Assembly: GCA_944387375.1 (NCBI GenBank)
Contig: CALXEQ010000001.1
Span: 188,483 to 252,482 of the forward strand
Source: an uncultured Clostridia bacterium
GTDB lineage: Bacteria > Bacillota > Clostridia > TANB77 > CAG-465
DNA: 64,000 bases
Reading direction: 5' to 3'
How positions within the stretch are numbered: the stretch's first letter is position 1; each line of letters begins with the position of its first letter. The position numbers and the translations under genes are program-made. The notes beneath the pieces were generated by a model that saw only the letters and a program-made list of their open reading frames with translations, searched no databases and had not been told where the DNA came from. Of the stretch, positions 1 through 64,000 are shown piece by piece.

Positions 1-54
1 TGGTAGCTTCCTAAATATAACTTATTTTTACGATTTTTTATCTATTTTAAATAA

Positions 55-798
55 TTAGTATGTATTATACTGTGAGTATATATTTCTTAATTGCTCACCT
101 ATGTCATAAGCTGTACCATCTTCTTGAATTACTAAAGCTGTATGTCCAGATCCAGCACCCATACCTCCTGCAATATAGGCAGTTACTATATCTACAACGT
201 TTTCTACTCCTTCTAGTTTTCCATAGCTTCTAAAATCATTATTCTTTATAGCATATGCAAGTGGCATGTATTCAACTGTTCCATCTTCCATCAAGAAAAG
301 TACACAATTTCCATAACCTGATTGCCCAGCTCCTAAGCAATATACATTTTGAATTTTTCTATCTCCAAATTCAATTTTGGGATTATATTCGTATTGTTCA
401 ACATCAAATGACATATCTCCTTCTAGTTTTCCTAAAGTAAAAAATACTGAATTATCATCTTGTAAAATAGCAGATACTCCTAGTGTTTCAGCTGTTCTTT
501 CTATTTCATAATAAAGACCACTATCATCTGTAAAGTTTTTGTTTACAACATTGAGTTCATCACTATATTTAAAAAATCTACTATATTCATCTACTTTTTC
601 TTCATTTTGAACTTGAGCGTCTTGTATTTGTAACTTTAGTTCTTCATTTTCTTGCTTTAATGCTTCATTTTCTTGTTGGGTTGTCTCTTCTTGTTTATTT
701 TGATTTAGTCCAAAATAAACTGCTGTTGAAGTAGCTGCAATGGTTGTAATAGTAAGCAGTACTATTATTAGTATTAATATATTTTTTGTTTTCTTCAT
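55..798 (-). CDS. Membrane-anchored coiled-coil protein, unknown function
   Basis: About 247 residues. The start is placed at the ATG whose codon ends at 798, because a GGAGGG box sits six bases before it; an upstream in-frame ATG at 819 has no such box. An N-terminal hydrophobic segment (about residues 6-28) follows two lysines and looks like a signal anchor. A Glu/Gln-rich coiled coil follows (about 30-62). The C-terminal half has two similar stretches ending in LFLMEDGTVEY and ALVIQEDGTAYDIG, which resemble RCC1-type beta-propeller blades (hydrophobic run, then DGT, then Y). There are too few for a full propeller, so the homology is only suggestive. It is probably exposed on the outer face of the membrane. 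It is divergent from dusB and no function is assigned. Confidence 0.7.
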   Translation of the reverse strand: MKKTKNILILIIVLLTITTIAATSTAVYFGLNQNKQEETTQQENEALKQENEELKLQIQDAQVQNEEKVDEYSRFFKYSDELNVVNKNFTDDSGLYYEIERTAETLGVSAILQDDNSVFFTLGKLEGDMSFDVEQYEYNPKIEFGDRKIQNVYCLGAGQSGYGNCVLFLMEDGTVEYMPLAYAIKNNDFRSYGKLEGVENVVDIVTAYIAGGMGAGSGHTALVIQEDGTAYDIGEQLRNIYSQYNTY

Positions 799-817
799 AT
801 ATATCCCTCCTACATAC

Positions 818-846
818 ATAATATATTATTTATATTAATTTTACAA
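818..846 (-). promoter_or_regulatory. Sigma-A type promoter for the minus-strand anchored protein
   Basis: Read on the minus strand, TTGTAA (841-846) and TATTAT (818-823) are separated by exactly 17 bases. The predicted start of transcription lies a few bases before the ribosome binding site of the gene ending at 55, giving a very short leader. Inferred from consensus only. Confidence 0.5.
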
Positions 847-947
847 GTTGAAAGGTAATTTTTATTATAGATTATTTGTAACTATATATCTGTTGATTTT
901 TACACTAAAATATAGTAATATATTATATGGAAAGAAAGAGGATATTA

Positions 948-1943
948 ATGTTAAGAAATTACATAAAAAAGATTAAAATTGGAAATATAGAAGTAGAAAA
1001 CAATGTATTTTTAGCACCTATGGCGGGTGTTACAGATATATCATTTAGAAAAATATGCAGAAAATTTGGACCCGGACTTACTTATACAGAGATGGCAAGT
1101 ACAAAGGCAATGGAATTTGGTAGCGATAAAACAGAAAAGATAATTCAAATTATGAGTGATGAAAGACCATCTATTGTTCAAATTTTTGGCAGTGATAAAG
1201 ATACAATTAGAAAAACAATTGAAAAACTAAACCAACAAGAAGATATAGATATAATAGATATAAATATGGGATGTCCAGCTCCAAAACTCGTAAAAAATGG
1301 AGATGGAGCAGGATTACTTCTTGATTTAAAAAAAGTAGAAGAAATAATAAAGGAAGCAACAAGTGTGTCTAAAAAACCTATAACTGTAAAAACTCGAAAA
1401 GGATTTAATGATGATATAATTACTGCTGTAGAAGTTGCAAAAATTTGTGAGAAGTATGGTGTTGCAATGATTACTATTCATGGCAGAACTAGGGAACAGT
1501 ATTATAGTGGCGTAGCAGATTTAGATATAATAAAAAAAGTAAAAGAAAGTGTAAAAATTCCTGTTATAGGAAATGGAGATATAACAGATGTAGAAAGTGC
1601 TAAGAAAATGTTTGAGTATACAGGTTGTGATGGAATTATGATAGCTAGAGGTGCACAAGGAAATCCTTGGATATTTAAGAGTATATTAGATGGAAAAGAT
1701 TATGTACCATCTTATGAAGAAAGACTTCAAATAATACTTGAACATATAAGATATGAACTTGAAAATGAAGAAAATAAAAAAAATGCAGTATTTAAAATGA
1801 GAAAGCACATTGCTTGGTATTTAAAAAGTTTACCAAATAGTACATATGTAAAAGATAAAATAAATAGAGAAGAAGATATAGAGAAAGTTATACAGTTACT
1901 TAAAGAATATTTTAAACTTCTGGAGGAAAAACGTGATAAGTAA
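948..1943 (+). CDS. dusB: tRNA-dihydrouridine synthase (DusB type)
   Basis: An FMN enzyme reducing uridine to dihydrouridine in the tRNA D-loop. About 331 residues, normal for the family. Family motifs are visible: APMAGVTD near the N-terminus, NMGCPAPK with the catalytic cysteine, the GRTREQYYSG block, GNGDI, and ARGAQGNPW for phosphate and flavin contact. I prefer the ATG at 948, preceded by AAAGAGG at six bases, over an upstream ATG at 927. It is first in a tightly packed plus-strand run through the mre genes and overlaps the next gene by 11 bases, so translation is probably coupled. Confidence 0.93.
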   Translation: MLRNYIKKIKIGNIEVENNVFLAPMAGVTDISFRKICRKFGPGLTYTEMASTKAMEFGSDKTEKIIQIMSDERPSIVQIFGSDKDTIRKTIEKLNQQEDIDIIDINMGCPAPKLVKNGDGAGLLLDLKKVEEIIKEATSVSKKPITVKTRKGFNDDIITAVEVAKICEKYGVAMITIHGRTREQYYSGVADLDIIKKVKESVKIPVIGNGDITDVESAKKMFEYTGCDGIMIARGAQGNPWIFKSILDGKDYVPSYEERLQIILEHIRYELENEENKKNAVFKMRKHIAWYLKSLPNSTYVKDKINREEDIEKVIQLLKEYFKLLEEKRDK

Positions 1944-2730
1944 AATAGAAAAACAATCTATATTATTAAATATAAAAACTAAAGAAGAAAAGATGAAAAT
2001 ATCTAATATAATAGATAAATACAATAAAAGTGAAATTGCATCTAAAGTAGTTAGTACTAATTTTTTAGATTTAAATGAAAGAAATGTTGCTACTCGTATA
2101 CTAAATAGAGAAAATATTAGATATGAAGTGTATCTTCCTAATTCTTATTGCGAAAAATGTATTATTTTGTTTATTCCAAATTTTATACAAAGTGTTGAAT
2201 ATCAAGAATATATATCTTGTATAAAAATTGAATGTGCTAATTTTTCTAAGCTTAGGCATAAAGATTTCATGGGTAGTATATATTCTCTTGGAGTAAAAAA
2301 TGAGTATATTGGAGATATATTTTTGGTAGATAATGCATGTTATGTTTTTGTTATAAAGACAATAGAAAAATATATATTAGATAATTTATTTAAAGTGTCA
2401 AATCAAAATGTAGAATGTAAAAGTTTAAGTTTAAATGATAAAGAATTGGACAAGTTAAAAATTGATTATATAAAAAAAGAATATATTATTCCCTCAAGAA
2501 GAATAGATGCACTTTTAAGTGAAGTATATAATATTAGTAGAAAAAAAGTAAAAGAAAAAATAATGGCAAAAGATTTATATATAAATTCAAAAGAGTGTAC
2601 TGATGCGTCTTTTGAGTTTTATGAAAATGATATTGTATCATTTAAAAGATGTGGAAAATTTAAGGTTGGTAATGAGTTAAGAAAAACAAAGAGTGGAAAT
2701 ATTTGCATAGAAATAAATAGATATAAATAA
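1933..2730 (+). CDS. ylmH: YlmH-like S4-domain RNA-binding protein
   Basis: 265 residues, close to the usual YlmH length. Start is GTG with GGAGG six bases upstream, inside the end of dusB. The C-terminal part (about residues 183-245) has an S4 RNA-binding fold signature: the RRIDALLS helix, KVKEKI, and a short beta turn ending in GKFKVG. YlmH-family proteins sit in division/shape clusters of Firmicutes and have been tied to ribosome-associated quality control (RqcP2). That role is family knowledge, not visible here. It lies between dusB and mtaB, a context of tRNA and ribosome maintenance. Confidence 0.8.
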   Translation: MISKIEKQSILLNIKTKEEKMKISNIIDKYNKSEIASKVVSTNFLDLNERNVATRILNRENIRYEVYLPNSYCEKCIILFIPNFIQSVEYQEYISCIKIECANFSKLRHKDFMGSIYSLGVKNEYIGDIFLVDNACYVFVIKTIEKYILDNLFKVSNQNVECKSLSLNDKELDKLKIDYIKKEYIIPSRRIDALLSEVYNISRKKVKEKIMAKDLYINSKECTDASFEFYENDIVSFKRCGKFKVGNELRKTKSGNICIEINRYK

Positions 2731-2740
2731 GGAGAATATA

Positions 2741-4027
2741 ATGAAAGTAGCGTTTTATACACTTGGATGTAAAGTGAATCAATATGAGACAGATTTAATG
2801 ATAAAGAAATTTAAAGATAATGGATATACTATTTGTGATTTTGAAAATATAGCAGATATATATGTTGTAAATTCATGTAGTGTAACAAATCTTTCAACTA
2901 GAAAAAGTAGACAATATTTAAGTAGAGCAAAGTCAAAGGGTGGTATAGTTGTACTTGCTGGGTGCTATTCTCAAGAAATATTAGGAGATAAAGAATTAAA
3001 AAATGTAGATATAGTAATTGGAAATCAGGAAAAAAATGATATAGTTGAAATAGTAGAAAAATATATAAATGAAAATAATAAAAAAGTAACATATAAGGTA
3101 AGTGAAATAGCTAAAGCAAAAAGATATATCCAAACAGGAATGTTAACACAAGGTATACAAGTAAGAGAAAGCGTTAAAATAGAGGATGGATGTAATAATT
3201 TTTGTACTTATTGTATTATTCCATATGTAAGAGGAAGAGTAAGAAGTAGAAATATAGAAAAAATAGAAGAAGAAGTAAAAGAACTTGTAAAATCTGGAGT
3301 AGGAGAGATTGTTTTAGTTGGAATAGAGATTGCATCATATGGAAAAGATTTAGAAGAAAATATAGATTTAATCAATGTGATAGAGAGAATTAATAAAATT
3401 AAAGATTTAAAAAGAATAAGACTTGGATCAATAGAACCACGAATTCTTACAAAAGAAAATATAATAAGAATGTCTAAATGTGAAAAGCTATGTCCTCATT
3501 TTCATTTATCTGTTCAAAGTTTAGATAATAATGTATTAAAGAGGATGAATAGAAAATATACACGAGAAGATATATTTGAAATTGTAGATAATATAAGAAA
3601 ATATTTTAAAAATCCTGCTTTTACATGTGACATAATTGTTGGGTTTCCAGGAGAAAGTGATGAAGAATTTAAAAATACAATTGAAGGGGTAAAAAAAGTT
3701 GCTTTTTATGAAGTACATGCTTTTAAGTATTCTAAAAGAAAGTGGACTTTAGCTGCTAAAATGGAAGATCAGATTGACGGTAACATTGCTCAAAAAAGAA
3801 GTGAGATTTTAATTAGTACAGCATTAGAACTTAAAAATAATTATATAAATAAAGAATTAGAAAAAAAAGAAAAAATATTAATTGAATCTAAAAAAGATGG
3901 ATATCTGTATGGTTATACCCCTAATTATATAATGGTAAGAATAAAGTCAGATGAGGACTTGATTGGAAAAGAAATAGAAGTTACTTTAAAAGAAATTCAA
4001 AAAGATGTAGTTGATGCAATAAAATAA
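2741..4027 (+). CDS. mtaB: tRNA t6A37 methylthiotransferase MtaB
   Basis: 428 residues. A radical-SAM enzyme that converts t6A37 to ms2t6A37 in tRNA reading ANN codons. The N-terminal methylthiotransferase domain carries three cysteines for one iron-sulfur cluster (Cys10, Cys46, Cys75). The radical SAM motif CNNFCTYC gives Cys151, Cys155 and Cys158 for the second cluster. The C-terminal 60 residues are the expected TRAM RNA-binding domain. MtaB is preferred over MiaB because of the start (TLGCKVNQYETD) and the overall length. RBS AAGGAG precedes the ATG. It follows ylmH by 10 bases. Confidence 0.93.
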   Translation: MKVAFYTLGCKVNQYETDLMIKKFKDNGYTICDFENIADIYVVNSCSVTNLSTRKSRQYLSRAKSKGGIVVLAGCYSQEILGDKELKNVDIVIGNQEKNDIVEIVEKYINENNKKVTYKVSEIAKAKRYIQTGMLTQGIQVRESVKIEDGCNNFCTYCIIPYVRGRVRSRNIEKIEEEVKELVKSGVGEIVLVGIEIASYGKDLEENIDLINVIERINKIKDLKRIRLGSIEPRILTKENIIRMSKCEKLCPHFHLSVQSLDNNVLKRMNRKYTREDIFEIVDNIRKYFKNPAFTCDIIVGFPGESDEEFKNTIEGVKKVAFYEVHAFKYSKRKWTLAAKMEDQIDGNIAQKRSEILISTALELKNNYINKELEKKEKILIESKKDGYLYGYTPNYIMVRIKSDEDLIGKEIEVTLKEIQKDVVDAIK

Positions 4028-4092
4028 TATATTACTTGAAAAATGGTAAAAAAAGTTATATAATTTGTCTAGATTGTTTGGAGGAAAGATAT

Positions 4093-4353
4093 ATGAGAAA
4101 AGCAATGATAATTATATTTTGTGCTTTAGGACTGATCGTGGGAGTAATTGTAGGAGAGCAAATGGCTTCTGTAAACTTTTTAAGTTGGCTTGCACTTGGT
4201 GGGCAAATTGGCTTTAGTGAACCTGTTGTTTTAGACTTAAATGTTATTGAGTTAACACTTGGATTTTGGTGCAAAATAAATATAGGTGGAGTAATTGGAC
4301 TTATTGTATTTGCATTTATATCAAAATGGCTAACAAAATGGTTAAAGATATAA
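4093..4353 (+). CDS. DUF4321 small membrane protein
   Basis: 86 residues. I start it at the ATG at 4093, seven bases or so after TTGGAGG, and not at an in-frame ATG at 4036 that would add a hydrophilic stretch without an RBS. It has a first hydrophobic helix, a central loop with SWLALG and the pattern LDLNVIELTLGF, and a last helix. This matches what I know of DUF4321, a clostridial family of unknown function often next to mreB. It sits 30 bases before mreB, so a role in cell-shape or wall synthesis is plausible but unproven. Confidence 0.75.
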   Translation: MRKAMIIIFCALGLIVGVIVGEQMASVNFLSWLALGGQIGFSEPVVLDLNVIELTLGFWCKINIGGVIGLIVFAFISKWLTKWLKI

Positions 4354-4383
4354 AAAGTAGCACAATATAAAAAGGAGAGGAAT

Positions 4384-5400
4384 ATGAAAGCAGTATCAAG
4401 AGAAATAGGAATAGATTTAGGAACATCATGTACAAGAATAAATGTAAGGGGTAGGGGAATAGTTTTATCTGAGCCCACAGTTGTTGCAATAAATAGAGTA
4501 ACAGGAGAAATACTTGCAGTTGGAAATCAGGCAAAAGAAATGCTTGGAAGAACACCAGATAATATAATGGCAGTAAAGCCATTAAAAGATGGAATAATAG
4601 CAGATTTTGAAGCAACTAGAATGTTAATTCAAAATTTAATATCTAGAGTTGTACCTAAAAGTCTATTTTATAAACCCAAAATTGTAATAACAATTCCATC
4701 AAAGATAACAGATGTTGAAGAAAGAGCAGTAGAAGGTGTGGCATATGGAACAGGCGCTAAAGCAGTATTTTTAATGGAAGAAGTTATGGCAGCTGCAATT
4801 GGTGCAGGACTGGAAATAGAAAAGCCAGAAGGATGTATGATAGTAGATATAGGGGGTGGTACATCTGAGATGGCAGTTTTATCTTTAGGTGGTATTGTAT
4901 CAGAAAACTCAGTTAAAGTTGCAGGAGATAAATTTGATAGAGATATAGTAGAGTATATAAGAACAAAACACAATGTGCTAATTGGAGAAAATGAAGCAGA
5001 AGAAATAAAAATACAAATAGGGTCTGCAAGTGCTGCTATGACAGAAGAAAAAATGAGTGTAAAGGGTAGAAATCTGTCTACAGGATTACCAGAAACTGTA
5101 ACAGTCTCTACATTTGATGTAAATTTAGCAATAAAATCATCACTTGAGACAATTTTAAAAGCTATAAAGCTTACATTAGAAAATACTCCTCCTGAGCTTT
5201 CATCAGATGTTATGAGCAAAGGAATAGTATTATGTGGTGGCGGAGCATTACTTAAAAATATAGATAGATATATTTCAGAGCAAACAGGGATTCCTGTATT
5301 TATATCTGATTCACCAACAGAGTGCGTTGCAAGAGGTGTTGGTACTGCATTAGATAATATAGAAGTGCTAAAAAAAGCAGTGAAAACAAAAAAAGGATAG
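4384..5400 (+). CDS. mreB: Rod shape-determining protein MreB
   Basis: 338 residues. A bacterial actin that forms membrane-bound filaments guiding lateral wall synthesis. Actin-fold ATP-binding motifs are visible: IGIDLGTSCTRI near the N-terminus (phosphate 1), IVDIGGGTSE (phosphate 2) and LCGGGALL (adenosine). An AAAGGAGAGG box precedes the ATG. It is followed at 6 bases by mreC, then mreD and PBP2, the classical elongasome order. Confidence 0.96.
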   Translation: MKAVSREIGIDLGTSCTRINVRGRGIVLSEPTVVAINRVTGEILAVGNQAKEMLGRTPDNIMAVKPLKDGIIADFEATRMLIQNLISRVVPKSLFYKPKIVITIPSKITDVEERAVEGVAYGTGAKAVFLMEEVMAAAIGAGLEIEKPEGCMIVDIGGGTSEMAVLSLGGIVSENSVKVAGDKFDRDIVEYIRTKHNVLIGENEAEEIKIQIGSASAAMTEEKMSVKGRNLSTGLPETVTVSTFDVNLAIKSSLETILKAIKLTLENTPPELSSDVMSKGIVLCGGGALLKNIDRYISEQTGIPVFISDSPTECVARGVGTALDNIEVLKKAVKTKKG

Positions 5401-5405
5401 AGTAA

Positions 5406-6251
5406 ATGGATTATAGATATGATTTTTCAAATAATAAAGAAAAGAATAAGAAGAAGATAATATTTATTATAATATTTTCTATATTTGTTATAATGTTTGT
5501 GGCTTTTTTCTTTAGAAATAGTAGCAATGGGGTAGTTGCAAGTATTTCTGGGATAGTTGCAAAGCCTATAACTTTTGTGTATGAATCTTTTAATAATTTA
5601 TTTAACAATATATCTAAAAAATTTGGAGATATAGAACAAGTTCAACAAGAAAATGAACAGTTAAGACAAGAAAATGAAAATTTGAAGTTACAAATTTTAG
5701 AATCTCAAAAAATATTAGATGAAAATACTACATTAAAAGAAATGTTAAATATACAAAAAGAGTATCAGCATTTTGAGCTTGTTATGGGAAATATTATATA
5801 TAGAGAACATGATAATTGGACACAGACATTTACTATAGATGTAGGGGAAAATGATGGGATAAAGCAAAATCAAGCAGTTGTTCATAAAGATGGACTTGTA
5901 GGATATATATCTAGTGTGACACAAGATAGTGCTACTGTAACAACTATCTTAGACCCATCTGCATCTGTAAGTGTAAATATAAGTACAATAAATGAGCCTG
6001 CGGTATTAAATGGAGATTTAGAATTAAAATCAAGTAATAGATTAAGACTTACATATATACCACTTGATACTGAGGTGTCTGTCTCAGATATGCTTTATAC
6101 ATCTGGAATTGGAGCTATGTATCCAAGTTCTATTCCAGTAGGTAGAATTGTAGAAATAGTAAATAATAAGAATGATGTAAATAGATATGCATTAGTAGAG
6201 CCATGTGTAAATATTAGTAAAATTTCTGAAGTTGCAGTTATAACAAATTAG
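5406..6251 (+). CDS. mreC: Rod shape-determining protein MreC
   Basis: 281 residues. An elongasome scaffold with a short cytoplasmic tail rich in lysine, one membrane helix (about residues 17-38), a long coiled coil (about 70-115) that drives dimerisation, and a two-lobed extracellular beta domain. The GENDGIKQNQAVV stretch followed by DGLVGYI is typical of the family. It lies directly between mreB and mreD. Confidence 0.93.
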   Translation: MDYRYDFSNNKEKNKKKIIFIIIFSIFVIMFVAFFFRNSSNGVVASISGIVAKPITFVYESFNNLFNNISKKFGDIEQVQQENEQLRQENENLKLQILESQKILDENTTLKEMLNIQKEYQHFELVMGNIIYREHDNWTQTFTIDVGENDGIKQNQAVVHKDGLVGYISSVTQDSATVTTILDPSASVSVNISTINEPAVLNGDLELKSSNRLRLTYIPLDTEVSVSDMLYTSGIGAMYPSSIPVGRIVEIVNNKNDVNRYALVEPCVNISKISEVAVITN

Positions 6252-6259
6252 GTGATGTA

Positions 6260-6775
6260 ATGAAAAATTTTCTAAAAGGATTGTGTATATTAGTTTTATT
6301 TATTATAGCTCTATTTATACAATTATTTGTATTTAATAATATGGAACTTTTTGGCGTAAAGCCGAATTTAATACTTATTTGTGTAATAGTAGTTGGATTA
6401 TATACTAATATTTATAGCTCTACAATATTTTCTTTTTTAGTAGGTATTATAGTCGACTTACTTTTTGGTAGTGGAGGTATGTTTATAATATCTTATACTG
6501 CTATAGGTATGCTTCTTGGATATATAAGCGGAGACTATATGAAAGAAAATTATTTGTCTATAATACTTATAACTGCTATTAGTGTTACATTGTTTGAAGT
6601 AGTTGAGTATGTACAAAGCATGATAATATTATCTAAATATATAAGCTTTCTTTTCTTAATTAAGCAAGTTATATTAAGTATATTATTAAATACGGTTTTA
6701 GTATTTATAATTTGTTTTATTTTTGGAAAAATAATAGGACTTATAGATAAAAAACAAAATAAATTATATTGGTAA
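6260..6775 (+). CDS. mreD: Rod shape-determining protein MreD
   Basis: 171 residues, almost wholly hydrophobic, with about five to six membrane helices and a conserved KPNLILI motif at the end of the first loop, as in MreD. It follows mreC by 8 bases and precedes PBP2. MreD is a membrane partner of MreC in the elongasome. RBS AGGTGATGT. Confidence 0.9.
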   Translation: MKNFLKGLCILVLFIIALFIQLFVFNNMELFGVKPNLILICVIVVGLYTNIYSSTIFSFLVGIIVDLLFGSGGMFIISYTAIGMLLGYISGDYMKENYLSIILITAISVTLFEVVEYVQSMIILSKYISFLFLIKQVILSILLNTVLVFIICFIFGKIIGLIDKKQNKLYW

Positions 6776-6791
6776 AAAAGGAGGGCATGAG

Positions 6792-8903
6792 TTGGAATTT
6801 TTTAAATCGAAGTTTGAAAAAATTAGTAACGTATTAGAAAATAGAGAGCTTGTGCTTTCTTTTATTTTAATAGTAATCTCTATAATATTTATTTTTCAAC
6901 TTTTTAATTTACAAATAATAAATGGCGCTTCATATCGTGAACAAGCAGAAAATAAAATCGTAAGAACAGAAACTGTTTCTGCTTCAAGAGGGGAAATTTA
7001 TGATAGAAATGGAGTATTACTTGCCACAAATAAGCTTACATATAATTTGGAGCTTTATAGAACAAAAGTAGATACTTCACTTACCAATAGCTCTATAGTA
7101 GAGCTTGTAAATATTTTAACTTCTAATGGGGACGATGTTTATTCTACTTTTCCAATAAATGCTACACAAGATAATTTTTCAGATGAATATTTAAATGATA
7201 ATGATTTAAGAGTGGAATTTTTAGAAAATATAGATCTTAGTGCTGATGCTACATTTGAAGATGTAATAAATTATTATGGTGAACTTTATGGCGCACAAGA
7301 TTATAACTATGAGGATAAAATAAAAATAATAAAAGTAAAATATGAAGCAAATTTAAATGGATATTCATTATTTAATAGTGCTATTATTGCCAAAAATATA
7401 TCTAAAAATTCAGTTGCACAAATTGAAGAATTAAAAAGTAGACTATATGGTATAAATATAGTATCTGTTCCACAAAGATATTATGTTTCAGATACTTTTG
7501 CGTGTCATATATTAGGATATGTAAGTAAAATTAGTAATGATGAGTATAATAATTTAAAAGAAAACGGATATACAATAAATAGTATGATAGGTAAATCTGG
7601 TGTGGAAGAGTCAATGGAGATATATCTAAAAGGACAAGATGGAGAAAAAAAGGTTGTAACAGACTCTAATGGAAATGTTACATCAGAGGCAGTTACTAAA
7701 GAGGCAGTATCTGGTAATAATGTAACTCTTACTATAGATTATAGGATACAACAAGTAGTAGAAACTGCTTTACAAAATACACTACAAAATTTACAAAATG
7801 GCACCTCAACAGGTGAACCTATACCAGAGGCAAAGGCGGGAAGTTGTGTAGTATTAGATGTAGAGACAGGAGAGGTACTTGCAATGGCAAGTTATCCAAC
7901 ATATAATATAAATAGTTTTGTAGATGGTATAAGTACACAGGAATGGAACTCTTTAATGGAAGATGAGCAAAATCCGATGTTTAATAGAGCAATATCTGGT
8001 ACTTATTCGCCAGGATCTACATATAAAATGTTAGTTGGAATGGCAGGTCTTGCATCTGGTGGGATAACAGTAGACGAACTTTATACAGATCCAGGAGTAT
8101 ATCCATATTCATATAATCCTAAATGTTGGATTTATACTGCACATAATACAACACATGGAACAATTAATTTAACTGGTGCAATAAAGGGATCATGTAATTG
8201 TTATTTTTATGAAGTGGGAAGAAGAATTGGAATATCTCAGATAGTAGAATGGGCTAAAAATTTCGGACTTGGACAAAAGACTGGAATTGAGCTTTTAGGA
8301 GAGGCTTCAGGAAATATAGCAGGAGAAAATCAAGATGGATGGTCATTAGGTGATACTTTATCTGCTTCAATTGGTCAGTCAACAAATTTATTTACACCAC
8401 TACAGCTTGCAAATTATATATCTACAATTGCAAATGGTGGAACACTAAATAAGGTATCATTAATAAAAAATGTTGGAAATGATGTAACATCTATATTACT
8501 TAGTCAAATAGCAGAATATATGAAAGAGTTTACTGGAGTAGATTTTGAAACCAAATCTCTTGATATAAGTCAATATATTAATCCTATAAAAGAAGGAATG
8601 TATGCTGTTACAACAGAAACTGGTGGTACAGCTGCAGACATATTTGCAGATAGTAATGTAGAAGTCGCAGGAAAAACAGGAACAGCACAAGTTTCAAGTG
8701 GAGCAAATAATGCAATTTTTGTTGGTTTTGCACCATATGATAAACCTAAAATTGCTGTTGTTGCAGTAGTAGAACATGGAGATGAAGGTTATTATTTAGC
8801 ACCAATGGTAAAAGAAATTACAAATGAATATTTTAATATTTATACAAGTGATGCTCAAATGGAAAGATCACAAGAAATAGTGGAAAATAGAATAGAATTT
8901 TAA
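6792..8903 (+). CDS. mrdA: Penicillin-binding protein 2, elongasome transpeptidase
   Basis: 703 residues, TTG start seven bases after AAGGAGGG; the nearby ATG at 6787 is out of frame. One membrane helix near residues 20-42, then the dimerisation domain (SRGEIYDRNG), then the transpeptidase domain. Catalytic motifs: SPGSTYK (nucleophile serine near residue 407), SCN (about 467) and KTGTAQ (about 627). It cross-links new peptidoglycan during elongation, working with a RodA polymerase not seen here. A terminator follows directly, closing the dusB-PBP2 run. Confidence 0.93.
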   Translation: MEFFKSKFEKISNVLENRELVLSFILIVISIIFIFQLFNLQIINGASYREQAENKIVRTETVSASRGEIYDRNGVLLATNKLTYNLELYRTKVDTSLTNSSIVELVNILTSNGDDVYSTFPINATQDNFSDEYLNDNDLRVEFLENIDLSADATFEDVINYYGELYGAQDYNYEDKIKIIKVKYEANLNGYSLFNSAIIAKNISKNSVAQIEELKSRLYGINIVSVPQRYYVSDTFACHILGYVSKISNDEYNNLKENGYTINSMIGKSGVEESMEIYLKGQDGEKKVVTDSNGNVTSEAVTKEAVSGNNVTLTIDYRIQQVVETALQNTLQNLQNGTSTGEPIPEAKAGSCVVLDVETGEVLAMASYPTYNINSFVDGISTQEWNSLMEDEQNPMFNRAISGTYSPGSTYKMLVGMAGLASGGITVDELYTDPGVYPYSYNPKCWIYTAHNTTHGTINLTGAIKGSCNCYFYEVGRRIGISQIVEWAKNFGLGQKTGIELLGEASGNIAGENQDGWSLGDTLSASIGQSTNLFTPLQLANYISTIANGGTLNKVSLIKNVGNDVTSILLSQIAEYMKEFTGVDFETKSLDISQYINPIKEGMYAVTTETGGTAADIFADSNVEVAGKTGTAQVSSGANNAIFVGFAPYDKPKIAVVAVVEHGDEGYYLAPMVKEITNEYFNIYTSDAQMERSQEIVENRIEF

Positions 8904-8935
8904 GGCTAATGTTAAATTTACATTAGCTTTTATTT
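8902..8935 (+). terminator. Intrinsic terminator after the elongasome operon
   Basis: An 11-bp stem (8902-8912 with 8920-8930, one G-T pair) with a seven-base loop and a T-rich tail. It overlaps the stop codon of the PBP2 gene. Confidence 0.75.
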
Positions 8936-9011
8936 CTTTTATATTATTTTTATGTTTTAAATTAAAAATTTAATTTTTATATGATATAATTTATATAAAG
9001 TGAGGTGCGAT

Positions 9012-9818
9012 ATGGAAAATAAATTGATTCTTTCATTATATGTAAAAAAATTAGAAGGATTAGATTTAAATATTGTTTTTGATATAATAAATTTGTATGG
9101 TAACTCAAATATTGATGGAGTAGAAATTAATACTGATGATTTAGATATATTAAAGAAATGTTCAATTTTATGTAAAAAAAACAAGTTGAAATTTATGTGT
9201 CATATGCCACTTAAAACTCTGAGCGAATCTGAAGTTATAAAGTATCTTAATTGTTTAAATGATATATCTAAAACATTAAGATATAATATTAATGCTGTTT
9301 TTCATAGCTTAAACAATAATAAAAATATAAACGAAGATATTGAAGAAACATCTTCATTTATGGAAAATGTATTATTGTATGTTAAAAAATATAAATTAAA
9401 TGTAACTATATCATTAGAGAATTTAAATAGAAAAAAAGGAGAGAAAAGAATAAATTTAAATCTAATAGATAACATTTTAAATAGATTTGAAGATATACGA
9501 TTTACATATGATATAGGGCATGATCTATATGACAATAAAAAGGTTTCAAGCTTATCTACATTACAAAAAATAAAATTAAATGATGTTCATATTCATAGTG
9601 TTGTAAATTCAAAAGATCATAATATAATAAATGATAGTTCAAATGATATAGATCAAATTAAACTTGCGCTTTATAATTTAAAAAATATAAATTATAAAGG
9701 ACCTATAGTATTAGAGTATGCCATAGATAATATACCGGGGGAAAAAATAGAAGAAAAAATTATAAATTTAGTGAAATCATTTGATTATTTTAAAAATCAA
9801 ATAATTAAAAATATTTAG
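9012..9818 (+). CDS. Sugar phosphate isomerase/epimerase-like TIM-barrel protein
   Basis: About 268 residues, starting at the ATG at 9012 behind GAGGTG; an in-frame GTG at 9000 lies inside that box. It resembles the xylose-isomerase-like / AP endonuclease 2 family. Candidate metal ligands fall in the expected order: Glu in ISLENL, Asp and His in YDIGHD, the HIH of NDVHIHS, and Glu in VLEYA. These sites usually bind two or three divalent metals. Substrate is unknown; DNA repair (endonuclease IV) is less likely because the protein lacks that family's longer motifs. A TATAAT box lies at 8985-8990. It may stand alone, as a terminator follows. Confidence 0.7.
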   Translation: MENKLILSLYVKKLEGLDLNIVFDIINLYGNSNIDGVEINTDDLDILKKCSILCKKNKLKFMCHMPLKTLSESEVIKYLNCLNDISKTLRYNINAVFHSLNNNKNINEDIEETSSFMENVLLYVKKYKLNVTISLENLNRKKGEKRINLNLIDNILNRFEDIRFTYDIGHDLYDNKKVSSLSTLQKIKLNDVHIHSVVNSKDHNIINDSSNDIDQIKLALYNLKNINYKGPIVLEYAIDNIPGEKIEEKIINLVKSFDYFKNQIIKNI

Positions 9819-9838
9819 TATTCTGTCGAATATTTTTT
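9817..9838 (+). terminator. Intrinsic terminator after the TIM-barrel gene
   Basis: Seven-base-pair stem AGTATTC / GAATATT (one G-T pair) with a TGTC loop and a run of T. The stem starts within the stop codon. Confidence 0.55.
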
Positions 9839-9853
9839 ATTTATATAAAGTAC

Positions 9854-9882
9854 TTTCAAATAGGAAAGCTTTATGATATAAT
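9854..9882 (+). promoter_or_regulatory. Sigma-A type promoter for the phosphohexomutase gene
   Basis: TTTCAA (9854-9859) and TATAAT (9877-9882) with 17 bases between, 20 bases ahead of the start codon at 9902. Confidence 0.6.
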
Positions 9883-9901
9883 GCAGATGAGGTGAAAAAT
9901 T

Positions 9902-11278
9902 ATGAGTAAATATAATATTTACAAAAATATAAGTAAAAATATATTTAGAGGATATGATATAAGAGCTGTATATGGACAGGATTTAAACGAAGATATAGCT
10001 TATACCATAGGATTATCTTTTGGTTCTTATATTCAAGATAAAGGATATAATAAATGTCTAGTTGGACATGATAATAGAGACTCATCTAATCCACTAGCAG
10101 ATGCTTTAATAGAGGGGATAACAAGTACTGGTGTAAATGTAGTATATTTAGGATTATGTACAACTCCTATGTATTATTATGCACAAAAATATTTAAAAAT
10201 AGATCCAGGTGTTATGATTACTGCATCACATAATCCTAAAGAATATAATGGATTTAAAGTAGCTTTTGATGATTTTGGTAATGCATGTGGACAAATGATA
10301 CAAGATTTTAGAGTGTATACTGAGAATGGAAACTTTAAAACAGGTAAAGGTAATGTTAGCACTTATGATATTAAAGAGGCATATTTAAAAGCAATAAAAG
10401 AGTCAATAAAAATGGGAGATAAAAAAATAAAAGTTGTTCTTGATACTGCAAATGGTACAGCATCAATTATAGCAAAAGAAGTGTATTCTATGTTTGATAA
10501 TATTGAACTTGTACCGTTAAATATTGAATCTGATCCTGCTTTTCCAAATCATCATCCAGATCCAAGTGTAGAGGCAAATAATAAAATGCTAAAAGATGAA
10601 GTTTTAAAAACACATGCAGATGTGGGGATAGGAATAGATGGAGACGGAGATAGAGTCGGAATTATAGATGAAAAGGGTACAATGATATTTATAGATTTCT
10701 TTGCTATTATTATATGGCGTGACATAATGGATAAAGTAGAAAATAAAAATGCTTTATTTGATGTAAAATGCTCTAAATCTTTAGTAGATGAAATAGTAAA
10801 ACTTGGTGGTACACCAGTATGTTATAGAACAGGTAATTCTTATATGAAAGCTAAAATGAGAGAGGGAGAATTTGCTTTTGGCTCAGAGCTTTCAGGACAT
10901 GTATTTTTCAGAGATAAATGGGATAATATTGACGATGGATTATATGCAGGTCTTAGACTTGTAGAAATTTTATCTAAAACAGATAAAACTGTCTCTGAAC
11001 TATTAGATGGTGTAAATAGATATTATTCTAGTCCAGAGATAATAATTCGTTCAACTGATGAAGAAAAATTTAAGGTTATTGAAAACGTTAAGAATTATTG
11101 TATTGAAAAAGGATATAGCATAAATGATATAGATGGTGTAAGAGCTGAATTTGATAATGGATGGGCACTTGTTAGAGCATCAAATACAGGACCTAATATA
11201 ACTGCAAGATTTGAGGGAAAAACACAAGAGGATGAAAAGGCAATAGAAGAGGAATTTATGAGTTTAATTAAAGGGTAG
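9902..11278 (+). CDS. Phosphomannomutase/phosphoglucomutase
   Basis: 458 residues of the alpha-D-phosphohexomutase family. The phosphoserine loop TASHNPKEYNG (serine near residue 108) accepts and donates phosphate; GDGDRVG (about 246) binds magnesium; ELSGHVFF provides sugar contact; and TGPNITARFEG near the end binds the substrate phosphate. Family members interconvert hexose 6- and 1-phosphates and feed nucleotide-sugar synthesis. The enzyme directly precedes the polysaccharide locus, so supplying precursors for it is a natural inference. Mannose versus glucose preference cannot be told from sequence alone. Confidence 0.88.
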   Translation: MSKYNIYKNISKNIFRGYDIRAVYGQDLNEDIAYTIGLSFGSYIQDKGYNKCLVGHDNRDSSNPLADALIEGITSTGVNVVYLGLCTTPMYYYAQKYLKIDPGVMITASHNPKEYNGFKVAFDDFGNACGQMIQDFRVYTENGNFKTGKGNVSTYDIKEAYLKAIKESIKMGDKKIKVVLDTANGTASIIAKEVYSMFDNIELVPLNIESDPAFPNHHPDPSVEANNKMLKDEVLKTHADVGIGIDGDGDRVGIIDEKGTMIFIDFFAIIIWRDIMDKVENKNALFDVKCSKSLVDEIVKLGGTPVCYRTGNSYMKAKMREGEFAFGSELSGHVFFRDKWDNIDDGLYAGLRLVEILSKTDKTVSELLDGVNRYYSSPEIIIRSTDEEKFKVIENVKNYCIEKGYSINDIDGVRAEFDNGWALVRASNTGPNITARFEGKTQEDEKAIEEEFMSLIKG

Positions 11279-11308
11279 AGGCTTGTTTTTTCAAGCTTCT
11301 ATTTTTTT
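11276..11308 (+). terminator. Intrinsic terminator after the phosphohexomutase gene
   Basis: A 10-bp stem (11276-11285 with 11292-11301, one G-T pair), six-T loop and a seven-T tail. The stem begins with the stop codon. Confidence 0.85.
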
Positions 11309-11311
11309 ATA

Positions 11312-11340
11312 TTGAAAAAAAATTAAAAATATTGTATTAT
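11312..11340 (+). promoter_or_regulatory. Promoter of the polysaccharide locus
   Basis: TTGAAA (11312-11317) and TATTAT (11335-11340) with 17 bases between, just after a terminator and 21 bases before the first start codon. Confidence 0.6.
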
Positions 11341-11361
11341 TAGGGTATAAAAGGAGGATAT

Positions 11362-12312
11362 ATGAAAAAAATTGCAATACTTATACCTTGTTATAATGAA
11401 GAGATAACTGTTGCTAAAGTAATAACAGATTTCAAAAAAGAGCTTCCGGATGCGTTAATATATGTGTACAATAATAATTCTACAGATAATACATTGCAAA
11501 TAGCATATGAAAATGGAGCTATTGTAAAAAACGAATATAGACAAGGTAAAGGAAATGTTGTAAGGAGTATGTTTAGAGATATTGATGCTGATGTGTATGT
11601 ATTAGTTGATGGGGATAATACTTATCCTGCAAATATGGTCCATCAACTTATAAAGCCAATTTTAATGGAGACAGCTGATATGGTTGTAGGAGATAGAATA
11701 TCTAATGGAACATATAAAAAGCAAAATAAAAGATTATTTCATGACTTTGGAAATGGAATGGTAAGAAACACTATAAATAGATTATTTAAAACTAATTTAA
11801 AAGATGTAATGTCTGGATATAGGGCTTTTAGTAGAGCATTTGTGAAAAATGTTCCTATACTTAGCAAAGGCTTTGAGGTAGAAACTGAAATAACGCTTCA
11901 TGCACTAGATAAAAGGTTTATTATTAAAGAGATTCCAATAGAATATAAAGATAGACCAAATAAAAGCAAATCAAAATTAAATACTTTTACAGACGGATAT
12001 AAAGTTATAAAGACAATAATTAAAATGTTAAAAGATTATAAGCCATTAAAGTTTTTTTTATCAATAGCTATAATATTTTTTGTACTAGGACTTATAATAG
12101 GAATACCAGTTATATATGAATATATTTTAACTAGATATATTACAAAAGTTCCATCTGCAGTTCTTAGTACAGGACTTATGATTTTTTCTGTAATAATTGC
12201 ACAGTGTGGTGTTATTTTAGATACAGTAGTAAAAGATGATAAAGAAAAATATGAAATAGAGTTAAATAAATATACAACATTAGAAAAGATAAAAGAAAAC
12301 ATAAAAGAATAA
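11362..12312 (+). CDS. GT2 glycosyltransferase with C-terminal membrane helices
   Basis: 316 residues. The N-terminal two thirds are a GT-A fold family 2 transferase: PCYNEEITV at the start, VDGDNTYPANM with the metal-binding DGD, and DVMSGYRAFSR downstream. Two membrane helices lie near residues 231-251 and 268-290. This arrangement resembles polyprenyl-phosphate glycosyltransferases (dolichol-phosphate mannose synthase, GtrB), which move a sugar from a nucleotide to undecaprenyl phosphate in the membrane. First gene of the locus, RBS AAAGGAGG. Confidence 0.8.
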   Translation: MKKIAILIPCYNEEITVAKVITDFKKELPDALIYVYNNNSTDNTLQIAYENGAIVKNEYRQGKGNVVRSMFRDIDADVYVLVDGDNTYPANMVHQLIKPILMETADMVVGDRISNGTYKKQNKRLFHDFGNGMVRNTINRLFKTNLKDVMSGYRAFSRAFVKNVPILSKGFEVETEITLHALDKRFIIKEIPIEYKDRPNKSKSKLNTFTDGYKVIKTIIKMLKDYKPLKFFLSIAIIFFVLGLIIGIPVIYEYILTRYITKVPSAVLSTGLMIFSVIIAQCGVILDTVVKDDKEKYEIELNKYTTLEKIKENIKE

Positions 12313-12315
12313 TAG

Positions 12316-12382
12316 CAAGATATTTTGGTAAAAATCCCTTTTAATATATGGCGTATTATGGTATAATTATGGCGATATCTTG
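12316..12382 (+). promoter_or_regulatory. Candidate promoter with repeats upstream of the ABC exporter
   Basis: TATAAT at 12362-12367 has only a weak -35 (TTTTAA, 12339-12344). It is flanked by two copies of ATGGCG (12348-12353 and 12369-12374), 21 bases apart, and by an outer inverted repeat CAAGATAT / ATATCTTG (12316-12323 and 12375-12382). The spacing of two helical turns suggests a protein-binding site, but this is inference. Confidence 0.4.
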
Positions 12383-12410
12383 AAATTAAGAGTAAGAAAG
12401 GAAGAAAAAT

Positions 12411-13193
12411 ATGGGTTTTATTAGCAAGATTAAAGAAATTTATACATATAGACATATGTTATTTACATTAGTAAAACAAGATATAAATGGTAGATATAAA
12501 GGATCAATTTTTGGATTTTTATGGACATTATTAAATCCATTATTTATGTTACTTGTTTATTCTATTGTATTTCAGTTTGTTTTTAGATCAGATATAGAAA
12601 ATTATCCAATTTATTTATTTATATGTTTGATGCCATGGAATGCATTTAATAATATGATAGGAGCAGGAACAACTTGTGTATCCAATAATGCAAGTATATT
12701 AAAAAAAGTATATTTTCCAAGAGAAGTATTACCTTTATCAGTGGTAATTAGTAATACTATTCAATATTTCTTTAGTGTAGTAATTATATTTATTGCTTTA
12801 CTTGTATCAGGAGTAGGAATTTCTTGGTATGCTTTACTATTACCTCTTGTGGTTTTGGTACAAATTACTTTTGCATTTGGATTAATTTTAATGTTATCTG
12901 CAGCAAATGTTTATGTAAGAGATGTACAGTATATGATGAATCCAATAATGATGATTTGGATGTATGCATCACCAATATTATATAGTATTACAATGGTTCC
13001 AGAAAAATGGTTATGGCTATATAAACTAAATCCTATGGTTTCAATATTACAAGGATATCAAAATATTTTATATGATCAAACATTACCAGATTTTAAGAGT
13101 CTAGGAATAGTATTTCTAGTATCACTAGGCATTTGTGTAATTGGATATTTAATATTTAATAAATTACAAAGACGTTTTGCAGAGGAGGTTTAA
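12411..13193 (+). CDS. ABC-2 type polysaccharide export permease (Wzm/TagG-like)
   Basis: 260 residues with six predicted membrane helices. The start DINGRYKGSIFGFLWTLLNP and the later MNPIMMIWMYASPILYS are typical of permeases exporting lipid-linked O-antigen or teichoic acid. It overlaps no other gene and is followed by its ATPase, whose start lies just past this stop. Together they would move an undecaprenyl-linked glycan across the membrane. Confidence 0.88.
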   Translation: MGFISKIKEIYTYRHMLFTLVKQDINGRYKGSIFGFLWTLLNPLFMLLVYSIVFQFVFRSDIENYPIYLFICLMPWNAFNNMIGAGTTCVSNNASILKKVYFPREVLPLSVVISNTIQYFFSVVIIFIALLVSGVGISWYALLLPLVVLVQITFAFGLILMLSAANVYVRDVQYMMNPIMMIWMYASPILYSITMVPEKWLWLYKLNPMVSILQGYQNILYDQTLPDFKSLGIVFLVSLGICVIGYLIFNKLQRRFAEEV

Positions 13194-13194
13194 T

Positions 13195-13947
13195 ATGGCT
13201 AAAAGGAAAAATAAAAATGATGATATTGCGATTTCTGTAAAAAATGTTACAAAAGAATTTACTGTTTGGGAAGATAAGTCATATTTTTTAAAAGAAAAAA
13301 TAGGAAATTTTAAAAGAAACAAAAAAAGAAAACATGTAGTTTTAAAAGATATATCATGTGATATAAAAAAAGGTCAATCAGTAGCATTAATAGGTGTTAA
13401 TGGTTCTGGTAAATCTACACTTTTAAAGCTATTAAATAAAATTATATATCCTGAAAAAGGAACTATTGAAATAAATGGAAAAGTATCAAGTATGATAGAG
13501 CTTGGTGCTGGATTTAATACAGATTTTACAGGACGTGAAAATATATATTTTAATGCGTCTATGTATGGTCTTGGAAAAAAAGATGTTGATCCAATAATAG
13601 ATGATATAATAGAGTTTTCAGAGCTTGGAGACTTTATAGAAACACCTGTAAGGACATATTCATCTGGAATGTATATGAGACTTGCTTTTTCAATAGCTGT
13701 AAATGTACAAGCAGATATATTATTAATAGATGAAATATTAGCTGTTGGAGATGCACATTTCCAATCAAAATGTTTAAATAAAATGAAAGAGCTAAAAGCA
13801 CAAGGAAAAACTATGGTATTTGTATCTCATAATATAGATCAGGTAAAAAGTTTTTGTGATAGAGCATTATGGATTAAAGATGGTGAAATAATGATGGATG
13901 GAGATACTGATAAAGTATTAGAAGAATATATAAAAGTTCAAGGATAG
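13195..13947 (+). CDS. ABC transporter ATPase of polysaccharide export (Wzt/TagH-like)
   Basis: 250 residues. Start at the ATG at 13195 behind GAGGAGGT; an upstream ATG at 13177 lies inside the permease gene. Walker A GVNGSGKST, signature YSSGMYMRLAFS, Walker B ILLIDEILAVGD and the switch histidine in VSHN are all present. It ends soon after the nucleotide-binding domain, so the C-terminal carbohydrate-binding domain of long Wzt proteins is absent. Partner of the preceding permease. Confidence 0.9.
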   Translation: MAKRKNKNDDIAISVKNVTKEFTVWEDKSYFLKEKIGNFKRNKKRKHVVLKDISCDIKKGQSVALIGVNGSGKSTLLKLLNKIIYPEKGTIEINGKVSSMIELGAGFNTDFTGRENIYFNASMYGLGKKDVDPIIDDIIEFSELGDFIETPVRTYSSGMYMRLAFSIAVNVQADILLIDEILAVGDAHFQSKCLNKMKELKAQGKTMVFVSHNIDQVKSFCDRALWIKDGEIMMDGDTDKVLEEYIKVQG

Positions 13948-13962
13948 AAAGGTAACATAAAT

Positions 13963-15717
13963 ATGAGTAATAATATAAAAATTATTTGCTGTGATAGTAC
14001 AGATAAGTACAAAAATGAATATAAAAAGTATTTTAATAATTATGATATATTAGATTTAAAATATAGTGATTTATTAAAAAATAATGATAATCAAATAAAA
14101 GAAGAAAATCCATTATTTAAAGAGTATATAATTTTTTCATATTTATATAATAATGCAGGATTACTTTTATATGGAGATTTTGAATTTATTAAAAGTATAA
14201 AAGCCTTTTTTGAAAATGATTTTTTTATAGGATTTAAGGATTATTCAGATTTAGCTTGTAATATTATATGGGTAAAGGAGAAGAATAATGCTACTATAAA
14301 GAGAGTTTTAGAATTAATAAGACAAGAAAAATATAGTAATATTACAGATTTATTTTCAGAAATTATAGAAAAAGATTTACATAATAATTATAATTATGTT
14401 TTAAAATTTGATAATAACTCTTATATATATCCATATGATTTCTTTTATCCTGTAGATTATGAAAGAATAGGAAAAGGATTTACAGATAATATAAAAACAA
14501 TATATTATGATCCTAATCAAAAGCTTACTAGTAAACAAAAATATAAAATCAATACTTTAAGAAAAATTGGACCAACAGCTTGTGAGTATTTCTTTGAGAT
14601 TACAAGAAGAGTAAAAAACAATGTTGGATATAAGAAGTATATAACAGTTCAAAAAATTAAAAGTAGATTTTCTGTAAAAAAAGATGCTGGGATTGAAGAA
14701 ACTTTTGAGGCTTTAGATAAGTATTTAGAAAGAAAAAATAATGGGGAAAATATAGAATATTTAATAATACATAATCCTAGATGGCTTGGAGTAACTAGTG
14801 CTACCAAAGAATTATTTACTAATTTACTTCCTATGCAAGAAGTATTTTTAAATAGTAATGTAGATAAAATTGTAGATATGATTATTAAAATTGATGCAAA
14901 GCAAGTAATATTTAGTGCTTTTAATTATGGATGGGATAAAATAGCAAGAAAATTAAAAGAAAGAAATAAAGATATAAAACTAAAAAGTTTTTGGCATGGT
15001 AGTCATTCTCAGGTAATTGAAGAAATTAATTGGGGTACAAATTTAATGGTTATAAATTTGCATAAAGAACACATTATAGATGTTATGGGAACATGCAAAG
15101 AAAGTTTAGTTAATTTTTATAAATCGCAAGGATATAAAACAGCATTTATTAAAAATACTGTAAGATTAAATGATGATGTTAAAGATGCGATAAGTAAAGT
15201 AAAAAAACAAGATGATGGTAAATTAAAATTTGGATTATATTCTGCAAGTACTGATTGGAGAAAAAATACATTTAATCAAGTTATGGCAGCTTCTTATTTC
15301 GATAATGCACAACTTGAGGTGGTACCTTTAAGATATGAACTTAAAAAACTAGCATATTATAATGATTTAGAAATTGTTGGTTCAGACTCACATTTAAAAA
15401 GAGAGGATTTGCTTTTAAGAATGGCACAAAGAGATGTTGTTTTATATGTAACATTTTCAGAATGTGCACCAATGCTTCCTATAGAAAGCTTAGAAGCTGG
15501 AACTATTTGTATAATGGGACATAATCATCATTATTTTAAAGATAGTAAATTACATGATTATTTAGTTGTTGAAAGAGAAGATGATGTTATTTCTATTTGT
15601 GAAAAAATAGAAAACGCATTAAAAAATAAAGATGAAATATTTAGGTTATACAAAGAGTGGAAAAAACAAAATGATGAAGAAAGTAAATTAAGTGTTGAAG
15701 AATTCTTAAAAATGTAA
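13963..15717 (+). CDS. Two-domain glycosyltransferase: decayed GT32-like plus GT-B
   Basis: 584 residues, no membrane segment. The N-terminal part (about 1-190) aligns by eye with the GT32 domain encoded at 16798: both have a gene-wide order of helix, GG/AG turn, an acidic strand, FFIGF or LFLGV, then IIWVKE or VVWVKE, then YPYDFFYP or YPMEYFYP. But the catalytic LDTDME of GT32 is LYGDFE here, so the first metal-binding aspartate is lost. The C-terminal part (about 250-584) has WHGSHS and ECAPMLPIE, an E-x7-E motif of retaining GT-B enzymes, and is clearly paralogous to the next gene. Acceptor and donor are unknown. Confidence 0.7.
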   Translation: MSNNIKIICCDSTDKYKNEYKKYFNNYDILDLKYSDLLKNNDNQIKEENPLFKEYIIFSYLYNNAGLLLYGDFEFIKSIKAFFENDFFIGFKDYSDLACNIIWVKEKNNATIKRVLELIRQEKYSNITDLFSEIIEKDLHNNYNYVLKFDNNSYIYPYDFFYPVDYERIGKGFTDNIKTIYYDPNQKLTSKQKYKINTLRKIGPTACEYFFEITRRVKNNVGYKKYITVQKIKSRFSVKKDAGIEETFEALDKYLERKNNGENIEYLIIHNPRWLGVTSATKELFTNLLPMQEVFLNSNVDKIVDMIIKIDAKQVIFSAFNYGWDKIARKLKERNKDIKLKSFWHGSHSQVIEEINWGTNLMVINLHKEHIIDVMGTCKESLVNFYKSQGYKTAFIKNTVRLNDDVKDAISKVKKQDDGKLKFGLYSASTDWRKNTFNQVMAASYFDNAQLEVVPLRYELKKLAYYNDLEIVGSDSHLKREDLLLRMAQRDVVLYVTFSECAPMLPIESLEAGTICIMGHNHHYFKDSKLHDYLVVEREDDVISICEKIENALKNKDEIFRLYKEWKKQNDEESKLSVEEFLKM

Positions 15718-15726
15718 GGAGGAAGT

Positions 15727-16782
15727 ATGAATAGACATGTAAAGAAGGTAAAATCTATATTTTTTTACCAAAAAGAACAAACAGAAGATGTAATAGAAGA
15801 TATAAACGAGATAGAAAATGGGTCTTTTGTTGTAATATATAATCCAGAATGTTTTGGAATAAAGAATTCTGCAAAAGAAATTTTTGGAAAGAAAAATTGT
15901 GTAAAATTATATGAGATTTTCAATGAGAAGCAGATTTGTAATATTGCCCAAGCTATTGTAGATAAAAATTTTGAACAAGTAATTTTTGCTACTATGGCAT
16001 ATGGATATAAAGATTTGGCAGAAAAAATATATGAGCTTAACAATAAAATTAAAATAAAATTTATGTGGCATGGTAGCCATTCTCTATTTGTAAACTATAA
16101 TGAACAGAAATTTTTAGAAGAGATTTTACAGCTTCAAAAAAGAAAAATAGTAACATCAATAGGATTTTTAAAGAAGAGTATGAAAGAGTTTTATTCAAAA
16201 AAAGGATATAATTCGTATTGGTTAATTAATGATGTGAATTTAGATAAAAACAAAATAGAGAAAAAAGAAAAAAATAATGAAATAAAAATTGGACTATATT
16301 CATCTGGTGATAGATGGGAGAAAAATACGTATAATCAACTTAGTGCATGTGCAATGGTAAAAAATGCTTATGTTGATATTGTACCAATGACAAAGCTTGC
16401 AACTAGTTTTTGTAAACTTATGAGTATAAAAACTGTTAGTGATGATAATGAATTTTCTATAAAAAGAAAAGAATTATTAAAGAGAATGTCTAAAAATACT
16501 ATCAATTTATATGTTACATTTACTGAATCTTCACCTATGATACCATTGGAAAGCTTTGAGGTAGGAGTTCCATGTATAATTGGAAATAATACAGATTATT
16601 TTAAGGGAAATGAAATAGAAAACTATATTGTTGTAAAGGAAGAAGACAATATTGATGAAATATATGATAAGATAAATTTATGTATTGAAAATAAAGAGAA
16701 AGTATTAGAATTATATAAGGATTGGAAAAAAGAACACACTAAAAAGGTGTTAGAATTAAAAGAGGAATTTTTAAATAGTTAA
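15727..16782 (+). CDS. GT-B glycosyltransferase, paralogue of preceding C-terminal domain
   Basis: 351 residues. It shares with the previous protein the WHGSHS motif, a GLYSSGDRWEKNTYNQ block (GLYSASTDWRKNTFNQ there), and ESSPMIPLE, again E-x7-E, near the end. This points to tandem duplication of a GT-B fold domain. No GT32-like part is present. It lies 9 bases after its paralogue and is presumably co-translated in the same operon. The family is not one I can name with certainty; GT4-like is the nearest description. Confidence 0.65.
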   Translation: MNRHVKKVKSIFFYQKEQTEDVIEDINEIENGSFVVIYNPECFGIKNSAKEIFGKKNCVKLYEIFNEKQICNIAQAIVDKNFEQVIFATMAYGYKDLAEKIYELNNKIKIKFMWHGSHSLFVNYNEQKFLEEILQLQKRKIVTSIGFLKKSMKEFYSKKGYNSYWLINDVNLDKNKIEKKEKNNEIKIGLYSSGDRWEKNTYNQLSACAMVKNAYVDIVPMTKLATSFCKLMSIKTVSDDNEFSIKRKELLKRMSKNTINLYVTFTESSPMIPLESFEVGVPCIIGNNTDYFKGNEIENYIVVKEEDNIDEIYDKINLCIENKEKVLELYKDWKKEHTKKVLELKEEFLNS

Positions 16783-16797
16783 TGGAGGTTAATATAA

Positions 16798-18612
16798 ATG
16801 GAAAAAAATAACAAGATAATACATTATATTTGGTTTGGTGGAAATCCAATTTCTGAACTTACAAAAAAATGTATTGCTACTTGGAAAAAGTACCTTCCAG
16901 ACTTTGAAATCAAAGAATGGAATGAAAATAATTTTGATGTAACACAATGTCCTTTTGTAAAGGAAGCTTTTGAACAAAAAAAATGGGCTTTTGTAGCAGA
17001 TTATACAAGATTTAAGGTGTTAGAAGAATATGGTGGAATATATCTTGATACTGATATGGAAATAACAGCAGATATATCTAAATTTTTAGAAGATGATTTG
17101 TTTTTAGGTGTAGAAGATTCTAAGCAAATTAATGCTGCAGTTGTTTGGGTTAAAGAGGCACATAATCCTTATATAAAAGATATTGTAGATATATATGAAA
17201 GCAAGAAGAAGTTTAATGAAACTGGAGACTTATATGATGAGAGTGTACCTAAAGTGTTAACAAAATACTTTAGTAAATTCGGATTTGACGGTGAGAAGGA
17301 TGAAATCCAAATTTTTGAAGATAATAAGATACATATATATCCTATGGAATATTTTTATCCATTAAGTTATGACTATCAAAATAACAAATTTACAGATAAC
17401 TCTGTTATGATTCATCATTTTGATGCAACTTGGATAAAACCTATGGAAAAATTTAAAACAAAAATGAAAAGAAAAAATATGGTATGGGTTGTATATATTA
17501 TAGATTTTTTCATTTCAATAAAAAATAAGATTAAGTTTTTTAGTAATAACAGAGACTTGACGATATTTTTTACTATGTTTTTGACAATGTTTTTAGCAAT
17601 GTTAACGTTAAAACCTATAAATGATGCAGGGATATTTTCTAATATTTCTGTTGGAGGAAAATCTTTATTACAAATTGTTGGATTTTCTTTTATATGGACT
17701 TTCGTTACAGCTAAAATAAGAAATATAGATTTGAATTCATATGTAGATAGAATAACAAATTTTAATCCAGACAATGAAAATTATAAAGCACCTTTATTAA
17801 ATTTGGAACAAACTCTTAAATTACAAAAAAGAGAAAGAATAATATATCTATTTCAATTTATAACAACATTGTTTGTGGCTTTTTTACCAATTTTAGAATT
17901 AGTAAATATTTTACCCAATAATACTACAATTTTTGGGTTATTGCTAATATTAAATATGTATTATATATATTTAGGTATAAAGAAAAAATATAAATACAGA
18001 ATATTAGAGTTAGTGCCATATGCAATAATTCTATCACTTATGATTGTATTAAATCCTGCAATAGGAATATTAATATCTATTGTAACTTTTGGATTTATAT
18101 TATATAAGTTAATAAGTTTAAAAATTAAACCTAAAAGACTTAAAGCTTTTGTTATAGCATATATTGTATGTACATTCTTGGTTGCTATTTTAAGTGTAGC
18201 AATTCCAAATTTTAACAAATTTGATAGTATTAATATTGGATCTAATTTAATAGAAAACAATAAATTAGATGAAATAGATAATGTAGAATTAGAAAGTGAA
18301 GTAATTACACAATTTAATGCTGCAAAGCCAGTATTCTACGACAATATTAAAGACACTATAATTTCAAATGTTAGCTTATATCCTAATTTATATGTTATAA
18401 TGTCAATAGTTTTAATTATAATAATATCTATAGTATCTAAAAAATTTGACTATATATTTTTATTAATACAGATATTATTAGGTTCTATATATATAATGAG
18501 TATATCGATAAATTCTTTATTATATATTTCTTGTATATGTTTTGCTTTTATATTATTATTTGCTATAGAAATTATAGTAGATAAAATATTAACTAGAACG
18601 TGGGAGGAATAA
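16798..18612 (+). CDS. GT32 glycosyltransferase fused to a polytopic membrane domain
   Basis: 604 residues. The first 225 are a GT32 (OCH1/capsular mannosyltransferase-like) domain: IIHYIWFGG at the start, then YGGIYLDTDMEI with an intact DxD. About residues 235-604 are unlike the usual GT32 partner: roughly nine to ten hydrophobic helices with one longer extracytoplasmic loop near residues 465-515. GT32 proteins are normally soluble, so the fusion is noteworthy. The membrane part may anchor the enzyme to a lipid-linked acceptor. RBS GGAGG; the next gene starts one base after this stop. Confidence 0.7.
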   Translation: MEKNNKIIHYIWFGGNPISELTKKCIATWKKYLPDFEIKEWNENNFDVTQCPFVKEAFEQKKWAFVADYTRFKVLEEYGGIYLDTDMEITADISKFLEDDLFLGVEDSKQINAAVVWVKEAHNPYIKDIVDIYESKKKFNETGDLYDESVPKVLTKYFSKFGFDGEKDEIQIFEDNKIHIYPMEYFYPLSYDYQNNKFTDNSVMIHHFDATWIKPMEKFKTKMKRKNMVWVVYIIDFFISIKNKIKFFSNNRDLTIFFTMFLTMFLAMLTLKPINDAGIFSNISVGGKSLLQIVGFSFIWTFVTAKIRNIDLNSYVDRITNFNPDNENYKAPLLNLEQTLKLQKRERIIYLFQFITTLFVAFLPILELVNILPNNTTIFGLLLILNMYYIYLGIKKKYKYRILELVPYAIILSLMIVLNPAIGILISIVTFGFILYKLISLKIKPKRLKAFVIAYIVCTFLVAILSVAIPNFNKFDSINIGSNLIENNKLDEIDNVELESEVITQFNAAKPVFYDNIKDTIISNVSLYPNLYVIMSIVLIIIISIVSKKFDYIFLLIQILLGSIYIMSISINSLLYISCICFAFILLFAIEIIVDKILTRTWEE

Positions 18613-18613
18613 A

Positions 18614-20809
18614 ATGCGAGTAATTCTAAGAGAATTATTAATAATACCAGTATATTTTATATTATTGATTTTAAAAAATGTAGAAGCTATAGCAACAAAT
18701 GGTATGAGTGCAATTAAAAGTTTAGACTTGGTAAATTGGCCTCTTACAATTGGTGTAATATTATTTTCTATAATATTTATATTTTATGATAAATTAAAAG
18801 ATAAGAAAAAATTTATTTTTTCAATAAGTTTTGTAACTTTAGCTTGTATGCTTATGCAAGGATTTTTTCCAGAAAAAGAAATATATAGATATATATTATT
18901 ATATGTAATAATGATGTATAATGCATTTTTATTTTCATATACAACAAAAAATAAATTTGAAACATCTATATTTGCATCAAATGCAATATTATTATTTGTA
19001 TTGTTAATATTAGGAATGGCTGATATATTGCATTATGCAGTAGTTATAATAGGAATAATTGAAGTAATTATTTCTATATGTGCATTAATACTTTACTTAA
19101 AAAATAGAAAAATAGATAAAAAATATGAATTAAATTTTAATTCTAGTGCTATGGTTATTTTTTCTATATTTTTTGTTGCTTTTATATTAGGAGGCATTAA
19201 CAGATACGTACATATTTGGGATGAATATTCTCACTGGGGATATGATGCAAAGGCTGTAATAAATTATGAAAAATTAACTACTTGTGAAGAATCAATGTCT
19301 GCAACAAGAAGTTATCCACCATATGTTAGTTTGTGGCAGTTTTTTGTAAGTAAAGTTATGGGTGGATTTAGCGAAGGAAACTTATATACAGGACTTGCTT
19401 TATTTACACTAATTAATCTTATGCCAGCATTTAGCTTTATTGGTAAAAAGAATAAATTTTTATTACCATTTTATACAATATTAATTATATTTGGCGCATC
19501 ACTATTTTCATCTGGATATGGATATACTTCTTTATATGCAGATTATGCAATGGCTGCTGCATTTTTCAACTGCTTTGTCATGTACTTCTTGTTTAAAGAT
19601 GTAGATACTAAAAAGATGATGAGAATGTTGCTTTTGAGTTTAAGCGTTTTGTTAATGATAAGACCTACTGGAATAATAGCAGCATTTGTATTTTTTGTGA
19701 TAGTAATGCTAACAGACTACTTAAAAGTAAATGATTATAAATTTACTTTTAAAGGATTTTTTAAAAACGCTTTTAAAGTATTAAAAAAATGGTTGTTATT
19801 AGGATTGTTAATAGTAGGGTTATATTTTGCATGGAATATATATTTAAGAATTTGTAATGCTACAATTCCTATGTATTATGATGCACAAATAATACCTGAT
19901 ACGCTAAGAACCGATTTAGCAGTTAAACTAAATTCGTATATATTAGGTAGAGTTGCATATCACTTTTTAAGCATGTTTGATAGTGTAGAGTTTATAAATT
20001 TAACTGTTACTAAATTTATTATTTTAATGACATTATTTGCTTTTTGCATATGTTATTTAAAAAATAGAAATAATGGAGAAAAAGAAGTTAAAAAAACAAT
20101 AATGAAATTAGTTCCATATATTATCGGATGGATTGTATTTCTTTTGTTAAATGTATTTGCTATGTTTCTTAAATTCCCAGTATATGAAGCACAAACTTTA
20201 CCAGGACTTTTAAGATATATAGATATATATAATGTAGCTATGTTTTTAATATTAATAGCTTTAACCTTTAGAGAGAACTTTATAAACAATAAGACAAATT
20301 TTATAATAGCATCAGTTATAATGATATTGCTTTGTTCACAATTAAAAGTTTTAAATATTACATATTTTGTAAGCGATATTAGTGAAAGAAAAGATACAAG
20401 AGATACTAGTTATCAATTGCAAGATAAATTTGCAATTGTAAATGAGAATACACCAGAAGATAGTAAGGTTTATATAATTGATCAGCAAGATAAGGATGGA
20501 ATTATGGCTTTATGGTATGCTAGATATTATAGTTTTCCTAGAAAAATAAATGCATATCAAAGTGCTATATCTTGGAAGATTAGAACAGATAAAAATGTAG
20601 ATGACTTACAAGATTGGGGACTTACAGCACAGGATTTAGAAGACGATTTATATGAATATAAATTTGATTATATATACTTCTATACTTCAGATGATCAAAT
20701 GTATGAAAGAATGGCATACATGTTTGAAGATTATGAGGAAGCAAAAGAATGTTCTTTATTCAAGATAAATTTTGAAGGCGAAAATGTTAAATTAGTAGCT
20801 GTGGAATAG
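18614..20809 (+). CDS. Polytopic membrane protein, probable GT-C type glycosyltransferase
   Basis: 731 residues with about 12-14 hydrophobic helices and a hydrophilic C-terminal domain of about 130 residues. After helix five or so a loop carries HIWDEYSHWGYDAKA (near residue 202), an acidic D-E motif of the type that GT-C transferases use at the outer membrane face with polyprenyl-phosphate sugars. It could instead be a polymerase, since no other Wzy candidate is evident. It starts one base after the GT32-fusion stop, so the two are surely co-translated. Confidence 0.6.
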   Translation: MRVILRELLIIPVYFILLILKNVEAIATNGMSAIKSLDLVNWPLTIGVILFSIIFIFYDKLKDKKKFIFSISFVTLACMLMQGFFPEKEIYRYILLYVIMMYNAFLFSYTTKNKFETSIFASNAILLFVLLILGMADILHYAVVIIGIIEVIISICALILYLKNRKIDKKYELNFNSSAMVIFSIFFVAFILGGINRYVHIWDEYSHWGYDAKAVINYEKLTTCEESMSATRSYPPYVSLWQFFVSKVMGGFSEGNLYTGLALFTLINLMPAFSFIGKKNKFLLPFYTILIIFGASLFSSGYGYTSLYADYAMAAAFFNCFVMYFLFKDVDTKKMMRMLLLSLSVLLMIRPTGIIAAFVFFVIVMLTDYLKVNDYKFTFKGFFKNAFKVLKKWLLLGLLIVGLYFAWNIYLRICNATIPMYYDAQIIPDTLRTDLAVKLNSYILGRVAYHFLSMFDSVEFINLTVTKFIILMTLFAFCICYLKNRNNGEKEVKKTIMKLVPYIIGWIVFLLLNVFAMFLKFPVYEAQTLPGLLRYIDIYNVAMFLILIALTFRENFINNKTNFIIASVIMILLCSQLKVLNITYFVSDISERKDTRDTSYQLQDKFAIVNENTPEDSKVYIIDQQDKDGIMALWYARYYSFPRKINAYQSAISWKIRTDKNVDDLQDWGLTAQDLEDDLYEYKFDYIYFYTSDDQMYERMAYMFEDYEEAKECSLFKINFEGENVKLVAVE

Positions 20810-20812
20810 GAG

Positions 20813-21511
20813 ATGGTTAAAATTAAAGTTTTAATTATAGTGCCAGCATATAATGAAGCACTAAATATAGAAAAAACAATAAAAGATATAAAGAAAAATA
20901 CAAATTACGATTATGTAGTAATTAATGATTGCTCAAAAGATAATACAAAAGAAGTTTGTAGGAAAAATGGGTTTAATATGGTATCTTTACCAATAAATTT
21001 TGGACTTACAAGTGCAATACAAGTTGGAATGAAATATGCAAAAGAAAATGGCTATGACATTGCAATTCAATTTGATGGTGATGGTCAACACAATGCAAAA
21101 TATTTAAAAAGTCTAGTAAAAGAAATTGAAAAAAATAATATAGACGTTGCTATAGGATCTAGATTTGTAGAAAAGAAAAAGCCATTTTCTGCTAGAATGA
21201 TAGGAAATAGACTTATTAGTTTGGCAATAAAACTTACTACTTGGAAGAAAATAACAGATCCTACATCAGGAATGCGTGCATATGATAAAAAAGCTATTGA
21301 GTTATTTAATAGTAATGCAAGTTTGACACCCGAACCTGATACCATTGTATATATGCTTAAAAAAGGACTTAAAGTAAAAGAAGTACAAGTTGAGATGAGT
21401 GAAAGAGAATTTGGAGAGAGTTATTTAAATGCATTTAAATCTATTAAATATATGATGAATGTGATGTTATCAATCTTATTTATAAGATCAATAACTAGAA
21501 AGAAGATATAG
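20813..21511 (+). CDS. GT2 glycosyltransferase, polyprenyl-phosphate sugar synthase-like
   Basis: 232 residues. IIVPAYNEALNIEKT, then VINDCSKDNT, then QFDGDGQHNAKY with the DGD metal site, then DPTSGMRAYD, as in dolichol-phosphate mannose synthase-like proteins. No membrane helix is obvious. The following gene encodes a DUF2304 protein, a pairing known for such transferases, where the small partner may serve as membrane anchor. RBS AGGAG is very close to the start. Confidence 0.82.
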   Translation: MVKIKVLIIVPAYNEALNIEKTIKDIKKNTNYDYVVINDCSKDNTKEVCRKNGFNMVSLPINFGLTSAIQVGMKYAKENGYDIAIQFDGDGQHNAKYLKSLVKEIEKNNIDVAIGSRFVEKKKPFSARMIGNRLISLAIKLTTWKKITDPTSGMRAYDKKAIELFNSNASLTPEPDTIVYMLKKGLKVKEVQVEMSEREFGESYLNAFKSIKYMMNVMLSILFIRSITRKKI

Positions 21512-21523
21512 GAGGCAAAAAGT

Positions 21524-21877
21524 ATGTCAATTACACTTAGAGTTATTTTATTAATAGGTTCAGTAATATCTTTTATTTTATGTGTCAGAAGAATAAAACA
21601 AGCAAAACTAAAAGTTGAAAATTCTATAATCTGGATGGTAGGAAGCTTTGTATTAATTTTAATGAGTATATTTTCAAATGCTGTAGGTTGGCTATCTAAC
21701 AAATTAGGATTTATGGCACCAGTTAATTTTGTATTCTTTATGATAATGGTATTTTTATTAATACAAGTTTTTGTAGATAATATAAGATTATCTGAATTAA
21801 ATGAAAAAATAAAGAACTTAAATCATTATATAGCATTAAAAGAAAATAGAGATGAAAACAAGAAAGAAGAAAAATAG
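21524..21877 (+). CDS. DUF2304 small membrane protein
   Basis: 117 residues with three hydrophobic helices and a charged C-terminal tail. The RRIKQAKLKVENSIIWM block between helices one and two is characteristic of DUF2304. Members lie beside GT2 polyprenyl-phosphate transferases, as here (12 bases downstream). Function is unproven; membrane partner is inferred from context. Confidence 0.8.
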   Translation: MSITLRVILLIGSVISFILCVRRIKQAKLKVENSIIWMVGSFVLILMSIFSNAVGWLSNKLGFMAPVNFVFFMIMVFLLIQVFVDNIRLSELNEKIKNLNHYIALKENRDENKKEEK

Positions 21878-21889
21878 AGTGAATAATTT

Positions 21890-22813
21890 ATGGATAGGGA
21901 TAAATATAGTGTAGCCATATGTATGTCTACATATAATGGGGAAAAATATATAAAAAAACAAATTGAAAGTTTGTTAAAACAAACATATAAAAATATAGAT
22001 ATATATGTAAGAGATGATGGCTCTAGAGATAACACTTTAAAAATTTTAAAAGAATATGAAAAAAATACTAAAGTAAAAATAATAACTGGAAAAAATTTGG
22101 GAGTTGTAAAAAGTTTTTATGAATGTTTAAAACAAGCATATAATACTAAGAAATATGATTTTTTTGCATATTGTGATCAAGATGATGTATGGCACAAAGA
22201 TAAAATACAAAAGGCAATAGTTCTTTTGAGTAAACAAGAACAAAATATACCACTTTTATATTTTAGCGAATTTAACTATTGTGATGAAAACTTAAAAATT
22301 ACTCAAAAATCTAATTTAAATAAAATAGGAGCCAGTTTTAGAAATTCTTTACTTGAGTGTATATCTTTTGGAATAGTAGAAGTATTTAATAATTCTCTTG
22401 CAAAAGAAATAATTAATTCAACCACAAAAGATGTTTGCTATCATGACTGGTGGGCTTATATGATTGCGTCTGGAATAGGAAAAACTTTATACGATGATAG
22501 TGCTACAGTAAAATATAGACGAACAGGTCAAAATGTAAGCCCTAGTGGAAAAACAGGATTTTCTTTATTTATATATAGAATAAAAAAATTTTTACTTAAT
22601 GGATATTTTCCAAAAGTGAGAAAACAAATTCAACGATATAAAGATTTATATTCTAATAGTTTAGATAAAGAAAATTTGAAAGTAATTAATCTATTTTGTA
22701 GTAAATATAATTTCTTAAAAGCAATAAGAAAGGTATTCTATCCACATAGATTTAGACAAAATGTTAAAGATGAAATTTTTTGTAGAATTTTATTTTTATT
22801 TGGTATGTTATAA
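21890..22813 (+). CDS. GT2 glycosyltransferase (rhamnosyltransferase-like)
   Basis: 307 residues. ICMSTYNGEKYIKKQIESLL at the start, RDDGSRDNT, AYCDQDDVWHKDKI with the metal-binding DQDD, and a later CYHDWW block. This CDQDDVW pattern is typical of rhamnan or O-antigen rhamnosyltransferases (RgpB-like), though sugar specificity is not reliable from sequence. Soluble. It follows the DUF2304 gene by 12 bases. Confidence 0.8.
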   Translation: MDRDKYSVAICMSTYNGEKYIKKQIESLLKQTYKNIDIYVRDDGSRDNTLKILKEYEKNTKVKIITGKNLGVVKSFYECLKQAYNTKKYDFFAYCDQDDVWHKDKIQKAIVLLSKQEQNIPLLYFSEFNYCDENLKITQKSNLNKIGASFRNSLLECISFGIVEVFNNSLAKEIINSTTKDVCYHDWWAYMIASGIGKTLYDDSATVKYRRTGQNVSPSGKTGFSLFIYRIKKFLLNGYFPKVRKQIQRYKDLYSNSLDKENLKVINLFCSKYNFLKAIRKVFYPHRFRQNVKDEIFCRILFLFGML

Positions 22814-22825
22814 AGAGGGGGAAAA

Positions 22826-23953
22826 ATGAAGAAAATAGCAATTTTTTCAGGATATTATTTACCACATTTGGGTGGTGTAGAAAGATATACGTATAATTTA
22901 GCTAATAAGATGAAACAAATGGGATATGAAATAGTAATTGTATCTTTAAGATATGATGATTCTTTAGAAGAAGTTGAACAGTTGGATTATGCTAAAATAT
23001 ACAGACTACCAACACATAAATTATTTGTTGAAAGATATCCTATTGTAAACAACAATAGTCATTGTAAAAAAATGCTTAAAATGATAGAAGAAGAAAATAT
23101 AGACAGTATTATTTTACAAACAAGGTTTTGGACAAGTTCATATATTGGTTCAAAATTTGCTACTAAAAATAATATTCCTGTATGTTTAATAGAGCATGGA
23201 AGTACACATTTTACTGTTAATAATAAAATATTAGATTTTTTTGGAGCAATATATGAGCATAAACTAACTAATGCTATAAAGAAAAATGTAAAAGATTTTT
23301 ATGGTGTTTCAAAAAAATGTGTTCAGTGGCTTAAACATTTTGATATAGAGGCAAAAGGTGTTTTTTATAATTCAATAAATACAGAAGAAGCCCAAGTATA
23401 TAGTAGTAATATTCAAAAGGATAGTGAAAAAATTTCTATTACATATGTTGGCAGATTAATACCTGAAAAAGGAGTCTTAAAGCTTATATCAATATTTAAA
23501 GATTTGCAAAAAAAATATAATATTGAATTAAATATTGCAGGACAAGGCCCTTTACTTGATAAAATTAAACAAGATAATAAAGATAATATAAACATACATA
23601 TACTAGGTATGCTATCTCATGATGAGGTTATGAATTTACTTGCAAAGACAGATATTTTTATAAATCCTTCTTCATTTCCTGAAGGATTACCTACAACAAT
23701 TTTAGAAGCTGGAATTATGGAATGTGCAGTAGTAGCAACACCAATGGGTGGAACTGCTGAAATACTTGAAAATGAAAATATAGGACTTATTTGTGGATTT
23801 GAAGAAGATGAAATAAAAGAAAAGCTGGTAGAATTGTTAGAAGATAAAGATAAAAGAGAAAAACTTTCTAAAAATATTAAAAAACAAGTAATTGAAAAGT
23901 TCTCATGGGATGCGACTGCAAAAAAAGTTATTAGTACTATAAAATTTAAATAA
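22826..23953 (+). CDS. GT4 glycosyltransferase
   Basis: 375 residues, GT-B fold. The N-terminal GGVERYTYNLA loop, the central YVGRLIPEKGV and the C-terminal PSSFPEGLPTTILEAG with the E-x7-E motif identify a retaining family 4 enzyme. It adds one sugar from a nucleotide donor to the growing repeat. Donor unknown. RBS GAGGGGG. Part of the uninterrupted locus. Confidence 0.87.
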   Translation: MKKIAIFSGYYLPHLGGVERYTYNLANKMKQMGYEIVIVSLRYDDSLEEVEQLDYAKIYRLPTHKLFVERYPIVNNNSHCKKMLKMIEEENIDSIILQTRFWTSSYIGSKFATKNNIPVCLIEHGSTHFTVNNKILDFFGAIYEHKLTNAIKKNVKDFYGVSKKCVQWLKHFDIEAKGVFYNSINTEEAQVYSSNIQKDSEKISITYVGRLIPEKGVLKLISIFKDLQKKYNIELNIAGQGPLLDKIKQDNKDNINIHILGMLSHDEVMNLLAKTDIFINPSSFPEGLPTTILEAGIMECAVVATPMGGTAEILENENIGLICGFEEDEIKEKLVELLEDKDKREKLSKNIKKQVIEKFSWDATAKKVISTIKFK

Positions 23954-23973
23954 TAGGAGGTTATATTTATATT

Positions 23974-24717
23974 ATGAGTAAAGAAACTATAAAAATTTAC
24001 GTAGCTTCACATAAAAAAGCAAATTTTCCTAATAATAAAATATATGTGCCTATTCGTGTAGGAGCTGCTTTAAATGATAACGATTTCGGTTATGTAAGAG
24101 ATGACACAGGAGATAATATATCAAATAAAAATAAAAATTTTTGTGAGCTTACAGCAACATATTGGATTTGGAAAAATGATAAATCAGATATTGTTGGTCT
24201 TACACACTATAGAAGATATTTCTTTAAAAGAAAAAAGAATAATAAGTTACAAAATGTATTAGATAAAAATGATATAAAAAATATTTTAAAAGACTATGAT
24301 ATAATTGTTCCTAATCGTACATTTATTATAAAACATAATGTTGGAAAATCGTGGGAGAAAACACATATTAAAAAAGATTATGATGAATGTAGGAAAATAA
24401 TTGAAGAAATGTATCCAGATTATTTGTCAGCATTCGATGAATTTTCTAAATCTAGAACTTTATATTTATGTAATATGTTTATATCTAGAAAAGAAATTTT
24501 TGATGAATATTATAAATGGTTATTTGATATTTTATTTGAACTTGAAAAAAGAACAGACTTAAGTAATTATGATGATTATAATAAAAGACTTTTTGGATTT
24601 ATGTCAGAAAGATTATTTAACGTTTGGTTAAAAAAACATAGCGAACTTAAAGTTTATAGAACACCAGTATATAATATTGACAGAAGACCATATAATCAAT
24701 ATTTAATGATTAATTAA
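23974..24717 (+). CDS. DUF4422 capsular polysaccharide glycosyltransferase-like protein
   Basis: 247 residues. KIYVASHKKA at the start, a middle block ELTATYWIWKN, then GLTHYRRYF, and NMFISRKEIFDEY later define DUF4422, found in capsule and exopolysaccharide loci and thought to be a glycosyltransferase. The AGGAGG box is about 13 bases before the ATG, longer than usual, and I see no better start. Function rests on family and context. Confidence 0.78.
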   Translation: MSKETIKIYVASHKKANFPNNKIYVPIRVGAALNDNDFGYVRDDTGDNISNKNKNFCELTATYWIWKNDKSDIVGLTHYRRYFFKRKKNNKLQNVLDKNDIKNILKDYDIIVPNRTFIIKHNVGKSWEKTHIKKDYDECRKIIEEMYPDYLSAFDEFSKSRTLYLCNMFISRKEIFDEYYKWLFDILFELEKRTDLSNYDDYNKRLFGFMSERLFNVWLKKHSELKVYRTPVYNIDRRPYNQYLMIN

Positions 24718-24734
24718 GAAAGAGAGTAAATATA

Positions 24735-25964
24735 ATGATAAAAAAGTCTGAATTTGCATGGAATATGGTAGGAAGTGTGATATATGCCCTTTTTAGTGCT
24801 ATTATACTTGCATTTTGTACAAGATTAAATGGAATAGAGATAGCTGGAATGTTTTCTATAGCTTATGCAACATCATGTATTTTAAATGCCGTTGGAGAAT
24901 TTGGTATTAGAATTTTTCAATCTACTGATGTAAAAAGAAAATATACATTTTCCGATTATTTTAGCTCAAGAGTAATAGCAATAATAATTATGATAGTAGT
25001 GACTTTTGCAGCAGTATTTATAGGAGGATATACAGATACTAAACTATGGATTTGCATACTTTTAATATTATATAGAGTAATAGATAATTTAAGTGAATCG
25101 TATCAAGCAGAGTTTCAAATAAACGAAAGATTAGATTTGGCTGGAAAGTCAATGTCATTTAGAAATATTATATCTATAATTGCTTTTATAATAGTAGATA
25201 TTATAACTAAAAATATAATTTTGTCTTGTATTTTTATGGTGTTAGCAAATCTAATTACATTTTTATTATATGATGTAAGATTAATTAAAAATTTTAATAT
25301 AGTTAAAATAAATTTTAATGTAGAGAAAGCATTTAAAATAATCAAAGAATGTATACCTATAGCTGTAGCAGGAATTTTAAATGTATATGTAATAAATGCA
25401 GTAAAATATGCTATAGATGGTGTAGGAGATTATACAATGCAGACATATTTTAATATTATATATATGCCTACATTTGTTATTAATTTAATAAGCTTATTTA
25501 TTATAAAGCCATTTTATAAAATGTTTGGAGATTATTTTGCAAATGGACAATATGATAAGTTATCTAAAATTATGTGGAAAATAATAGGAGTTTTAGTATT
25601 AGCTACTGCTTTTGTTGAAATTGGATGTTTTATATTAGGCGTACCATTTTTAAATTTATTTTATGGTGTTGATATAAGTATGTATAAAGCTGATTTGTTA
25701 ATTTTAGTTTTATCTGGACTATTTTATGCTATGGATAATTTATTATTTAATTTATTAAGCACAATAAGAAAACAAAAATATATTTTTGCTACATATATTT
25801 TAGTTTCGGCTATGTCATTATTTGTTCCTAAATTTTTAGTTGAACATTATCAAATGAGGGGTGCTGCTATTGCAAGTGTAATTATAATGGCATCAATTTG
25901 TATTTTATTAGCAGTATTTTTAAAAATTGGAATTGAAGAGAGGAGAAAGAAGAAAAATGTATGA
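24735..25964 (+). CDS. Wzx-like polysaccharide flippase (MATE/MOP superfamily)
   Basis: 409 residues with about 12 hydrophobic helices. The FAWNMVGSVIYALFSAI start and overall layout fit the oligosaccharide flippases that move undecaprenyl-linked repeat units outward. It is of the usual length for the family. Odd point: the same locus also has an ABC exporter. The glf coding region begins inside its last codons. Confidence 0.82.
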   Translation: MIKKSEFAWNMVGSVIYALFSAIILAFCTRLNGIEIAGMFSIAYATSCILNAVGEFGIRIFQSTDVKRKYTFSDYFSSRVIAIIIMIVVTFAAVFIGGYTDTKLWICILLILYRVIDNLSESYQAEFQINERLDLAGKSMSFRNIISIIAFIIVDIITKNIILSCIFMVLANLITFLLYDVRLIKNFNIVKINFNVEKAFKIIKECIPIAVAGILNVYVINAVKYAIDGVGDYTMQTYFNIIYMPTFVINLISLFIIKPFYKMFGDYFANGQYDKLSKIMWKIIGVLVLATAFVEIGCFILGVPFLNLFYGVDISMYKADLLILVLSGLFYAMDNLLFNLLSTIRKQKYIFATYILVSAMSLFVPKFLVEHYQMRGAAIASVIIMASICILLAVFLKIGIEERRKKKNV

Positions 25965-27063
25965 TTATTTAATAGTAGGAGCAGGATTATTCGGCTCAAC
26001 TTTTGCACATGAGATGACAAAACTTGGAAAAAAATGTTTGGTTATTGATAGAAGACAACATATTGGTGGAAATATTTATTGTGAAAAGGTAAATGGAATA
26101 AATGTACATAAATATGGGGCTCATATTTTTCATACAAGCAATAAAAAAATATGGGAATATGTAAATCAATTTGCAGAATTTAACAACTATGTTAATTCAC
26201 CTATTGCAAATTATCATGGAGAATTATACAACATGCCATTTAACATGAATACATTTACAAAGCTTTGGGGTGTTGTTACTCCTAAAGAGGCAATGGAGAA
26301 AATAGAGTCTCAAAAGAGTATATTAAATGGCAAGGAGCCTCAAAATCTTGAAGAACAAGCAATATCTTTAGTTGGAGAAGATATATATAGAAAACTTGTA
26401 AAAGAATATACAGAAAAGCAATGGGGAAGAGATTGCAAAGAGTTGCCAGCATTTATAATAAAAAGATTACCTGTAAGATTTACATTTAATAATAATTACT
26501 TTAATGATCCTTATCAAGGAATTCCAATTGGTGGATATAATGTTATAATTGAAAAAATGCTAGAAGGTTCAGATGTAAAGCTTGGAGTGGATTACTTAAA
26601 GGAAAAAGATAAATATGATTCTATGGCTAAAAAGGTACTATTTACAGGAATGATAGATGAATATTTTAATTATAATCTTGGAAATCTTGAGTATAGAACT
26701 TTAAGATTTGAAAATGAAGTTTTGGAAGATGTAGACAATTATCAAGGAGTTGCTGTTATGAACTTTACTTCTCATGAACAAGAATATACAAGAATTATAG
26801 AGCATAAGCATTTTGAATTTAATGATTGTAAAGGTACAGTAATAACAAAAGAGTATCCTAGTGCTTGGAAATTAGGCGATGAAGCATATTATCCTGTAAA
26901 TGATGATAGAAATTCAAATTTATATAAAGAATATGAAGAATTAGCTAAAAAAGAAAAAAATGTACTATTTGGTGGTAGACTTGGACAATATAAATATTAT
27001 GATATGGACAAAGTAATTGATGCAGCTTTAGATATGGTAGAAAAAGAAAAAGCAAATATATAA
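25957..27063 (+). CDS. glf: UDP-galactopyranose mutase
   Basis: About 368 residues. A flavoenzyme that converts UDP-galactopyranose to UDP-galactofuranose. The N-terminal FAD motif VGAGLFGSTFAHE, RRQHIGGN, HKYGAHIFHT and later RLPVRFTFN with substrate arginines are as in Glf. I start at the ATG at 25957; a TTG further upstream would lie wholly inside the flippase gene. It overlaps the flippase gene by 8 bases. With galE downstream it predicts galactofuranose in the surface glycan. Confidence 0.94.
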   Translation: MYDYLIVGAGLFGSTFAHEMTKLGKKCLVIDRRQHIGGNIYCEKVNGINVHKYGAHIFHTSNKKIWEYVNQFAEFNNYVNSPIANYHGELYNMPFNMNTFTKLWGVVTPKEAMEKIESQKSILNGKEPQNLEEQAISLVGEDIYRKLVKEYTEKQWGRDCKELPAFIIKRLPVRFTFNNNYFNDPYQGIPIGGYNVIIEKMLEGSDVKLGVDYLKEKDKYDSMAKKVLFTGMIDEYFNYNLGNLEYRTLRFENEVLEDVDNYQGVAVMNFTSHEQEYTRIIEHKHFEFNDCKGTVITKEYPSAWKLGDEAYYPVNDDRNSNLYKEYEELAKKEKNVLFGGRLGQYKYYDMDKVIDAALDMVEKEKANI

Positions 27064-27066
27064 TTA

Positions 27067-27098
27067 AAAATCCGAATATTGACAAATATTCGGATTTT
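27067..27098 (+). terminator. Perfect 14-bp hairpin after glf, probable terminator
   Basis: AAAATCCGAATATT pairs perfectly with AATATTCGGATTTT around a GACA loop. The following sequence is T-rich but interrupted by A. It overlaps the -35 box of the next promoter. Confidence 0.7.
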
Positions 27099-27108
27099 AT
27101 TATATAAT
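27079..27108 (+). promoter_or_regulatory. Consensus promoter overlapping the terminator hairpin
   Basis: A perfect TTGACA (27079-27084) and TATAAT (27103-27108) with 18 bases between. The -35 box forms the loop and top of the hairpin described at 27067, and the spacer contains its right arm. It would drive the GT4 gene at 27134. Confidence 0.65.
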
Positions 27109-27133
27109 CTCTTTATAAAATGGAGGAGAAACT

Positions 27134-28267
27134 TTGAAAAAAATAACTTTTTTGCTATTGCATTTAAACTATGGAGGTCTTGAAAAGCAAACTGTTACAC
27201 TTGTTAATGAACTTGCAAAAACAAAAGAATATAAAATACAAATAATTTCTGTTTATGATATGCTAAAAGGTAAGTCTTTTTATAGTTTAGATAAAAATGT
27301 AGATGTAAAATTTTTAGCAGATTTTGGACCTAATCATAAAGCTTTTTATTATGCATTAAAGCATTTTAGATTAATTAAACTATTAAAAGAGTCATTTGTT
27401 ATGATTAAATGTGGTATATATAAGAGTTTTGTACTTAAAAAGTATATAAAAAAATTGGATACAGATATTATAATTTCATCTAGAATAGAGTTTTCTAAGC
27501 TAATAAAAAGAAGAGATACCTTAAATATATCACAAGAGCATTCATATATAAATTCTAAAAAGTATATAAATAAAGTAAAAAAGTATTTTAAAAATATAGA
27601 TAAAATTGTAGTAATGACTAAAAAAGCAAAGGAAGATTATGAAAAATGGCTTAAATACTCAAACAGTAAAGCAAAAGTTTATGATATTCCTAATATGCTT
27701 GAAGAATCTAAGGTTGATAATTTTGCAAAGTTTAATAATAAAACATTAATAAGTGTAGGAAGGCTTGAAAAAGAAAAAGATTTTTTGACACTTTTAGATG
27801 TGTTTAAAATTATTAATAACAAGTATAATGATGTAAAATTAAAAATAGTTGGAGAAGGACTACAAAGAAGAGAAATAGAAGAAAAAATAGAAAAATTAAA
27901 TTTAAATAATAAAGTTATTTTGACTGGTAGGATATCTTCACAAGAAGTTCAAGAGCAAATGAGTGCATCATCAGTATTTGTTTTAACATCTTTATGTGAA
28001 AGTTTTTCTTTAGTTTTATGTGAGGCAATGGAGATAGGACTTCCATGTGTTAGCTTTAATATAGACGTTGGCCCAAAAGAAATTATACAAAATGGAATTA
28101 ATGGATATTTAATAGATAATAGAGATGTAAATGATATGGCTAGTTGTATTGAAAATTTATTAATAGATGAAAATAAATGGAATAAAATATCTAAAAATTC
28201 TATTGAAAGTGTAAAAAAATATTATAGTGAAAGTGTTGTTAATGAATGGCAAAAATTATTTCATTAA
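27134..28267 (+). CDS. GT4 glycosyltransferase
   Basis: 377 residues, starting at a TTG seven bases after TGGAGGAG. GGLEKQTVTLVNELA in the N-terminal lobe, SVGRLEKEKDF in the middle and CESFSLVLCEAMEIGLP with the E-x7-E motif mark a retaining GT-B enzyme of family 4. It has its own promoter within the polysaccharide locus and is followed by a deacetylase. Confidence 0.85.
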   Translation: MKKITFLLLHLNYGGLEKQTVTLVNELAKTKEYKIQIISVYDMLKGKSFYSLDKNVDVKFLADFGPNHKAFYYALKHFRLIKLLKESFVMIKCGIYKSFVLKKYIKKLDTDIIISSRIEFSKLIKRRDTLNISQEHSYINSKKYINKVKKYFKNIDKIVVMTKKAKEDYEKWLKYSNSKAKVYDIPNMLEESKVDNFAKFNNKTLISVGRLEKEKDFLTLLDVFKIINNKYNDVKLKIVGEGLQRREIEEKIEKLNLNNKVILTGRISSQEVQEQMSASSVFVLTSLCESFSLVLCEAMEIGLPCVSFNIDVGPKEIIQNGINGYLIDNRDVNDMASCIENLLIDENKWNKISKNSIESVKKYYSESVVNEWQKLFH

Positions 28268-28279
28268 TTTGGAGGAATT

Positions 28280-29173
28280 ATGGAAAATAAGGTTAAAAAA
28301 AGTAATAATTTAAAATATATTATTTTGTATTTGTTAATTTTGGTAGTTATTATAGTGGCTGGATATTTTATATTAAATTCGATTCTAAAAGAAGATGTAA
28401 CAGCTGATATAGAAAATAAAGAAATTGTATTTAACACTCAAACGAGTGAAGATTTACAGTTAGTTAAAGCTGAAAAATTTGAAATACCTGAGCATATATC
28501 TGCAACAGTACCAATATTTATGTATCATTTTATATTAGAAGATTATGGAGATTATCCTGATACAGAAAACTTTTTAAAGCCTGAGACATTAGAAGAACAA
28601 TTAAAGTATATTTCTGAAAATGGATATGATACTATATATATAGATGAATTAGATGATTTATATAAATATGATAAGCCTGTAGCACTTACTTTTGATGATT
28701 GCTTTGTATATTTTTATGACAATGCCTTTCCGCTTTTAAAAAAATATAATCAAAAAGCTACAATATTTATAATAACAGATTATATAAATGGAGAGAACTA
28801 TTTAACTGAGGAGCAACTCAAAGAAATTGCAGATAGTGGACTTGTAAAGATAGAATCACATACAAAAACACATGATTATTTAGACGAAATGAATTATGAT
28901 GAACAAGTAGAACAAGCTGTTGAATCTAAAGAAAGACTAGAAGCAATAACTGGGCAAGAGGTTACAACATATTGTTATCCTAGTGGTAGATATAATCAAA
29001 CAACACTTGATATAATAAAAGATTATTATGATTTTGGTCTTGAGATGTTAGGTGGGGTATACGACTCAGATGTTGACACTAACCCATATCAAATACCTAG
29101 AATATATGCAAATAGAAGTATGTCACTTTCTACATTTGCTAGTTATTTAGAGCAGTCTAGAGTATATTATTAA
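28280..29173 (+). CDS. Membrane-anchored polysaccharide deacetylase
   Basis: 297 residues. One N-terminal membrane helix (about 13-36), then a NodB-type (CE4) domain: MYHFILEDYG, LTFDDC with the catalytic base and metal aspartate, ESHTKTHDYL with the two metal histidines, and CYPSGRYNQ. The usual TFDDG is TFDDC here. Enzymes of this type remove acetyl groups from N-acetylated sugars outside the cell. Position in the locus suggests the surface glycan as substrate, with peptidoglycan as alternative. Confidence 0.83.
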   Translation: MENKVKKSNNLKYIILYLLILVVIIVAGYFILNSILKEDVTADIENKEIVFNTQTSEDLQLVKAEKFEIPEHISATVPIFMYHFILEDYGDYPDTENFLKPETLEEQLKYISENGYDTIYIDELDDLYKYDKPVALTFDDCFVYFYDNAFPLLKKYNQKATIFIITDYINGENYLTEEQLKEIADSGLVKIESHTKTHDYLDEMNYDEQVEQAVESKERLEAITGQEVTTYCYPSGRYNQTTLDIIKDYYDFGLEMLGGVYDSDVDTNPYQIPRIYANRSMSLSTFASYLEQSRVYY

Positions 29174-29181
29174 TATCTTTA

Positions 29182-29210
29182 TTGATTTTTTCACATTGCT
29201 ATTATATAAT
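29182..29210 (+). promoter_or_regulatory. Promoter of galE
   Basis: TTGATT (29182-29187) and TATAAT (29205-29210) with exactly 17 bases between, 47 bases before the galE start. Confidence 0.65.
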
Positions 29211-29256
29211 ATACACAATGATATAATATTATAAAATAAAGAAAGGATGATAAATT

Positions 29257-30264
29257 ATGTCAAAGATATTAGTAACAGGTGGAGCTGGATATATCGGTAC
29301 TCATACTTGTGTTGAACTTTTAAATAAAGGAGAAGAAGTAGTAGTATTAGATAATTTTTCAAATAGTAATCCACAAGCTTTAGAAAATGTTAAAAAAATA
29401 ACAGGGAAGGATTTAAAATTCTATCAAGGAGATATGATAGATAGAAATATATTAGAAAAAATATTTACAGAAAATGATATTGAGGCTGTAATAGATTTTG
29501 CTGCATATAAAGCTGTAGGAGAATCAGTACAAAAACCAGTAGAATATTATACAAATAATGTTTCAACTGTTTTAGTACTATTAGATGAGATGAAAAAACA
29601 TAATGTAAAAACTTTAGTATTTTCTTCATCTGCAACAGTTTATGGTGATCCAGAAGTTGTTCCAATTACAGAGGAATGTAAAGTTGGTGGTACAACAAAT
29701 CCATATGGAACATCTAAGCTTATGGTAGAGCAAATACTTAAAGATTTATATAAATCAGATAATGAATGGAATATTGCTATACTTAGATATTTCAATCCTG
29801 TAGGAGCTCATGAAAGTGGACTTATAGGTGAAGATCCAAAAGGCGTACCTGCAAATTTAATGCCATATATTCAAAAAGTTGCAGCTGGTAAGTTAAAAGA
29901 ATTATCTGTATTTGGTAATGATTATGATACAAAAGATGGAACTGGTGTAAGAGATTACATTCATGTTGTAGACCTTGCAATAGGACATATAAAAGCATTA
30001 GATAAATTAAGAAAAGATAAAGCAGGAATGCATATATATAATTTAGGAACAGGTGTTGGATACAGTGTATTAGATATGGTTAATGCATTTGAAAAAGCTA
30101 ATAATATAAAAGTACCATATAAAATAGCTCCAAGAAGAGCAGGAGATATTGCAATGTGCTATTCAGACCCTAAAAAAGCAAAAGAAGAATTAGGATTTGA
30201 GGCAACAAGAACACTTGAGGACATGTGTAGAGATTCTTGGAATTTTGAGAAAAATCACGAATAA
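29257..30264 (+). CDS. galE: UDP-glucose 4-epimerase
   Basis: 335 residues. An extended [13 protein letters not shown] binds NAD near the N-terminus, the catalytic serine lies in SSSATVYG, and NPYGTSK gives the tyrosine and lysine of the YxxxK pair. It interconverts UDP-glucose and UDP-galactose, providing the substrate for Glf. It has its own promoter and is closed by terminators, so it is probably a single-gene unit at the end of the locus. Confidence 0.94.
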
Positions 30265-30273
30265 AATAATATT

Positions 30274-30320
30274 AGCTTAAAATATAATACAAAACATATT
30301 ATATTTTGAGCTTTTATTTT
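30274..30320 (+). terminator. Intrinsic terminator after galE
   Basis: A 15-bp AT-rich stem (30274-30288 with 30298-30312, one G-T pair) with a nine-base loop and a T-rich tail. Confidence 0.75.
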
Positions 30321-30352
30321 TAAAAAATATAAATATTATGTAAAACTCAACA

Positions 30353-30385
30353 AATAAAGTTAACATAGTTGACTTTATTTTTTTT
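30353..30385 (+). terminator. Second hairpin terminator before the 43-aa gene
   Basis: A 12-bp stem (30353-30364 with 30368-30379, one G-T pair) with loop ATA and a tail of seven or more T. It is the second terminator in 110 bases and could instead act as an attenuator for the downstream pair. Confidence 0.7.
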
Positions 30386-30430
30386 ATGCTATATAATTTA
30401 ATTATAAGGTTTGTATAGGGGGAGATATAT

Positions 30431-30562
30431 ATGACTATAGAAGAGATTGAGGAACAATTTAATCAGTTACAACAAGATGTAAAAGAGGTTAGTAAAGAAA
30501 TAGAGTCAGATGCACATATGGATTTTATTAATTATTTAAAACAATATGTGAATAAATATTAG
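30431..30562 (+). CDS. 43-aa acidic protein, unknown function
   Basis: An ATG behind AGGGGGAGA opens 43 codons: it begins MTIEEIEEQFNQLQQDV and ends in NYLKQYVNKY. Composition is acidic and helical, suggesting one amphipathic or coiled-coil helix. It lies 18 bases before the 550-residue gene and shares its promoter region, so the two may act together. A strong RBS and codon use like its neighbours support it as real. I recognise no family. Confidence 0.6.
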   Translation: MTIEEIEEQFNQLQQDVKEVSKEIESDAHMDFINYLKQYVNKY

Positions 30563-30580
30563 TATAGGGAGGTACAAAAA

Positions 30581-32233
30581 ATGCCAGAGAATGTAAAACA
30601 AGAAAAGAAAGTAGAAGAAAATAAAAGTACTAAAGTACAAGAAAATGAAAAAAGCGGAGTATTTAAGGAATTTGATGATTTAAAATCTAATGTTGAGCAA
30701 GGAAAAAAAGATTCAAAAGCTGAAAGAAATACTATTGAGAATATATTAAAAAGAGCAGACGATAAAGTACAAGAGAGAAAAAAAGAATTATTTTTAGAAA
30801 AACTTAATAAGGAGATGGAAGGAAAAGTAAGTGAACCTATAACTTTTGATAAATTAACAGTAGAGCAAAGAAGAGATTTTGATAATTTTGAGATTCCTGA
30901 AGATGAATTGGAAAAATTGTATAATGAGCATGGCACAGCAAAAGAAATAGAGGACTTAACAAGTCAAAGAAATGAGCAATTAGATAGTCTAGGTACTCAG
31001 ATAGATGACTTTTATAAAAAGTTAGAACAAGAAATTTCTGATAGAAAAGAGCAACTTAATACTGTAAAAGATGAAAAAGAAAGACAAAAAATACAAGATG
31101 AAATTGACAAGATAGAAGGAATAAAAAATGAATTAGGTGCTAAAAAGGAAGATAAATCACCAATTAGACAAACTTTAGCACAAGCCTTTAACAATCATGA
31201 TGAAGCAAGAATGAATGCTGTTAATGGACTTATGCTAGTTTATTCAGAAAATATAGTTAGAAAAGATAAAGATTTTATAGATAAAGTTGTGCCAGATAAG
31301 AAAAAGGAAGAATTTGAAAAAGGAGCTAAATCACAAGAACAAGAGCCTCAAGAAGTTCCGAGTCAAGGAAATCCTGCAAAAGGAGGTATGGGAATTCCAT
31401 TTGCACCTAATGGACAAAATGTAGCAGAAAATAAAAATCAGGTAGTGGGAGAAAAAGAAGAAGAAAAAGAACCTACAGGAATGGATTATTTAACTAAACT
31501 AGGCTATGATCCTTCAAATATTACTGCTAAAAATTCGAAACAATTACTTGATGCATTTGTAAATCAATCTCCTAAAGAGCAACTAAAAATGATTTCAGAT
31601 AAAGATTCACAAGAGGCATTATTTACAGCAATAAAAAAAGCTAACGGTAGAATGACACCTGTTTTTGCCATTAAATTTAATAAAACAAGAGACGCACTTT
31701 TAAAAATGGCAAATGACTCTATGCTTAGAGAATCTTTAAAAACTATTGGTGTAGATACAAAGGATATAGATGATAAAGAGAAACTTGGAAAAGTTTTTGA
31801 TGAAGAAGTAAGAAAATATAATGAAGAAAAATCAGGAATAGAACAAATGCTAGAAAATATAGAAGATCCACAAGAGCGAAAAGAATTACAAACAAAACTA
31901 GATGATTTAGATAAAAAATATAGTTCTATATCTGGAGCAAATGAATTTAGAGATATGACTAGTAAAGAGCTTAATAAAATAAAAAATAGAATAGCAGATA
32001 ATCTTGATTATAGTAAAACAAAAACAATTACTGGAGCAAAAACTGCTAGTGATATGACATATTCTAGTGGTAAAAATGAATATGGAAAAAGTCAAGATAT
32101 AAGGAGTGAACTTACTAAACATAACCAATCACAAGAAGATATTACAAAAACAGAGTTGGAAGAACAGCAAGAAGAGTTAAACGGAAAGGGTGTAGAAAAA
32201 AAGAAAGTGGATATAAAGAAAGAAGATATATAA
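30581..32233 (+). CDS. 550-aa highly charged coiled-coil cytoplasmic protein, unknown
   Basis: No signal peptide or membrane helix, and I see neither cysteine nor tryptophan. Residues 1-90 are lysine/glutamate-rich and probably disordered; about 115-200 form a coiled coil; about 245-300 are a low-complexity linker with QEPQEVPSQGNPAKGG; about 300-380 look globular (TKLGYDPSNITAKNSKQLL, then a helix-rich block); about 400-480 is a second coiled coil. The C-terminus is again Glu/Lys-rich. RBS GGGAGG. It could be a structural or scaffold protein; I do not recognise it. It is followed by a strong terminator. Confidence 0.65.
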   Translation: MPENVKQEKKVEENKSTKVQENEKSGVFKEFDDLKSNVEQGKKDSKAERNTIENILKRADDKVQERKKELFLEKLNKEMEGKVSEPITFDKLTVEQRRDFDNFEIPEDELEKLYNEHGTAKEIEDLTSQRNEQLDSLGTQIDDFYKKLEQEISDRKEQLNTVKDEKERQKIQDEIDKIEGIKNELGAKKEDKSPIRQTLAQAFNNHDEARMNAVNGLMLVYSENIVRKDKDFIDKVVPDKKKEEFEKGAKSQEQEPQEVPSQGNPAKGGMGIPFAPNGQNVAENKNQVVGEKEEEKEPTGMDYLTKLGYDPSNITAKNSKQLLDAFVNQSPKEQLKMISDKDSQEALFTAIKKANGRMTPVFAIKFNKTRDALLKMANDSMLRESLKTIGVDTKDIDDKEKLGKVFDEEVRKYNEEKSGIEQMLENIEDPQERKELQTKLDDLDKKYSSISGANEFRDMTSKELNKIKNRIADNLDYSKTKTITGAKTASDMTYSSGKNEYGKSQDIRSELTKHNQSQEDITKTELEEQQEELNGKGVEKKKVDIKKEDI

Positions 32234-32278
32234 CTAGATATAGCAGGATGCTTTTATTGTAAATAATAGTTAAATTTC

Positions 32279-32311
32279 AAAGTACATACTAAAAAAGTAT
32301 GTACTTTTTTT
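32279..32311 (+). terminator. Intrinsic terminator after the 550-aa gene
   Basis: A perfect 12-bp stem AAAGTACATACT / AGTATGTACTTT around five A, followed by T. Very strong. Confidence 0.88.
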
Positions 32312-32352
32312 ATAAATATATGTTAAAATAAATTATATAAAGGAGAGATAGT

Positions 32353-33090
32353 ATGAATAAAACAGTTATTATAACAGGTGCGGCAAAGGGAATTGGAAGA
32401 GCAATAGCAAAAGATTTTGCATATAGTGGATATAATGTATGTATAAATTATAATACATCAGAAGAGAAAGCAAAGGAGTTATGTCAAGAGCTTGCAAAAG
32501 ACGGCTGTAATGTAATAATATATAAAGCAGATGTAACAAATAGACAAGAAGTAGATAAGATGGTAGATTATGTAATTGGAACATTTGGAAATATTGATGT
32601 TTTAATAAACAATGCAGGAATTAGTGAATATAAGCTTTTTACAGATATAACACAAGAAGATATGGAAAAAATGGTAAATGTAAATATATTAGGTGTGTTT
32701 AATACTACACAATCAGTTCTAAAAAAATCAATGCTTTCAAGAAAAGATGGTACTATAATAAATATATCATCTATATGGGGAATGGTAGGTGCATCTTTAG
32801 AGGTAGCATATTCTACAACAAAAGCAGCTATAATTGGAATGAGTAAAGCACTTGCAAAGGAGCTTGCACCATCAAATATTACAGTAAATGTTGTAGCTCC
32901 AGGTGCAATATCAACAGATATGATAAGCTCTTTGTCTAAAGAAGACTTAGAAGTTCTAAAAGAAGAAATACCACTTGGTAAAATTGGTAATGTAGAGGAC
33001 GTCGCAGCATCAGTTAAATTTTTAGCTTCATATGAGGCTAGATATATAACAGGGCAAGTAATAAGCCCTAATGGTGGACTTGTAATTTAG
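32353..33090 (+). CDS. Short-chain dehydrogenase/reductase, FabG-like
   Basis: 245 residues, a classical SDR. GAAKGIGRAIA binds the nucleotide, NNAGIS follows, and the catalytic set is serine in ISSIWGM with YSTTK (tyrosine and lysine). The C-terminal GQVISPNGG is as in 3-oxoacyl-ACP reductases. It stands away from any fatty-acid synthesis cluster, so beta-ketoacyl-ACP is only one possible substrate. RBS AAAGGAGAG. Confidence 0.83.
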   Translation: MNKTVIITGAAKGIGRAIAKDFAYSGYNVCINYNTSEEKAKELCQELAKDGCNVIIYKADVTNRQEVDKMVDYVIGTFGNIDVLINNAGISEYKLFTDITQEDMEKMVNVNILGVFNTTQSVLKKSMLSRKDGTIINISSIWGMVGASLEVAYSTTKAAIIGMSKALAKELAPSNITVNVVAPGAISTDMISSLSKEDLEVLKEEIPLGKIGNVEDVAASVKFLASYEARYITGQVISPNGGLVI

Positions 33091-33102
33091 CAGGTGATAT
33101 AT

Positions 33103-33747
33103 ATGAAAAAAATATTTAAAATTTTAATACCAGTATGTATTATAATTTTAGTAATAATATTGTTTGTAGTATATTCAAACTTTAATAATTCTAATTATTA
33201 TGGAAAGTGGACTTTAAATAATAAATATATTGAAGGTAAATTTTCAGATGTAAAAATAAATAGTATTGAGTCAGCTTTAAATTCTTTAGAAGACGTAAAA
33301 GATCAAATAGGAATAGAATCTGTTCAAGAAGAACTTGTTGCAAGTGATAGAAATAATGTTAATTTAATTGAAGAAAATAATTATTTCTATTTTGATCAAC
33401 TATATAAAGGAATAAAGGTATATGATGGTGGAATGATTGTACGTAGTGATATAGACGGAAATGCTAAAGGAATTATAAATAATTGTATGATTATAGAAGA
33501 TTTATCTATAAAGCCTAAATATTCACAAGAGAAAATAAAAAATATATTAGTAGATAATTATGGATATGATGTTGAATATATAAAGCCAGAACTTATTGTA
33601 TTTTGTCATGAGGATAATACTTGTGAACTTGCATATTATTGTAAATATGATAATGGAGAAGATGCTTTTAATTTTGAAGATGAATATATTGTTAGTGCAA
33701 ATACTGGTGAAATAATAGATAAAATTTCAAATGTATATTTTAATTAA
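33103..33747 (+). CDS. Membrane-anchored thermolysin-propeptide-like (FTP/PepSY) protein
   Basis: About 214 residues from the ATG at 33103 behind CAGGTG; an in-frame GTG at 33094 is part of that box. One N-terminal membrane helix (about 5-26). Then YFDQLYKGIKVYDGGMIVR, a close fit to the fungalysin/thermolysin propeptide pattern (Y-F-Q-xx-xG-xxVyGG), followed by a PepSY-like half with ELAYYCKY and SANTGEII. No protease domain follows, so this is a free-standing propeptide-like module that might inhibit or chaperone a secreted metalloprotease. Inference from pattern only. Confidence 0.6.
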   Translation: MKKIFKILIPVCIIILVIILFVVYSNFNNSNYYGKWTLNNKYIEGKFSDVKINSIESALNSLEDVKDQIGIESVQEELVASDRNNVNLIEENNYFYFDQLYKGIKVYDGGMIVRSDIDGNAKGIINNCMIIEDLSIKPKYSQEKIKNILVDNYGYDVEYIKPELIVFCHEDNTCELAYYCKYDNGEDAFNFEDEYIVSANTGEIIDKISNVYFN

Positions 33748-33760
33748 TTTATATGTGTAA

Positions 33761-33783
33761 AAAAAGAGCTTTATGCTCTTTTT
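33761..33783. terminator. Bidirectional terminator between convergent genes
   Basis: A perfect 9-bp stem AAAAAGAGC / GCTCTTTTT with loop TTTAT. It lies between the ends of the propeptide-like gene and the 72-aa minus-strand gene; both strands end in T. Confidence 0.75.
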
Positions 33784-34000
33784 AATTTTGTTTATTTAAG
33801 TTTTCATACTCTTTTAATTTTATTTTATATTCTAACATTTGTGTTAGATATCTATAATACATATATTGTTGTTCATAGTACATCATTGGATTTCCTATAT
33901 TATCCATTCCATTTAATGCTGGATCAATTTGATTTTGTTGTGCCATTTGATTTTGCATACTAAAGTTATATGGATCGAAAAATGCCTGATTTTTATCCAT
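33782..34000 (-). CDS. Small Met/Gln/Tyr-rich protein, unknown function
   Basis: 72 residues. AGGAGGTG lies five bases before the ATG (codon ending at 34000). The composition is striking: many Met, Gln, Asn and Tyr, with the cluster MMYYEQQYMYYRY in the middle and a short charged helix at the end. No signal peptide. Such composition occurs in some spore coat proteins, and it precedes ylbJ on the map, but I cannot assign it. Confidence 0.6.
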   Translation of the reverse strand: MDKNQAFFDPYNFSMQNQMAQQNQIDPALNGMDNIGNPMMYYEQQYMYYRYLTQMLEYKIKLKEYENLNKQN

Positions 34001-34038
34001 TTAATCACCTCCTAATAATTTATGAATAAAAAATATTT

Positions 34039-34074
34039 AAATGTATATAATATTAATGTAAACTTTAAGTTTAC
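34039..34074 (-). promoter_or_regulatory. Candidate promoter with overlapping inverted repeat
   Basis: On the minus strand TTTACA and TAAATA are 17 bases apart, upstream of the 72-aa gene. The -35 box is part of a perfect inverted repeat GTAAACTT-T-AAGTTTAC (34058-34074). It could be an operator; inference only. Confidence 0.4.
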
Positions 34075-34094
34075 CCCCCTTCTTTAATTTATAT

Positions 34095-34135
34095 AAAGTA
34101 ACTTGAAAATTTAATTATTTTTGAGTTACTTTTTT
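34095..34135. terminator. Hairpin at the end of ylbJ
   Basis: A 16-bp stem (34095-34110 with 34117-34132, two G-T pairs) and six-base loop. It overlaps the stop codon of the minus-strand ylbJ; the better T-run is on the plus strand. Confidence 0.6.
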
Positions 34136-35176
34136 TATTGAATATACAAATATAAATAATAAAGAGACAATTATTACAAAGTAAGAAGTGGTAGAAAAGC
34201 TATTTAGATTTATTGTACATATATTTGGTATAGCTTTAATATTTGTAATAAAGTATGTAATTATGAATGATAATATGCCTTGAATTAATTTATATTTTAT
34301 AATATGAGACAGTTTTATATTAGCTTTATAAATACATGAGAATACTTGAAAAATTATAGAAAGACCACTAAATCCTAACATAAATGAAATTATGCAAATA
34401 ATCATATTTAATGAAAGTCCACTATTTAAATATATAAGTCGACATCCATTTGTAACCTCAAAAAGGGCAGACAAGGTATATATTATACTGTTTTGTACAT
34501 TTAATTTTAGTAAAACTGTTTCTATAATACTAAATATTAAATTAAATATTAGTATAAATGAAAATATATTTCCAAGAACTATTAGTGTAGATTTTATTGA
34601 CTCATCTACTATTTCAAAAGTATTTTTATGTAGTACTTTATCCTGATTTTTATTAATTATATTTGATTTTTCTACATTTTCGTGTATAATATTATTATGC
34701 AAAAAATATATAATTCCAATAATTAAAGCACTTAAATAATGACTTATACAAAGTATTATTCCTATAGATATATTATTAAATACACAAATACCTATAGTAG
34801 ATAGTATAAATATTGGATTACAATTATTAGCAAATGACATTAGAAATAGTGCTTGTTTTTTAGTTAATTTATTATTTATATAATATTCATATGTGGTTTT
34901 AGCACCCATTGGATATCCACATAAAAAACCAATTATAATTACTGTCATTATATTATTAAATTTTTTAAATATTCCAGTAATTAAATTTATAATATTACTT
35001 TTTGTAATAATATTTGTAAATAATATAAATGGAAAAAGAGATGGCAAAACTGAGCTTAAGAATATTTCTACTGTGTTTTTAACAGATAAATAATTAGTTT
35101 TTTGGAAAGTAAATAATAAAACTAAACATACTAAAAATATGGATATTTTTATATATTTTTTGTTCAAAGTAATCAT
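34115..35176 (-). CDS. ylbJ: Sporulation integral membrane protein YlbJ-like
   Basis: 353 residues, about eight to nine hydrophobic helices. The SVLPSLFPFILF and GFLCGYPMGAKTTYE motifs followed by FANNCNPIFIL fit YlbJ, a nucleoside-recognition/gate-type membrane protein needed for B. subtilis sporulation. I see no Shine-Dalgarno box before the ATG, and only 30 bases separate it from the divergent methyltransferase gene, so its promoter must lie inside that gene or be absent. The transported substrate is unknown. Confidence 0.75.
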   Translation of the reverse strand: MITLNKKYIKISIFLVCLVLLFTFQKTNYLSVKNTVEIFLSSVLPSLFPFILFTNIITKSNIINLITGIFKKFNNIMTVIIIGFLCGYPMGAKTTYEYYINNKLTKKQALFLMSFANNCNPIFILSTIGICVFNNISIGIILCISHYLSALIIGIIYFLHNNIIHENVEKSNIINKNQDKVLHKNTFEIVDESIKSTLIVLGNIFSFILIFNLIFSIIETVLLKLNVQNSIIYTLSALFEVTNGCRLIYLNSGLSLNMIICIISFMLGFSGLSIIFQVFSCIYKANIKLSHIIKYKLIQGILSFIITYFITNIKAIPNICTINLNSFSTTSYFVIIVSLLFIFVYSIKKVTQK

Positions 35177-35206
35177 AGTAATATTTATGAAAGAGGAGAA
35201 AATAAT

Positions 35207-36076
35207 ATGCGTTATAGCAAGGATTTAAAAGATTATGAATTGTTAGATATGTCTGATGGTGAAAAACTTGAAAGATGGGGAAAATATATTTTAATACGTC
35301 CAGATCCACAAATTGTATGGACTAAGAAAAAAGATGAAAAATTATGGAAGATGGCACATGCAAGATATATTAGAAGCTCTAGTGGTGGAGGACATTGGGA
35401 AAAACTTAAAAAGATGGAAGATAGTTGGTCAGTAAAGTATAAAGATTTAACATTTAACTTAAAACCTATGGGATTTAAACATACTGGACTTTTTCCAGAG
35501 CAAAGTGTAAATTGGGATTATATGATAGATAAGATTTCTAAAGAAACTAAAAAAGGAAGAGAAATTAATGTGTTAAATTTATTTGCATATACTGGTGGAG
35601 CAAGTGTTGCTTGTGCATATGCAGGTGCAAAGGTATGTCATGTTGACTCTTCGCAAGGGATGACAAATTGGGCAAAAGAAAATTTAATATCAAGTGGGCT
35701 AAAGGATAGACCTGTAAGATTTTTAGTCGATGATGTAATAAAATTTGTAAAAAGAGAAATAAGAAGAGGAAATAAGTATGACTGTATAATAATGGATCCT
35801 CCTTCATATGGTAGGGGAAAAAATGGAGAAGTATGGAGTATTGAAAAAAATATTTTTGAGTTAATTGAATTATGCTCAAAGCTTTTATCCGATAATCCAT
35901 TGTTTATGATCGTAAATACATATACAGGAGGTTTATCTGGTACAATTATATCTAATGTTATAAATTATGCAATTACTGATAGAAAATATAATATTAGTTT
36001 TGATGAAATAGGATTAAAAGTGAAGAATAAAAATTTATTTTTACCATGTGGAATTACAACAATATGTGAATTTTAG
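35207..36076 (+). CDS. Class I SAM-dependent methyltransferase, RlmI-like
   Basis: 289 residues. The LNLFAYTGGASVACAYAGA block is SAM motif I, DSSQG is motif II and IIMDPPSYG is the catalytic motif IV of N- or C-methyltransferases of the COG1092 (RlmI/RlmK) type. Substrate is probably a base in large-subunit rRNA. An N-terminal PUA domain, present in RlmI proper, is missing or much reduced. RBS AGAGGAG. Confidence 0.8.
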   Translation: MRYSKDLKDYELLDMSDGEKLERWGKYILIRPDPQIVWTKKKDEKLWKMAHARYIRSSSGGGHWEKLKKMEDSWSVKYKDLTFNLKPMGFKHTGLFPEQSVNWDYMIDKISKETKKGREINVLNLFAYTGGASVACAYAGAKVCHVDSSQGMTNWAKENLISSGLKDRPVRFLVDDVIKFVKREIRRGNKYDCIIMDPPSYGRGKNGEVWSIEKNIFELIELCSKLLSDNPLFMIVNTYTGGLSGTIISNVINYAITDRKYNISFDEIGLKVKNKNLFLPCGITTICEF

Positions 36077-36089
36077 TTTACATTAGATA

Positions 36090-36118
36090 TTTACAAATTA
36101 CGTAAAATATTATATAAT
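36090..36118 (+). promoter_or_regulatory. Promoter of rpoZ
   Basis: TTTACA (36090-36095) and TATAAT (36113-36118) with exactly 17 bases between, 30 bases before the start codon. Confidence 0.7.
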
Positions 36119-36148
36119 ATATATTATAGTTTGAAAGGGGAAATAAAA

Positions 36149-36466
36149 ATGTTATCAAAGCCAAATGTAAAAGAAATAATACCTAAAGTTGGAAATAGAT
36201 ATGAATCTGTACTTGCTTTAGCAAAAAGAGCAAGACAAATTGAATCTGCAAGATCTGCTAAAAGAAAAGAATGTAAAGAAAAAAATGTAGAATTTACAGA
36301 AGATATGTCAGATGCTGTAGATATTGCTGCAAAAGAGATTGCAGATGGAAAAGTATATGTAAAAATAAAAGGAGAATATGCTGTTACTCCAGAATCTGAA
36401 ATGGAAAGAGAAATAAAAGAAGCTCAAGAAGCTATGCAAGAGAAAGAAAAAGAAGATAAGGAGTAA
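36149..36466 (+). CDS. rpoZ: RNA polymerase omega subunit
   Basis: 105 residues, starting at the ATG at 36149 after AAAGGGG; an upstream TTG at 36131 overlaps that box. NRYESVLALAKRARQIE is the conserved omega helix that clamps the beta-prime tail. The C-terminus is an extended Glu/Lys-rich tail, longer than in many homologues. It is followed by the kinase gene and priA. In many Firmicutes gmk-rpoZ-coaBC-priA are neighbours, which supports the call. Confidence 0.9.
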   Translation: MLSKPNVKEIIPKVGNRYESVLALAKRARQIESARSAKRKECKEKNVEFTEDMSDAVDIAAKEIADGKVYVKIKGEYAVTPESEMEREIKEAQEAMQEKEKEDKE

Positions 36467-36470
36467 CCTT

Positions 36471-37031
36471 ATGAATATACATATTATAACTATAGCAGGG
36501 GATATAGCAAGTGGAAAAGGAACTGTAACCAAAATACTTCAAAAAGAGTTGGGGTATACTATATATAGAAATGGTGAGTATGTTAGAAAGCTTGCAAAAG
36601 AGATGAATATGTCTATAGTAGAATTTCAGGAGTACTTAAATCAACATGAAGAAATAGATAGACAAGTTGAAAAAAGTGCAGCCGAATATTCAAAAACTCA
36701 TGATAATTTAATTATTGATGCAAGACTTGGTTTTTATGCAGTACCACAATCATTTAAAATATACTTAAGAGTAGATTTAGATGAAGCTGCCAAAAGAGCA
36801 TATAACGACTCTTTAAGAGAAGATACTGAAAAATATGAATCTATACAAAAAGCAAAAGAAGATATTAAGTATAGATATGAACAGGAAAATATGAGATATT
36901 TAAAAACATATGGTGTAAAAAGAGATGATATGTCAAATTATGATTTGGTAATTGATACTACAAATATAGCACCTGAGAAAGTGGCTGAAAAAATATTAAA
37001 AGAATATAACAAATGGTTGGAAAATAAATAA
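36471..37031 (+). CDS. Cytidylate kinase-like nucleotide kinase
   Basis: 186 residues. IAGDIASGKGTVTK is a P-loop, followed by a dNMP/CMP-binding helix with EYVRKLAKEMN, then IIDARLGFYAVP (Walker B-like). It is shorter than bacterial Cmk, without the insert that holds CMP, and resembles the archaeal-type AAA_18 cytidylate kinase family. It takes the place where guanylate kinase or coaBC often lies beside rpoZ. Substrate is unproven. RBS AAGGAG; 4 bases after rpoZ. Confidence 0.75.
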   Translation: MNIHIITIAGDIASGKGTVTKILQKELGYTIYRNGEYVRKLAKEMNMSIVEFQEYLNQHEEIDRQVEKSAAEYSKTHDNLIIDARLGFYAVPQSFKIYLRVDLDEAAKRAYNDSLREDTEKYESIQKAKEDIKYRYEQENMRYLKTYGVKRDDMSNYDLVIDTTNIAPEKVAEKILKEYNKWLENK

Positions 37032-37061
37032 AAATACTTCATTTTTTGAAGTGTTTTTTTT
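37031..37061 (+). terminator. Intrinsic terminator after the kinase gene
   Basis: A 10-bp stem (37031-37040 with 37048-37057, one G-T pair), seven-base loop and T tail, overlapping the stop codon. Confidence 0.75.
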
Positions 37062-37086
37062 GACTTAAAAAACAGATGTTTTTTTC

Positions 37087-37115
37087 TTGACACTAAAAAA
37101 TAACTACTATATAAT
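37087..37115 (+). promoter_or_regulatory. Perfect consensus promoter of priA
   Basis: TTGACA (37087-37092) and TATAAT (37110-37115), both perfect, with a 17-base spacer. Only 18 bases separate it from the priA start, so the leader is very short. Confidence 0.85.
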
Positions 37116-37133
37116 ATTAACTAGAGGTGTGAA

Positions 37134-39377
37134 ATGATAGCTAAAATATTAATAAATACATCTGTAAATTCACTAAATAAAGTATATGATTATTTAGTAC
37201 CAGATGATATGTTAAATGATATTGAAATAGGAAAGAGAGTAAGTGTAAGTTTTGGAAGAGGAAAAAGTTTAGAAGAAGGAATTGTTGTAAAACTTGAAGA
37301 AAAAATAGAAGACCCTAAATATAAATTGAAGGAAATATCTGCTATATTAGATGATGTGTCATATATAGATGAAAAAAGATTAAAACTTGCTAAATATATA
37401 GCGTATATATATTTTTGTAATGTATATGATGCATTAAAGTTAATGTTACCACCAGGTACAAAATCTAAAAACAGCAGTAAAAGTATTGATACTAGAAAAG
37501 ATAGTGTTATCTCTCTTTTAAAGTCACATGATGAAATAATGCAAGATATTCAATCAAATGTTATTAAAAGTGCAAAACAAATACAACTTCTAACTTTTTT
37601 AATGTATAACGAATATGTTTTAGTAAATGATATTATTGATGGGCTTTCAATATCAAGAAGTGTAATAAATACTGCACAAAAAAATGGATATATAAAAATA
37701 GAGAAAGTAGATAAACAAATAGATTTTTTAAGTGAATTAAATATAAAAAGATCAGAGCCTCTAAAGCCAACTGATGAGCAAAAATATGTAATAGATAATA
37801 TTAGTAAATATATATATGATGAAGAATACAAGCAATGCTTAATTCATGGAGTTACTGGAAGTGGAAAAACAGAAGTATATTTACAGCTTATTGATAGAGT
37901 TCTTACTCAAGGAAGAAAAGCTATAGTACTTGTTCCTGAAATATCTCTTACATATCAAACTGTTGAAAGATTTGTTTCAAGGTTTGGAAATGACATAGCA
38001 ATTTTACATAGTAAGATGACTATCGCTCAAAGAAAAGATGAATATAAAAGAATAAAAAGAGGAGAGGTTAATATAGTAGTCGGAGCAAGATCTGCAATTT
38101 TTGCACCAATTGATGATATTGGACTAATAATAATTGATGAGGAACATGATACAAGTTACTATTCACAAACAAAGCCTAAATATTCTACAAAAGATATTGC
38201 AGCATATATTTGTAAAGAAAATAATGCTGTTTTAGTACTAGGAAGTGCTACTCCTGAAATTGGTACATATACAAAAGCTTTAAATGGAAAAATAGAACTT
38301 TTTGAAATGAAAAATAGGGCAGCTTCTGCTAAGCTTCCACAAATAGAGATAGTAGATTTAAAAGAAGACAGGGTACTTGGAAATACTTCTAACATTTCTA
38401 TAAGACTTAAAGAGGCCATTAGTGAAAATTTAAAAAATAAAGAGCAAACAATGTTATTTTTAAATAAAAGAGGATATAATTCATATCTTACATGTAAGAG
38501 TTGTGGATATGTATTTAATTGCCCAAATTGCGATGTGGCAATGACTTATCATAAGGCAAATAACTTGTTACTTTGTCACTATTGTTCACATGTGGAAAAA
38601 AATATAAGAATTTGTCCAAAGTGTGGAGGAGAAGAAATTTCAAGCTATGAGCTTGGAACTGAAAAATTAGAGGAAGAGTTAAAAGATTTATTCCCAAGCG
38701 CATCTATTTTAAGAATGGATGCAGATACTACTGTGGCACGAGATTCACAACAAAAAATATTAGATAAGTTTAAAAATGAAAGTATTGATATATTAATTGG
38801 AACTCAGATGATAAGTAAGGGACACGATATGCCAAATGTAACGCTTGTTGGAATAATAGGTGCTGATGCACTTCTTGCAATGAATGATTTTTCATCATCT
38901 GAGCGAGCTTTTCAAAATATTTATCAAGTATCAGGAAGAGCAGGAAGAGGAAAAAAAGTAGGAAGAGTATTGATACAGACAAGTGATAGTGAAAATTATA
39001 TAATACAAGCGGTGAAAAATAATAGTTATATAGATTTTTATAAAATGGAAATAGATTATAGGAAAACTTTTGGATATCCACCCTTTATTGATATATTATT
39101 ATTTGAGATAAGTGGAAAAGATTTTAAAGAGGTAAAAGCAGAGGCAGAAAAATTATATAATATTTTAAATTTTGACAATCAAAATGAATATAGAGTATTT
39201 TCACCAAAATCTCCTTATATTCAAAGATTAAATAATAGATTTAGAATTAATGTAATGATAAAAGCAAGATTAAATTCGAAAATTTATAGTATTATTTATA
39301 ATAAAATAAAAATATATAATATTAAAAAGAAAAGTACTGTGTCAATGTCTGTAACTAAAAATCCAATATTTATATAA
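37134..39377 (+). CDS. priA: Primosomal replication protein PriA
   Basis: 747 residues. A DNA helicase that reloads the replisome at stalled forks. N-terminal DNA-binding domain about 1-105, Walker A GVTGSGKTEV, DEEHD helicase motif II, the GSATP motif III, and eight cysteines in CKSCGYVFNCPNCD and CHYCSH...CPKCGG for two zinc sites. ISKGHDMPNVTLV and QVSGRAGRG are motifs V and VI. Length and order are normal. Confidence 0.95.
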   Translation: MIAKILINTSVNSLNKVYDYLVPDDMLNDIEIGKRVSVSFGRGKSLEEGIVVKLEEKIEDPKYKLKEISAILDDVSYIDEKRLKLAKYIAYIYFCNVYDALKLMLPPGTKSKNSSKSIDTRKDSVISLLKSHDEIMQDIQSNVIKSAKQIQLLTFLMYNEYVLVNDIIDGLSISRSVINTAQKNGYIKIEKVDKQIDFLSELNIKRSEPLKPTDEQKYVIDNISKYIYDEEYKQCLIHGVTGSGKTEVYLQLIDRVLTQGRKAIVLVPEISLTYQTVERFVSRFGNDIAILHSKMTIAQRKDEYKRIKRGEVNIVVGARSAIFAPIDDIGLIIIDEEHDTSYYSQTKPKYSTKDIAAYICKENNAVLVLGSATPEIGTYTKALNGKIELFEMKNRAASAKLPQIEIVDLKEDRVLGNTSNISIRLKEAISENLKNKEQTMLFLNKRGYNSYLTCKSCGYVFNCPNCDVAMTYHKANNLLLCHYCSHVEKNIRICPKCGGEEISSYELGTEKLEEELKDLFPSASILRMDADTTVARDSQQKILDKFKNESIDILIGTQMISKGHDMPNVTLVGIIGADALLAMNDFSSSERAFQNIYQVSGRAGRGKKVGRVLIQTSDSENYIIQAVKNNSYIDFYKMEIDYRKTFGYPPFIDILLFEISGKDFKEVKAEAEKLYNILNFDNQNEYRVFSPKSPYIQRLNNRFRINVMIKARLNSKIYSIIYNKIKIYNIKKKSTVSMSVTKNPIFI

Positions 39378-39384
39378 TAATATA

Positions 39385-39413
39385 TTGAAAAAAGTTGTTT
39401 TTTATAATATAAG
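39385..39413 (+). promoter_or_regulatory. Promoter of the beta-CASP hydrolase gene
   Basis: TTGAAA (39385-39390) and TATAAG (39408-39413) with 17 bases between. Moderate match. Confidence 0.5.
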
Positions 39414-39439
39414 TAATATTATGAGAGGTTGGAGATAAT

Positions 39440-41056
39440 ATGAACATAACATTTTATGGAGCTGCAAAAGAGGTAACTGGTTCTTGTCATTTAGTAGAAG
39501 TAGAAGGACATAAGTTTTTAGTTGATTGCGGACTTTTTCAAGGAAATTTAACAAATCAAATGCTAAATTATGAGGATTTTCCATTTGATTTAAATGAAAT
39601 AGAATTTGTAATTCTTACACATGCACATATAGACCATAGTGGAAGAATACCAAAATTATATAAAGATGGATTTAGAAATACTGTATATTGTACCAATGCT
39701 ACAAGAGATCTTTGTAAAATTATGTTACCAGATAGTGGACATATTCAAGAAAAAGAAATTGAATGGGTAAATAGAAAAAGAATGCGTGCTGGTAAAAAGC
39801 CAAATGAACCAATTTATACAGAACAAGATGCAATAGATTGTATAGAAATAATCACAGGAATAGATTATAATAACAAAATAAAAATAAATGATAACATATC
39901 TTTTGTACTAAAAGATGCAGGACATATGTTGGGGTCAGCTATTGTTGAGTTATATCTTACTGAAAATGGTGAAAATAAAAAGTTAGTGTTTACTGGTGAT
40001 TTAGGAAATACTAATTTGCCAATTATAAATGATCCAGTAACAATTGATAGTGCAGATATACTTGTTACAGAATCCACTTATGGAGATAGGTTACATAGCA
40101 GTATGCAAGATCAATCAGATAAGTTTATAAATATAGTAATTGATACTATAAAAAGAGGAGGAAATGTGGTAATACCTTCCTTTGCTGTAGAAAGAACTCA
40201 AGAAGTTTTATATGAGATAAATAAAGCATTAGCACATCATCCACAAAAGGAGTTTTTAGCCACAATTCCAGTATATGTTGATAGTCCTTTAGCGGTTAAT
40301 GCGACAAAGATATTTGCATCTCAGTTTGAGTATTATGATCAAGAAACAATTGAATATTTAAAAAGAGGAGACAATCCTTTAACATTTGAAAACTTACACT
40401 TTGTAGAAACAGCTGAAGAATCACAAGCTTTAAATGACGATATGACTCCAAAGGTTATAATATCTGCAAGTGGAATGTGTGAAGTTGGTAGAATAAAGCA
40501 TCATTTAATGCATAATCTATATAGACCAGAATGTACTGTTCTATTTGTTGGATATCAAGCAGAAGGTACTTTGGGTAGAAAGATTTTAAGTGGTGATAAG
40601 TTAGTAAAAATATTTGGAGAAGAAATAGCAGTTCAAGCAGATATTAAATATTTAGATGCTTTTTCAGGACACGCAGATAGAGATGGACTTTTAAATTGGA
40701 TAGGAGCAATAAAAGATAAACCAAAACAAATATTTATAGTTCATGGAGAAATAGAGGCTCAAACTGTTCTAAAAGAATATATTGAGCAAGGATTTAAAAT
40801 AAATTGTGTAATTCCAGATTATGAGGAATGCTATGATGTAAATGGAACATTAATTGCAGATAGAAAGAATTCATATAAAGCTACAAGATATAACATATTA
40901 GAGCTTATGGCTTCATTAAAAGAAGAAATTGATGGAATGACTAATAATGTAAAAAGAAACTTGAAAAGTAGTGTAACAGATGAATATTTACAAAACATAG
41001 TTTTAAAACTTAAAGATGTCCAAAAATCAATAGATTCTGTTAATGAACAGGAATAA
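39440..41056 (+). CDS. MBL-fold beta-CASP metallohydrolase, probable RNase
   Basis: 538 residues. Metal ligands HAHIDHSG, then GHMLGSA, then FTGDLG and, in the C-terminal part, FSGHADRDGL and FIVHGE. The beta-CASP insert holds VDSPLAVNAT and VIISASGMCEVGRI. These are the marks of the RNA-processing beta-CASP family (YsgC/CPSF73-like), which cut or trim RNA. It has 538 rather than about 450 residues because of a C-terminal coiled-coil addition (about 475-538). Own promoter and terminator. Confidence 0.85.
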   Translation: MNITFYGAAKEVTGSCHLVEVEGHKFLVDCGLFQGNLTNQMLNYEDFPFDLNEIEFVILTHAHIDHSGRIPKLYKDGFRNTVYCTNATRDLCKIMLPDSGHIQEKEIEWVNRKRMRAGKKPNEPIYTEQDAIDCIEIITGIDYNNKIKINDNISFVLKDAGHMLGSAIVELYLTENGENKKLVFTGDLGNTNLPIINDPVTIDSADILVTESTYGDRLHSSMQDQSDKFINIVIDTIKRGGNVVIPSFAVERTQEVLYEINKALAHHPQKEFLATIPVYVDSPLAVNATKIFASQFEYYDQETIEYLKRGDNPLTFENLHFVETAEESQALNDDMTPKVIISASGMCEVGRIKHHLMHNLYRPECTVLFVGYQAEGTLGRKILSGDKLVKIFGEEIAVQADIKYLDAFSGHADRDGLLNWIGAIKDKPKQIFIVHGEIEAQTVLKEYIEQGFKINCVIPDYEECYDVNGTLIADRKNSYKATRYNILELMASLKEEIDGMTNNVKRNLKSSVTDEYLQNIVLKLKDVQKSIDSVNEQE

Positions 41057-41060
41057 ATAA

Positions 41061-41100
41061 AAATAACTAATACAAATTTTTGTATTAGTTATTTTTTTTT
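41061..41100 (+). terminator. Strong intrinsic terminator after the beta-CASP gene
   Basis: A perfect inverted repeat of 16 bases (41061-41076 with 41079-41094) followed by T; the innermost pairs must open to form a loop. Confidence 0.85.
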
Positions 41101-41136
41101 ACTTTTTTAATATAATTTATAAAAAGAGGAGATGTA

Positions 41137-41784
41137 ATGAAAAAAATTAAAATATTTGCTTTTAATTTTGATACTAAAGTAAAAATAATAATGGTGTGTT
41201 CTATAATAATATCTGTAGTAATAATTATATATTCTTTTTATAACATATGTATAGAAAATGGAATAAAAAGTGAGAGTATACCTAAAAAGGAAGACTTTTT
41301 TAATATAAAAGAATATGAGGCACAATATACAGTTACAGTAAATAGCAATAAAAATACTAATACATATAAAGTTAAAGAAATCACAAATATTTTACAAAAT
41401 GAATACACATATATCATAGATGACATATTAAATATCAATGTAACAAATAATCAAATAAATATCTCAAAATATAATATAGATTATAAATATGCTATTGAAA
41501 AAATGTCAGATTATGGAAATTCAAATTTGATGTCTTTTTCTAGTATAATAAATATAGTAAATGGAATAAAAGATAATACAATATTAGGAAATATAAAAAA
41601 GATAGAAAATGATGGAAATGTTGTATATAAAATTCATACTAATGATGAGATTGCCTCAAATATTAAAGATATTGATATAGAAATGTCGAAAAATGAAGAT
41701 AAAATTAATCAAATTAAAATATATAATTTAGATGGTAAAGAACAGTATTTGATAGTATTTGAAAGTTTCATAGTCAAAAAATAA
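41137..41784 (+). CDS. Membrane-anchored protein, possibly GerS-related
   Basis: 215 residues. One N-terminal membrane helix (about 14-37), then an extracellular part starting with EYEAQYTVTVNSNKNTNTY. This YxxxVTVxSNKNTNxY pattern recalls the GerS-related (lipoprotein-sorting-like) germination proteins of clostridia, but there is no lipobox cysteine. The likeness is weak. RBS AAAGAGGAG. It precedes the MazF gene and is transcribed from the same direction. Confidence 0.45.
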   Translation: MKKIKIFAFNFDTKVKIIMVCSIIISVVIIIYSFYNICIENGIKSESIPKKEDFFNIKEYEAQYTVTVNSNKNTNTYKVKEITNILQNEYTYIIDDILNINVTNNQINISKYNIDYKYAIEKMSDYGNSNLMSFSSIINIVNGIKDNTILGNIKKIENDGNVVYKIHTNDEIASNIKDIDIEMSKNEDKINQIKIYNLDGKEQYLIVFESFIVKK

Positions 41785-41794
41785 CATAAAACTA

Positions 41795-41823
41795 TTTACT
41801 AAAACTATTAAATAGTGTATAAT
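41795..41823 (+). promoter_or_regulatory. Possible promoter immediately before mazF
   Basis: TTTACT (41795-41800) and TATAAT (41818-41823) with 17 bases between. Transcription would start inside or just after the AAAGGAGGT box (41824-41832), giving an almost leaderless mRNA. This makes the promoter doubtful despite its fit. Confidence 0.35.
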
Positions 41824-41841
41824 AAAGGAGGTAAAGTATAT

Positions 41842-42198
41842 TTGAAAATAAAATTAGGTGACATATTTTATGCTAATTTAAATCCTACTATTGGAAGCGA
41901 ACAAGACGGAATAAGACCTGTTTTAGTTGTTCAAAACAATAAAGGAAATAAATTTAGTCCTACTATTGTTATAGTACCTATTACCTCTAGTTTAACTAAA
42001 AATGACTTGCCAATACATGTAGTATTAGAAAATACTAAAGGGTTGGAGAAAAAGTCGATTGCTTTAATTGAGCAAATAAGAACATTAGATAAAAGAAGAT
42101 TAATAAAAAAAATTACTAATATTTCTTCTATAGATCTTGAAAAAGTAAAAGAAGCAATAAAAAAGAACTTGAACATAAGAGGAATAGATATATTTTAA
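41842..42198 (+). CDS. mazF: MazF/PemK-family mRNA interferase (EndoA-like)
   Basis: 118 residues from the TTG at 41842, nine bases after AAAGGAGGT. A GTG at 41815 in the same frame would make the RBS part of the coding region. GDIFYANLNPTIGSEQDG and RPVLVVQNNKGNKFSPT are the active loop and strand of EndoA, and SIALIEQIRTLDKRRL follows. These toxins cut mRNA at short motifs. No antitoxin gene is visible upstream; only a membrane protein gene and about 55 non-coding bases precede it. Confidence 0.85.
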   Translation: MKIKLGDIFYANLNPTIGSEQDGIRPVLVVQNNKGNKFSPTIVIVPITSSLTKNDLPIHVVLENTKGLEKKSIALIEQIRTLDKRRLIKKITNISSIDLEKVKEAIKKNLNIRGIDIF

Positions 42199-42224
42199 CA
42201 ATATAATATATTTAGGAGGAAAAG

Positions 42225-44621
42225 ATGGATAATAATAATAAACCTTTAAATGTTAGATTAAGGGCAAATTCACAAAAGAATTCTAAACCAAGTACTATAA
42301 AGAAAACTTCAACAAGAAGTGCATCAACAAGTGCTGGTAATAATTCAAAAGATCCTAAGAAAAAGAAAAATAAAAAACTTGGATGGAAAATATTTAGAGT
42401 TTGTCTTTTTGTAGGTATTGCACTATGTATAATAGGTGCTGGTGTAGTTTTAGGGGTTATTTCAGGTATAGTAGATGACACTGAGAGCATAAGCCTAGAA
42501 GACTTAGAACTTTTACCACAAGCTACATTTTTATATGATAAGGATGGAAATGAAATAACATCTTTATATGATCAAGAAAATAGAATTATAGTAAATTATG
42601 AAGACATACCTCAAAATACAGTAAATGCTATAGTTGCAATAGAAGATGAAAGATTTTTCTCACATCATGGTATTGATATAAAAAGAACTTTAGGAGCTAT
42701 TGTTACCTATATTGCTAATGGTGGTGAATCATCATTTGGTGGTAGTACAATAACTCAACAGTTAGTTAAAAATATTACTGATGATGATGAGGTTGCTTGG
42801 CAAAGAAAAATAAGAGAATGGTATAGAGCAATAACTTTAGAGACAAAACTATCTAAAGATAAAATATTTGAATCATATGTAAATACTATCTATTATGGTG
42901 ATGGAAGTTATGGTATAGAAGTCGCTTCAAATCATTTTTTTGGAAAATCCGTAACAGATTTAAATTTAGCAGAATCAGCTGCTATTGCTGCAATGATTCA
43001 ATCTCCAGAAGTTACAAATGCATATAAAAGTGAAGAAGCAAAGCAAAAACTATTAGAAAGAAAAGATCTTGTTTTAGATAAAATGTTAGAACTTGGAATG
43101 ATATCTCAACAAGAACATGACGATGCAAAGGCATATGAGTTAGTGTTCCAGGCAAATGATCAATCTATTGGTGGAGATCAAACATACTTTGTTGATGCTG
43201 TTGTAGAAGCTGTTATAGCTGATTTGATGGATCAAAAGAATGTATCAAGAGGTATAGCTATAAAAATGATTTATACTGATGGATATAAAATAAACACTAC
43301 TCAAGATCAATCTGTACAAGCTGCTATAGATGATGCTTTTAACAATCCAAATATTTTCTATACAGATTGGGATGGCGACTTTATGCAAGGTGCTATGGTT
43401 GTAATGGATCATACAACAGGTGAAGTCAGAGGACTTATTGGTGGTGCTGGTGAAAAAGATGGTGTATTAACACTAAATAGAGCAACTCAGACTCATAGAC
43501 AGCCAGGATCTTGTATGAAACCATTTGGAGCATATGGACCTGCATTTGAGCAAGGAGTATTATCACCTGGTGCAGGTATTGACGATACACAACTTACTAT
43601 GGGAAATTGGACACCTGTAAACTGGTATGGATATTTTTATGGATATGTTACAGTAAGAGAAGCAATAATGAATTCAGATAATATTCCTGCAGTTAGAGCT
43701 AATTTAATGGTAAGTGATGAAGACTTTGCATGGAACTTTGCATATAATTGTGGACTTACATCACTTGTAGAAGCAGATAAGACTGCTGCGTCTTTAGCAC
43801 TTGGTGGTGTAACAAAAGGATTTACAGTACTAGAGGTTGCTAATGCATATTCGACTATTGCAAATGAAGGATATCATATAGATCCAAAATTATATACAAC
43901 AGTTACAGATAGAAATGGCGATATTGTATTAGATAATACAAAAGTAGAGCCAAAACAAGTAATGAAAGACTCAACTGCATATATGTTAACTAGTTGCTTA
44001 TGTAGCGTTGTAGATAATCCTGGTGGAACAGGATATGGTGCAGTAAGTATCAAAAATGGATCAATTCAATGTGCTGGTAAAACAGGAAATACAGATGATG
44101 ACTATGATAGATGGTTCTGTGGATTTACACCATACTATACTATAGCTTGCTGGACTGGTTATGATCAAAATCAACCTATAAATAGAGGATATCCATATCC
44201 ATCTACTATGTTATTTAACACTGTAATGAATGCTATTTGTGCAGATAAGCCTGCAGCAACATTTACACAACCTTCTTCTGTTACAACTGTAGAGTTATGT
44301 AGAGATTCTGGAAAAGTACCTACAGATGCATGTAAAGCAGACCCTAGAGGTTCAAGAGTGACAAAAGATTTAGTTGCTGTTGATTCAATTCCAAAGGATA
44401 CATGTACAGTACATGAATTTGCTAATATTTGTAATGCATCTGGAAAGCTTGCATCAAGTTCTTGTAGAAGTACTACAAGAAAATCTGTAATAACAAGACC
44501 ATATACACCATCTCAAGGAGTATATCCTTCAGATTGGGTATATATGAAACCAACAGAAACATGTACAACATGTAGCGGTGGAGGAAATATTATAATATAT
44601 AGAAATGGAGTTGCACAGTAA
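42225..44621 (+). CDS. Penicillin-binding protein 1A, bifunctional
   Basis: 798 residues. A lysine-rich cytoplasmic start, one membrane helix (about 58-80), a GT51 transglycosylase domain (EDERFFSHHGID with the catalytic glutamate, then GGSTITQQLVKN), and a transpeptidase domain with QPGSCMKPF (nucleophile serine), SDN and AGKTGNT. The KTG motif is followed by N rather than the usual T. The last 130 residues are rich in cysteine (CRDSG, DACKA, DTCTVH, NICNASG, SSCRST, CTTCSGG), a tail type found in clostridial PBP1A. It polymerises and cross-links peptidoglycan. Confidence 0.92.
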   Translation: MDNNNKPLNVRLRANSQKNSKPSTIKKTSTRSASTSAGNNSKDPKKKKNKKLGWKIFRVCLFVGIALCIIGAGVVLGVISGIVDDTESISLEDLELLPQATFLYDKDGNEITSLYDQENRIIVNYEDIPQNTVNAIVAIEDERFFSHHGIDIKRTLGAIVTYIANGGESSFGGSTITQQLVKNITDDDEVAWQRKIREWYRAITLETKLSKDKIFESYVNTIYYGDGSYGIEVASNHFFGKSVTDLNLAESAAIAAMIQSPEVTNAYKSEEAKQKLLERKDLVLDKMLELGMISQQEHDDAKAYELVFQANDQSIGGDQTYFVDAVVEAVIADLMDQKNVSRGIAIKMIYTDGYKINTTQDQSVQAAIDDAFNNPNIFYTDWDGDFMQGAMVVMDHTTGEVRGLIGGAGEKDGVLTLNRATQTHRQPGSCMKPFGAYGPAFEQGVLSPGAGIDDTQLTMGNWTPVNWYGYFYGYVTVREAIMNSDNIPAVRANLMVSDEDFAWNFAYNCGLTSLVEADKTAASLALGGVTKGFTVLEVANAYSTIANEGYHIDPKLYTTVTDRNGDIVLDNTKVEPKQVMKDSTAYMLTSCLCSVVDNPGGTGYGAVSIKNGSIQCAGKTGNTDDDYDRWFCGFTPYYTIACWTGYDQNQPINRGYPYPSTMLFNTVMNAICADKPAATFTQPSSVTTVELCRDSGKVPTDACKADPRGSRVTKDLVAVDSIPKDTCTVHEFANICNASGKLASSSCRSTTRKSVITRPYTPSQGVYPSDWVYMKPTETCTTCSGGGNIIIYRNGVAQ

Positions 44622-44630
44622 AATGAAAAT

Positions 44631-44670
44631 AATAGCAGTAAATATTATGTAAAATTTACTGCTATTTTTT
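44631..44670 (+). terminator. Intrinsic terminator after PBP1A
   Basis: A perfect 13-bp stem (44631-44643 with 44654-44666), ten-base loop and T tail. Confidence 0.85.
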
Positions 44671-44719
44671 ACTTTCATAACAATACATGTGAATATTTAG
44701 TGAAAAAAGAAAATATATG

Positions 44720-44748
44720 TTGAAAAAAAATACATAATCTGATACAAT
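44720..44748 (+). promoter_or_regulatory. Promoter of the phosphodiester glycosidase gene
   Basis: TTGAAA (44720-44725) and TACAAT (44743-44748) with 17 bases between, 46 bases before the start codon. Confidence 0.6.
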
Positions 44749-44794
44749 AAAAAAAGTAAAGTTATTTTATATAACATAAAAATGGGGGAAGAAA

Positions 44795-45775
44795 ATGAAA
44801 AAATTCTTTAAAAAACTTGGAAAGGTATTGGGTGTTATACTTTTTGAACTAGTATACATTTTAGGATTAGGTATATATTTAATATACTATACTGAGTTTT
44901 TTACAACTACTAGAGATATGATAGTTACTACTTCAATGACTACTATGAGCCATCAATATTTTGCAACTTGGTTTTTAAGCCAAGAAAAAATAGATGAGAT
45001 ATTAGCTTCAAATAGACTTACATCAAATACAGAAGAGCAGGATTTACAAAAGGTAAATACTACGGACTCTGATGGTAAAGATAAAGGTTCTACAGAAGGA
45101 ATAGAAGTAGTTGACGTAAGTACAGATACTTTTAAAGCATATTTGATGATTATAGATGATCCATCAAGAGTTGATCTTGTTACTGCGAAAGATGTTGGAA
45201 CAGTTGGATCTACAACTTCACAAATAGTCGAACATTATAATGCAGTAGGTGGAATAAATGCTGGTGGTATGGCAGATGATGCTGCTGGTACTGGAGGCGA
45301 GCCTACAGGTCTTCTTATAACAAATGGTGAATATTATTCAGACGTTAACCCATATGAGTACTTTAGTATGTGTGGATTTACACAGGATAATATTTTATAT
45401 GTTTCAGATTCTATAAATAAAGCATCAATAGATCAATTAAATTTAAGATGTGCAGTTTCTTTTGGACCAGTGCTTATTGTAAATGGTGAACCAAGAATAA
45501 GTGGTGGTGGTGGTTGGGGTATTCAACCACGTACATGTATTGCACAAAGACAAGATGGAACAGTTTTATTTTTGGTAATAGATGGAAGACAAACAGATAG
45601 TGTTGGTGCAACGTTAAAAAATGCACAAGATATATTATTAAATTATGATGCATATAATGCATTTAACCTTGATGGTGGAGCATCTTCAACAATGGTATTT
45701 GATTCAAAACTTGTAAATAAACCTAGTGATATATTGGGTGAACGTTATGTTCCAACTGCATTTATAGTTAACTAA
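44795..45775 (+). CDS. Membrane-anchored phosphodiester glycosidase-family protein (NAGPA-like)
   Basis: 326 residues. One N-terminal membrane helix (about 12-36). The C-terminal half has GGINAGGMAD, RTCIAQRQDGTVLFLVIDGR and NLDGGASSTMVF, which define the NAGPA/YngK family of phosphodiester glycosidases acting on sugar-phosphate links. Wall teichoic acid or exopolysaccharide is a likely type of substrate. It lies between PBP1A and uppP, supporting a role in the envelope. RBS GGGGGAAG. Confidence 0.8.
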   Translation: MKKFFKKLGKVLGVILFELVYILGLGIYLIYYTEFFTTTRDMIVTTSMTTMSHQYFATWFLSQEKIDEILASNRLTSNTEEQDLQKVNTTDSDGKDKGSTEGIEVVDVSTDTFKAYLMIIDDPSRVDLVTAKDVGTVGSTTSQIVEHYNAVGGINAGGMADDAAGTGGEPTGLLITNGEYYSDVNPYEYFSMCGFTQDNILYVSDSINKASIDQLNLRCAVSFGPVLIVNGEPRISGGGGWGIQPRTCIAQRQDGTVLFLVIDGRQTDSVGATLKNAQDILLNYDAYNAFNLDGGASSTMVFDSKLVNKPSDILGERYVPTAFIVN

Positions 45776-45806
45776 TTATACATATGAAAAGAGGAGAATT
45801 ATAATT

Positions 45807-46862
45807 ATGAAGAAAATTTTGTTAAAGCTATTTGTATGCATAGTTGTGGGAACTTTTATTACTGTTGGCGTTTTAAATGTTGTTGAAAACTTTTTATATA
45901 AAATTACACAATCAAGTTATTTAGAAGTTCAGACTTATAGAACTAATAGTCAATCAGAAATAAAAAGTACAGATTTGATATCTATACCAGATAATGCAAC
46001 ACAATTGCAGTTTTCATATAATAATAAATATTATGCATATTTAGAAGATGGTGTAATACATATAAATAATATAGAGGATAAAAGTGAATATTGTACAATT
46101 AAAGAAGATGATCCTATATGTTATTATTACATGTTATATGATAAAAACTTAATTATGTATTTTGTTGAAGATACAAGTGGGTCTTATACCACATTAACAT
46201 TAAGAACATTTGAGATTGCAACTCAAAGAACAACTGATTATAATGATTTTAATGTTACTAATTTTTCAAGAATAAAAGATATAACTATGTCACCACTTAT
46301 TAATATAATTTATATAAATGTAGAGACAAAGAGTGGCGTATCAACAAATAATATTGTATATAAAATAGATTTATTTAATTCTATGTCAAGAGTTAGATCT
46401 GGTGTAATTTTAAATAAAATAAGAATGATGCAACATATAGATAGATTATATTATGAAGATACAGATGGAGGAGTATATACATCTGGTGCTTCTGTAAATT
46501 ACTTGTTTGGATATGCAGATGTAGAACTTATTGGAATAGATTCAAGACTTGAAAATGAAGATGATTATGAAACATTCTACTATTTAGACACAGAAACAAA
46601 TGATAGAGTATATGTTGTAAGTGGTTCAAGATTAGTAGATACAATTTATTTGAGTGATACAGATGTAGTAACATCATATAATGAATATAATGATGTGTAT
46701 TTGATATATCCTACATATATTTTAAATTTAACTGGAGAAAATCCATATAAAAGAGTAGCTAAATTATCAAAATATGTAACTTTTGAAGCAATAAAAGGAG
46801 ATACAGTATATTTAAGAACAACAAATAATAAAATTATAACAACACCATTACTAGATAATTAA
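45807..46862 (+). CDS. Membrane-anchored beta-rich protein, unknown function
   Basis: 351 residues. One N-terminal helix (about 5-27), then an all-beta extracellular part with repeated hydrophobic-Tyr strands ([46 protein letters not shown]). This pattern suggests beta-propeller blades, roughly six to seven. No catalytic motif seen. It lies 31 bases after the glycosidase gene and 11 before uppP, so it may be part of an envelope unit. I do not recognise a family. Confidence 0.6.
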
Positions 46863-46873
46863 AGGAGAAAGAA

Positions 46874-47728
46874 ATGATAGAGTTTATAGAAATACTTAAA
46901 GTAATATTTTTAGGAATTGTAGAGGGAATAACTGAATGGCTACCAATAAGTAGCACAGGACATATGATATTGGTAGATGCATTTATAAAAATGAATATAT
47001 CAGAAGAATTTAAAGAATTCTTTTTAGTTGTAATACAACTTGGAGCAATACTTGCAGTTGTTGTACTATATTTTAAAAAATTATTTCCATTTGAACTTAA
47101 AAAAATAGATGGAAAAAATAAAATAGTATCTAATAAGGATACATGGATTTTATGGGGAAAGGTTTTAGTTGCATGTGTTCCAGCAGGTATAATAGGATTA
47201 TTATTTGATGATTTGTTAGATCAATATTTATATAATCCATTAACAGTTGCTTTAATGCTTATTATTTATGGTATATTATTCATAATAGTTGAAAATAGAA
47301 ATAAAGGAAAAGAATCAAAAATAAATTCTTTAAAGGATATAACTTTTAAAACTGCAGTGATAATAGGAATATTTCAAGTACTTGCATTGATACCTGGAAC
47401 ATCAAGATCTGGTGCTACAATACTTGGAGCAATTTTAATAGGTACATCAAGAAATATAGCTGCTGAATTTACATTTTTCTTAGCAATACCCGTTATGGTA
47501 GGTGCAAGTTTATATAAATTATTAAAATTTGTTATGAGTGGAGCAATAATTGCTGCAAATGAATATATAATACTTGCAGTTGGTATGATTACAGCATTTA
47601 TAGTTTCAATACTTGCAATAAAATTCTTAATGAATTATATCAAGAAAAATGATTTCAAATCATTTGGAATATATAGGATAGTATTAGGTATATTGGTGTT
47701 AATAGCTGGATTTGTAGGAATTATATAA
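46874..47728 (+). CDS. uppP: Undecaprenyl-diphosphatase UppP (BacA)
   Basis: 284 residues, about eight membrane helices. [20 protein letters not shown] contains the catalytic E-rich/SSTGH motif and [12 protein letters not shown] the second conserved motif. It recycles undecaprenyl diphosphate to the monophosphate carrier used for peptidoglycan and the surface polysaccharide. Members confer bacitracin tolerance. RBS AAAGGAG. Confidence 0.95.
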
Positions 47729-47735
47729 TATTAAG

Positions 47736-47765
47736 GACTCAAGACTTTAAGTTTTGGGTCTTTTT
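47736..47765 (+). terminator. Intrinsic terminator after uppP
   Basis: Inverted repeat of about 12 bases (47736-47747 with 47749-47760, two G-T pairs); the top pairs open to form the loop; five T follow. Confidence 0.65.
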
Positions 47766-47766
47766 G

Positions 47767-47795
47767 TTGACTTTTTATATTTTGAGTTGTAAAAT
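47767..47795 (+). promoter_or_regulatory. Promoter of the GH25 lysozyme gene
   Basis: TTGACT (47767-47772) and TAAAAT (47790-47795) with 17 bases between, 23 bases before the start codon. Confidence 0.6.
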
Positions 47796-47818
47796 ACCAT
47801 ATATAAAAGGAGTTTGTT

Positions 47819-49441
47819 ATGAAAAATAAAATTTTAATTATGATTGGCTTATTTTGCCTTTTTTGTATTGCAAATTCAAATGTATATGCAAATACAAAAT
47901 TTAATGTGGAAAGAAAATCAATGAAAGTTTATGATAAATTAAATATAGCAGATATAATTACTACAGATAGTAAAAATTTATCTTATAGTTCTTCAAATGA
48001 AAACGTAGCAACTATAGATGATAATGGAGTTATTACTACACATTCACAAGGAGAATTTAAAATAACAGTAAATGATGAAAATTCTACTGATACATGTACA
48101 TTTTCATCAGGATATTTTGTTGGAATAGATGTTTCATCATTTAATAACAATGTAGATTGGCAAAAGGTAAAGTCTCAAGGAATAGATTTTGCAATGATAA
48201 GAGCTGCTTTTGGATGGTATGATGATGTAGCTGATGCAGATGAAGAATATGATTTTCAATATGATAAGCAATTTATAAATAATATAAAGGGTGCATCTGA
48301 AAATAATGTATCTTTTGGTATATATCATTATGCATATGCCACAAATATAGAAGAGGCAAAAATGGAAGCTGAATATGTATTAAATGCTATAAATACTTAT
48401 GGTGCAGAATATAAAGATAGTATGACACTTCCTATTGCTTATGATATAGAAGATGAGGCAATATTGAAGTTAAGTAAAAAAGAAATTACAGATATCGCAA
48501 TAGCTTTTTGTACACAAATATATGATGCTGGATATACACCAATTATATATTCTAATACTAATGTATTTACTAAGTATTTAGACTTAGATAAACTAAATGC
48601 TATGGCATATAATTTTTGGTATTCTTGGTATGTAGATAATCCAGATTTTTCAGATAAGGTTACTATTTCATCTACAAATATTTCACCATTAATTTGGCAA
48701 TATTCTAATTCTGGCTCTATAGAAGGTGCAACAAATGATCAAAATTTAACAGATTTAAATGTGATGTATATGAAAGATAGAGTAAAAATAGACATTGTAG
48801 AAGATGGACAAGTTGTAGATACTGTAGGAGCAGATAAGGGTGAAAAATTAGATGAAAAATATTATTCTTTTATACAGAAAAAAGGATATGAGTTTATTGG
48901 GCTTGAAACTGAATCTGGTACTAGAGTAGATGAAAATTATATTTTCAATACAGATTGCACATTAAATGCAATTTATGAAAAGATTCCAGTAGAAGAAATT
49001 ATATTGGACAAGCAAGAGATTACATTTACAGATTATAATTCACAAAAATTAAATGTAAGTAAAATATTACCTGAGGAAGCTTTGGTAAATAATGATGATT
49101 TAGTATTTAAAAGCGATAATGAATCGGTAGCAACAGTAAATGAAAATGGTGATGTTATACCTGTGTACAACGGTCAATGTAATATTATATGCTATTTGAA
49201 ATCTAATGATAAGGTGTATGCAACTTGTAACGTAAGTGTAAGTGGAATAGATTTTAAAAGAGGAGATGCAAATAAAGATGGTGCTGTAAATTCTGTAGAT
49301 GCAGCTTTTGTAATTGATATATATAAAAATAATGTAGAATTAACTCAAGATGAATTTAATTTTTTAGATATAAACAAAGATGGAGCAATAAACTCTGTGG
49401 ATTCAGCAAGTATTATAGATATGTATAAAAATAATATATAA
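47819..49441 (+). CDS. Secreted GH25 lysozyme with Ig-like and dockerin domains
   Basis: 540 residues. Signal peptide about 1-25 (cut after VYA). A BIG2-like Ig domain (about 28-95) precedes the GH25 domain (about 98-310: GIDVSSFNNNVDWQKVKSQG, then AYDIEDEA with the catalytic acidic pair). A short InlB_B-like repeat (about 325-390) and a second BIG2 domain follow, then a C-terminal two-repeat dockerin (about 483-540: GDANKDGAVNSVDAAFVIDIY and DINKDGAINSVDSASIID). It probably cuts the glycan backbone of peptidoglycan. The dockerin implies binding to a cohesin protein not present here. Confidence 0.85.
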   Translation: MKNKILIMIGLFCLFCIANSNVYANTKFNVERKSMKVYDKLNIADIITTDSKNLSYSSSNENVATIDDNGVITTHSQGEFKITVNDENSTDTCTFSSGYFVGIDVSSFNNNVDWQKVKSQGIDFAMIRAAFGWYDDVADADEEYDFQYDKQFINNIKGASENNVSFGIYHYAYATNIEEAKMEAEYVLNAINTYGAEYKDSMTLPIAYDIEDEAILKLSKKEITDIAIAFCTQIYDAGYTPIIYSNTNVFTKYLDLDKLNAMAYNFWYSWYVDNPDFSDKVTISSTNISPLIWQYSNSGSIEGATNDQNLTDLNVMYMKDRVKIDIVEDGQVVDTVGADKGEKLDEKYYSFIQKKGYEFIGLETESGTRVDENYIFNTDCTLNAIYEKIPVEEIILDKQEITFTDYNSQKLNVSKILPEEALVNNDDLVFKSDNESVATVNENGDVIPVYNGQCNIICYLKSNDKVYATCNVSVSGIDFKRGDANKDGAVNSVDAAFVIDIYKNNVELTQDEFNFLDINKDGAINSVDSASIIDMYKNNI

Positions 49442-49449
49442 TTTATTGT

Positions 49450-49495
49450 AATAAAGTATAATTAAATTTTAAATTATACTTTATTATTTTTTTTA
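49450..49495 (+). terminator. Intrinsic terminator after the GH25 gene
   Basis: A perfect 14-bp stem (49450-49463 with 49472-49485), eight-base loop and a run of T. Confidence 0.85.
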
Positions 49496-49528
49496 TTTAT
49501 TATATAATCAAGATGTGAGGTAGAATAT

Positions 49529-50521
49529 ATGATAATATATGATGATGTAAAGAAAAATACTAAAATAGCAATTTTTTCTGAACAGATTGATATATTAAAA
49601 GATGTAGTAGATTTATTAATAAATGAAGATTTTAAAATAGAAGAATATAATGAAGAAGATAAACTTTTTAAAAATATACAAAAGATAAAAATTGTTGTTT
49701 TAATAAATTGTAATGTTGATATTATACGAAAAGTAAGAGAAAAAAATAATAAAATTATAATAATTGCAGTATGTAATAAAATAAGAAAATATAGTAAGGC
49801 TATAAGAACAGAACTTAATATACAAAATATAACTGATATAGATGATATAAATTTTGAACTTATGAGATATTTACATCTTATTTATCAAGAAGAAAAAGTA
49901 AAATTTCAAAACTTTAAATCAGATATTGTTTCAAGTTTAGTAGAGAGTATATCAAATCAAGTACAATCTAATTTACTTATTGTTGGTGCAAGTCTTGATG
50001 TAATAAAAATGATTGCAGAAGATAATAAGTTAAAAGAAAGTGAAGAAAAAAAAGACGTACTTGAAAACTTATATCAAAAGAATAATAATGCACTTCAAAA
50101 AGCTAATATGCTTTTGCAACTTATGTCCGATGCTACTAGTATTTCAAGTGAGTCAATAATGCAGTATGAAGATGTTGTAACTCTTATAAAACTAATACTT
50201 AATGAGTATATTAAAGTTAATAATGTAGATTTAAACATCGAAGTAAAGATAAAAAAAGGAACTTATATATGTGGACCTTTAAATGATATAATATTCATAT
50301 TATGTAATACTATAAAACAAATAGCTTCAAAAGGAAATAATAGAATAAATTTATGTATTAAAGAAGATGAAAATAAATGGTATTTTGTAATTAATATAGA
50401 TAATACTGATTTTGATAAAGATAGTATAAGATCATTAAATAATTATTTTATGTATTTAGAAGATGTTCAAGTAAAAGTTACACAAAAAAATATAATAATA
50501 GAAATAAAGAAAATTAAATAG
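49529..50521 (+). CDS. Degenerate histidine-kinase-like cytoplasmic protein
   Basis: 330 residues, no membrane segment. The first 120 look like a receiver-type alpha/beta fold (AIFSEQIDILKDVVDLL, then VVLINCN, then IIIIAVCNK) but lack the usual acidic phosphorylation pocket. About 125-215 form a two-helix bundle like a histidine-kinase dimerisation domain without a clear phospho-histidine H-box. About 225-330 resemble an ATPase lid (PLNDIIFILCNTIKQIA in place of the N box; FVINIDNTDF in place of the G1 box), with key residues missing. The overall form recalls Spo0B-like or pseudo-kinase proteins. Function unknown. Confidence 0.55.
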   Translation: MIIYDDVKKNTKIAIFSEQIDILKDVVDLLINEDFKIEEYNEEDKLFKNIQKIKIVVLINCNVDIIRKVREKNNKIIIIAVCNKIRKYSKAIRTELNIQNITDIDDINFELMRYLHLIYQEEKVKFQNFKSDIVSSLVESISNQVQSNLLIVGASLDVIKMIAEDNKLKESEEKKDVLENLYQKNNNALQKANMLLQLMSDATSISSESIMQYEDVVTLIKLILNEYIKVNNVDLNIEVKIKKGTYICGPLNDIIFILCNTIKQIASKGNNRINLCIKEDENKWYFVINIDNTDFDKDSIRSLNNYFMYLEDVQVKVTQKNIIIEIKKIK

Positions 50522-50542
50522 AAAAGAAGATTACTTCTTTTC
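50521..50542 (+). terminator. Intrinsic terminator after the kinase-like gene
   Basis: A perfect 8-bp stem AAAAGAAG / CTTCTTTT with an ATTA loop, then CTTTTATTTT. Confidence 0.7.
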
Positions 50543-50594
50543 TTTTATTTTACATAAAATATTACATTAAATTTACATAATTATTAAAAATATA

Positions 50595-50623
50595 TTGCAA
50601 AAAAATATTTGGTGTGTTATAAT
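50595..50623 (+). promoter_or_regulatory. Promoter of the frame-interrupted gene
   Basis: TTGCAA (50595-50600) and TATAAT (50618-50623) with 17 bases between, giving a leader of about 120 bases before the start at 50752. Confidence 0.65.
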
Positions 50624-50648
50624 CTATGTGTACAATGAAAAAAGGGTG

Positions 50649-50718
50649 AAGCTAAATTAATATCTAGCTTATGTAAAATCATTAAAATTTTAATGATATT
50701 AATGTTCATGCTTTTTTT
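50649..50718 (+). promoter_or_regulatory. Candidate attenuator leader
   Basis: Two hairpins compete in the leader. AAGCTA (50649-50654) pairs with TAGCTT (50665-50670). Alternatively AGC plus ATG (50666-50673) can pair with CATGCT (50707-50712), closing over the 20-base palindrome at 50678-50697 and followed by seven T. This looks like a conditional terminator. No known riboswitch was recognised. Inference from inspection only. Confidence 0.35.
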
Positions 50719-50751
50719 CAAATAAAATAAAAAAGGAGGAGGAGGATTGCT

Positions 50752-51447
50752 ATGAATAAAACGCAATTCAGAAAAGATGTAGTAACAGTAAAAAGCTTTT
50801 TAGCAAGCTATATCAGTGCAACTATTTTAGTAGGAATTTGCTCAATAGCTTTGCCTAATTTTGCTTTATTATTGTTATTGCAAGTAGTTTTTGTAGCTGG
50901 ATTTCTTGTTGTCTATTCAAAAGCGTTAAATGCAATTGCTAAAATTTTATCTTCTATTATAATGATAGTAATTGTAGTAACACTTTTTGTAAATAGCAAT
51001 AAGCCAGAAGAAAATTATGCAGATTTACCAGTACAACAAGAGCAGACACAAGATGATAAGCAAGATGAATCTCAAGAAGAAGAAAAGCAAGAAGAAAATG
51101 ATCAAGCTGATCAAACTACAACAGTAGCTAATAGCAAAAATAAGTCATCATATCAAAGAAAAACTTCAACTACAAAATATGGTACAGATCCACAAAATGT
51201 AAATGATAAGGTAAGTATATCTTATGGCGGTGGAACAAGTACACATAATAGTATGTCAGCAGGAGTGGTAAATCCACCAGTTGGAGGAAGCGTAAGCGAT
51301 ATGCAAGGAGAATCAGTTAAGCCTAATGATCCAATAGATACGGATGGAAAAGATGTAACTGAGGAAAATGATGGAGTTATTTCTGTAGGAGGTGGAGCAA
51401 CAGAGGAAGAACAAAATGACGCCAACGGAACTTCCCGGCAATACTGA
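50752..51447 (+). CDS. N-terminal part of an anchored protein, frame interrupted
   Basis: 231 codons starting at an ATG behind GGAGGAGGAGG. Three hydrophobic helices near residues 14-80, then a long acidic Gln/Glu linker (QEQTQDDKQDESQEEEKQEE), then Gly/Ser/Asp-rich sequence up to a stop at 51445. The last 12 codons (after EEEQN) are unlike the rest. Reading on in the +1 frame continues the same Pro/Glu-rich linker and reaches an Ig-like domain. I think this is the N-terminal part of one larger gene broken by a frameshift, sequencing error or recoding. Confidence 0.6.
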   Translation: MNKTQFRKDVVTVKSFLASYISATILVGICSIALPNFALLLLLQVVFVAGFLVVYSKALNAIAKILSSIIMIVIVVTLFVNSNKPEENYADLPVQQEQTQDDKQDESQEEEKQEENDQADQTTTVANSKNKSSYQRKTSTTKYGTDPQNVNDKVSISYGGGTSTHNSMSAGVVNPPVGGSVSDMQGESVKPNDPIDTDGKDVTEENDGVISVGGGATEEEQNDANGTSRQY

Positions 51448-51961
51448 AGGCGACTGGGGAGAAATTGTACCACCTAAAGGTGAAGACCAAAAACCATCAG
51501 GAGACGACAACACTTCACAAGATGAAGAAAAACCAAATAATAATGATGATACTCAAAAACCAGTAGAAGATAATAATAAAGAAGAGGAGAATAAACCTGC
51601 AGATGAAAACAAACAAGAAGAGGAAACAGAGCCTCAAGAAAAACCTCAACAAACACCATCTGAAGAGGAAGAAGACAAAAAGGATGAGACTCCTATAAAA
51701 GAAGAACTTCCTAAAGAAGATGTAAAAATATCTTCATTATCTGGCGCAACAGCCTATGCTGGAGACACTGTTCAATTTAAAATTACAGGAGATGTAAAAA
51801 GTGTTGAAGGTTTAGAAGGTTTAGATTACAGTTTAAGTAATGGATGTTTAACCATTAATACTGCAAAGGATGAGGCAACTGTGATAACACCTACAGTTAT
51901 AGGTGAGAATGGTTCAACAGCTACAGCAACAGTAACTGTAAGCGTTTTAAATTTTGAATAA
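51416..51961 (+). CDS. C-terminal continuation in +1 frame, Ig-like domain
   Basis: About 181 codons from the ATG at 51416; a TAG at 51386 bounds the frame upstream. It lacks any signal peptide. The first 110 residues are a Glu/Pro/Lys linker (KPSGDDNTSQDEEKPNNNDD and similar) and the last 70 form an Ig-like (BIG-type) domain (SLSGATAYAGDTVQFKITG, then ATATVTVSVLNFE). Such a domain is normally extracellular, so by itself this product would be misplaced. An AGAGGA box eight bases before the ATG allows independent start, but joining to the preceding frame is more natural. Confidence 0.5.
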   Translation: MTPTELPGNTEGDWGEIVPPKGEDQKPSGDDNTSQDEEKPNNNDDTQKPVEDNNKEEENKPADENKQEEETEPQEKPQQTPSEEEEDKKDETPIKEELPKEDVKISSLSGATAYAGDTVQFKITGDVKSVEGLEGLDYSLSNGCLTINTAKDEATVITPTVIGENGSTATATVTVSVLNFE

Positions 51962-52320
51962 ATCTCAATTTAGAGATAGGCGAGAATTATTCATAAGCTA
52001 GATAGAAGAGTATTATTTAATTAATTATTATAGTAATTAATTATTATCATTATTATTAATATTAGTTGCAACTAAAATGATGATAATAGTAATATACATT
52101 AGATGTATATATATTAGTTATAAAGTGGTTTGATATTAAACTATGTAAATAGTTTAATAATGATTAATATATGTACATTTTTTCTATTAATATAGAGATT
52201 ATTAATAGTTATAAACATTACTATTATCTAAATATAATATAATTATTATTATCTTAAAGAAATTTTAATAAATTTTATTATTGAGTATTATTATTATTTT
52301 ACTATTTAAGTTGAGCATAA
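51962..52320 (+). other. Hairpin-rich non-coding region of about 390 bases
   Basis: No open frame of note. Hairpins visible: ATCTC/GAGAT (51962-51966 with 51973-51977); palindrome TTAGTTGCAACTAA (52062-52075); ATACAT/ATGTAT (52093-52107); TAAACTAT/ATAGTTTA with a GTAA tetraloop (52137-52156). A 13-base direct repeat TAATTAATTATTA occurs at 52018 and 52034. It may be a structured 3' region, a small RNA, or decayed sequence. Confidence 0.5.
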
Positions 52321-52352
52321 AAAAGTCCCAAAATTATTGGGATTATTTTTTT
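52321..52352. terminator. Bidirectional terminator between convergent genes
   Basis: AGTCCCAA pairs with TTGGGATT around AATTA, with T-runs on both strands. It ends both the frame-interrupted gene and the minus-strand Smr gene. Confidence 0.85.
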
Positions 52353-52788
52353 ATTTTAAAAATGCTATTGTAACACCATAACTTCCTTCATAGTATCCAC
52401 CGAGTCTATGCTCTTTTACATAGGGATTATTTTCTAGATATTTATGTACTTCTTTTCTTAAAATTCCACCTCTTTTCCCATGTATAATTTTGACTATTTT
52501 TACATTGTTACAAATGGCATTATCTATAAATTTATCTAAGTTTTCTAGTGCCTCATCTACAGTTTGATGTCTTATCATTATTTCATCTAGTGGAGGAGAA
52601 AAAACTTTTACATTTACTGTAGTTTTATGCTCTTTTTCTATATTTTTATTTATTTTAGTAATGTTTTCTATGTTTGTTTTTATATATTTATCATTTGCAT
52701 ATATAATTACTTTTTTATTTTCTAGTTTTATTATTTTTCCTTCTATATTTGTGTTATTTATTTTCACATAATCATTCAATGTATTCAT
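52351..52788 (-). CDS. Stand-alone Smr-domain protein (MutS2 tail-like)
   Basis: About 145 residues from the ATG ending at 52788, behind GGAGG; an upstream TTG overlaps that box. The first 60 resemble the KOW-like beta part of MutS2 (GKIIKLENKKVIIYAN). The rest is an Smr nuclease-like domain: VDEALENLDKFIDNA, IIHGKRGGILRKEV and EGSYGVTIAFL. The usual LDLHG motif at the Smr start is EIMIRHQ here, so the catalytic histidine site is altered. It looks like the end of a MutS2 protein without its ATPase. Function unknown. Confidence 0.65.
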   Translation of the reverse strand: MNTLNDYVKINNTNIEGKIIKLENKKVIIYANDKYIKTNIENITKINKNIEKEHKTTVNVKVFSPPLDEIMIRHQTVDEALENLDKFIDNAICNNVKIVKIIHGKRGGILRKEVHKYLENNPYVKEHRLGGYYEGSYGVTIAFLK

Positions 52789-52861
52789 TTTTACCTCCAA
52801 AAAACAAAATAATTATATCATAAAATTTGTATATTTTAAATATTGGAGTATATAAAATATA

Positions 52862-52890
52862 TTGAATATATAGCTTTTTTTTGGTATAAT
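52862..52890 (+). promoter_or_regulatory. Promoter of lepA
   Basis: TTGAAT (52862-52867) and TATAAT (52885-52890) with 17 bases between, 23 bases before the lepA start. Confidence 0.7.
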
Positions 52891-52913
52891 TTATGAGTAT
52901 GGAAGGATGAAAT

Positions 52914-54719
52914 ATGGTAAATAAAGAAAATATAAGAAATTTTAGTATAATAGCACATATAGATCATGGTAAATCAACACTTGCAGATAGACTTTTGCAA
53001 CTTACAGGATCTGTAGATAGCAGAAAAATGCAAGAACAGCTTTTAGATAATATGGATATTGAGCGTGAAAGAGGTATTACTATAAAATCACAAGCTGTTA
53101 GAATGAAATATACAGCAAAAGATGGAAAGGAATATATATTAAATTTAATTGATACACCAGGACATGTAGATTTTAACTATGAAGTTTCAAGAAGTCTTGC
53201 TGCATGTGAAGGTGCAGTTCTTGTTGTAGATGCAGCTCAAGGCGTTGAGGCTCAAACATTAGCAAATGTATATTTAGCATTAGATAACAATTTAGAAATA
53301 TTACCAGTTATAAATAAGATAGATTTACCAAATGCACGAGTAGATGAGGTAAAAAAAGAAATAGAAGATGTAATAGGACTTGATACTGAGGGAATTCCTT
53401 GTATATCTGCTAAAACAGGACTTAATGTAGAAGAAGTTTTAGAGCAAATTGTAACTAAAATACCAGCGCCTAAAGGAGATGACAATGCTCCAGTAAAGTG
53501 TTTAATATTTGATTCTGTTTATGATAATTATGAAGGAGCTATAGCTTTTGTAAGAGTTATGGATGGAATAGTAAATAAAGGAGACAAAATAATTACAATG
53601 TCTAATGGAAAAGAATATGATGTTGTAAATATTGGATATTTTAAGCCAGGTGGATATGTAAAAGCAGATAGATTATGTGCAGGAGAAGTTGGTTTTATTG
53701 CAGCTAGTATAAAAAATTTAGCAGATATAAGAGTCGGAGATACAATTACTACAAAGGAAAACATGGCAGACAAACCTCTTCATGGGTATAAAGAAGTAAA
53801 ATCAATGGTGTATTCTGGAATATTTCCAGCTGATGGTTCAGATTATGAGGAACTTAAAGAGGCAATTAATAAATTAAAATTAAATGATTCCTCACTTCAG
53901 TATGAACTTGAATCTTCATCAGCACTTGGTCATGGATTTAGATGCGGATTTTTAGGACTTTTACATATGGAGATAATAGTTGAAAGATTAGAAAGGGAAT
54001 ATAATTTGGATATCATAACTACAGCTCCGTCTGTTATATATAAAGTATATAAAACAAATGGCGAAGTAATTGAGTTATATAATCCATCTGATCTTCCTTC
54101 TCCTCAAGAGATAAGCTATATTGAAGAGCCTATTGCAAAAACAGAAATAATAACACCTAAAGAATATGTTGGAAACGTAATGGAACTATGTCAGAGTCGT
54201 AGAGGCGAATATATAAATATGAAATATATAGATCAAAATCGTGTTATGCTTGAATATAATATGCCTTTAAATGAAATAATATATGATTTTTTTAATAGCT
54301 TAAAATCTAGAACGAGAGGATATGCGTCATTTGACTATGAAGTAACTTGTTATAAAAGATCTAATTTAGTAAAATTAGATATACTTTTAAATGGACAAAT
54401 AGTAGATGCTCTATCTTTTATAGTTAATAGACAAAATGCAGAATCAAGAGGAAGAAAAATGGCTGAAAAACTAAAGGAGATTATACCAAGGCAATTATTC
54501 GAGGTGCCAATTCAGGCTGCTATTGGAGGAAAAGTTATTGCAAGAGAAACTGTAAAGGCTATGAGAAAAGATGTTTTGGCAAAATGTTATGGTGGTGATA
54601 TAACAAGAAAGAAAAAACTTCTTGAAAAGCAAAAAGAAGGTAAGAAAAAGATGAGAAAAGTAGGAACAGTTGAACTTCCACAAGATGCATTTATTACAGT
54701 GCTAAAAATTGATGAATAG
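52914..54719 (+). CDS. lepA: Elongation factor 4 (LepA)
   Basis: 601 residues, standard length. GTPase motifs [11 protein letters not shown] (G1), RGITIKS (G2), DTPGHVDF (G3), NKIDLP (G4) and SAKTG (G5) are intact. The C-terminal domain holds [20 protein letters not shown], specific to LepA. A ribosome-bound GTPase that affects translation under stress. Own promoter and terminator. Confidence 0.97.
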
Positions 54720-54750
54720 GTAGATATTTTTAAATATCTACTTTTTTTTT
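54720..54750 (+). terminator. Intrinsic terminator after lepA
   Basis: A perfect 10-bp repeat (54720-54729 with 54732-54741) followed by nine T; inner pairs open to form the loop. Confidence 0.8.
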
Positions 54751-54758
54751 ATTTTGGG

Positions 54759-54787
54759 TTGAATAATTTTATATGTTATTATACAAT
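54759..54787 (+). promoter_or_regulatory. Promoter of the large dockerin protein gene
   Basis: TTGAAT (54759-54764) and TACAAT (54782-54787) with 17 bases between, 23 bases before the start. Confidence 0.6.
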
Positions 54788-54809
54788 TATTTTAAGTAGG
54801 GGTATGAAT

Positions 54810-57800
54810 ATGAGATTATTAAATAAGGTTTTAATAGCATTTGTTTATTTTTTTGTTTTAAATTTGTTTATGTTTAGTGTAAATGCACAGACTTATGATG
54901 GTGGATTTGGAAATTCTGGTGTAGAAGTTTTACCAGATGGTGAAGATGATAATTATGGAAATCAAACTCCATCGCAAACATTTACATCAGGAGATTATGT
55001 TTATGTTAAAGATACATCTGGATTATATTTGGTTGAATATCATGGAAATGAAGATACGGTTTATGTTCCATCAAAACTTGATGGGATAAATGTGGTTGGT
55101 ATATATACCGAAACATTTGCTTTCTCACCAGATGTAAGAAAAGTGGTTATTCCAGAAGGAATAATATCTATATATGATGATGCTTTTCATGGTTGCAGAA
55201 AATTAGAAGAAATAGAGGTATCTAGTAACAATCAAATATATGCATCAGAAGATGGAATATTGTATAGTAAAGACTATAAATATTTGGTAGTATGTCCACC
55301 AGGTAAAAAAGGTGTTGTAGATGTAAATGAAAATACAATATATGTTTGTGATTATTCTTTTTTTACTTGTGCTAATGTTACAGACATAAATATTCCTGAA
55401 TCAGTTGAAGATTTAGGACTAGGTTGTTTTTATGAGACAGATTCATTAGAAAGTATTAATATTTCTCCATATAATAAATACTATGTGGAAGAAGATGGAG
55501 TGGTATATAATAAAGCAAAAACAACACTTGTAAAATGTGTAGATACAAAAGATACATCAGTAACAATTCCAAATACTGTTGTAAATATAGCTAAATTTGC
55601 CTTCTATGAATGTAATGAACTAAAAGGACCTTTAAAATTACCAGATAATTTAAAATTTATAGGTGAATATGCATTTTTCAATTGTGGTCAATTAGATACA
55701 GATTTAGAATTTCCAGATACTTTGGAAACAATAGAGCAACGTGCTTTTTATGGATGTAAAAGCCTAAGAAGTATAAAATTAAATGAAGGCTTAGATACAA
55801 TTCCTAATTTTTGTTTTGCTTATTGCGAATCATTACAAGAAATAGCAATTCCTGATAGTGTAAAAACAATAGATGAAAATGCGTTCTTTTATTGTATAAA
55901 TGTCAAGTCACTAGATTTAGGTGAGGGTGTACAAACTATATCAAATTGGGCTTTTGACTATTTATTTTCTTTAAAGGGAGATTTAATTATACCAGATAGT
56001 GTACTTTCTATAGGAGATGCAGCATTTTTTAATTGTAACTCGTTAGATGGATATATAATTATAGGTGATAATGTAAAAAGAGTAGGTGAAAGTGCTTTTT
56101 ATAGAGCAGAAAATGTAAAAGGAATTATCTTTAAGGGAGATTTACCGTATATTACTGAAAATAGCTTCTTAAGACCAAATGTAAAATATTATTATTTGAA
56201 TGGTAAAAGTGGTTTTGAAGAGGCTTTAGAAGGAAAAGATGTTAGTGCATATAATCCAAAGCCAATTGTAAATTATATAATAGATGATGAAGTATATAAG
56301 TCTGTAATATTAGATAGTTATGGATCAAGTGTACCAGAATTTGAAGAATTACAAAAAGACGGATATGAATTTGAGGGTTGGTATTATGATAGATCATTTA
56401 ATGAAAAATATGATTTTAGCGATATTATAATGAAAGATACAAACTTATATGCTAAATATACATCTAGAAACACTATATTATTTTCTAAAGATGAAACTAT
56501 TATAGAAAAGGGAAAAAGTGAGCAAATTGAGTTTACATATGATTTAGAAGAAGGATTAACGCAAGATGACATAGTATGGAAAAGTTCGGATGATGGTGTT
56601 GTAACAGTAGATGATAATGGAAAAATTACTGCTATAGATAAGGGAGAAGCTTTAGTTACTGCTACTTGCAAGAATTTTACTGCTACTATTAAAGTAATAG
56701 TTTGGAAAGATGAAAATAAAATTAATATAGAAAATGAAACTTTAAGTTTAGTAATAGATGATACATATAAGTTAAATTATGATTATCATCTATTAAATGG
56801 TGCAACAAAAGATGAAATTTTTTGGGAAAGTTCAAATAAAGATGTTGTAGTTGTAGATAATGACGGAAATATAACTGCTATAAGTGATGGGGTGGCAACA
56901 GTTACAGCGTCTTATGAGGATGCAAGTGACAGTATAGAAATAACAGTATTAAAGAAAAATAGTTTAGATATTCAAGCAACAGAGCTGGTATTACAAGTAG
57001 GAAAGACGTTAGATATAACATATGGATATTATTTTAATGATGGGGCTACAAGTGAAGATATAATATGGACTTCTTCTAATACAAATGTAGCAAGGGTTGA
57101 AAATGGCAGAGTTATTGCAAAACTTGATGGAGAGACTACAATAATTGCAAAATATAAAGATGTATCTGCAAGCGTTGAGGTTCATGTAGTAAAGCCTGAT
57201 GAAATAGAATTTAAGGATGAAATATTAGAATTAGATTTAAATCAAAGTGGATATGAACTATCATATGACTGGTATTCATATGATACTACACAAGAGGAAT
57301 TTGTGTGGTTAAGTTCAAATGAAGAAGTCGCAACAGTAGATGATGGAATATTAAATATAAAAGCTGTTGGTGAAACTATAATAACTGTAAAATGTGGTCA
57401 AGCAAGTGATACTATAATATTGAGGACTGTTTTGCCAGATGTTTTAGAATTTTATTCAGATTATGAGCTTATTAGATTTAAAGAAAATAAAGAGATTAAT
57501 TTAGATATAAATTATTATTTTAAAGATGGTTCAAATTTAGATAGTATAGAATATATAAGTAGTAATCCTTCAGTTATAAAAGTAGAAAATAATAAGCTTA
57601 TTCAAGTTGGAAAAGGACAAACAATAATTACAGCAAAACATAAAGAATTAGAAGATACAATTAACATTGAGATTATAGATGAGGATCATATATCTTTTGA
57701 AGATGTTGGATATATTTTAAATGTTAATGATGAGATGAATTTGAGTTATGATTATTATATTTATGGGGTAGAAAATCCAAATATAGAATTTCATTCATCA

Positions 57801-58112
57801 GATAATAGTATAGTAAATGTGGATGAAAATGGTCATATAATAGCTTTAGCTAATGGACAAGCAACAATTACAGCTTCATATGGAGATATTTCTTCGGATA
57901 TACAAATCTTTGTTGGTAGTGATAGTTATTTAATAGGTGATGTAAATCAAGATAAAGCTATAAATTCAATTGATGCATCTATGGTTATTGATATATATAA
58001 GAACAATACAGAAGATGCTTTACTTAGAATTTTAGCTGATGTAAATGGTGATGGAGCGATAAATGCACTTGATTCATCCTTAATTATAGATATATATAAA
58101 AAGAATGATTAG
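54810..58112 (+). CDS. Secreted LRR_5 / Ig-like / dockerin surface protein
   Basis: About 1,100 residues; the ATG at 54810 is seven bases behind GTAGGGG. Signal peptide about 1-27. BspA-type LRR_5 repeats (about 45-445, repeated AF..C..L.. units), one InlB_B repeat (about 455-515, GYEFEGWYYD), and six BIG2-like Ig domains (about 520-1035, each with a D-x-V-x-W-x-SS core and a DGxAT-x-TA ending). A dockerin of two repeats closes it (GDVNQDKAINSIDASMVIDIY and ADVNGDGAINALDSSLIID). No catalytic domain is seen. It is probably a surface adhesin or spacer attached through cohesin. Confidence 0.85.
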   Translation: MRLLNKVLIAFVYFFVLNLFMFSVNAQTYDGGFGNSGVEVLPDGEDDNYGNQTPSQTFTSGDYVYVKDTSGLYLVEYHGNEDTVYVPSKLDGINVVGIYTETFAFSPDVRKVVIPEGIISIYDDAFHGCRKLEEIEVSSNNQIYASEDGILYSKDYKYLVVCPPGKKGVVDVNENTIYVCDYSFFTCANVTDINIPESVEDLGLGCFYETDSLESINISPYNKYYVEEDGVVYNKAKTTLVKCVDTKDTSVTIPNTVVNIAKFAFYECNELKGPLKLPDNLKFIGEYAFFNCGQLDTDLEFPDTLETIEQRAFYGCKSLRSIKLNEGLDTIPNFCFAYCESLQEIAIPDSVKTIDENAFFYCINVKSLDLGEGVQTISNWAFDYLFSLKGDLIIPDSVLSIGDAAFFNCNSLDGYIIIGDNVKRVGESAFYRAENVKGIIFKGDLPYITENSFLRPNVKYYYLNGKSGFEEALEGKDVSAYNPKPIVNYIIDDEVYKSVILDSYGSSVPEFEELQKDGYEFEGWYYDRSFNEKYDFSDIIMKDTNLYAKYTSRNTILFSKDETIIEKGKSEQIEFTYDLEEGLTQDDIVWKSSDDGVVTVDDNGKITAIDKGEALVTATCKNFTATIKVIVWKDENKINIENETLSLVIDDTYKLNYDYHLLNGATKDEIFWESSNKDVVVVDNDGNITAISDGVATVTASYEDASDSIEITVLKKNSLDIQATELVLQVGKTLDITYGYYFNDGATSEDIIWTSSNTNVARVENGRVIAKLDGETTIIAKYKDVSASVEVHVVKPDEIEFKDEILELDLNQSGYELSYDWYSYDTTQEEFVWLSSNEEVATVDDGILNIKAVGETIITVKCGQASDTIILRTVLPDVLEFYSDYELIRFKENKEINLDINYYFKDGSNLDSIEYISSNPSVIKVENNKLIQVGKGQTIITAKHKELEDTINIEIIDEDHISFEDVGYILNVNDEMNLSYDYYIYGVENPNIEFHSSDNSIVNVDENGHIIALANGQATITASYGDISSDIQIFVGSDSYLIGDVNQDKAINSIDASMVIDIYKNNTEDALLRILADVNGDGAINALDSSLIIDIYKKND

Positions 58113-58124
58113 GGGGGATAAAAA

Positions 58125-59021
58125 ATGGTAAGATTTAAGAAAATATTTACACTTTTATTATTAATTAGCATTAGTTTTTTACCATTAAATTCATATATAG
58201 CAAATGATGGAGAGTATGAAGAATATAGTGATGAGGAAAGAGCTAGTATAATTGAAAGTTATGAAATTGAAAAAAATAGCGATGGTTCAAACACTTATAG
58301 TTTAGTAGGATATGATAGTAATGTATATACAAATATTATTCCAGGAGAAATTGATGGAAAAATAATTACTAGAATTGCAGATGGTGCTTTTAAAGATCTA
58401 AAACAAATGACTGGTCAAATTACTCTTCCTGATTCTATAAAATATGTTGGCGACGAAGCTTTTTCAGGATGTACAAATTTAATTAGAATAAGGTTTGGAG
58501 AAGGACTAGAAGAGATTGGAAATAATTGTTTTTATAATTGTACTAGTTTGGATCATATAAGGTATAATGATAATTTAAAATATATAGGTGATAGTGCCTT
58601 TGAAAACTGTAGAGGGTTTGATGGTACATATATGCAAATTCCAAGTAGTGTAGAAAGTATTGGAAACAATGCTTTTGCTGGTACTGGTATTGATTTAATG
58701 ATATTTACAAGTACAAATGCACCTAAGATAGAAGAAAATACTTTCTATAGATGTAGATATTTAAAAATAAGGACACCTAATATATCTGATGGATATACAC
58801 AAGAAAATGGATGGCCTATGGATAAAGTAATTGCTACATTGTTAGGAGATGCAAATGGAGATGGAGCTATAAACTCGATAGATGCATCATTTGTAATTGA
58901 TAAATATAAGAAAAATGAAGTAGTTGATGATGATCTTTATATTATAGATATGAATTATGATAAAACTATAAATTCGGTAGACGCATCAATTATAATAGAT
59001 AATTATAAAAGTAATATATAA
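58125..59021 (+). CDS. Secreted LRR_5 protein with dockerin
   Basis: 298 residues. Signal peptide about 1-27; BspA-type LRR_5 repeats (about 60-225, DSIKYVGDEAFSGCTNL and similar); dockerin at about 238-298 (GDANGDGAINSIDASFVIDKY and DMNYDKTINSVDASIII). It lies 12 bases after the larger dockerin gene behind AGGGGGG, so the two are probably co-transcribed. It looks like a reduced paralogue of its neighbour without Ig domains. Confidence 0.85.
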   Translation: MVRFKKIFTLLLLISISFLPLNSYIANDGEYEEYSDEERASIIESYEIEKNSDGSNTYSLVGYDSNVYTNIIPGEIDGKIITRIADGAFKDLKQMTGQITLPDSIKYVGDEAFSGCTNLIRIRFGEGLEEIGNNCFYNCTSLDHIRYNDNLKYIGDSAFENCRGFDGTYMQIPSSVESIGNNAFAGTGIDLMIFTSTNAPKIEENTFYRCRYLKIRTPNISDGYTQENGWPMDKVIATLLGDANGDGAINSIDASFVIDKYKKNEVVDDDLYIIDMNYDKTINSVDASIIIDNYKSNI

Positions 59022-59022
59022 T

Positions 59023-59059
59023 AAAATAGGTCTTAATAGAATTTATTAAGACCTATTTT
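59023..59059. terminator. Bidirectional terminator between convergent genes
   Basis: A perfect 15-bp stem (59023-59037 with 59045-59059) with a seven-base loop. It serves the dockerin pair and overlaps the end of minus-strand spoVB. Confidence 0.8.
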
Positions 59060-60534
59060 ACTTTAGGTATTAAATTCATAAGAGTTGTTAAAAAGATAAA
59101 AATAACACTAAATATGATTAATGCTAATAGTAAAGTTGAAAAGTTAACAATTTTAAATGGTAACAAGTTAATTATGAAAAATGCTGTAAATAAACAAATA
59201 AGGGGTTTTATAACCCATTCAAGATATCTAAATTTTATATTTGCTTTTTTCAATATTTTTTCTATACTCATAACTCCATTTATATATTCACTTGTATAAA
59301 GGACTAATATATATCCAAAAGTGCCAAGAAAAGGGATTCCAAAATAAATTAATGTAATTGATAGTAAAAGATCTATTATATTTATTTTCATTACACTAAC
59401 TTGTAAATCAAGTCCTTTTAACATACTATCTACAATGGAATCTAAATACATGATACATATAATAGGGGTTAAAATTTTTACATAATATGCCACTTCATGA
59501 TTATTGTATAATTTAAAACAGATAATATCTGCTGATATATAAATTACAAAAGAAATATATAAAGATGCAAGAATTGTTATTTTGAATATTTTTTGTGTTA
59601 TAGTTTTTATTTTTTCTACATTATTTGAAGCAAAGTACCTAGAATATTCTGGTAAAATAAGAGAGGCAAAGCTATTTATAAAGATACTTGGCATAAGTAT
59701 AAATGGTAATGCTATTCCATGTATAATACCGTATCTTGAAAGAGCGTATTCATAAGAATATCCATATGTTTGTAATCTTATTGGTATTAAAGTATGTTTA
59801 AGTGTAGAAAGTCCTGAACGTATAAAGGAAGTAAAGGATATTGGAGCACTTATTCTAAATATGTTTTTAATTATTTTTACTTTATTTTCATTCTTTTTTA
59901 TTTGGTATGATTTTACATCTTTTTTATATAATATAAAAGAATAAATAAAAGAAGTGAATTCAGATAAAAATATACCTAATGTTAAACATTCATATGTTGG
60001 AAAATTAATATATAGTAGTGTTACTATAAAAAAAGATTTTACAATATGCATTAAAAATTCAGATATAACTGGTTCATTTACTTTTCTTAAAGCATTGAAA
60101 TATCCACAAAAGCAAGATGTTAATGCAATAAATGGAAGTGATAAAGCAAGAATAATAATTACATTAGAATCTACTATATCGTTTAATAATATAGATACTA
60201 ATTCGTTTTTTAATAATATAGTAAATATACATACACAAATAGATATAATAGCACAAAATTTGCAAGCAATTTTAGAAGAACAAGCGATATTTGAATTATT
60301 CTTTAATATATCACTTTCTGAAACTATTTTAGTTATTGCAAGAGGAATACCAAATAATGATATAGTAACTAAAAAATTAAATAAATTCATTATTAATGAG
60401 TAAGATCCAAGTACAGTTGTTCCTATTTTATTTGTAATATATATATTTGTAAGCATTTCAACTACATTTATAATAAGAGTAGAAAGAGTTAATATAATAA
60501 AGTTTTTAAAAAACTTAGATTTTATAATCGTCAT
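59053..60534 (-). CDS. spoVB: SpoVB-like MATE/MOP flippase
   Basis: 493 residues with about 13-14 hydrophobic helices. IYITNKIGTTVLGSYSLIMNLFN and the GIPLAITKIVSE block are typical of SpoVB/stage V sporulation and related lipid-linked oligosaccharide flippases. Its start codon overlaps the stop of pdaA by four bases (ATGA), so the two are translationally coupled. A role in spore cortex precursor export is likely from family and partner. Confidence 0.8.
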   Translation of the reverse strand: MTIIKSKFFKNFIILTLSTLIINVVEMLTNIYITNKIGTTVLGSYSLIMNLFNFLVTISLFGIPLAITKIVSESDILKNNSNIACSSKIACKFCAIISICVCIFTILLKNELVSILLNDIVDSNVIIILALSLPFIALTSCFCGYFNALRKVNEPVISEFLMHIVKSFFIVTLLYINFPTYECLTLGIFLSEFTSFIYSFILYKKDVKSYQIKKNENKVKIIKNIFRISAPISFTSFIRSGLSTLKHTLIPIRLQTYGYSYEYALSRYGIIHGIALPFILMPSIFINSFASLILPEYSRYFASNNVEKIKTITQKIFKITILASLYISFVIYISADIICFKLYNNHEVAYYVKILTPIICIMYLDSIVDSMLKGLDLQVSVMKINIIDLLLSITLIYFGIPFLGTFGYILVLYTSEYINGVMSIEKILKKANIKFRYLEWVIKPLICLFTAFFIINLLPFKIVNFSTLLLALIIFSVIFIFLTTLMNLIPKVK

Positions 60535-61307
60535 AATTGCTCTAATGTACTAAATGTATATCCTTGATTTTCCAATGTAGTTAAAAATTCATCAAGTATT
60601 TCCATGTTAGTTTTAGATGTTGAGTGAAGAAGTATAATAGCACCGTTATGCACTCTTTTAAGTAAAGTAGATAAAGCTTTTTCGTGTGATGGTTGATTAT
60701 CTCTTTCCCAATCTACATATGCTACTGACCAAAATATAGTTTTGTATCCAAGATTTTGTGCATCTTGTAAATTTTGTGTATTATATATTCCTTGTGGTGG
60801 TCTATAGAACTTTTTCATTTCTTGACCAGTTATATTTTTATATTGCTCTTCTACAGGCTCTATTTGCGATTTAAAGTCATCTAATGTAGACATTTTTGAC
60901 ATATCTGGATGGCTCTTTGTGTGATTTCCGACTATATGACCTTCTTCATACATTCTTTTTACTGTATCTGGATTAGAAGAAAAATAATTACCAACAATAA
61001 AAAATGCTGCCTTTACATTATGTTTTTTTAAAGTATCTAAAATACTTTCTGTGTAACCAGCTTCATAGCCAACATCAAAAGTAAGATATATTTCTTTTTT
61101 TGTTTTATCTCCCATAAAATATGCATTATATTTACTTAATTCTTCAATAGATGCGTTTCCTATAGGTGGCTCATTTTCAGCTTGAAATGATAGTCCCCAC
61201 GATGTGTTAGATGAGGCAAAAACAATGCAAGATATAGTGAGTATGGATATAGAGGCAATAATTATTAAAGATAAAAATAAATTCTTTTTTGTTATAATAT
61301 AATACAT
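60531..61307 (-). CDS. pdaA: Peptidoglycan delta-lactam-type N-deacetylase PdaA
   Basis: 258 residues. One N-terminal membrane helix/signal (about 8-31), then SWGLSF, a marker of PdaA. The CE4 catalytic motifs are LTFDVGYEAGYT, GNHTKSHPDM with metal histidines, FYRPPQGIYN and IILLHSTSKTN. It makes muramic delta-lactam in the spore cortex, required for germination. Upstream RBS CTAAGGTG. First gene of the minus-strand operon with spoVB. Confidence 0.92.
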   Translation of the reverse strand: MYYIITKKNLFLSLIIIASISILTISCIVFASSNTSWGLSFQAENEPPIGNASIEELSKYNAYFMGDKTKKEIYLTFDVGYEAGYTESILDTLKKHNVKAAFFIVGNYFSSNPDTVKRMYEEGHIVGNHTKSHPDMSKMSTLDDFKSQIEPVEEQYKNITGQEMKKFYRPPQGIYNTQNLQDAQNLGYKTIFWSVAYVDWERDNQPSHEKALSTLLKRVHNGAIILLHSTSKTNMEILDEFLTTLENQGYTFSTLEQL

Positions 61308-61322
61308 TTAATCACCTTAGTT

Positions 61323-61371
61323 AATTATATTAAAAATAAAATAAAATATTATATTTATTTTTAATATAATT
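61323..61371. promoter_or_regulatory. Perfect 18-bp inverted repeat between divergent genes
   Basis: AATTATATTAAAAATAAA (61323-61340) and its exact complement at 61354-61371, with 13 bases between. It lies between pdaA and the phosphatase gene and could contain divergent promoters or an operator. Low-complexity AT content means chance cannot be ruled out. Confidence 0.4.
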
Positions 61372-61420
61372 GTTAAATATATGTATTTATGCTAAAATAA
61401 AAATATTAGGAGGAAAAGAT

Positions 61421-61954
61421 ATGTATATATATGTTTTAAGACATGGCTTAACAGATTGGAATGTTCAAAGAAAATTGTTGTCTATAACAGATGTAGATCT
61501 AAATGATATAGGTATAGAACAGTGTGAGGCAGCAAAAAAGTTGGTTGAAAATTTAAATTATGATTTGGTTTTTTGTTCACCAAAGCTTAGAACAAAGCAT
61601 ACTGCGCAAATTGTAAATGTTCAAAATAAGCCTATAGTTTATGACAAAAGACTTATAGAAAGGGATGCTAAAAGTGTAGAGGGAATTAATGTAGATGATT
61701 TTGATTATAGAGCTTATTGGACGCTAGGAAAAGATGAGTATAAAGATAGTGAAACTATTGAAGAGTGTAAAAAAAGAGTATACGAATTTTTAGACGAATT
61801 AAAAAAAGAGCATGAAGGAAAAAATATCTTAATTGTTACTCATAATGGAATATGCAGAATTATAAATACATATTTCAATGGCTTTCCTAAAAAAGGCGAT
61901 ATTTTTGACATAGGTCAAAAAAATGCACAATTGAAGATGTATGAATTGAAATAA
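61421..61954 (+). CDS. Histidine phosphatase family protein
   Basis: About 177 residues. Start at the ATG at 61421, seven bases behind AGGAGG; an upstream ATG at 61370 has no RBS. LRHGLTDWN is the phosphohistidine motif, CSPKLRTKHT the second, VEGINVDDF follows, and VTHNGICR the last conserved histidine. The phosphoglycerate-mutase superfamily is broad; substrate unknown. A strong terminator follows. Confidence 0.87.
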   Translation: MYIYVLRHGLTDWNVQRKLLSITDVDLNDIGIEQCEAAKKLVENLNYDLVFCSPKLRTKHTAQIVNVQNKPIVYDKRLIERDAKSVEGINVDDFDYRAYWTLGKDEYKDSETIEECKKRVYEFLDELKKEHEGKNILIVTHNGICRIINTYFNGFPKKGDIFDIGQKNAQLKMYELK

Positions 61955-61967
61955 AAATATTTAATTA

Positions 61968-62029
61968 AAAAGAGCAGTTATGAAGTGAACTTCAAAAGTT
62001 TCACTTCATAACTGCTCTTTTATTTTTTT
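61968..62029 (+). terminator. Very long terminator hairpin after the phosphatase gene
   Basis: A perfect 22-bp stem (61968-61989 with 62000-62021), ten-base loop and seven T. Longer than most intrinsic terminators in this window. Confidence 0.85.
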
Positions 62030-62080
62030 CATAAAGTTAAAAAATTCTAAAACTCGTCATAAAAAATAAGGTGAAAAAGT

Positions 62081-62109
62081 TTGCTAATCAAAATATAAAA
62101 GAGTATAAT
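62081..62109 (+). promoter_or_regulatory. Promoter of the Rpn-family gene
   Basis: TTGCTA (62081-62086) and TATAAT (62104-62109) with 17 bases between, 29 bases before the start codon. Confidence 0.5.
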
Positions 62110-62138
62110 AACCTTGCTTTAACTAAAGGAGGTGTTAT

Positions 62139-63044
62139 ATGAAAAAATTAAAGCCAACAAATGATTATGTATTTAAAAAAATATTTGGAAGTATTGACTC
62201 TGAAGATATAACAAGAGAGTTTATAAAGTGTGCAACAGGTCTGGAGTTTGAAGATATAAATTTAGATACAACACCAATACTTGAAAAAGATTTAATAGAT
62301 AAAAAGACAGGAATATTAGATGTAAAAATAGTAGCAGATAAAATAAATAATATTGATATAGAGATGCAAGTAGTAAAAAGTGAACATATAGCAGAAAGAA
62401 TATTATTTTACTGGTCAAAAATGTATAATAAAACAATAAGAAAAGGATATGGATATGAAAGAGGACAAAAAAAAATATGTGTATTAATAGCAGATTTTAA
62501 ACTAAGTAATTTAACAGAAGTAGATAAGTTTTGCACAAGATGGAAAATAATGGAAGAAAACTACACAAAACTAAACTTTACAGATAAGTTATATATAGTT
62601 ATAATAGAATTAGAAAAGATAAAAGATATAAAAGAAACAAAAAACAAAGAATTATTAAACTGGTGTAAATTTATAAAAAATCCAGAAGAAATGGAGGGAG
62701 AAGAAATGAAAAACAAATATATAAGAAAAGCAAAAGAAAAACTAGATGAGATAAATCAAAATGAAGAAGAAAGAAGATTAGCAGAAATAAGAGAAAGAAC
62801 AATAAGAGATGAAATGGCAATAAGAGACAGTGGCTATATAGATGGAAAAAATGATGGGATAGAAATTGGGAAAAAAGAAGGAATAAAAGAAGGAGAGAAA
62901 AAAGGCAAAATAGAAGGGAAAAAGGAAGGAATATTAGAAACTAAAAAAGAGATAATAAAACAAATGTTAAAATATAATATGTCTATTGAAAATATAGTTA
63001 AAATCACAAATTTATCTAAGTCAGAAATAGAAAAAATTATGTAA
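62139..63044 (+). CDS. Rpn/PD-(D/E)XK nuclease-family protein
   Basis: 301 residues. KPTNDYVFKKIFG at the N-terminus, then GILDVKIVADK and NIDIEMQV give the D and E-x-Q of the PD-(D/E)xK core. These proteins are called recombination-promoting nucleases or PDDEXK_2 putative transposases. About 225-265 is a Gly/Lys/Glu repeat (GKNDGIEIGKKEGIKEG) common in the family, and the last 40 residues resemble a small helix-turn-helix. I see no terminal inverted repeats, so I call no mobile element. RBS AAAGGAGGTG. Confidence 0.8.
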   Translation: MKKLKPTNDYVFKKIFGSIDSEDITREFIKCATGLEFEDINLDTTPILEKDLIDKKTGILDVKIVADKINNIDIEMQVVKSEHIAERILFYWSKMYNKTIRKGYGYERGQKKICVLIADFKLSNLTEVDKFCTRWKIMEENYTKLNFTDKLYIVIIELEKIKDIKETKNKELLNWCKFIKNPEEMEGEEMKNKYIRKAKEKLDEINQNEEERRLAEIRERTIRDEMAIRDSGYIDGKNDGIEIGKKEGIKEGEKKGKIEGKKEGILETKKEIIKQMLKYNMSIENIVKITNLSKSEIEKIM

Positions 63045-63120
63045 AATATAATTTCCTTTTATATGTTACTTTTGAAACATGATTTTATGATTATTTTAAA
63101 ATTTGTTATAAAAAATTACT

Positions 63121-63159
63121 AAAAAAATAGATACTACACTTAAAGTATAGCATCTATTT
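63121..63159 (-). terminator. Intrinsic terminator of the minus-strand unknown gene
   Basis: Read on the minus strand, a 17-base inverted repeat with two G-T pairs is followed by seven T. It ends just before the stop of the 187-residue gene. Confidence 0.75.
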
Positions 63160-63160
63160 A

Positions 63161-63724
63161 TTAAATTAAAATATCTTTTTTCTTATCACAATTTTTGCCA
63201 ATATTACATAGAGAAAAATATTCGCCATTATATGTATATCCATTTAGTGTATCCTTTGAACTAGATAATGTCATTTCACTAATTTCATTTATATCATCAT
63301 TCCATTTATTTTTTCCGATTAAACCATTATAATTTGTTATATTTAATGATACATTTGCTCCAAGATTTTGAACATTTTCTATCAAATAATCAACTTTTTT
63401 TATTTTATATAACTTGTTAAAACTTACATCTCTTTTTTTATAATTAAATATATTTGTATGTATAATTATATTTTTTTTGTTTATAAGTGCAAGTTTTCCA
63501 TCTATACAAAAGAAAAACCATTTATTATCCGAATTATCTAGTATTAAAGTAGATTTTTTTTCTTTTATTTTTATTGGATTTGTCTTTATATTTGTAATAT
63601 ATAATATATTTTTCTCAAAAAAATTAAGTATTTTTGTATAATAATCTGTATCTATTGTTTTTTTTATTTCTTTTATATACTTTTGTTTTTCATCACTACT
63701 TAATTGCTCAAAAAATTTTGTCAT
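63161..63724 (-). CDS. Unknown 187-aa protein
   Basis: 187 residues behind CAGGAGGT. No signal or membrane helix. The N-terminal 40 residues are a charged helix (FFEQLSSDEKQKYIKEIKKT). The centre has hydrophobic strands (WFFFCIDGKLALIN, then IIIHTNIF). The C-terminus has two cysteines (LCNIGKNCDKKKD). No family is recognised. Confidence 0.6.
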   Translation of the reverse strand: MTKFFEQLSSDEKQKYIKEIKKTIDTDYYTKILNFFEKNILYITNIKTNPIKIKEKKSTLILDNSDNKWFFFCIDGKLALINKKNIIIHTNIFNYKKRDVSFNKLYKIKKVDYLIENVQNLGANVSLNITNYNGLIGKNKWNDDINEISEMTLSSSKDTLNGYTYNGEYFSLCNIGKNCDKKKDILI

Positions 63725-63859
63725 TTTTACCTCCTGTAGAGATTATATCAGATAAGATTTTAAAAGTCAAATATCACTATATAGTATACATAAGTTAAAT
63801 TACTTGCTTGAAATTTTCTTTATACTATAATATAATTATTATATTTGAAAGGTGCTATT

Positions 63860-64000
63860 ATGAAAATAATTGGAAAAGTTGCAACTATAATTTTTAAAAA
63901 CGATAAAAATAATTGGACAGTATTATTATTAAAACAAAATAGTGATTTTATTACTTGTGTTGGTGAAACAGATGAAATAGAAGTAGATGACGAAATAGAG
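63860..64000 (+). CDS. recD2: ATP-dependent RecD2-like DNA helicase, N-terminal fragment
   Basis: 47 codons before the window ends. The ATG follows AAAGGTG by five bases. IIGKVATIIFKNDKNNWTVL matches the N-terminal beta-barrel domain of RecD2 (V-x-x-I-I-F-x-N-x-N-N-x-x-T-V), followed by TCVGETDEI. RecD2 is a 5'-3' helicase of Firmicutes used in DNA repair. Only the start is visible, so the helicase motifs cannot be checked. Confidence 0.7.
   Translation, partial: MKIIGKVATIIFKNDKNNWTVLLLKQNSDFITCVGETDEIEVDDEIE

What the first reader, a model, noticed from the sequence alone, without database searches (positions are those of the whole stretch)
13963..18612. Glycosyltransferase trio with a decayed GT32 domain and shared GT-B module
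Three adjacent genes exchange domains. The first (584 aa) has a GT32-like half whose metal motif LDTDME is replaced by LYGDFE, followed by a GT-B half. The second (351 aa) is the GT-B half alone. The third (604 aa) has an intact GT32 domain joined to a polytopic membrane domain. Shared motifs WHGSHS and E-x7-E are seen directly. The pseudo-GT32 may be a binding or regulatory part, with the third protein as the active partner. I know of no described system with this layout.
Basis: partly seen in the sequence, partly recalled or inferred. Interest (0 to 1): 0.62.

Follow-up and report, generated by a model that had tools for sequence, protein, structure and literature searches.

The report
Sugar transferase with retained dead domain
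In one family of uncultured Clostridia, an enzyme that helps build a cell-surface sugar polymer carries a second enzyme domain that has lost its catalytic residues but is never deleted, while a separate protein of the same gene cluster keeps a working version, so a two-in-one enzyme can be seen being split and its dead half kept, probably for another purpose.

Summary
Gene A (13963-15717) has an N-terminal GT32-type domain that lost its catalytic residues, joined to an intact GT-B (GT4-like) half. Gene B is a GT-B half alone. Gene C has an intact GT32 domain plus a membrane domain. This is not random decay. All 23 A homologs found lie in one bacterial family, and all lack the same GT32 active-site set while keeping the fold and some newly fixed residues. 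Outside A, all 34 readable fused GT32-GT-B relatives are intact. Trees give four clean clades: A (dead GT32), F1 (fused, live), B (no GT32), F2 (fused, live). So A and B descend from two bifunctional fused enzymes, one GT32 silenced and one deleted. C's GT32 is sister to that of F1, as expected if it is the live copy of the domain that died in A. C occurs in 21 of 23 genomes with A and 0 of 13 without. All sit in an ABC-exported (Wzm/Wzt) polysaccharide cluster. Best reading: A's dead domain is kept as a scaffold of the synthase and C supplies the reaction. The history is well supported; the scaffold role is inferred. It resembles the dead domains of human EXT2 and CHPF.

The parts
13963..15717 (+). 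Gene A, 584 aa: pseudo-GT32 domain (aa 1 to about 190), helical linker (about 190-259), intact GT-B/GT4-like half (aa about 261-584)
13963..14592 (+). Pseudo-GT32 domain of A (aa 1-210): first loop deleted, DTD read as YGD, final HxxxxxW lost
   Evidence: predicted model has the strand/helix order of C's GT32
15727..16782 (+). Gene B, 351 aa: GT-B half alone, from a type II fused enzyme that lost its GT32 half
16798..18612 (+). Gene C, 604 aa: intact GT32 domain (aa 1 to about 212) joined to a polytopic membrane domain (aa about 251-604)
12411..13193 (+). Wzm-like ABC transporter permease; this subtype is found in exactly the 24 family genomes with A or the fused type II enzyme
13177..13947 (+). 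Wzt-like ABC transporter ATPase (TagH-like; 256 aa, too short for a C-terminal carbohydrate-binding domain)
9902..11278 (+). Phosphomanno-/phosphoglucomutase at the start of the polysaccharide cluster
18614..27063 (+). Rest of the cluster: large polytopic protein (18614-20809), GT2 (20813, 21890), DUF2304-like (21524), GT4 (22826), DUF4422 (23974), polytopic flippase-like (24735), UDP-galactopyranose mutase (25927)

Best explanation
A, B and C are glycosyltransferases of a cell-surface polysaccharide exported by the Wzm/Wzt ABC transporter encoded just upstream. The ancestors of A and B were two bifunctional enzymes, each with a working GT32 domain and a working GT-B domain. In this family the GT32 half of the type I enzyme was silenced (giving A) and that of the type II enzyme was removed (giving B). 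The GT32 reaction is now supplied by a separate protein C, whose GT32 comes from the same lineage. A still transfers its own sugar with its GT-B half. Its dead GT32 half is kept as a non-catalytic scaffold that holds the acceptor chain or a partner (C or B), so that the separate enzymes still work as one synthase. Shown by sequence: loss of catalytic residues throughout the A clade, intact fused relatives, one origin for each of A, B and C, purifying selection on the dead domain, and co-occurrence with C and the transporter. Inferred: that GT32 activity is absent in A, that C took over the same linkage, and the scaffold role.
For: Of 34 positions invariant in 57 active GT32 domains (34 fused, 23 free or membrane-fused), only 4 are kept in at least 90% of the 23 A domains and 24 are kept in at most 30%; W12, G14, W63, T85 and W212 are gone in all 23, D86 in 17. 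Retained fold signature YPYDYFYPxDYE, and five positions (S132, Y158, D165, G170, K178) newly near-invariant in A but rare in active domains. GT-B positions E500, E508, K434, H345 and R480 are invariant in A and B. GT-B tree: A 99/97, F1 100/98, B 100/100, F2 98/95, A+F1 100/100. GT32 tree: C one clade 99/97, joined to the F1 GT32 domains at 98/98 with type II domains outside apart from one long-branched row. C in 21 of 23 genomes with A and 0 of 13 without (Fisher p about 1e-7 with 12 A-less genomes). dN/dS of the dead domain 0.09-0.36 in eight pairs. Three early-branching A proteins keep an eroded first strand (for example KIVHYISF against KIIHYCWFG). B shows that the GT32 half can be deleted in this protein family, yet A never loses it.
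Against: No interaction data: no tool here predicts complexes, so contact of A with C or B is untested. dN/dS of the dead domain is higher than that of the GT-B half in seven of eight pairs (equal in the other), so constraint is looser than on catalytic parts. C is not always next to A: it lies several genes, up to about 14 kb, away in some genomes. Two genomes with A lack C: one is incomplete, one has a fused active enzyme instead. The place of A's own GT32 domain in a tree cannot be read because its branch is very long, so 'C is the live copy of A's domain' rests on C and F1 being sisters. Sugar donors, acceptors and polymer are unknown.
Confidence: 0.58

Rival explanations
1. The dead domain is only a relic that A's fold still needs for stability or solubility; it has no partner and no ligand, and C is simply another transferase of the cluster.
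For: The dead domain evolves faster than the GT-B half and than C's GT32 in most pairs; most residues that it shares with active domains are aromatic or glycine fold residues.
Against: Related GT-B proteins (B) exist without the domain, so it is not required for this GT-B fold in general. Five residues became fixed only in A. Presence of C tracks presence of A.
Confidence: 0.27
2. The first domain of A is still an active transferase that works without metal, as bacterial GT6 (NXN in place of DXD) does.
For: Metal-independent GT-A enzymes with altered DXD exist (PMC3961637). D84 is kept in 16 of 23 and D68 is D or E in all.
Against: Not only DXD but the nucleotide-binding first loop with its Trp (W12), W63, E106, H206 and W212 are lost, and the residues at the DXD site differ between homologs, which is not what a replacement active site looks like.
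Confidence: 0.05
3. C does not replace A's lost reaction; its GT32 adds a side branch or a different linkage, and the loss in A reflects a change of polymer structure.
For: C is sometimes several genes away from A and may be fused to a membrane domain or free. Free-standing GT32 domains also occur next to intact fused enzymes in some Bacilli (L078, L079, L080, L087).
Against: C's GT32 is sister to the GT32 of the intact type I enzymes and is absent from all 13 family genomes without A.
Confidence: 0.3

Closest known systems
Human EXT1-EXT2 heparan sulfate polymerase (PMC9675754)
   Same: Each subunit joins two glycosyltransferase domains (GlcA-T, GlcNAc-T); the EXT2 GlcA-T domain is described as a pseudo-domain that cannot hold the donor and is kept inside the polymerase complex.
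   Different: Eukaryotic; GT47/GT64 rather than GT4-like/GT32; there the dead domain is the GlcA-T (GT47) one, here the GT-A (GT32) one; complex formation is proven there and only inferred here.
Human CHSY1/3-CHPF chondroitin polymerase (PMC12748766)
   Same: A paralogous subunit that lost donor-binding residues is retained and needed for a stable, active polymerase.
   Different: In CHPF both transferase domains are held to be non-catalytic; in A only the GT32 half is.
COSMC, GT31 (PMC7185993)
   Same: GT-A protein that lost DXD and the second catalytic motif and works as a helper of its active paralog.
   Different: Single-domain chaperone, not a half of a two-domain transferase.
Klebsiella ABC-dependent O-antigen polymerases (WbbB, WbdA, WbbM, O4/O7 systems; PMC11231755)
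   Same: ABC-exported glycan built by proteins with several transferase modules, with some modules moved to independent polypeptides.
   Different: No retained dead module mentioned in the passages read (terms 'inactive', 'noncatalytic' and 'GT32' do not occur); Gram-negative.
Fused GT32-GT-B proteins next to Wzm/Wzt in gut Bacilli and Clostridia
   Same: Same domain order, often the same neighbouring transporter genes; GT-B half 38-49% identical to A's.
   Different: GT32 residues intact in all 34 readable cases; no characterised member found in the papers searched.

Membership tests
GT32 (PF04488, region with DXD motif): gene C | DXD motif and profile match | tested here: met
   PF04488 E 2.5e-12, above its cut-off; DTD in 23 of 23 C-type domains
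GT32 (PF04488, region with DXD motif): first half of gene A | DXD motif and profile match | tested here: not met
   YGD in the window; D84 in 16 of 23, D86 in 6 of 23 homologs; no Pfam GT32 match. Derived from GT32, but not a GT32 enzyme by this test.
GT32 (PF04488, region with DXD motif): first half of gene A | GT-A fold | tested here: inconclusive
   Predicted model has the strand and helix order of C's GT32 and 30% identity to it, but this half was not searched alone against solved structures; the listed structure hits of the A model fall in 254-584.
GT-B / GT4-like (Glycos_transf_1): second half of A, and B | E-x7-E, basic residue, GT-B fold | tested here: met
   E500/E508 and K434 invariant in A and B; model matches GT4 enzymes such as HepE, PimA and BshA at Z 20.5-20.9 over 300-310 residues; Pfam above cut-off in B, below it in A
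GT-C membrane transferases: membrane part of C | Conserved acidic residue in the first outer loop | tested here: not met
   No conserved D/E in the loop after the first membrane helix across 12 sequences; one weak fold match to ALG9, Z 12.8, rmsd 5.0
Wzm/Wzt ABC-dependent polysaccharide cluster | Permease and ATPase genes directly beside glycosyltransferase genes | tested here: met
Polysaccharide polymerase with a retained pseudo-domain (EXT2/CHPF mode of action) | Dead domain required for complex formation | not testable with these tools
   No complex prediction or bench data available

The most novel reading that the evidence does not exclude
A bacterial counterpart of the EXT1-EXT2/CHPF principle: a polysaccharide synthase of A, B and C in which the silenced GT32 domain of A is the docking and acceptor-holding part that couples two GT-B transferases to the separate active GT32 enzyme, with the intermediate states (intact fused, silenced, deleted, separate) still present in living relatives.
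Probability: 0.33. Interest if true: 0.7.

Novelty: new variant of a known kind. Interest (0 to 1): 0.52.

Why it matters
Dead transferase domains that are kept in polymerases are known from animals, where the steps that led to them are hard to see. Here all stages sit side by side in related gut bacteria, and one paralog (B) is a natural control that lost the same domain. That makes the question 'why keep a dead domain' testable with simple deletions and binding assays. It is also a warning for annotation: the N-terminal half of A has no Pfam match and would be read as unknown, or as an active transferase by similarity.

Tried and rejected
Recent domain exchange between the three neighbours: rejected, A and B belong to two old GT-B types. 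Decay in a single genome or a sequencing error: rejected, the same loss in 23 homologs of four genera, under purifying selection. Metal-independent activity: judged unlikely. An alternative metal-binding aspartate pair: none conserved. The membrane part of C as a GT-C enzyme: no conserved acidic residue in the first loop. Class and phylum samples of 391 and 398 genomes gave no A outside the family, only generic GT32 matches to the first domain. Solved-structure sequence searches gave nothing useful for A and B. Literature searches for fused GT32-GT4 enzymes or a bacterial pseudo-GT32 found none in the held library. In the quick GT32 tree three rows were mislabelled by my script (L076 is an A; L092 and L097 are type II fused); the careful tree uses corrected labels. 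A mirror-tree test for co-evolution of A with C was not run, because genes of one cluster share their history and it would not discriminate.

Full report
OBSERVATION. The window holds three adjacent genes on the + strand: A 13963-15717 (584 aa), B 15727-16782 (351 aa), C 16798-18612 (604 aa). BLASTP shows that A's first half is related to C's first half (30% over 162 positions, E 2e-15) and A's second half to the whole of B (34%, E 2e-64). Pfam places C's first 100 residues in GT32 (PF04488) and B in Glycos_transf_1, with a weaker match for A's second half and none for A's first half. The motif change LDTDME to LYGDFE is real. The genes lie in a polysaccharide cluster: phosphomannomutase, GT2, Wzm-like permease, TagH-like ATPase, A, B, C, a large polytopic protein, further GT2/GT4 genes, DUF4422, a flippase-like protein and UDP-galactopyranose mutase.

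HOMOLOGS OF A. A homologs were found in 23 of the 36 genomes held for the same family and not in the rest of the samples: 57 relatives, 391 genomes of the class, 398 of the phylum (other matches are to generic GT32 domains or to fused relatives). B is next to A wherever the contig continues. In every one of the 23 A proteins the GT32 active site is gone. Of 34 positions that are at least 97% invariant in 57 active relatives, 24 are kept in at most 30% of A proteins and only 4 in at least 90%. The losses include the first loop with its tryptophan (W12, G14), W29, W63, T85, E106, H206 and W212; D86 survives in 6 of 23, and no new acidic pair takes its place. Kept are fold residues (Y55, G66, F88, Y156, F161, P163, N176), and five positions (S132, Y158, D165, G170, K178) have become fixed in A although they are rare in active domains. 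dN/dS in eight close pairs is 0.09-0.36 for the dead domain, 0.06-0.17 for the GT-B half, and mostly lower for C. The domain is thus constrained, though less than the catalytic parts. Three early-branching A proteins keep a worn copy of the first strand (for example KIVHYISF for KIIHYCWFG).

INTACT FUSED RELATIVES. A scan of GTDB genomes with the A alignment returned 60 loci from uncultured Clostridia and Bacilli. Outside the A clade these encode fused GT32-GT-B proteins of 595-627 aa, often directly after Wzm/Wzt and often followed by a second, distant GT-B protein of about 311 or 670 aa. All 34 distinct fused proteins with a readable first domain have the complete GT32 motif set. Two of them are in the same family as the window, at the same place after Wzt (G017, G032).

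HISTORY. In the maximum-likelihood tree of GT-B halves, four groups are each one clade: A (99/97), F1 (fused, active; 100/98), B (100/100) and F2 (fused, active; 98/95), with A+F1 against B+F2 at 100/100 (a quick tree rooted on the 311-aa proteins agrees on A, B and A+F1). So two fused enzymes existed. One locus still has both (L082). In this family the GT32 half of one was silenced and that of the other deleted. In the GT32 tree without A, the C domains are one clade (99/97) that joins the F1 GT32 domains (98/98), with the type II domains outside except the long-branched second copy of L082. That is the position expected for a live copy of the domain that died in A. A's own domain has too long a branch to place.

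CO-OCCURRENCE. C is present in 21 of 23 genomes with A and in 0 of 13 without. The two exceptions are an 86% complete genome in which A runs off its contig and a genome that also has a fused active enzyme. The Wzm subtype follows the same pattern: the 24 genomes with A or the fused enzyme have it (E below 1e-100), the other 12 have only 23-26% identical relatives or none. The membrane part is present in 12 of 19 C proteins and has no conserved acidic residue that would suggest a GT-C enzyme.

STRUCTURE. The model of A (mean pLDDT 86) shows a GT-A-like first domain with the strand and helix order of C's GT32, a long helical linker and a GT-B second half. The second half matches GT4 enzymes (HepE, PimA, BshA) at Z about 20.5-20.9. 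C's first domain matches GT-A transferases, among them fungal Och1 (GT32) at Z 15.4 and several effector or toxin transferase domains of the same fold at Z 13-16; these are shared folds and say nothing of a toxin role for C, which lies inside a polysaccharide cluster. A's first domain was not searched alone against solved structures, so its fold rests on sequence similarity to C and on the model.

MECHANISM. Shown by sequence: loss of the catalytic set, retention of the fold, intact GT-B residues in A and B, one origin each, linkage to the transporter and to C. Inferred: A and B each add one sugar with their GT-B site, C adds the sugar that the fused GT32 halves once added, and A's dead half holds a partner or the acceptor. 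The strongest argument for a kept role is the contrast with B: the same kind of half was deleted there without loss of the protein, but in A it has been kept through the whole family. The main rival is a passive relic needed for A's folding.

COMPARISON. The mode of working resembles human EXT1-EXT2, where EXT2 has a pseudo-GlcA-transferase domain inside the polymerase (PMC9675754), and CHSY-CHPF, where the dead partner is needed for a stable complex (PMC12748766). COSMC is another GT-A protein that lost its motifs and gained a helper role (PMC7185993). Klebsiella O-antigen systems show multi-module transferases in ABC-exported glycans with modules moved to separate proteins (PMC11231755). None of these is the same family. 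Loss of DXD alone does not prove loss of activity, as bacterial GT6 shows (PMC3961637), but here the whole nucleotide-binding set is gone.

VERDICT. Real, well supported as an evolutionary finding, a new variant of a known kind; the role of the dead domain is open but testable.

Noticed in passing
4384-8903 and 9902 onward; also most family loci (L024-L048): The polysaccharide cluster lies directly downstream of mreB-mreC-mreD-pbp2, and this order is kept in many relatives, which ties the polymer genes to the cell-elongation genes.
   Followed up: partly
47819-49441, 54759-58112, 58125-59021: Three secreted proteins with dockerin-like C-terminal repeats, two of them with BspA-type leucine-rich repeats, in a genome of only 1.5 Mb.
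   Followed up: no
L082 (9926-11716 and 12703-14502): A contig labelled Saccharibacteria carries both a type I and a type II fused GT32-GT-B gene, both intact; possibly a misassigned contig.
   Followed up: partly
L034 and L046 (G032 contigs C5 and C87): One genome has two Wzm-Wzt loci, one followed by the silenced A and one by an intact fused type II enzyme; could be two clusters or two strains in one bin.
   Followed up: no
L078 2070-2807, L079 4642-5373, L080 3767-4498, L087 6543-7283: Free-standing GT32 domains beside intact fused enzymes in Bacilli, apparently a second, independent detachment of the GT32 domain.
   Followed up: partly
18614-20809: Large polytopic protein with a WDEYSHW segment after an early membrane helix, GT-C-like in appearance; distant relatives (32-36%) lie in a similar place in Bacilli clusters.
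   Followed up: no
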